Virus record (IMG/VR): IMGVR_UViG_3300025128_004625
Span: 1-24,578 of that record
Length of the DNA stretch: 24,578 bases
Reading direction: 5' to 3' (one strand)
Origin: a virus
How positions within the stretch are numbered: the first letter of the stretch is position 1; the number at the start of each line of letters is the position of its first letter. Of this stretch, positions 1 through 24,578 are shown piece by piece. A model generated the notes under the pieces. It was not told the origin of the DNA. It did no database searches and worked only from the letters and a program-made list of their open reading frames with translations. Position numbers and translations under genes: made by a program.

Positions 1-1
1 G

Positions 2-268
2 GGTGGCGATGGTGCCCTCCATTGGGGGATCACGGCGACTGCTGCTGGCTATGCGGGCGGTGGCGGGGCGGGGGACTACAACACCGGAGTCAGGAAGGTC
101 GGTGGGGATTACGGAGGCGGTGACGGTGGCAACAATGCCGATGACGCTCAGTCTGGGGTTCCGAACACGGGCGGTGGAGCAGGAGGCCGTGACAATACTG
201 GTGTCTCGTATGACGGTCGTGAGGGTGGTACTGGTATCTGCCTGATCCGATACGAGGTGACCGTGTAA
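2..268 (+). CDS. Glycine-rich phage tail protein, C-terminal part (5' end outside window)
   Basis: The frame is open from the window edge and ends at TAA 266-268, so only about 88 C-terminal residues are visible and no start can be assigned. The translation is dominated by glycine, with runs such as GGGGAGDYNTG and GGDGGNN, and closes with TGICLIRYEV. Glycine-rich C-terminal domains that end in a GxGxxxIRY motif are common at the tips of phage tail fibres and other virion adhesins, where the last strand packs against a glycine-rich lattice. The stop codon overlaps the next start (TAATG), tying it to the adhesin genes that follow. An alternative ATG reading of the same bases starting at 9 lacks this pattern and I regard it as a shadow. 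The exact tail component cannot be named without the N-terminal part. Confidence 0.75.
   Translation, partial: GGDGALHWGITATAAGYAGGGGAGDYNTGVRKVGGDYGGGDGGNNADDAQSGVPNTGGGAGGRDNTGVSYDGREGGTGICLIRYEVTV
254..260 (+). promoter_or_regulatory. Shine-Dalgarno for the gene at 268
   Basis: GAGGTGA lies 7 bases before the ATG at 268, inside the coding sequence of the upstream gene. It supports the TAATG-coupled start. Confidence 0.6.
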
Positions 269-858
269 TGGCCGATCCAGCGTATGTTGTAGATGGGGTG
301 CTGACTGACGGAGAGGCCGTCGTCGCCATCGCCAGCACCAACCTCGGTTCCTCTGCCGGTCATGTCACGTTCACGGACCCGGCTAACGGAAGTTCCTTGG
401 ACTGGTGCCAGTACCAAGACCTGATGATCCTGTGCCACATGAGAGGCACGCACAGCGCCACGAGTATCGGCGGGTACATCCAGTTCAACGACATCACGGG
501 CGGTTATTACAACTTCATCCTGTTGGACGTATCAAGCGATGCGCCACGGGGCTACTCGGAGGCGTCAGCCTCTAGAGCCGAAGCGATTGTGGGGTTCCCC
601 GGTGCCTCGTCCACGGCCAACATCTTCGGAGGGGCAGTCGTACACATCAACGACGCGAACAGCGGAAACGCGAAGCAAATCCTCACCCGGTTTGGTTACG
701 ATCAGGCGGGCACGACGACGCACGGGACCGGGATGACGGTCTGCCAGTTCCGTAAGTTCGACCCGATCTCCAAGATCAAGTTGTACCCCGGTAACGGGGA
801 CTGGGACACCGGCACCCGTTTCGACCTGTACGGAATCCTCCCTCGGATGGTGTCGTAA
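268..858 (+). CDS. Phage tail/adhesin protein, paralogue 1 of 3 (jellyroll-like)
   Basis: 196 residues. The ATG overlaps the previous stop as TAATG and is preceded by a good Shine-Dalgarno. The pattern is shared with the next two genes: a beta-rich start with a VTFTD strand, a YQDLMI motif around residue 51, a central stretch listing Asn/Gly-rich strands, an ISKIKLYP strand near residue 170 and a terminal FDLYGI strand. This layout (Y-x-x-L near the start, an internal substrate-like variable middle, and a closing S-x-L-x-x-YG) matches a small structural domain that I recall as widespread in tail tip and fibre regions of environmental phages. It has no signal peptide or membrane segment. I infer a virion-surface role, possibly receptor binding; no experimentally defined family name is claimed. 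Confidence 0.6.
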   Translation: MADPAYVVDGVLTDGEAVVAIASTNLGSSAGHVTFTDPANGSSLDWCQYQDLMILCHMRGTHSATSIGGYIQFNDITGGYYNFILLDVSSDAPRGYSEASASRAEAIVGFPGASSTANIFGGAVVHINDANSGNAKQILTRFGYDQAGTTTHGTGMTVCQFRKFDPISKIKLYPGNGDWDTGTRFDLYGILPRMVS

Positions 859-1412
859 TGGCTGACGTAGAAGCAATCAAGACGACCCGGCTGGAGGCTA
901 ACGCTGCTTCAATCCAGATCGACTCAATCCCTGCTACATATCAGCACTTGCAAGTTCGGTGTTCGTTGATTAGCAACCGTGCGGACCAACCGTCCGACAC
1001 AATCGTATTGAGGTTTGCACACACTGGCGGGTCGATTGACACGGGCAGCGTCTACAGCGATCAAGCGATGATCGCCCAATGGGGGAACGCTGAATCGTCG
1101 TTTGCTACTGCGCTCGGTACCACTATAGATATGTACCGCATCGGTGGCGACTCGAAAGGGCATTACCCGATGGGCGTTCTCGTCTGGGACGTATTCGACT
1201 ACTCGGATACGTCCAAGAACAAGAGTCTCGTCGGTGTGGGTGGCGTTTCAGGCCGGTACAGCGCCAGTGGCAACGACCGGATCATCGGGATGAGTGGCGG
1301 TTGTTATGACGCCACCGGAGCGATCACTTCCCTTCAGGTCTACCCGGTAGACGGAAGCCTGCTGCTCCGAGGGTCGGTGCTGTCGGTCTATGGCTGGAAG
1401 GACGATTCCTAA
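858..1412 (+). CDS. Phage tail/adhesin protein, paralogue 2 of 3 (jellyroll-like)
   Basis: 184 residues, starting in a TAATG overlap. It is the clearest copy of the family: SIQIDSIPATYQHLQVR (around residues 18-34) gives the typical strand followed by Tyr-x-x-Leu. Next come DTIVLRFAHTG, a WDVFDYSDTSKNKS strand-turn near residue 110, AITSLQVYP near residue 158 and a final SVLSVYGWKDDS. The order of these blocks equals that in the genes on both sides, while the sequences between them differ freely, as expected for tandem duplication followed by divergence in host-recognition proteins. The start is supported by coupling rather than by a strong ribosome site (only GGATGG lies upstream). The adhesin role is inferred from context and pattern. 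Confidence 0.6.
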   Translation: MADVEAIKTTRLEANAASIQIDSIPATYQHLQVRCSLISNRADQPSDTIVLRFAHTGGSIDTGSVYSDQAMIAQWGNAESSFATALGTTIDMYRIGGDSKGHYPMGVLVWDVFDYSDTSKNKSLVGVGGVSGRYSASGNDRIIGMSGGCYDATGAITSLQVYPVDGSLLLRGSVLSVYGWKDDS

Positions 1413-1948
1413 TGGCTGCCATCGAATGTCTGGCGCACACGACTATCACAGGTTCGACCGCTGCGAACATCACCCATTCTGGACTGGCGACCACCTACGA
1501 GCATCTGCTGTTGAAGTGGTCGATCCGTGACGCGACAGGGGCCTACTACGGCGACGCCGGTATCTACTTCAACGCAACTGCCAACGCTACGACCTATCCG
1601 CTGTCGTTGACGAAACTGAACGCTCAGGGATCGACGTTCAACGCCGCGACGGACTCTGCCTCCTACGCTCTGTTCGGCTGGCAGAACGCTGGCAATAGTG
1701 CCACCGCCGACTTTTTCTCGGCAGGGCAGGCGTACATTTTCAACTATGCCGTCACCACGAACAAGCGCCCGATACTGATGGACAACCTTGTGCCGAATAA
1801 CAGCAGTTCTGACACAAGGATGCAGATGGCTGCCGGGTTGCTCGGCAACACCGCCAATGCGATCACGGCGGTCACGCTGTTCAACCAGAGCGGGTCGGCG
1901 CTATCTATCGGCAGTTCCCTTACCGTCTACGGAATCAACGGAGTGTAG
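1412..1948 (+). CDS. Phage tail/adhesin protein, paralogue 3 of 3 (jellyroll-like)
   Basis: 178 residues, starting at TAATG with GGAAGGA 9 bases upstream. It repeats the family layout: AANITHSGLATTYEHLLLKW near residues 17-36, GDAGIYFNATANATTYPL in the middle, YIFNYAVTTNKRPI near residue 110, ITAVTLFNQSG near residue 154 and a closing SSLTVYGINGV. It is rich in Ala, Thr, Asn and Ser and has no charged coiled coil, as is typical of exposed beta structures at tail tips. It is the last of the three paralogues, and a tail assembly chaperone follows after a 2-base gap, which strengthens the tail assignment. The function as receptor-binding or accessory fibre protein is inference. Confidence 0.6.
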   Translation: MAAIECLAHTTITGSTAANITHSGLATTYEHLLLKWSIRDATGAYYGDAGIYFNATANATTYPLSLTKLNAQGSTFNAATDSASYALFGWQNAGNSATADFFSAGQAYIFNYAVTTNKRPILMDNLVPNNSSSDTRMQMAAGLLGNTANAITAVTLFNQSGSALSIGSSLTVYGINGV

Positions 1949-1950
1949 AG

Positions 1951-2232
1951 ATGGCTAACCCCATGAAGGTTGTAAATAACGAATACATCGAAATGACCGA
2001 TGATGAGGTCGCTGAGCGGGAGGCGTGGCGTGACGCAGCGGACCAAGATTTGGGGAAAGTGCGTTCGGAGCGCAACGTCCTGCTCGCCAAGTGCGACTGG
2101 ACTCAGGTAGCCGACTCGCCGCTGACCGACGAGAAGAAGGCAGAGTGGGTGGCATACCGTCAGGATCTACGGGATCTGCCTGCGGCGTACAGTCGTGTGT
2201 CTCAGGTGGTTTGGCCCACACCGCCTGACTGA
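1951..2232 (+). CDS. Phage tail assembly chaperone-like protein
   Basis: 93 residues. The central block reads RSERNVLLAKCDWTQVADSP and continues with LTDEKKAEWVAYRQDLRDLP and a terminal WPTPPD. This is the signature of the phage tail assembly chaperone family that I know as Phage_tail_APC (PF16778): R-x-x-RN-x-LL-x-x-cDWT, then YR-x-x-LRD-(I/L)P and a C-terminal WP-x-x-P. Members commonly sit directly downstream of tail fibre or adhesin genes and are thought to help fold or trimerise them. Here the gene directly follows three adhesin-like genes. GGAG at 1940-1943 lies 7 bases before the ATG, and the stop overlaps the next start (TGATG). Length is normal for the family. The name is well supported by motif; the partner is inferred from position. 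Confidence 0.82.
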   Translation: MANPMKVVNNEYIEMTDDEVAEREAWRDAADQDLGKVRSERNVLLAKCDWTQVADSPLTDEKKAEWVAYRQDLRDLPAAYSRVSQVVWPTPPD

Positions 2233-2759
2233 TGATCGACTATCGCCAGTCAGGGATTGACTACCGGGAAGCGGACTACACCTATCAGGGTGTCAAGAGT
2301 CACGCTCTTACGGCAGCGATCACCGGTACGGCAACCGTTACTGCGGCGATAGTAGAAGAAGCAGCCCTCACAGCAGCGATTACCGGTACAGCAACTGTTA
2401 CTGCTACCCTCACTGAATCTGCTTCGCTTGCCGGGTCTATTACCGGGACGGCAACGGTTACGGCTGCGATTACCTCAGCACAGTTCATGGAGGCTGATGT
2501 AACGGGTACCGGGACGGTGACCGCTGCGATTGTCAGAGAAGTCCCGGTTGAGGCTGATGTAACGGGTACGGCGACTGTTGTTGCTGCGATTGTTAGGGAA
2601 ATTCCGATTGCGGCAGCGATTACTGGTGCGGCTACGGTCACGGCAGCGATTATTCATAAGGTTCCGCAGCCGGAACTTGTCCTTTCTGTTACGAATGTAA
2701 CAGGATCGTCAAATAACGAAGAACGACAACATACGCTTGAACTACTGGTAGGTGTGTAA
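2232..2759 (+). CDS. Six-repeat beta-rich virion protein
   Basis: 175 residues. After a tyrosine-rich leader (MIDYRQSGIDYREADYTYQG), residues 27-146 consist of six consecutive 20-residue units, each with the core (I/V)TG(T/A)(A/G)TV(T/V)A followed by a variable connector. A unique tail (LVLSVTNVTGSSNNEERQ and on) ends the protein. The Ala/Thr/Val repeat with a regular Gly turn suggests short beta strands stacked as a solenoid or stalk. I know similar TGTATVTA-type repeats from other phage structural genes but cannot assign a function. The start overlaps the previous stop (TGATG) and lacks a clear Shine-Dalgarno, so it probably depends on coupled translation. Its place between the tail chaperone and an Ig-like gene suggests a virion spacer or fibre component. 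Confidence 0.72.
   Translation: MIDYRQSGIDYREADYTYQGVKSHALTAAITGTATVTAAIVEEAALTAAITGTATVTATLTESASLAGSITGTATVTAAITSAQFMEADVTGTGTVTAAIVREVPVEADVTGTATVVAAIVREIPIAAAITGAATVTAAIIHKVPQPELVLSVTNVTGSSNNEERQHTLELLVGV
2310..2669 (+). repeat. Six tandem 60-base coding repeats
   Basis: Units begin at 2310, 2370, 2430, 2490, 2550 and 2610. All are exactly 60 bases, so the 20-residue protein period is kept. Units 4 and 5 are most alike (both begin GAGGCTGATGTAACGGGTAC). The others differ mainly at synonymous positions and in the connector, so the repeat is old and held at protein level rather than freshly amplified. Confidence 0.9.
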
Positions 2760-3037
2760 TGGCTACTTACGATAAGGGTGACCGGGTAAGGGTTACCGCA
2801 ACCTTCAAGACCGCAGGAACGGCTACGGCTACTACGTCTGCGGGTACGCAACGCAAGCCCGATGGGACCGATACACCGCTAACAGTGGTAGGTGGTAGCG
2901 GTACCGGCATCTACTATGTCGATGTTGATCTGGATCAGATCGGTACCCATACGGTGAAGGTTGCTAGTACCGATGTTGTTATTGCCTCAGAAACGGTTGA
3001 GTTAGAGGTAACTAAATCAGTGTTTGATCACTCGTGA
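2759..3037 (+). CDS. Small Ig-like phage virion protein
   Basis: 92 residues. The sequence begins YDKGDRVRVTATFKTAGTAT, continues RKPDGTDTPL, then GTGIYYVDVDLDQIGTHTVKV, and ends ETVELEVTKSVF. This order (a strand with Gly-Asp-x-Val-x-x-Thr-Ala-x-Phe, a P-D-G-T turn, G-x-G-x-Y-x-V-D and a closing G-T/W-x-V/R-V) is that of a short Ig-like or beta-sandwich protein frequent in phage structural operons. TAGGTG lies 4 bases before the ATG, and the TAATG overlap couples it to the repeat protein. Its stop overlaps the GTG start of the terminase gene. Whether it decorates head or tail cannot be told from sequence. It contains no cysteine and no membrane segment. Confidence 0.6.
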   Translation: MATYDKGDRVRVTATFKTAGTATATTSAGTQRKPDGTDTPLTVVGGSGTGIYYVDVDLDQIGTHTVKVASTDVVIASETVELEVTKSVFDHS

Positions 3038-4728
3038 GCAATACTGCCAAAGACCGTGGAGTAAAGACTCGGGAACTCTTTTTAGAGGCACTTGGTAATA
3101 CAGGATTGATTAATGATGCCTGTTTGATTGCAGGAGTTACACGGTCTGCCTATGAGAAATGGCGTCAGCGGATTCCTGACTTTGGTGTCAAGGCTGATGC
3201 TATACGTATGAAGGCATTGGATTCTACTGGTGAAGAAACAGTAGAAGATAAGTCCTTTCAAAGTTTTCGTAAGGAATACTTTAACCATATGTCTCCGTGG
3301 TTTCATCTAAAGGCGATAGAAGCCTACGAGAATACTCCACCCGGTAACATCACTTTGATTCTCTGGCCCCCGGAGCATGGCAAGACGACTCTTGCAGAAG
3401 ACTACTTTTGTTACAAATTGGCAACAAATCCAGAATTCAGGATTACGGTCGGATCTGAAGGACAGGACATGGCCCGTAAGATTCTTGGGCGTATCCGTAC
3501 ACGAATGGAACCAACCGGTCCATTCCCCCATTATGTAGCAAAATATGGTCCGTTTGTTCCCCAGAACGCATCTGGGCGAAAGACGGCGCAGGCGTGGGGA
3601 GCCGATTACTTTAACGTCTTCAAAAAGAGTAGACATGATGAACGCGACTATTCGATGGTTTCTTTGGGTTGGCGATCCAAGATTGCTGGTACCCGAACCG
3701 ATCACCTACATATTGATGATATTCAGTCACGGGTGTCTCTCAACCTGACCGAACAGATGTTCGAGATTTTCCGTCAGGACTGGTTGACTCGTCCCGGTGA
3801 GAATGGGCGTACCAGCATTAACGGTACCCGTGTTGGTGAAGACGACTTCTATGAACGGATAATGAAGGAAATCGATTCTGATATTCTAAATGTAATTCGC
3901 TTTCCAGCGATCATCACAAATGATAAAGGCGAACCGGAACCGTTGTGGCCTGAGATGTTTCCGATGGAAGCGTTGGATCGTATTCGCCGTAAGGTTGGTG
4001 AAGAGGCGTGGTCCCGCAACTACATGCAGCAGCCTTCAGCGGCTTCTGAAGCAACCTTTAGCGAAGAATCAATTCAGAAGTGTTTGAATCCTCTTCGGTC
4101 TACTTTGCATGATCCACCAAAGGATTGTACTGTTTATATTGGGGTAGATCCTGCACTTGGTTCCAATAATTGTGTGGTTGCTGCAACTCCCCATGAGGGC
4201 AAGTTGAAGATTCTTTTTGTTCGAGAAGATATCGGATTGACTCGAAACGAACAGATTCTTGGAGTTGTTGAAGATGCGATTCTTCGTTGTCAGAGAAATG
4301 GGGCAACTGTTTCAGATGTGGTTATCGAAGCGATGGTATTCCAGAAGGGGCTTGCCCGTGATGAGCGATTGATTGAAATGACGGACCAGTATGGATTCCG
4401 TATTCGGGAACATTTGACTGGTGTGAATAAATATGATGAAACAATTGGTGTACCTTCTATGGCGTTGTCGTTTATGAGGGGGGAAATGGATATTCCTTAC
4501 GCTGATGACGCGCCAACTCGTCATCAGGCAGATGAATTAATTAGACAACTTAAATCTTGGAGGCCATTGAAAAGAGGTACTAAACTAAGGCAGGATCAAG
4601 TAATGGCTCTATGGTTTATCTGGATTCTTTGGCGTCAAAGGAAGCAAGCATTCAATGTGGATACCAGTCAATTCAACTATAAGGCGTTACCGTGGAGCAA
4701 GACAAATACGAGTTTTAAGGTTCGCTGA
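3034..4728 (+). CDS. terL: Terminase large subunit with N-terminal TerS-like helix-turn-helix
   Basis: 564 residues. This is the ATP-driven DNA packaging motor and headful or end-cutting nuclease. Residues 107-119 carry the Walker A strand-loop (ILWPPEHGKTT, K117), and LHIDDI at 225-230 is Walker B (D228/D229). The C-terminal RNase H-like nuclease begins YIGVDPA (D372), followed by VIEAMVFQKG (E432) and DQVMALW (D521) as likely metal ligands. The N terminus is unusual: residues about 11-55 (ELFLEALGNTG, DACLIAGVTRSAYEKWRQRI, PDFGVKADAI) look like the small DNA-binding helix-turn-helix usually found in terminase small subunits. The start is GTG in a GTGA overlap; the nearest purine-rich site (AGAGGT) is 24 bases away, so initiation probably relies on coupling. 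The stop overlaps the portal start. No separate small subunit gene is visible. Confidence 0.96.
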   Translation: MSNTAKDRGVKTRELFLEALGNTGLINDACLIAGVTRSAYEKWRQRIPDFGVKADAIRMKALDSTGEETVEDKSFQSFRKEYFNHMSPWFHLKAIEAYENTPPGNITLILWPPEHGKTTLAEDYFCYKLATNPEFRITVGSEGQDMARKILGRIRTRMEPTGPFPHYVAKYGPFVPQNASGRKTAQAWGADYFNVFKKSRHDERDYSMVSLGWRSKIAGTRTDHLHIDDIQSRVSLNLTEQMFEIFRQDWLTRPGENGRTSINGTRVGEDDFYERIMKEIDSDILNVIRFPAIITNDKGEPEPLWPEMFPMEALDRIRRKVGEEAWSRNYMQQPSAASEATFSEESIQKCLNPLRSTLHDPPKDCTVYIGVDPALGSNNCVVAATPHEGKLKILFVREDIGLTRNEQILGVVEDAILRCQRNGATVSDVVIEAMVFQKGLARDERLIEMTDQYGFRIREHLTGVNKYDETIGVPSMALSFMRGEMDIPYADDAPTRHQADELIRQLKSWRPLKRGTKLRQDQVMALWFIWILWRQRKQAFNVDTSQFNYKALPWSKTNTSFKVR

Positions 4729-6545
4729 TGTATACGTTTGATGAGATCGTCGGGATTATTCGCCAACGACAGGAGGCACAGTCTCCGTTGCTGGATCGGA
4801 TGATGGAGATCAAGGAACGCTATAACGGCGACTATGTGATTCCTCTACCATCTATGGATGAGGAACCGGTATTGCCACCGCTTACCCCGGCTTTGATTTC
4901 TGAAAACATTGATGCTATTGCACAGCGCGCAGCATCGGTAACTCCGTATATTGGATGTCCTGCCTTGGATCCCGGCAAGGAACGAGGGCGGGGATCTCGC
5001 CAGTATGCCGATATTCGTAAACGGGCGTTGACTTCTTGTTGGTACAGAAACAAATACAAGGTTAAGAGTCGTCGCGCCTATCGGCATCTTGCTGGATATG
5101 CGACTACGGCACTTGTTGTTTATCCTGACTTTGAATTAGAAATGCCCAAGATTGAAGTAAGGGATCCTTTAGGGGTTTACCCTGAACCGCAGGCTGCCGA
5201 AAATTACGATATGCCTAGTAATTGCGGATTCATCTATGGCAAGTCTGGTGAATGGCTACGTAAGCATTATCCGCGTTCACGCCAAGAGAATGGTGGACCG
5301 ATTCCTTCGGACGATAATGCCCGTCAGGAACTATGGGACGTTGCCGAATGGATCGATCCTGATCATATCGTGATTGGGATCATGGGTCCACGGTACACCC
5401 ATTACAAGCAGTCGGAGCCTTTGCATTCTACGATGATCGAATTGTCTCGTTATCCGAATAAGGCAGGGATGCCATGTGTCGTGACACCGGGACGAATCAC
5501 ACTTGATCGTATTGCATCATCTGTATCCAATGTGGTCGGCATGGTCGATCTGATGGCAAAGTTGATGGCATTGGAATTGATTGCACAGGAAAAGGCGATC
5601 TTCCCTGATCGTTACATTATTGGCCGATCTGGTCAGGTACCGATGATTGTCGGTGGGGAATGGAAAGATGGACGAGAAGGTGAAGTCAACGTCCTGTTGG
5701 ACGCGGAAACGATTGGCGAATTGCGGGGTTCCCCGGACCAGCAGACAAATATCGCAATCGATAGACTTGAACGTAATGCCCGCGTTTCAACTGGAACGGT
5801 CCCCCAAATCGGTGGGGAGTCATACGGTGCGTTACGTACTGGTAGGGGTATTGATGCTCTTATGGGGGCTTCTCTTGATCCAAGGGTACAGGAACTTCAA
5901 GAAATCATGGAAGCACATCTTCCCCATTTGAATGAATGTATCTTTGCTACCTATAACGGATATTGGAATCGGCGCAAGTTCGTGACCTTTACTGGGGCTA
6001 TCGGTGATGGCGGGCAGGTTAAATTCCAGCCTAGTGAACACTTTGAGACATACGATAATGTAGTATCCCATTCAATACCCGGTGCCGACATTCAGGGAAC
6101 TACGATTCAGTTGGGTCAGTTGTTGCAGATGAAGGGTATCAGTTTGAATACCTTCCGTACCCGGCATCCGTTCATTGAGGATCCTGAAGCCGAAGGGCGA
6201 AGGGTTGATGAAGAGGCGCTTGAGGAAGCAGTTATGGCTGGTATCCAACAGCAGACAGCGCAGGGCGGGTTGCCGATTGTGTACGTGGCTAAGATTGAGA
6301 AGCACCGTAAGAAGGGCTTGGATATCTTTGAATCCATTCAGGCAGCAGATGAGGAAATCCGTAAGGAGCAGGCCGCAGCAGCGCCACCACCAGAAGAAGA
6401 TCAGATGATGGCCCCTGAAGAAGCGTTGGGATTGGCTGGTCCCCCGCAGGCTATGGCTCCAGAACAAATGGCTCCTGAACAGCAGATGGCTCCTGAACAG
6501 GCGTTGGCTCAGATGCAGCAGGCGTTGGCAGCAGGGGCGATGTAA
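4728..6545 (+). CDS. Phage portal protein
   Basis: 605 residues. The portal forms the ring at the unique capsid vertex through which TerL pumps DNA. Evidence is its place directly after TerL (TGATG) and typical portal features. The N terminus is helical with a YNGDY motif (around 32-36) and NIDAIAQRAASVTPYIGCP (60-78). A beta-rich wing contains VRDPLGVYPEP (144-154). The long stem region (262-290) reads SSVSNVVGMVDLMAKLMALE. A GSPDQQTNIAIDRLERNAR segment lies near 334-352, and ALRTGRGIDALMG at 368-380 resembles the tunnel or crown helix region. The C terminus (540-605) is low-complexity: Glu/Ala/Pro/Gln with four MAPE units. AGG at 4718-4720 within TAAGG lies 7 bases before the start. Length is normal for a siphophage-type portal with an extended tail. 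Confidence 0.92.
   Translation: MYTFDEIVGIIRQRQEAQSPLLDRMMEIKERYNGDYVIPLPSMDEEPVLPPLTPALISENIDAIAQRAASVTPYIGCPALDPGKERGRGSRQYADIRKRALTSCWYRNKYKVKSRRAYRHLAGYATTALVVYPDFELEMPKIEVRDPLGVYPEPQAAENYDMPSNCGFIYGKSGEWLRKHYPRSRQENGGPIPSDDNARQELWDVAEWIDPDHIVIGIMGPRYTHYKQSEPLHSTMIELSRYPNKAGMPCVVTPGRITLDRIASSVSNVVGMVDLMAKLMALELIAQEKAIFPDRYIIGRSGQVPMIVGGEWKDGREGEVNVLLDAETIGELRGSPDQQTNIAIDRLERNARVSTGTVPQIGGESYGALRTGRGIDALMGASLDPRVQELQEIMEAHLPHLNECIFATYNGYWNRRKFVTFTGAIGDGGQVKFQPSEHFETYDNVVSHSIPGADIQGTTIQLGQLLQMKGISLNTFRTRHPFIEDPEAEGRRVDEEALEEAVMAGIQQQTAQGGLPIVYVAKIEKHRKKGLDIFESIQAADEEIRKEQAAAAPPPEEDQMMAPEEALGLAGPPQAMAPEQMAPEQQMAPEQALAQMQQALAAGAM
6408..6500 (+). repeat. MAPE repeats in portal C terminus
   Basis: Four Met-Ala-Pro-Glu units occur at portal residues 561, 576, 581 and 587. 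The last three follow at 5- to 6-residue spacing (atggct-cc(a/t)-gaa). It looks like a small in-frame expansion in a disordered tail. Confidence 0.75.
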
Positions 6546-7012
6546 TGGGTGGTAGTCGAAGGGCGAATCGGCCAGCGAATCCTGCTGCACAAGCAACTCA
6601 GCCCGCTCAAGCGGCACCTATGGGTACTGCTGGTGAGATGGGGTACAGTGAGGGAGAGGAGGCGATGTCGGCACAGGCAGCGATTGGGCTTCCTGATAAT
6701 CGAACTCCTGCTATTCAGGGACCATCTGGCCCGGTTGCTACAGCGACTCCCGGCCCGCCAGTAGATGCTCTGGACGCTGCTCGTGCTTATACTCCTAATG
6801 TCATGTCGCTCAATGCGCCGGATGATATGCCTACGATGGAATTGATGGTTGGTGCGGAACGACGTAAGCGTTCGGAAAGTGCTTTGGCAAAGCGCCGACA
6901 AGAGGCTGCAACAATCAAAATGTTTGAGAGTCTTGTGGATTTAAATCCAAATAACCCGGACTATGAAGGTGTTCTACAGACTTTGTACATGCGTACAGGT
7001 AGATACGTATGA
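6545..7012 (+). CDS. Small disordered post-portal virion protein
   Basis: 155 residues in a TAATG overlap with the portal and an ATGA overlap with the giant gene. AGGGG lies 7 bases before the start. Residues 1-95 are poor in hydrophobics and rich in Ala, Pro, Gly and Gln (SRRANRPANPAAQATQPAQ, GPVATATPGPPVDAL), hence likely disordered. Residues 105-155 form a charged amphipathic helix region (ERRKRSESALAKRRQEA) ending LYMRTGRYV. Small proteins that begin with a basic NPA-rich stretch followed by a GxxYGE-like motif sit right after the portal in actinobacteriophages as I remember them. The visible GEMGYSEGEEAM fits that pattern. I do not know its function; a portal partner or scaffold-like role is possible. 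Confidence 0.6.
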   Translation: MGGSRRANRPANPAAQATQPAQAAPMGTAGEMGYSEGEEAMSAQAAIGLPDNRTPAIQGPSGPVATATPGPPVDALDAARAYTPNVMSLNAPDDMPTMELMVGAERRKRSESALAKRRQEAATIKMFESLVDLNPNNPDYEGVLQTLYMRTGRYV

Positions 7013-10000
7013 CCGGACCTGCGGGGCCAGAGAATACTGGTGAGGCCGGTCATCTAACGGGTGGTGGTGGTAGTCGTAGTACGGCTGTACCGTCATTAGA
7101 ACAAGAGCGCCAGAATGAACGCATGGAGTTGCTGATACAGAACGGCGCACACAACTATCTTGCTAGTGATCCAGAACTTCTTTCTGAACTTGTTAAAAGT
7201 AATCTTTCTGACACAGACATGCTTATGGCTTGGATTGACGGGTTCACTGAGATACAGGCTCATGAACATATAGAAGCGTTTAAGGAACATGCTGATGACC
7301 ATCAGCGAAATATATACAATACCTTTAATCCTTTGACGCAGGACTTCTTGAAGTCGTATGGCTACAAGTTGCCGCATGATCATTTGGATTGGTGGAATCC
7401 CGGTGACTGGGCACAACTCGCACAGAAGAAATTTTCTTCTCAAAGAAATATTCCATTGGCAATTGTAACTGCTCCGGGTTGGGCGATTGCTCAAACAACG
7501 CAGGGTGTTTCCGACACAATTAAAATGGGTTGGCAAGCAATAGAACATACCGCACGATTTTCTGAGCGTATGTATCGTGCTGGAATTGATGCGGCAAAGT
7601 CCGAAACTGCCAAGGGTCGGGGTGAACTCTACAATCCTTTGAACTGGTGGGAGGGTTGGCAGAACGCAGAATTTCATGGTGCTTCTTTTACCACAGAGTC
7701 AAAAGATAAAGCATTGGACCTGCTTGGTGATCAAAAGCATTTCGACATTATGATATCTATTCGTCGTTATGGCAGCGTTGAGCAGGGTCTTCACGAATAC
7801 TTTCTTTCTAAGAATGGTAATGATTCGAAGCAGGCAATTTCAGATGCACTTGATTTTTTGGGATCTGGCGTCATCGTTTCTGATGAATGGAATACAGCAC
7901 AAGAGATTCTAAACGCTGGTACTACTCAAGCCATGCAACACACGATGCAGGGCTGGGAAAGTATGGTACGGGAAGTTCCCCAGTATTTTGGTGGGTTGAG
8001 AGGCCAACCAGATGCACCGATGGAGGATGCATCCAGAATATGGGTTAAGGGCCAAATGGTTTCTGGATTTGGTGCTGAAATGCTTGGAAGCATGATGTTC
8101 GAGCCGTTCAATCATCTTGATATTTATTTGACAATGCGTCGTATGGGGAAGAAAGTTCCGGGTGTTACGGCAGGTAATTGGGTAGAGCAGATAGATCGTA
8201 CTCATTTGCAGGCTGCGAGTTATCGTGCCTATGAGCAGGCCAAGGCAGGCGAGGATCTTGTTGATGTAGTTTTAAGGTCACGTGTTACTAATGGAATGTT
8301 GGTTGATGCAGATGTGGGTGTTAAAGCGAATTTCAAACAGTGGGCGCAGGACAGGCTTGGTGATGATCTTGATTGGCTTAGGGGAAGTTCAGGTGGTATC
8401 CGTGCCGGATTGACGCGAGTAAACGACGAGGTTGATTTTGTCAATAATGCGTTTCGCGCTCATATCGAATGGCGAATGAGGTCTGTTCGGGCTGCCGGTA
8501 ATGGTGAAGATTTTCGTGAGGCTGATCCTATGATCAGGATGTTGACTGATCGGAATCCTGCCTATATGGATGCAATCCCACTCATGCTGCGGTATCACGA
8601 GGATGCTGTGTGGGGAAGATACAGCGGTGTAGACGATGTTGGAGAAGGTGCTGAACTGGTTACAGGTCGGCTTGGATTGGATACCTATGACGGGTATTGG
8701 GAGTTTTATAGAACTGTAGGTGGCGCACAGGTTTTGGGGGGTCGTCTGCTTGGTGGATATCAAGGCGAGAAATTGTTTCTACCAAACTTGGGATATACCG
8801 CAAAAGCAAGATTGCGTTTGGCTGGACTTAAGAGAGGTTTGTTAGACAGGGGTGATAGGGTTGATGAGGTTCCCGGTATTTGGGCTGAAACCTTTAGTCA
8901 TTTTATTGCAACTGAAACCGATATTATCATCGGGAATCTATACGATAATCTTCAAGGGTATATAACTCAGCCGAATCTTTTCCCTGAGATTGCCGAGGCT
9001 GGTAGTCTGCACCATGCCGCATTTGAATTGACACGGTTCGAATTGCAGAAATTGTTGACTGATCCAGAACATTACACTCAAATACTTTTGAATAGTGGAT
9101 ATGCGAAATATGAAGGTTTGGCAAAGACAGATATTGACATTCTTCTAAATTTGGCGAATAAGCAGGGCGAGACAAATATTCAGAGACTAGAAGGTATTTA
9201 TAGGCATATTCAGGGGGGTGGATCTTTGGACGATCTGCCTGAGAACCTTATTCTTTCTGACGATCTTATGGACGTATTGAGAACTAGGTGGCCTGATATT
9301 TCTTCAACGTTCGTGTATTGGGATGACTTGCCCGGTCCAAAGGGACTATCTCATCCTAAGTGGCTGGATCAGGGTATCCAATACGTGAAGAATCGGCGTT
9401 TGGGGTATTTGCATCAGCCGGGTAGCAGCGAGGATCTGCTGTTAAGAAAGTTCCCAGAACGAATTGTAAGAATTGGGGAGAAGACTTGGGAAGAATTGTT
9501 GCAGATGGGTTACGATGTTGGCCCATATCGTACAAATCTGAGGAAGGCTGGTTACACCAACCCGAAGCAATTGTTGGAAGCAATTGACGAATTCTCTATT
9601 AGGGAAGTAGCAGAGCAGGTTGGCCTTGAAACTTCAGAACTAAAATGGTTTCTAAAGAATAGGCTTCATACGGCTGTTTCTGAAAACAAGTTCTATGATG
9701 CCGCAGGTAAGATTAAAGATTCAGTCCTTGTGGGTCTTTATACTGGAGCGGCGTTTCCTTTTAAGATTCACGAAAGCATATTTAGACTTACACCAAAGAA
9801 AAAGTGGATTGACGTTCAAGGCTTGGGCATGAGCGATGCTGCGCCCATTAGAGACTTTGAAGCATTAATCAGGCAAGGTGTCTTGGCTGGTATGCCACGG
9901 CAAACAATCGATTGGTATATTTCACGATTTGCACATGGTGATGAAGCAACACGATGGGGTCTTGTCAACGATGTTGTAACAGAATTCTTGGGTCGTGGTG

Positions 10001-13000
10001 GCGCATTGAGGTATGGAGGCAAGCACGTTAAGGCATCATGGGACAAGTTTGTTCGTGGTGCCGACATGATCTATGGAAATACTGGTGCAGATCAGTTCAT
10101 GTCTCGTCATCGTATGACTCCTCGTGCGATAACTCCAGCACTAGCCAGCGAAGGTTACCGTTCTCAAGCAAATGTTATTCCTAATTGGCATGAAATTGGT
10201 GAAATGACCAAGTACATGGGTTATATGCGGCATCTTGGCTATAACTTGGGAAGAGCGCAGGTTGATACCTTTTTTCAGAAACATTGGGTTCCGTGGGCTT
10301 TGTTCAAGCATGGACTTGCTATCAGGAATGCTGTCGATGAGTTGCTGATTGCTACTTTGAATCACGGAGCCGGTTTCTATATTGATGCGAAACTTTCCAA
10401 GGCTGCGCTGAATCAAACCAAGATTTTCGATGCCTACGGAAATCGAATCATTCTAGATAAAGATGCTTTGATCGGTACGCCACCGTTGCGTACAGATGAT
10501 GTAGTAGCAGCAGAACATATTGCCAACGTTCAAAGAGAGTATGAAGCAGCAGTCAATTATTCACGTACTGAAGGTACAAGGGCACGCAATTTGTGGGCAA
10601 CACGTGGCATAAATTGGGTGTTCAAGAATTTCCTTGACACGCTCACGGTTGGGCGTGGAAAGGCGTCAAACGCTAAAGCAAGAGACATTGCTAAAAAGCA
10701 TCCTATGTGGCCTAGAGCGACTGATGCAGAGAAAGAAGTTTTGATATTAGAGGCTGCTGCTGAAAGAGCCGGTAACCATCACCTCTCAGCACATCTGCGT
10801 ACTGTCAACAATTTTGCTGAACGGGTTTCTCACGACATGGCTGGTCTGCTTCACGCAGGAGCAAATGCGTTGCCATTTCCGTTTGAACCGTTCAATGAAG
10901 CAGCAGCAAGACTTCTACGCAGAAACGATGCAAGAAACTTCCATGCAGCGAGGCTACTGGTAGCCCATCCCTTTACTGCATCACCGCATTTGGAAGGGAT
11001 TCTTACTCCCTTCAAAGGATACTACGATATAACGCAGCGACCAAATGTGGCACAACTACTAGGTTCGCAAAGCATCGCTGATCCGACGGTACTTGATTGG
11101 ATGAAGTTGGATTACAGCGACAGTGCGTTGGCATGGCGATTCCCGCAGGGAATTGAGAATGATCCGCTTTCAAATCTTCAAGCAGCAGGCCAACACATGC
11201 AAGCGTTTTGGGCTGATGAACCAGTTTATGCAATACAGGCTCGTGTAGTGGCCCATAATATTGGACCTGACTTTGGTCCGAAGTTGGATGATATTGTAAA
11301 GAAATTGGGTATTAAAATTGACGATGATCTAGAGTTGACTGCTACGCAGAATCAGGCAAAGTCTGCACGATATATCTATGAATTGATGGCGGGCACTATT
11401 GGCGACGGAAGCAACTATCATCTTCGTGAGTTGATTCGGACTTACTATATCGCTGAAGCAAATTCTTTAGCCTCTGGAGGATGGCGTAGTTTAGATGCCT
11501 TCTTCCCGCAGGGAATAGATTGGAATTCTAAATCGGCAGCAGACAAGATACTTCAAAGTATATCTGATCCTAATGCTAAGGCGGTTCTAGCAGAAATCTT
11601 CGCAATGGATACGGTGTCTCGTCAGCAGACGTTGGCTTGGCTTTCGATCCGTGATCTTGATCCACGACTAATGGATACTGATATAAATGTTCTCTATGCG
11701 CGAGGGGTTGAGGATGCCACAAATGAATTGATAACTGTCGATGGTATTGAACGGTTGCACGCGATGGCTCGTACTCATGGTGTTGATCCCATATTCGCCC
11801 AGATGCAAAGGGCCACCACTCCAGACCAATTGCGTCTATGGCATCCACAGGCAAATGTCTTTGAGAGCATGGGCTTGTCTTACATGTTTATGAATCCGGG
11901 TACACCTGTTGCAGATAAGATGTTCGACTCGTTGAAAGAGTTTTTGACTTTCTATCTTGAATCAGATGATCTTGCAGTTTCTGTTATACATAGTTTGAAT
12001 CCTGCAAATAATCCACACGGGTCGGTATTGCCTACAAAATGGCTAGAAACTTATGTCCCCGGAGCCACTGTAGCATTGGCTCCGGGTGCTGTTGCGCCTA
12101 GTCCCCAAGCGGTAAATATTGCCATTCAGGGATTCTTGGCAAATATTACAGATACCCGAATTGTGAATATGCCAATACCACTATTGGTTGGATCCCATAA
12201 CCCTCATCTTTCTAAGAAAGTCGGTCTTGCCGTTCGACGGTGGTACAAGTGGTTGGCTGCGGATGAAGATTTTCCGGTTGATGGTATTAGAGCGATTCTG
12301 GAGAAGTCCAAGGAAACGGCAGATGATATTCTTCTAGAAAGCCGCATTGTTAGTTTTGCTGAATATGATGCTCAACCGTCGTTTGGACAGACATTTTCAG
12401 TAACTGCTGGTAATCGAATTCCTATTTCCAATATTGGTGGTCCTGAATCGAATCCACCAAGAATATTTGTGCAGGGAAGTATGGGTCCAGATGGTCAATG
12501 GATGAGTACGACAGATTTGCCGACAAGGTGGTCAGCCGTTCCTGATCCAGATGCTCCAGCAGGAGAAACTTGGGAATTGGCTTCAAGAACTCGTGGAACG
12601 GTTAGAGATGAGAAACGTGTAATAGATAGGCGTGAATATTTGGAATCACAGATCATAAATTCGATGCGTGGATTTGAGACTCTTCCAGATGAAACTGTTG
12701 TTCAGTATTTCTTCTCGCCTTCGATGAGTAACGATCCCATGTACGAGAATGTCTTCCGATACCATCGTGAACCGGTCCCATCGCAGAGAATCGCTCCTAT
12801 TTATGATGAGTTTGGCGCACGTATGGAGCGACTTATTGATTTGTTCAATGAGTATTCTGATGGTACCCACACTTGGGGACAGTTCGAAGAGGCTATTTGG
12901 CGTCGCTTTGGTGACGCTCCTGTTACTGCCAAGAAGGGTATTGGCCCGCAAATGCGGATTGAGGAATCACGGGACTTTATTGGAACAGTTGGCGAAGGGC

Positions 13001-16000
13001 CTATTGGTGAGCATGGATTCCGACGAATCTTCGATCATCATAAAGAATCGGACATTATTCCTTCAAGGAGATTGACCAAGGAACCGATAGGAGATATTAA
13101 TGATTTCCCCGGCAGGGACAAGTTGCCAATAGGACAGTGGCTTCGTACTCGTATGCAATCCGGTAGTGCCCTTGAGGGAGAATCATTTGGTCAGCCACTT
13201 ACGGGACAAGGAAGGCGATCTGGCGCTGGAAGGCACGGTGCGCGGGGGACTCCTGAAGGTACTGTAGACGTACCAGAGTCTGAATATACAGAGTTCCTTG
13301 ATGACGATTTGCGGGGAACACTAGCGGAGTATCAAGCGGCAGCAGAACAATTGACTGCTCATGCACATGGTCAACCAGTTGAAGCGGGACTGAAAGACTT
13401 CTTTGCGTGGCGACAGAGCCTTCTGAATGACAATATTGAGCATATTGATAGTGTCTGGCCGTTCTGGGAGGCGGGAGCAGTACCGGAAGAAATAATTATT
13501 CCTCCACAGGCAGCCACTTGGGATGATTTGAAGGATCCGCTAACAGGTGAACCAATTCCTGAAATGCTTGGACAAATTAATGCTGAACGAACGAAGGCGA
13601 TAGCCGATGCGAAGAATGCGGAGGTACGAAGGACTCGTATCGAACGGTTCTTCCAAGAGTCACGCGAAACGCTTGAACAGCGCAATGTTCCAATTGATTA
13701 TGAGGTTATGCGAGGTGGAGTAGTTTCTCCTGTAGAACGCCTAGTTCGTAGCAGGATGAATAATTTCCCAGTAGCAGACATGCCTCGTAACTTGTGGATG
13801 TGGGAACCTACATTGGGGAGGTCGGTCAGACCCGGCGATGTCGGTGGTTTCACTAAGAATAATAATCCATTTGTTGCCGTTCATGCGGAAACTGTGGGTC
13901 TTGGATTTGAAACAGTTGCTGGTTCAGGAACTATAAGACTGTTGAATATGTATCGTCATACTGGTACTGGCGATTTTATTTGGTTGAGAGATGGAGCAGA
14001 ATTGGTCTTACCGTCATTTCGTGGCGTGGCTTCAAGGCAGATAGGGCCTGCTGCCGATCCTTCTCCAGTAGTTACTTCTGTTCCAGATTCTGTAATTCCC
14101 CAACAGAATATTGATGCTCGGTTGGATATTGGTGGGGCAGATATAGAACTTCATCCCGGTGCTATCGATGTTCCATTTGAATACTTGGATACCGAAATTG
14201 CTAATCAACCTCCATCTCCAGTTGATCTAAACTTTCGAAGTAAGGGGAGGGGACTACCTGAAATACCTGTTTACAATTCATTGGATGTGAAGAAGCAGGT
14301 CGTGGTTATGGATCATCAATACGAGATGCTGCTTCGTGGTGAGATGTCTGGCTTTGCGGTACCACCACAAACAGAGAAAGGCAAGATGGTTGTTCAGGGT
14401 CGTACAGATCCGATGTCTGAAACTCTTAAGGCTCGTAGCGGTCAAAAGCGTCCGCTTCTAATGGACGAGGATCCAGAGGTCGGTCAGGTCTTTACCAAAC
14501 TATCAAAGACTAGAGGTCGTGGCCCCTTGACGGGTGTGGAAGAAGGCGACCTTCTTGAACTTAGGCCAAGGGCTACCTATCGCAAAAAGCCCGGTCCTGT
14601 TGAAAAGAAACTGATTGAAGAAGGTCGGATCAAAGGTGCGAAGCGTGGTAGGACTATTGCGGCAGGAGGCGTCCCCTATCCTGTAAGAGTTAAGAAAGTA
14701 GTTAATGCTAGAACTATATCGCATGAAGACTTTGCAGAACTTGTGGGAATAACCGTAGAGGAAGTTAAGGCTAATTGGAATTCAGGTAGGAACTACAGTC
14801 GCTATCGGGTCGCTATGATTGAACCGGTTGTAGGAAAGTCTGGGTGGCAGAAGTCGCATTTGAATATTGACGATCCAAATAAGAAATCGCCACGAACACG
14901 TGTTATGGGTGACCCCGGAACAAGTTATTCCTATACCGGCAAGACCTTTGAGCCGCAGCCTTGGTCCCCGATGATTGCCGTTATCAGGGATCGTATTGAA
15001 CAAATCACTGGCTACCAGTTTGATCTTGTGATTGCTCAACGTTATGACACTTTTGATACCAAGTTAGGCGCACATTTTGACAGGGTTGGGAATGATTATA
15101 ATCTTCCTGAAGAGATCGTTGTTTCTGTCAACTTTGGTGCTACACGAAATTTCCAGTTTCGGCCTCGCCGTAAGATTAAGTCGGGTGAGCGCGCAGGTGA
15201 AGGTACCGGAGATTTGTACCATTACTTCGATGATCCTACACATAAGCGGGAGCCGGGGCCGGTTATCGAACTTCATGAGGGCGACATTCTCGCAATGATG
15301 AAGGGCACGAATGCCAATTGGGAACATCAGGTTCTAGAGGGTCTAGCGGATTCGGGACCGCGAATCAATCTGACATTCCGTAGAATAAGCGAGCAGACTA
15401 ACAAGCAGGTTCGTTTCCAAGATCCACCAGATCCGGTTACCGCAGCCGGGACTGTAGCAGTTCATCCTTCTGGACTGGAGAAAATCATTTCTGGTGGTCA
15501 AAACGGTGCTGATGAGGCCGGGTTGTTGGCTGCTCGGGAGTTGGGTATACCCACGGGGGGTACCGCTACATATCGGTGGGATACGACATTGGGGCCGAAA
15601 CCGGAGCAGGCTGAACAGTTTGGTTTGGTGGCAGATGCGAAGGATTTCCCGAAAGCGGCGTCACGGTATGGATCCCGAACTAGGCAGAATGTAGTAAATT
15701 CTGATGGGACAGTTCTCTTTAGTGAAAACACAACAGATGCGGGAAGTGCCTTAACTATAAATATAGCAGAACAACTTGGGAAGCCTCTACTTCACGTTTC
15801 TGGAACTAGCGATAAGGCAAAAGCAGAGTTTATACAGTGGCTGACTGATAATAATATCCATACTTTGAATGTTGCGGGTAATCGAATGTGGACTAAGCCG
15901 GGTCAATTACGGCGTAGTGCAGACTTTCAGGATCGGGTGCATCAGTTCCTTCTAGACGCGCTGAGAAGCATGGGGGATCTTCCTGTTACCGCTGGTACCG

Positions 16001-19000
16001 GTACCCCTCCTGCCAGTCTAAGTACTACCATGCTGGACGAGGCAACCTCTATACCAGAGAATATCACTAATTTCGATCAGTTCGAGACTTGGGCTGCTGC
16101 CGAGTTGGTTGCTATGCCATCAGCAGTTAGGCCAGAGGAAGCCGCATGGCGCGCACTACATCTGAAAGACTGGCCTGCTGCCGATAAGGCGTCGATTGAA
16201 GCATTAGCAGGCATCGGCATGTGGGATAAATCGTTTCAGGGATTGTCGTATGAAAAGCGTCCCATATGGTTTGCGCGTGATACGCCGGAAGAGTGGGCGC
16301 AACGCCAGAGTAATGATAGTGGAATGAGAAATCACGATTTGCATATTGCTACTGGACCGGTGGGAGATACTAGTGAAGCGGCGTTTTATAGAGAAATGGA
16401 GGAAGCCGACGCAGCACGCGGGTTGTTCCCAGATGAACCCCATGTCGTTGAGCATCTTCGTCGCTATGGGTACAGCGATGAGGATATTGCTAGGTTGCAG
16501 GGTCCACCCGGTGCTGCTCCTGCTGCTGCTGCTGATACCGGCCCGGTCACAGTTTGGGCAGGAAACACTCCAACAAGACCTAGATCAAATCCAGAGTTGT
16601 CTAATGTCCAAGACCTACCCGGAGGGTTCACCTTTAGAGGAAAGACGTTTGTAAGTCCTGAAGCCGCATATCAGGCCCATAAGTCCGGGTTGAGGTCAAC
16701 AACTGATTCTGCGACCGGGAGAAGATACGACAAGGAAGGCTACGATCTTAGCGAACCTTGGGTTGAAATGAAGGGCTGGACTGCCAAAGACAAGGGTCGT
16801 GGCCGACGGGTCGATATGTCGAAGGGTCCGACTGATTCTGTTCACCTTATGGAAGAAATTGTTGATGCGAGATTGATGCAAGACTCAAAATTTATAGAGG
16901 CTTTGGCTGCTACAGGCGACCGTAGGATTCTTCATCCGTCTAATGATATTTGGGAAACTGAGTATCCAAGAATATTGATGGAGAGGCGACGCTCAGTACA
17001 AGAGGCTGTCAATTCGGATAGACCTCCGGTTGCACCTGTGAGTAGGACTGCTAAAGAAGAGATGGATAGTGGCGAGTGGGAGTTGGTTGAACAGCAGTAT
17101 TTGGGTCCACATGATGAAATGAATGCTGCTGAACATTTTGCACGTACAAGTTTTCGAGAGGTAATGTTCTTGGGAACTAATGAGAATAAGACGGCGCGTG
17201 CGGCACGAGCCGGTGGTGAGATAGCACGAATGACAGAGCCTTCGGCTTTGCCGGGTCTGGCAACTGATTTGCCGGAAGGTGCGCTTGCGGGAACAGGAGC
17301 AGGGAGGCCAGATTCGCATTATTCTTGGCTGTTGGAAGCGATTGATCCTCCCGGTGGGACAATATCAAAGCAGCGGATACTACAGATCCATAATCCAGAT
17401 TATGTACCGGATCGTATTTCTGGTAAAGCACCTGTTACTGCTGCCCGTGATAAGCCACGGTGGGATGATCGCCTAAAGCGATCTTTCTTTGAATCTCAAA
17501 TTCAGCCGATGATTACTGCGATGATTCGGGAGCCTCTGTATTTCCATAACTTTAAGGAAGCCCTTAATTTGATGGATGGGTACAGGGTTTTCTTCCATCA
17601 TGAACTAAATAGATTTGCGGGACTAGATGAGATTCTTAGAACTCCGTTGGATGGTTTGGTTGATGAACTCTTTAAAAAGCCTTATGCTGCCAATTTGCCT
17701 CGTCCGGTAATGAGGCAAGTCTCTGATGGCGGTAAGACCCAGTGGAGACTTTTTGATGAATCAAGCGAACGCTTGGATGAAAGTGTTCCAAAGAGAAGGG
17801 GTCAGCAAAGATCGAATTTCGATGACTTCCTAGAATTTGAATATCAGAATCTTGTTCGAATGGAGCAAGATGTAAATGATCCAGCGAGTCGTATGGCTCA
17901 TTTGCTTGCACAGTATTTTGATAATGTTACGGATACGAGTCGTCCTGATGCAATTGACAAGATGTTCTATCTGGATAGGCGCACGTATCATATCCATGAT
18001 GGAAATACTCCATTGTATCTTCCTGATGGAAGTCCCTTGTTGGGTGAAATTTGGGACTTGGGTCCGTTCTATAAGTTGTTTGGCTCAACTGGTGTACCGG
18101 GTGAAGGCTTTGAAAGGTTCTTTGATGCCATACGGATGAATAATGCAGAGGATTACAGCAGATTGAAGAGAGGTATGGTTGAACTAATGGCTGGTCGTAT
18201 CCAGATGGAAGTTAAACATGCGGAATTGGCTATCGAACGTGCAGCGGGTGTCACATCAAAGTTTGTTGATAACCATGCTTTGAGAACACAGTTTCAGGCA
18301 CAGGCGGGTACTGCAATCCCGTTCTTCTTCGCACAGTTGCAATTCCTGCAACGGTGGGGACGCACACTCAAGTATCATCCTAATGCTTTGAGCAAAATGA
18401 ATTGGTGGCTACTTGCTGCCCAGCGTTCGGGCTATATGTTTACGGATACTAGAGATGAACAGCGTGTAATGATTCCGGGTACGGAGTGGACTACGCAGTT
18501 CACGTTTGAAACGATGGCAAAGTTCCCGCTTGTACGCCGTATCTTTGGTGATATCGCCGTAATGGGTGACGATTACACTATGAGAAATGACCGGCTTTCT
18601 CCCGGTTATGATCTAGATAATATTGCTAACATAACGTTTGGGCCGATGATAAGCCTACCATCCAATTTGTTTTCGATGATTGATCCGAAACTTGCTTCCG
18701 ATGAATGGATGGGTCCAAGCCTTGTCAGTCAGTGGGCGTTCTTGTCGGAAGGTTTGGATACATCGGGACCGGATTGGGATGCTCAATCTTTCTGGAGGAT
18801 TGCCTTTGGTTCGGTTCTGCCTGCGCCGATAGTAAATGTGGGAACCGTGATAACTTCGTTGATCGCATCTAACATATTTGGTGCCAGTTCTGGTGCGGGA
18901 GATAAAGCATTCTTTGATGCAGTCTATATGACAGCGAATAATGGTTGGCTACCTGATCCTATCGATATGACTGATCTGTCACGTAGTGAGCATGATTTGT

Positions 19001-20106
19001 TGAATCAAGATACACTTAATGCTTTTTATCATCTTGGTAATTCATTGATGCTAATTAGAGGTCTTACTGGATCGTTTGGTCCTACACGTATGGATCCTGC
19101 ATCTCTTGTCGATCCAAAGGATTGGGAATGGAATGAGAACTTCCAGAAGTTGATTGATGAGGGTGCAACTCACGAAGAAGCATTCAGTACAATGTACGAA
19201 GAGTATTTTGATGAGTTTGTAGCGGAACAAACTGCTTTGGGGAAAACTGAGGCTGAAATTCTGCGACTTTGGCAGCCAGAAATCTTGAAGATTTCAGTAT
19301 TCTCAACTGGTAAGACTGGTAAGGATACTATCGCGGCGTTGCCACAGACTGTTGCTGCGATGGAATGGTTGGATACTCCGGGGAATACGGAGTTTCTTAA
19401 TAATTATCCGAAGGTTGGTGGATTCTTTATTCCTCGTGGGGTAACTGAAGAGAGTCGTGAATACGATATGGGTGCTATTAATCGATACATTGGTATGAAT
19501 ATGCGATTCAGGCAGGATCCTGAAGAATGGATTACAGGAGTTTATGTACATGAGGGTGCGATGCAGTATTACCCGAAGAGTCTAGAGCATAAGCAGAGGA
19601 TGGCAGAATATCGGGCTGCTGAGAAGCAGGGACTACCTAACTATGTGAACCCCGGAGAGTCTTGGGCACAAACGAAACTTGATGAACAGAAGATATGGGA
19701 TACATGGGAAGAAACGTTTAAGAACTTTCATCCTATATTTGCTGCCAGTTTGGTTGAGCAGTATTCGGGTTTGCGTCGTGATGATGCTCTTGAGGAAATG
19801 GCTATCTTGATGGCTAATGTTGATCAGATTCCTGATACGACGTATAAGAACGACATCGTGATGTTTATGAATGATATTCTTAAACTGAATAGTGCGTTGC
19901 GAGCGATGGCTGGTATTACTGATCGGACTGCTACGGCGAGGCGTAACTCTATTAAGAAAAAGTATTACGAACACGTGCAAAACTTTATTGTGGGAAGTCA
20001 CCGTAAGCCGTGGCTATTCGAACTTTACAATAATTTGTTTATACCTTTGATCGAAGAAAGTTGGATTGTAAAATATGATGCTGGCACTCATGCCTACGAG
20101 GAGTAA
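7009..20106 (+). CDS. Giant 4365-residue polyvalent-type virion protein with AlkB, MoCo-carrier/SLOG and NADAR-like domains
   Basis: One open frame of 13.1 kb, beginning in an ATGA overlap with AGGT 8 bases upstream and ending in a double stop (TAATAA). Residues 1-1970 are largely helical. They include a W1093-E1111 stretch (WVPWALFKHGLAIRNAVDE) of a type I recall from giant virion proteins of actinobacteriophages. Residues about 1975-3475 are a chain of modules: helical linkers, a possible ART-like segment (2225-2345), an ASCH-like segment (2430-2610), AlkB (2615-2795), MoCo-carrier/SLOG (2822-2968) and NADAR-like (3180-3332). Residues 3480-4365 return to structural sequence with AIPFFFAQLQFLQRWGR (3770-3785) and a hydrophobic stretch at 3935-3960. 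PVTA recurs at 1971, 2809, 2992 and 3475. Position after the portal suggests packaging in the capsid and ejection with DNA. The enzyme domains are seen in sequence; the delivery and counter-defence role is inferred from the polyvalent-protein concept. Confidence 0.88.
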   Translation: MTGPAGPENTGEAGHLTGGGGSRSTAVPSLEQERQNERMELLIQNGAHNYLASDPELLSELVKSNLSDTDMLMAWIDGFTEIQAHEHIEAFKEHADDHQRNIYNTFNPLTQDFLKSYGYKLPHDHLDWWNPGDWAQLAQKKFSSQRNIPLAIVTAPGWAIAQTTQGVSDTIKMGWQAIEHTARFSERMYRAGIDAAKSETAKGRGELYNPLNWWEGWQNAEFHGASFTTESKDKALDLLGDQKHFDIMISIRRYGSVEQGLHEYFLSKNGNDSKQAISDALDFLGSGVIVSDEWNTAQEILNAGTTQAMQHTMQGWESMVREVPQYFGGLRGQPDAPMEDASRIWVKGQMVSGFGAEMLGSMMFEPFNHLDIYLTMRRMGKKVPGVTAGNWVEQIDRTHLQAASYRAYEQAKAGEDLVDVVLRSRVTNGMLVDADVGVKANFKQWAQDRLGDDLDWLRGSSGGIRAGLTRVNDEVDFVNNAFRAHIEWRMRSVRAAGNGEDFREADPMIRMLTDRNPAYMDAIPLMLRYHEDAVWGRYSGVDDVGEGAELVTGRLGLDTYDGYWEFYRTVGGAQVLGGRLLGGYQGEKLFLPNLGYTAKARLRLAGLKRGLLDRGDRVDEVPGIWAETFSHFIATETDIIIGNLYDNLQGYITQPNLFPEIAEAGSLHHAAFELTRFELQKLLTDPEHYTQILLNSGYAKYEGLAKTDIDILLNLANKQGETNIQRLEGIYRHIQGGGSLDDLPENLILSDDLMDVLRTRWPDISSTFVYWDDLPGPKGLSHPKWLDQGIQYVKNRRLGYLHQPGSSEDLLLRKFPERIVRIGEKTWEELLQMGYDVGPYRTNLRKAGYTNPKQLLEAIDEFSIREVAEQVGLETSELKWFLKNRLHTAVSENKFYDAAGKIKDSVLVGLYTGAAFPFKIHESIFRLTPKKKWIDVQGLGMSDAAPIRDFEALIRQGVLAGMPRQTIDWYISRFAHGDEATRWGLVNDVVTEFLGRGGALRYGGKHVKASWDKFVRGADMIYGNTGADQFMSRHRMTPRAITPALASEGYRSQANVIPNWHEIGEMTKYMGYMRHLGYNLGRAQVDTFFQKHWVPWALFKHGLAIRNAVDELLIATLNHGAGFYIDAKLSKAALNQTKIFDAYGNRIILDKDALIGTPPLRTDDVVAAEHIANVQREYEAAVNYSRTEGTRARNLWATRGINWVFKNFLDTLTVGRGKASNAKARDIAKKHPMWPRATDAEKEVLILEAAAERAGNHHLSAHLRTVNNFAERVSHDMAGLLHAGANALPFPFEPFNEAAARLLRRNDARNFHAARLLVAHPFTASPHLEGILTPFKGYYDITQRPNVAQLLGSQSIADPTVLDWMKLDYSDSALAWRFPQGIENDPLSNLQAAGQHMQAFWADEPVYAIQARVVAHNIGPDFGPKLDDIVKKLGIKIDDDLELTATQNQAKSARYIYELMAGTIGDGSNYHLRELIRTYYIAEANSLASGGWRSLDAFFPQGIDWNSKSAADKILQSISDPNAKAVLAEIFAMDTVSRQQTLAWLSIRDLDPRLMDTDINVLYARGVEDATNELITVDGIERLHAMARTHGVDPIFAQMQRATTPDQLRLWHPQANVFESMGLSYMFMNPGTPVADKMFDSLKEFLTFYLESDDLAVSVIHSLNPANNPHGSVLPTKWLETYVPGATVALAPGAVAPSPQAVNIAIQGFLANITDTRIVNMPIPLLVGSHNPHLSKKVGLAVRRWYKWLAADEDFPVDGIRAILEKSKETADDILLESRIVSFAEYDAQPSFGQTFSVTAGNRIPISNIGGPESNPPRIFVQGSMGPDGQWMSTTDLPTRWSAVPDPDAPAGETWELASRTRGTVRDEKRVIDRREYLESQIINSMRGFETLPDETVVQYFFSPSMSNDPMYENVFRYHREPVPSQRIAPIYDEFGARMERLIDLFNEYSDGTHTWGQFEEAIWRRFGDAPVTAKKGIGPQMRIEESRDFIGTVGEGPIGEHGFRRIFDHHKESDIIPSRRLTKEPIGDINDFPGRDKLPIGQWLRTRMQSGSALEGESFGQPLTGQGRRSGAGRHGARGTPEGTVDVPESEYTEFLDDDLRGTLAEYQAAAEQLTAHAHGQPVEAGLKDFFAWRQSLLNDNIEHIDSVWPFWEAGAVPEEIIIPPQAATWDDLKDPLTGEPIPEMLGQINAERTKAIADAKNAEVRRTRIERFFQESRETLEQRNVPIDYEVMRGGVVSPVERLVRSRMNNFPVADMPRNLWMWEPTLGRSVRPGDVGGFTKNNNPFVAVHAETVGLGFETVAGSGTIRLLNMYRHTGTGDFIWLRDGAELVLPSFRGVASRQIGPAADPSPVVTSVPDSVIPQQNIDARLDIGGADIELHPGAIDVPFEYLDTEIANQPPSPVDLNFRSKGRGLPEIPVYNSLDVKKQVVVMDHQYEMLLRGEMSGFAVPPQTEKGKMVVQGRTDPMSETLKARSGQKRPLLMDEDPEVGQVFTKLSKTRGRGPLTGVEEGDLLELRPRATYRKKPGPVEKKLIEEGRIKGAKRGRTIAAGGVPYPVRVKKVVNARTISHEDFAELVGITVEEVKANWNSGRNYSRYRVAMIEPVVGKSGWQKSHLNIDDPNKKSPRTRVMGDPGTSYSYTGKTFEPQPWSPMIAVIRDRIEQITGYQFDLVIAQRYDTFDTKLGAHFDRVGNDYNLPEEIVVSVNFGATRNFQFRPRRKIKSGERAGEGTGDLYHYFDDPTHKREPGPVIELHEGDILAMMKGTNANWEHQVLEGLADSGPRINLTFRRISEQTNKQVRFQDPPDPVTAAGTVAVHPSGLEKIISGGQNGADEAGLLAARELGIPTGGTATYRWDTTLGPKPEQAEQFGLVADAKDFPKAASRYGSRTRQNVVNSDGTVLFSENTTDAGSALTINIAEQLGKPLLHVSGTSDKAKAEFIQWLTDNNIHTLNVAGNRMWTKPGQLRRSADFQDRVHQFLLDALRSMGDLPVTAGTGTPPASLSTTMLDEATSIPENITNFDQFETWAAAELVAMPSAVRPEEAAWRALHLKDWPAADKASIEALAGIGMWDKSFQGLSYEKRPIWFARDTPEEWAQRQSNDSGMRNHDLHIATGPVGDTSEAAFYREMEEADAARGLFPDEPHVVEHLRRYGYSDEDIARLQGPPGAAPAAAADTGPVTVWAGNTPTRPRSNPELSNVQDLPGGFTFRGKTFVSPEAAYQAHKSGLRSTTDSATGRRYDKEGYDLSEPWVEMKGWTAKDKGRGRRVDMSKGPTDSVHLMEEIVDARLMQDSKFIEALAATGDRRILHPSNDIWETEYPRILMERRRSVQEAVNSDRPPVAPVSRTAKEEMDSGEWELVEQQYLGPHDEMNAAEHFARTSFREVMFLGTNENKTARAARAGGEIARMTEPSALPGLATDLPEGALAGTGAGRPDSHYSWLLEAIDPPGGTISKQRILQIHNPDYVPDRISGKAPVTAARDKPRWDDRLKRSFFESQIQPMITAMIREPLYFHNFKEALNLMDGYRVFFHHELNRFAGLDEILRTPLDGLVDELFKKPYAANLPRPVMRQVSDGGKTQWRLFDESSERLDESVPKRRGQQRSNFDDFLEFEYQNLVRMEQDVNDPASRMAHLLAQYFDNVTDTSRPDAIDKMFYLDRRTYHIHDGNTPLYLPDGSPLLGEIWDLGPFYKLFGSTGVPGEGFERFFDAIRMNNAEDYSRLKRGMVELMAGRIQMEVKHAELAIERAAGVTSKFVDNHALRTQFQAQAGTAIPFFFAQLQFLQRWGRTLKYHPNALSKMNWWLLAAQRSGYMFTDTRDEQRVMIPGTEWTTQFTFETMAKFPLVRRIFGDIAVMGDDYTMRNDRLSPGYDLDNIANITFGPMISLPSNLFSMIDPKLASDEWMGPSLVSQWAFLSEGLDTSGPDWDAQSFWRIAFGSVLPAPIVNVGTVITSLIASNIFGASSGAGDKAFFDAVYMTANNGWLPDPIDMTDLSRSEHDLLNQDTLNAFYHLGNSLMLIRGLTGSFGPTRMDPASLVDPKDWEWNENFQKLIDEGATHEEAFSTMYEEYFDEFVAEQTALGKTEAEILRLWQPEILKISVFSTGKTGKDTIAALPQTVAAMEWLDTPGNTEFLNNYPKVGGFFIPRGVTEESREYDMGAINRYIGMNMRFRQDPEEWITGVYVHEGAMQYYPKSLEHKQRMAEYRAAEKQGLPNYVNPGESWAQTKLDEQKIWDTWEETFKNFHPIFAASLVEQYSGLRRDDALEEMAILMANVDQIPDTTYKNDIVMFMNDILKLNSALRAMAGITDRTATARRNSIKKKYYEHVQNFIVGSHRKPWLFELYNNLFIPLIEESWIVKYDAGTHAYEE
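13681..14043 (+). other. Possible ADP-ribosyltransferase-like segment of the giant protein
   Basis: Residues 2225-2345. The spacing resembles the R-S/T-E class of ADP-ribosyltransferases: VMRGG with R2235, a phenylalanine-bounded block (FVAVHAETVGLGF), a strand TIRLLNMYR, and GAELVLPSF with E2331 in the place of the late catalytic glutamate. No clear S-T-S motif is visible, and only one glutamate is present where many members have E-x-E. This is a weak, pattern-based suggestion; it may be an unrelated beta-rich module. Confidence 0.25.
14296..14838 (+). other. ASCH-like (PUA-fold) segment of the giant protein
   Basis: Residues 2430-2610. The order VVVMDHQYEMLLRGE (2431-2445), GVEEGDLLELRPR (2509-2521), YPVRVKKVVNARTISHEDF (2557-2575), VGITVEEVKANW (2579-2590) and SRYRVAMIEPV resembles ASCH domains: helix with Leu-x-x-Gly, a G-D-x-(L/V)-x-L strand, a V-x-x-V strand followed by an s-x-E-D/E-f helix, and a final V strand. 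ASCH domains share the PUA fold and bind RNA or modified nucleosides. The insert between the first helix and the G-D motif is longer than usual, so I keep the call tentative. Confidence 0.42.
14851..15393 (+). other. AlkB-type 2-oxoglutarate/Fe(II) dioxygenase domain of the giant protein
   Basis: Residues 2615-2795. The domain opens SPRTRVMGDPGTSYSYTG, like the P-R-x-x-x-x-G-D-x-G-x-x-Y-x-Y-S/T-G start of ALKBH2/ALKBH3-type enzymes, followed by WSPMIAVIRDRIEQITGYQF. The iron ligands are H2689 and D2691 (AHFD) and H2773 (NWEHQ). The 2-oxoglutarate and catalytic arginines are R2785 and R2791 in RINLTFR. The 12-residue gap between the second His and the first Arg, and the 6-residue gap between the arginines, agree with known AlkB homologues. 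VSVNFGATRNFQFRP and LHEGDILAMM give the expected core strands. All catalytic residues are present, so oxidative removal of alkyl groups from nucleobases is predicted. The natural substrate here is unknown. Confidence 0.93.
15472..15912 (+). other. MoCo-carrier / SLOG-type nucleotide-binding domain of the giant protein
   Basis: Residues 2822-2968. KIISGGQNGADEAGLLAARE (2825-2844) with LGIPTGG is the glycine-rich first loop of the putative molybdenum-carrier family (PF12694 as I know it), where SGGQTGAD is usual. SRYGSRTRQNVVNSDGTVLF gives the y-x-x-R-T-x-x-N-V-x-x-S/A-D-G-T motif, and LNVAGNRMWTKPG matches the closing N-V-A-G-x-R. The family belongs to the SLOG superfamily, which binds nucleotides or NAD-derived ligands. 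Despite the name, molybdenum cofactor transport is not suggested here. The visible binding-loop residues are intact apart from the T to N change in GGQNGAD. Confidence 0.88.
16546..17004 (+). other. NADAR/YbiA-like domain of the giant protein
   Basis: Residues 3180-3332. The core FRGKTFVSPEAAYQAHKSG (F3207-G3227) has the S-x-E-x-x-Y-Q-A-x-K motif with E3218. Further on, LMEEIVDARLMQDSKFIEAL, ATGDRRILHPSNDIWE and YPRILMERR match the helix, a-T-g-x-x-x-L/I-x-x-x-x-x-x-D-x-x-W and L-M-x-R-R ending of YbiA-type proteins. NADAR domains act on ADP-ribose-linked substrates; some members remove ADP-ribose from guanine. A tryptophan common in the R-x-D-W block appears to be methionine here (RVDM, M3270), and the usual Y-W-G after N-D is shortened, so activity may be altered. 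The fold call is fairly safe, the activity less so. Confidence 0.72.
18811..18888 (+). other. Hydrophobic segment near the C terminus of the giant protein
   Basis: Residues 3935-3960 (SVLPAPIVNVGTVITSLIASNIF and following GAS) form the most hydrophobic stretch that I find in the protein. It could be a membrane-active or buried helix. In a protein ejected with DNA, such a segment could help to cross the cell membrane; this is inference. Confidence 0.4.
20098..20103 (+). promoter_or_regulatory. Shine-Dalgarno for the gene at 20109
   Basis: GAGGAG lies 5 bases before ATG 20109 and overlaps the last codons of the giant gene. A double stop TAATAA sits between them. It is one of the strongest ribosome sites in the window and allows independent initiation after the 13-kb gene. 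Confidence 0.65.
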
Positions 20107-20108
20107 TA

Positions 20109-21911
20109 ATGCAAGGTGATTATGGGACTGGTCCTAGTGAGCCTGAACAGGATGCAGTAAGTGATGATCGTAATCCTGAGGCATCTACCACCACCGCACA
20201 ACCCTATCCATCTGTTGATACAGTAACAGTAGGGGGTGGGAATGCATCTGTAAGTATGGCGACATATCAGTCTAATCGTGATCCGGCTGACGCATTTGAA
20301 GCATTTATTAATTTGTTGCTAGATCAGAAGATTTTCTTTATTCGTGGATTTTCATCTGAACTCAGTGGCGATCCGATGCTGGATCCCTTCGGTTTGGCGA
20401 CACATCCCGATATGGCAAGTGCGGAAACCCAACTTGGTTGGGAGCATGGTGGCGATCCCGCTGAAAAGGCTACAATGGTAGAAATTGAATCTGCTGAAGG
20501 GCAGCAGCATTTGGAAGATGCGTGGCGTCACGAGCATAGTATATCTGCTGGTGACTTAACTGCTGATCAGAGAAAGCAGTTTGAGGATTGGCAGGACGCT
20601 ACGGTTGGCGGGAACGCCTTCATGTATCTACTAGAAGCAGGTGACCCTGCTCTTGGAACGATTACTGATTCCAATTATCCCTCTCTACTTGTTCCCAGTT
20701 ATGACGGAAGCGTCATGGGGAATATGAGTAGGATTGAGGAAGCATTGAGGGCGGTACCGTTGGATAGGCCGTCGTTTGATGCGTTTACCCATTCGATGTC
20801 TCGGTCGGATCCACGAAAATGGCGTGCTGTTCAGTCTGTCATGTCGATGATGGGGTACTACGGTGAGAATATTCCACAAATTCGGTGGGGAGGGCATTCC
20901 TATATAGATCGAAATGCTTTTCAATGGATGATGACAGATATTGTAAATGAGGAATTGAAGGTTGCTCAACACAACAGAAACAATCCTGACGCGCCTTTGC
21001 CTAAGCCCACGCTACGAGGATTTGTTGATCGTAAATATACCGAACATTTGGAGGAATCTGTTAGGCAGGCTAATGCTGGCGCAGATGGCTTGGCTGCCTT
21101 CGGTGGTGATGTGAGTACCCATATTCAAAACAATATTGCTGATTCTTTGAATTATCTAGGCCAGTCTGTTACTCCGTCTATGAAGAATCGCATTAATACT
21201 ATGGTTAATGAGATGTTTGTTGAGGGGGATTTGGATGCTGCGGCTGTTTTGAATACCGATTTGGTTGGGATGCAGGTAAGCGATGATGCGCTACGTAGTG
21301 CGGATGCTTGGTTGGCTGCGTTTCATGGTAACCAGAGGGGCTGGGAAGACAACATCCAGTTTGGTGTTAATGGTACGCCTACGGAGTTGCTGCGTATCGC
21401 TCGGGGGGCCGGTGTGGACCTTACCGGTGTAAACGTGCAGGGCAAGTATCGGGAACGGGAACTTGGCCCTGACGGGGAGATGAGAGATGTCGTAACTGGA
21501 GAGTTTGCACCGATTTCGGGCATGACAACAGAGCAACGGCACAACGTCGCTCGTTGGTACTTCTTGACTCTTCTACAACAAAACAATAATAACTTGAGTG
21601 TTACTGCGAATCAATACGCAAACACTATCGGTAACCGTGTATTCGAACAAAGCGGTTTTGATGATGCGTGGCTAGATAATACTGTTCGTATTGCCAATCA
21701 AGATCCAACTTCGTTTGCTTATCGGGCAGGCTGGGATACGTATGAGGAACAAAGTCAGGAACGAATCGATGCGTTGAATAATGTTGAAGCACGTGTCATG
21801 GCTTCTGAAGATTTCTCTAACATCAGTAATAAGGCTGGATCAAAGGCTTTGGCTGCTGCATTGACCGCTATGACAGGTAGTTCTTCTAAGCAGAGGCGAC
21901 CACGGCTATGA
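20109..21911 (+). CDS. Virion-type protein of unknown function, 600 residues
   Basis: It starts 2 bases after the giant gene's stop, behind a strong GAGGAG, and ends in an ATGA overlap. Residues 1-50 are Ser/Thr/Gly-rich and probably disordered. The rest is mostly helical, with many Trp and Asn residues, no signal peptide and no clear membrane segment. Residues about 237-285 (RKWRAVQSVMSMMGYYGENI, then DRNAFQWMMTDIV) recall a helix pair with an M/L-x-x-x-G-(F/Y)-Y turn that I associate with large virion proteins of actinobacteriophages. The C terminus is basic (SSKQRRPRL). I cannot assign an enzyme fold. By position it is a companion of the giant protein, perhaps another internal capsid or ejection protein. 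Confidence 0.6.
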   Translation: MQGDYGTGPSEPEQDAVSDDRNPEASTTTAQPYPSVDTVTVGGGNASVSMATYQSNRDPADAFEAFINLLLDQKIFFIRGFSSELSGDPMLDPFGLATHPDMASAETQLGWEHGGDPAEKATMVEIESAEGQQHLEDAWRHEHSISAGDLTADQRKQFEDWQDATVGGNAFMYLLEAGDPALGTITDSNYPSLLVPSYDGSVMGNMSRIEEALRAVPLDRPSFDAFTHSMSRSDPRKWRAVQSVMSMMGYYGENIPQIRWGGHSYIDRNAFQWMMTDIVNEELKVAQHNRNNPDAPLPKPTLRGFVDRKYTEHLEESVRQANAGADGLAAFGGDVSTHIQNNIADSLNYLGQSVTPSMKNRINTMVNEMFVEGDLDAAAVLNTDLVGMQVSDDALRSADAWLAAFHGNQRGWEDNIQFGVNGTPTELLRIARGAGVDLTGVNVQGKYRERELGPDGEMRDVVTGEFAPISGMTTEQRHNVARWYFLTLLQQNNNNLSVTANQYANTIGNRVFEQSGFDDAWLDNTVRIANQDPTSFAYRAGWDTYEEQSQERIDALNNVEARVMASEDFSNISNKAGSKALAAALTAMTGSSSKQRRPRL

Positions 21912-23269
21912 CAACTGAAACCTATCAATCACCTATTGCAGTTCTGGATGGTTTATGGAAACCATTCGGTAGGTATGTAAGCAGGTTTCTTGGCTATATG
22001 GGGAATGATGTTATGCCTGTTGTGGGCCGCGTACAGAATGACGAGGCTCGTCAAATGTATGATGCCGTATTCCAGCAGTTGGGAGAAGAAGCAAATACCA
22101 TCTTTGGTTCTGCTAATGGAGACATATTGAAAGATGGGTTAGGTGTATGGGTTACTTGGAAAGATGATGCTGCTTTGAACAAGGCTCTTGAAGTTGCTGC
22201 TGATTATGGCATCTCTTTGAATCCTGATTCCCCAAACATTATTGAACCTTTGGGATTGAGAAATAATGAGACTCCGTATGAGATACCGGGGGTTGATGTA
22301 AGCAAGTATTCGGGTACACGTGGAAGCCAGATGAATAACGGTGCCGGTCTTGTTGGTGATTCATTTGATTCCATAATGGGTGCGATGTTTTATGACAGGA
22401 ATTGGACTCCAGAAGATAAATGGCATCCCGGCGAAATGTATATAAATATCTTGGATGGGGCTGTTGATGCTTCTAGCCCTGAGTTTGCTGATTGGTTCCA
22501 GTCTGCGATGGATATGTGGATGGGTGAATCTTCTGAGATGCGTCAGCAGTTCTTCTACGATCTGTTGGCTAGTAACCCGGATGCTTGGGCTGATTGGATC
22601 CATGAATGTATTTATCCACCGGATGAGCGGCCTTCGCGTACAACTAAGATTACTCCTGAGCCTGAAGATTCTGAAGAAGAAGAAGGAGGAGAAGACGGTC
22701 GCGGTGGACATGAAAGGCCGGGACGAGAGTGGGAAGAAGGAGGAGAAGACGGTCGCGGTGGACATGAAAGGCCGGGACGAGAGTGGCCCGACGACCCGCC
22801 CCCCGGTACTGGTGGGCATAAGAAGCCGATACCGGTAGATCCGAAACCTGATGGTCCTCAACCAGACCCGCCTCATGGTGAACATCGGCGTCCTGTTGAG
22901 CCAGAAAGAGAAGGATCAGAACCACTTGAAACTCATACATGGCCCGGAGGTGGGTTGGCGCGTCTTCTAGGAGAAGAGGAACCTCATACAAGATCGATAT
23001 GGCCGGGTAGGAGGAGACATCCGCTTGATCCTGAAGCCGATAATTTTTTCTCAGGATTGTGGGGATCGATATTGAGGCTTGGACCGGATGCTATAGAAGA
23101 ATGGATTATGGATAATTACAATTGGGACAGACAACGAGAGCGTTCTAAACTAGGTGTTGGATCAGATTGGGATCCTGAAGGGGGATGGGATGCCCATTGG
23201 GATAACAAGTGGGCTACTCAGGAGCGGCGTTGGGAAGAACGTCTGGCTGATAAACGGAGGAATGCATAA
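21908..23269 (+). CDS. Virion-type protein with acidic, His/Arg/Gly-rich central linker, 453 residues
   Basis: It begins in ATGA overlap with AGAGG 11 bases upstream and ends TAATG. There are three regions. Residues 1-235 are a folded, helix-rich part (GLWKPFGRYVSRFLGYMGND; FADWFQSAMDMWMGE; ASNPDAWADWIHECI). Residues 240-370 are a highly charged low-complexity linker: acidic run DSEEEEGGEDG, then two identical 18-residue units ending GGHERPGREW, then Pro/His-rich text (PPGTGGHKKP, PHGEHRRPVEP). Residues 380-453 form a tryptophan-rich end (SDWDPEGGWDAHWDNKWATQERRWEER). I do not recognise a family. The alternation of compact ends and flexible charged centre suggests a bridging virion protein. 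The nucleotide-identical duplication in the linker is recent. Confidence 0.6.
   Translation: MTTETYQSPIAVLDGLWKPFGRYVSRFLGYMGNDVMPVVGRVQNDEARQMYDAVFQQLGEEANTIFGSANGDILKDGLGVWVTWKDDAALNKALEVAADYGISLNPDSPNIIEPLGLRNNETPYEIPGVDVSKYSGTRGSQMNNGAGLVGDSFDSIMGAMFYDRNWTPEDKWHPGEMYINILDGAVDASSPEFADWFQSAMDMWMGESSEMRQQFFYDLLASNPDAWADWIHECIYPPDERPSRTTKITPEPEDSEEEEGGEDGRGGHERPGREWEEGGEDGRGGHERPGREWPDDPPPGTGGHKKPIPVDPKPDGPQPDPPHGEHRRPVEPEREGSEPLETHTWPGGGLARLLGEEEPHTRSIWPGRRRHPLDPEADNFFSGLWGSILRLGPDAIEEWIMDNYNWDRQRERSKLGVGSDWDPEGGWDAHWDNKWATQERRWEERLADKRRNA
22679..22786 (+). repeat. Perfect 54-base tandem duplication
   Basis: Copy 1 is 22679-22732 and copy 2 is 22733-22786. By direct comparison the two are identical at every base and keep the frame (18 codons each). 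The absence of even synonymous changes, unlike the old 60-base repeats at 2310, points to a recent slippage event. Confidence 0.95.
23256..23262 (+). promoter_or_regulatory. Shine-Dalgarno for the gene at 23269
   Basis: GGAGGAA lies 6 bases before ATG 23269. It is near-consensus and fixes the start in the TAATG overlap. Confidence 0.65.
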
Positions 23270-24267
23270 TGCCTGATCCGGGTGTAAGACAAGAAGACAT
23301 GCCACAGCCTAGTGTGACCTTTTCGCCTGAGATTGTTGTTAACCAACCACCTGATCCTAAGTGGGATGCTGGGGAATGGTGGGTTACATTGCAGCGGATG
23401 TATCCGGGCTGGGCAAAGATCATTGAAAGTGAACCCGGAATGCAGGACATCGTTAGTGAATTCTTTGCGGGTTTGGATCCTGATACGATTGATTGGCGTG
23501 ATGTGGAATTGAACTTGACTAATTTGTTGAAGGGTTCGAAGTGGTACACGGAGCAGGCTCAGAGTGTAAGGGATTCCATTCTTCTTGAAATGGAAGACCC
23601 CGCTACATACAAATATAATATTGGTCAGAATGAAAAAGACATTAAGCAAATTTTGTATAACATGGGTCTATCATTGACCGATAATTCAATTGGTGTCTTT
23701 GCAGAGCGAGCAGAACGATATAACTGGGATCTGAATCAACTAACAGAACATCTTGTCAAGTATGCCCGTGGTGGCGAGAAGCCTGTACGGGGTGGTATTA
23801 AGCGTACCTTCGAAGATATCAAGAGTTATGCACAGAGTATGCTTACACCGATTGGTGATGGAGATACTTGGAATTTTGCATATAAGATTGAGGCGGGTAA
23901 TGATTCTATGGAGAATGCTGAAGACCATATTCAGGGGATCGCTGCTGAAACTTTCAACTTTGTGAATGTTCAGGAACTTGCATCTAAAGGATTGACTATT
24001 TCTGATCTTCTATCAGGTGTGAAGGAACAGATTGCGACTACCCTAGATTTGAATTCTAATGATGTTCGTTTGTATAATATGTCTTTGGATGATCTGGTTG
24101 TCGGAGAAGGCGAAAGCAAACGGTTCATTAATCGTCAGGAAACCGAAGCATGGGCAAAGAAGCAGGGTCGTTACCAGATGACAGATGCTTATCGTGGCGA
24201 TGTGCGTGATCTTGCACAGGGTGTTGCCAATCACTTTGGTACGCGAGCATTTGGAGGCTACGTGTAA
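23269..24267 (+). CDS. Virion-type helical protein, 332 residues (actinophage-like pattern)
   Basis: The start lies in TAATG behind GGAGGAA. After a proline-rich leader (residues 1-32), the protein shows YPGWAKIIESEPGMQDIV (45-62), LTNLLKGSKWYTEQAQSVRD (84-103), DPATYKYNIGQ, AERAERYNWDLNQLTEHLV and, at the end, ETEAWAKKQGRYQMTDAYR with VANHFG. This order (P-x-(W/L) helix with an E-P-G, an L-x-x-x-x-W-(W/Y) helix, R-x-(W/I), D-P-A-T and a final W-x-x-x-x-R-Y-x-x-T-D-A) recalls a virion protein family of actinobacteriophages built around 'TxWWR' helices. I know no biochemical function for it. No membrane segment is seen. It probably forms part of the internal or tail machinery encoded with the giant protein. 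Confidence 0.62.
   Translation: MPDPGVRQEDMPQPSVTFSPEIVVNQPPDPKWDAGEWWVTLQRMYPGWAKIIESEPGMQDIVSEFFAGLDPDTIDWRDVELNLTNLLKGSKWYTEQAQSVRDSILLEMEDPATYKYNIGQNEKDIKQILYNMGLSLTDNSIGVFAERAERYNWDLNQLTEHLVKYARGGEKPVRGGIKRTFEDIKSYAQSMLTPIGDGDTWNFAYKIEAGNDSMENAEDHIQGIAAETFNFVNVQELASKGLTISDLLSGVKEQIATTLDLNSNDVRLYNMSLDDLVVGEGESKRFINRQETEAWAKKQGRYQMTDAYRGDVRDLAQGVANHFGTRAFGGYV
24253..24257 (+). promoter_or_regulatory. Shine-Dalgarno for the gene at 24267
   Basis: GGAGG lies 9 bases before ATG 24267 and supports a start that would otherwise rest only on the open frame running off the window. Confidence 0.6.
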
Positions 24268-24578
24268 TGGCTAATCTTACACCGGAGGCTGCTTCTTATT
24301 TGCAGTTTCTTAATTCGATAAAGCAAGAACAGGGTATTGAAGGTCTTATCGAATTTGCTTTGGATCCTATGGGTACAGGCGAAACGGGTGCCGGTATCAT
24401 CAGTGAGGGTGCTGCTGCGAAATTGCTTGAGCAGGGTGAACTCGCAAATATCAATGATAAGACAATCTTTGAATGGAATGCAGGTGCTGGTGGTAGGGGG
24501 CCAGAAGGCGGTGATCAGATAAATGTAATTGGCGAATTTGATGAAGACGAAGAGGACGAAGAGGAAGCTGACGAAGGT
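24267..24578 (+). CDS. Unknown protein, N-terminal part (3' end outside window)
   Basis: The frame opens at ATG in TAATG with GGAGG upstream and stays open for 104 codons to the window edge. The visible part begins ANLTPEAASYLQFLNSIKQ, continues as a helix (EGLIEFALDP), then a glycine-rich piece (GTGETGAGIISEG; NAGAGGRGPEGGDQINVIG). It ends in a strongly acidic run of Asp and Glu (EFDEDEEDEEEADEG). Coupling, spacing and strand show that the operon continues past the window. I do not recognise a family. The acidic tract resembles the charged linker of the 453-residue protein upstream, so it may be another virion protein with flexible segments. Confidence 0.7.
   Translation, partial: MANLTPEAASYLQFLNSIKQEQGIEGLIEFALDPMGTGETGAGIISEGAAAKLLEQGELANINDKTIFEWNAGAGGRGPEGGDQINVIGEFDEDEEDEEEADEG

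Follow-up and report, generated by a model that had tools for sequence, protein, structure and literature searches.

A 4,365-residue phage protein carrying AlkB, SLOG and NADAR domains within a chassis shared by its relatives

In the window, the whole 24,578-nucleotide stretch of DNA that was analysed, a single uninterrupted open reading frame of 4,365 amino acids joins an AlkB-type dioxygenase, a SLOG domain and a NADAR domain, as the initial annotation had proposed, and carries them as a payload within a chassis. We favour, with modest confidence, the reading that this is a polyvalent protein of the ejection type whose exchangeable cargo would counter defences based on nucleic acid or NAD. 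The source is an uncultured phage, probably short-tailed and marine. We found no paper describing AlkB, SLOG and NADAR together in one protein, which agrees with the claim that such a set is undescribed.

Where does the gene lie? It is located directly downstream of the portal gene, amid structural genes (table 1). The order runs terminase, portal, a small ORF, the giant gene and then genes similar to late genes of Streptomyces phage Manuel, the matches being to Manuel gp12–gp14. The Manuelvirus Abafar is podoviral by electron microscopy (PMC11536984). Gene position and homology to podovirus late genes thus suggest that the giant protein is packaged in the virion and injected. A terminase-based search of 84,980 genomes for the host yielded no relative, a tblastn search of phages with the N-terminal half gave no match, and neither did a DNA-level search of the phage collection with the payload.

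Table 1. Features of the window. Residue numbers refer to the 4,365-aa protein.
Feature	Position	Strand	Remarks
Terminase large subunit (context)	3034..4728	+	phrog_38, E 2e-52
Portal protein (context)	4728..6545	+	phrog_104, E 1e-10; portals of podovirus Manuel and of ct2KA10 match
Giant ORF, 4,365 aa, chassis and payload	7009..20106	+	orthologues of 2,519–4,481 aa; equivalent post-portal slot in relatives
N-terminal chassis (aa 1–1250)	7009..10758	+	profiles of aa 1–250 and 880–1160 match every giant with the N-terminal half covered
Segment M (aa ~1541–2420)	11629..14268	+	common to L002, L089, L100 and L110–L113; contains the ‘ART-like’ stretch
‘ART-like’ stretch (aa 2215–2345)	13651..14043	+	ART assignment unsupported
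ASCH/PUA-like small beta domain, tentative (aa ~2504–2607)	14518..14829	+	model pLDDT 46–84 here; YqfB best match
AlkB-type Fe(II)/2-oxoglutarate dioxygenase (aa 2629–2793)	14893..15387	+	HxD...H and RxxxxxR intact
cpYpsA-type SLOG domain (aa 2822–2985)	15472..15963	+	block exchanged recently
Segment unique to the giant, between SLOG and NADAR (aa 2990–3165)	15976..16503	+	L002 has instead a stretch with an ASCH-like motif, and DUF7831
Phage-type (gp30.3-like) NADAR domain (aa 3194–3335)	16588..17013	+	
C-terminal chassis (aa 3481–4365)	17449..20103	+	aa 3741–4359 in 26/26 giants with the C-terminus covered, E 1e-180 or better
453-aa protein (context)	21908..23269	+	relatives have in this slot an SLT lysozyme-like protein, or else a NADAR and SLOG protein of 1,484 aa

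Every giant recovered from the post-portal slot shares the N- and C-terminal chassis, and the two structural-looking halves between which the payload had been placed are accordingly conserved in every relative examined. The C-terminal chassis profile also matches a 1,764-aa protein of ct2KA10 (E 2.5e-31), and one chassis segment matches Manuel gp10 (E 5.7e-8). Like the giant, both proteins occupy the post-portal position; they are, however, much shorter, and neither phage appears among the matches listed for a tblastn search of the phage collection with the payload region. The AlphaFold model of the C-terminal chassis is of low confidence (mean pLDDT 55.4) and gives no informative fold; neither by fold nor by sequence did the chassis match a solved ejection protein.

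The AlkB and SLOG assignments of the initial annotation held. AlkB matches Pfam PF13532 over aa 2629–2791, scoring 66.4 bits where the cut-off is 31.2 (E 5.1e-18), and the closest solved relatives are ALKBH2/3, with human ALKBH2 structures matching at E about 2e-15. The iron ligands HxD...H and the RxxxxxR that serves 2-oxoglutarate are invariant in all 11 of the 11 AlkB copies. SLOG, annotated as a MoCo-carrier domain, matches PF12694 (cpYpsA) over aa 2826–2973 at 90.2 bits against 26.2 (E 1.3e-25) and PDB 3imk, a ‘putative molybdenum carrier protein’, at E 5e-14; its GGQxGxD, a form of the GGxxGxD motif, is invariant in divergent copies. Because these scores far exceed the curated cut-offs, a chance origin of the AlkB and SLOG matches is excluded.

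The NADAR-like assignment is weak from the giant alone and becomes clear through the profile of its relatives. The giant's own sequence gives E 0.038, or E 0.012 against phrog_1017, while the homologous domains of relatives match PF08719 at E 2.8e-6 to 2.7e-8. Neither reaches the curated cut-off of 35.1 bits (14.7 in the giant, at most 29.1 in relatives), which is a detection threshold and not a biological feature. With a nine-sequence profile the best PDB matches are YbiA (E 1.2e-4) and the solved NADAR 8bau (E 0.017), and the catalytic residues E30, K37 and H121, in alignment numbering, are invariant in 9/9 sequences.

To which class of NADAR does this domain belong? The T4 gp30.3-type phage NADARs have the same catalytic Glu and Lys and the same His in the last position (PMC11543638, PMC11125620); they usually stand alone, whereas the giant's NADAR lies inside a late protein. 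With the DarTG1 antitoxin it has in common the NADAR fold and, as predicted, the chemistry of de-ADP-ribosylation. The DarT1-linked NADARs, on the other hand, carry a catalytic Asp in the last strand and share an operon with the toxin; the giant's NADAR has His, and gene annotation searches recognised no DarT gene beside it. In vitro a T4-type gp30.3 NADAR removes ADP-ribose from guanine (PMC11125620), and a phage NADAR of this type failed to rescue E. coli cells from DarT1 (PMC11125620), so that the DarT part of the reading is weak.

Not all of the payload first delimited (12931–17442) can be retained. AlkB, SLOG and NADAR lie inside this interval, but roughly aa 1975–2420 are not payload, since the ART-like segment is unsupported and the stretch, within segment M, is common to giants that carry their payload elsewhere. 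For aa 2215–2345 no family match was found and the model has a pLDDT of about 30. The ART reading was rejected: R2235, the candidate for the conserved strand-1 Arg (or His) of such enzymes, is kept in 0/7 relatives, and the catalytic Glu is missing in L110–L113. Structure prediction had been proposed for residues 1975–3475; run on aa 2190–2625 (mean pLDDT 39.8), it gave a fold match for the ASCH-like part. Foldseek alone found no match for this model. Aligned to E. coli YqfB with VIA-align, the low-confidence model of the ASCH-like part gives Z 4.7 and an rmsd of 3.2 over 72 aligned residues, which is moderate fold support. However, this part has no Pfam match, and the Lys-Thr-Glu triad and Arg of YqfB (PMC6972931) are not reproduced in it, the motif position reading LLRGEMSGF in the giant and IVDGRASAV in L002. 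The label ‘nucleobase-modification’ overstates the ASCH-like part, because the Lys, Thr and Arg essential in YqfB are missing.

Might the payload domains then be non-enzymatic passengers, serving as folded spacers or binding modules? The absence of these three residues from the ASCH-like part is consistent with such a role, as is the existence of payload-free chassis (2,519–2,745 aa), which shows that related lineages can do without the payload. Against it, the AlkB, NADAR and SLOG motifs stay invariant across divergent copies, and a payload dN/dS of about 0.2–0.4, well under 1, indicates purifying selection. We regard passengers as very improbable, and infer instead enzymatic activity.

Among the relatives the payload is shuffled. 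AlkB, SLOG, NADAR and DUF7831 occur in other giants in varied order and at varied insertion points, and are sometimes nested. The payload lies between M and the C-terminal chassis in the 4,365-aa giant and in L002, and between the N-terminal chassis and M in L110–L113, where SLOG precedes AlkB. In L100 a SLOG is nested inside NADAR, and in L111 an ASCH-like piece is nested inside AlkB. L099 has a bare chassis of 2,533 aa, with a separate 1,484-aa protein of NADAR, HExxH zincin and SLOG nearby, between chassis-linked genes. In the tree of the C-terminal chassis the payload-bearing giants form two groups with 12 payload-free rows between them (two label changes). The AlkB tree conflicts only weakly with the chassis tree (AU p 0.14), and independent acquisition of AlkB is therefore not demonstrated. 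For SLOG, identity at four-fold sites is 85% in the block compared with 48% elsewhere, a pattern indicating that this block was exchanged recently, nearly at the domain borders. An overlapping gene behind its low synonymous divergence is not favoured; all other frames contain stops, the longest spanning 97 of 168 codons. A wider proposal, which we hold tentatively, is that in this lineage of short-tailed phages the giant ejection protein has become an all-purpose vehicle for cargo, offering several sites of insertion. Single counter-defence domains (AlkB, SLOG, NADAR, DUF7831 and ASCH) would be swapped there by recombination at domain borders, and the virion would thereby deliver, before gene expression, a strain-specific enzyme set against chemically marked nucleic acid and NAD-derived defence signals.

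How might such a protein act? The N- and C-terminal chassis would serve virion assembly and DNA ejection, and the payload (ASCH-like part, AlkB, cpYpsA SLOG and phage-type NADAR) would enter the cell alongside the DNA. AlkB may there remove N-alkyl groups from nucleic acid oxidatively, NADAR may strip ADP-ribose hydrolytically from guanine or from small molecules made from NAD, and SLOG may bind a signal derived from a nucleotide or from NAD, or cleave it; jointly they would counter nucleic-acid marking or NAD-based immunity as the phage enters. Candidate substrates are DarT-type marks, alkyl lesions and soluble ADP-ribose signals; it has been argued that small ADP-ribose derivatives are the more frequent targets of phage NADAR and SLOG domains (PMC9503650). 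The same domains could form an injected nucleic-acid repair kit that mends damage to the phage DNA, or acts on RNA/tRNA, early in infection rather than opposing immunity. AlkB proteins are classic repair enzymes, as the kinship to ALKBH2/3 recalls, ASCH has been linked with modified cytidine (PMC6972931), and viral NADAR domains have been associated with RNA repair (PMC9503650). Yet the turnover of modules and the very recent exchange of SLOG fit an arms race better than routine repair, and the co-occurrence of SLOG and NADAR in viruses has been ascribed to countering NAD-derived signals (PMC9503650); we consider repair unlikely. If the counter-defence protein is injected, AlkB and NADAR are delivered before gene expression, which would point to environmental, probably marine, bacteria whose defences put alkyl or ADP-ribosyl marks on nucleic acid or use NAD derivatives as signals.

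The injection step itself may be questioned. The payload could be made late and work in the producing cell or in assembly, the fusion setting only its amount or place, or it could be cut off. One relative does have a separate payload protein, and processing by a zincin is often predicted for polyvalent proteins; HExxH is seen in giants L090, L092, L103 and L104 and in the separate proteins of L099 and L094. However, delivery offers the best account of why payloads were inserted repeatedly into one late-gene protein, and late expression would come too late against a defence acting at entry. We judge this course decidedly unlikely.

As in the polyvalent proteins that Iyer et al. (2017, PMC5512222) described from phages and conjugative elements, unrelated enzymatic domains, here AlkB, cpYpsA SLOG and NADAR, share one polypeptide, and the neighbouring genes place it in a late/virion gene neighbourhood. 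A zincin is often present in those proteins; here a motif search found no HExxH in the 4,365-aa giant, the motif occurring in related giants or neighbours. AlkB, NADAR and SLOG go unmentioned in the text of that paper (PMC5512222). The N4 virion RNA polymerase (Schitoviridae) is likewise a giant protein of a short-tailed phage, of about 3,500 aa; it is packaged, undergoes ejection and has an enzyme for its cargo (PMC12633501). The cargo here, in contrast, consists of nucleobase/NAD enzymes, and sequence searches of Pfam, PHROGs, NCBIfam and PDB matched no RNA polymerase domain in the giant, for which the chassis model is weak. The gene order and capsid protein type of N4 differ from those of the present phage. 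Compared with the polyvalent proteins described before, the chassis with and without payload, and the exchange of its domains, can be set side by side directly. There are at least two sites at which the chassis accommodates large foreign domains, and because it occurs naturally both with and without them, a natural experiment on which domains of the payload matter, the role of the payload is directly testable.

Does the giant protein of the window carry the enzymes once read into it from sequence alone? The initial annotation had placed AlkB, SLOG and NADAR domains on this one phage polypeptide, and profile searches bear it out. The AlkB domain matches PF13532 (aa 2629–2791, E 5e-18) and the SLOG/MoCo-carrier domain matches cpYpsA, PF12694 (aa 2826–2973, E 1e-25), each far over its curated cut-off; solved ALKBH2/3 structures match the former and the putative molybdenum carrier 3imk the latter. 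The window's NADAR is weak when searched singly (E 0.038), its support coming from homologous domains in relatives, where E falls to 2.7e-8; against the PDB, a nine-copy NADAR profile had YbiA and a NADAR structure as its top matches. In alignments, all 11 AlkB copies have HxD, a distal His and RxxxxxR intact, SLOG retains GGQxGxD in all eight, and in 9/9 NADAR copies the Glu and the Lys are present together with the His characteristic of the phage gp30.3 type (PMC11543638, PMC11125620).

Two more tentative assignments fared differently. Within the ASCH-like part the usable structure model is confined to aa ~2504–2607; its best structural match is YqfB (Z 4.7, 72 residues), and further down the list stands CXorf40A, which we take to be another ASCH-type protein. 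Escherichia coli YqfB is an ASCH ac4C amidohydrolase that needs a Lys, a Thr and an Arg (PMC6972931). Since these residues are absent here, that activity is not expected, and the likeness of fold is tentative. The ART-like stretch has no family match, its candidate Arg is not conserved, and it falls within segment M (aa ~1541–2420), which is shared by the giants of L110–L113, relatives whose AlkB and SLOG sit at another insertion site. The ART reading is not supported.

The window takes in an entire IMG/VR virus record (24,578 bases). Its genes lie on the plus strand: one for a tail-fibre assembly protein comes first, followed by terminase, the portal gene, a 155-aa frame and the giant; three products of 600, 453 and 332 aa close the series. 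Orthologous frames fill the same slot in related contigs, so the giant is not an assembly accident.

Coordinates of genes discussed in the text
Feature	Position	Strand	Description
Giant ORF	window 7009–20106	+	4,365 aa, no stop between start and end
Terminase	window 3034–4728	+	
L108 giant gene	L108 6104–14120		two overlapping frames, 1,497 + 1,190 aa
L099 1,484-aa protein	L099:2447–6898	-	NADAR aa 867–982; HExxH zincin motif aa 1132; SLOG aa 1295–1451

A terminase search of viral contigs yielded 80 loci (81–95% identity), and the giant genes of 27 contigs were compared with the window's. The phages are presumably marine, as we read the contig sources. N- and C-terminal (chassis) profiles match every giant in which that end is present, the C-chassis 26 of 26. 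Giants without enzymes (payload) measure 2,519–2,745 aa (L038, L091, L093–L095, L097–L099, L101, L102, L107, L109). In the C-chassis tree, from which the incomplete L089 was left out, 12 payload-free rows part the payload-bearing giants into two groups, so the tree needs two label changes. In group one the window, its relative L002 and L089 carry ASCH-like, AlkB and SLOG domains, with NADAR seen in the first two; L002 adds DUF7831 (E 1.4e-23) and a second ASCH-like motif. In L110–L113 the payload, SLOG followed by AlkB, lies on the N-terminal side of segment M instead of behind it; L111 further has DUF7831, and L112 NADAR. L100 (G014) has SLOG nested in a NADAR thereby split in two (regions aa 3081–3141, 3295–3439, 3445–3532). 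Group two (L096, L103–L105 and the incomplete L106) has AlkB then NADAR; L096 also has DUF7831 and a weak match to another SLOG type, YAcAr.

How might such a payload be assembled? At four-fold degenerate sites the window and L002 giant genes are 48% identical overall and 85% in the SLOG block (aa 2822–2985), every other 164-codon window reaching at most 64% (387 overlapping windows; Fisher 5e-10). Against L089 the block stands at 82% versus 44%, and dS is 0.27 in SLOG versus 1.1–3.2 elsewhere in the gene. Similarity rises near aa 2820 and falls near aa 2980, the SLOG domain borders, the right one being drawn from the window–L002 pair, since this is where the L089 sequence stops. An overlapping gene holding down synonymous divergence we judge a poor alternative. 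From these divergences, the simplest reading is that recombination moved just the SLOG domain. The terminases of the window and the L002 phage are 95–96% identical and their giants about 57%; on this comparison the giant is evolving far faster than its neighbours.

The payload can also sit on a neighbouring late protein. L099 combines a bare 2,533-aa chassis with a NADAR/SLOG protein (table), encoded within the cluster three genes further downstream, that looks like a classical polyvalent protein. By eye, it also has a possible ART-like stretch (HFTTAEGRAGIL...LYLSL). At the corresponding position the window encodes its 453-aa protein, whereas the L096 product there has an SLT lysozyme-like domain.

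What kind of phage is this? The L002 capsid protein is phrog_1328, a major head protein similar to DUF5309-type capsid proteins; of the L002-phage genes scanned, none could be recognised as tape measure or sheath. Family profiles reach Streptomyces phage Manuel, at 1e-13 for the portal, 4e-24 for gp12, 1e-20 for gp13 and 4e-24 for gp14. Manuel gp10, the large protein after the portal, is matched by one N-chassis segment (6e-8) and by the C-chassis (0.005), which also matches a 1,764-aa protein of ct2KA10 (E 2.5e-31). Abafar, a Manuelvirus, is podoviral by electron microscopy (PMC11536984). Together these likenesses support a short-tailed phage whose giant would have an ejection-type role; the chassis itself has no match among solved ejection proteins.

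What, then, might a protein with these domains and key residues, this chassis-and-payload anatomy and these signs of exchange do? We suggest that it is packaged along with the DNA and then ejected, the payload working in the cytoplasm. T4-type phage NADAR strips ADP-ribose off guanine in vitro but left cells unprotected against DarT1 (PMC11125620); phage NADAR and SLOG have been argued to be typically stand-alone proteins whose main targets are soluble ADP-ribose derivatives (PMC9503650); for jumbo-phage AlkB, resetting of methyl marks was suggested (PMC7824862). On this literature we favour a payload mixing counter-marking and counter-signal functions, and think it rather unlikely that it serves repair or RNA roles. 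Polyvalent proteins are already described as a general class (PMC5512222), in a text that does not mention AlkB, NADAR or SLOG, and a combined search of open papers for phage, AlkB and NADAR turned up no title or abstract describing such a protein. It is the domain combination and the visible chassis/payload modularity that set the giant apart within this known class.

The functionally uncharacterised family DUF7831 turns up repeatedly next to AlkB and NADAR (L002 giant aa ~3100–3270, L096, L111); a literature search by that name returned no paper mentioning it. Two genes downstream of the payload-free chassis, L091, L093–L095, L098, L102, L108 and L109 encode an 850–1,400-aa protein (cluster c9); the four scanned gave no significant Pfam match, and these proteins may hold unrecognised payloads. 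The split L108 gene could be a frameshift, an assembly error or a true split. In L111 (G026) an insert interrupts AlkB (regions aa ~2223–2333 and 2414–2486), with weak similarity to ASCH (Pfam E 0.14) and to the window's ASCH-like profile (E 0.011). Giants of the most distant clade contain an HExxH zincin-like motif (WEHEIAHARLNH; L090 aa 2181, L092 aa 2223).
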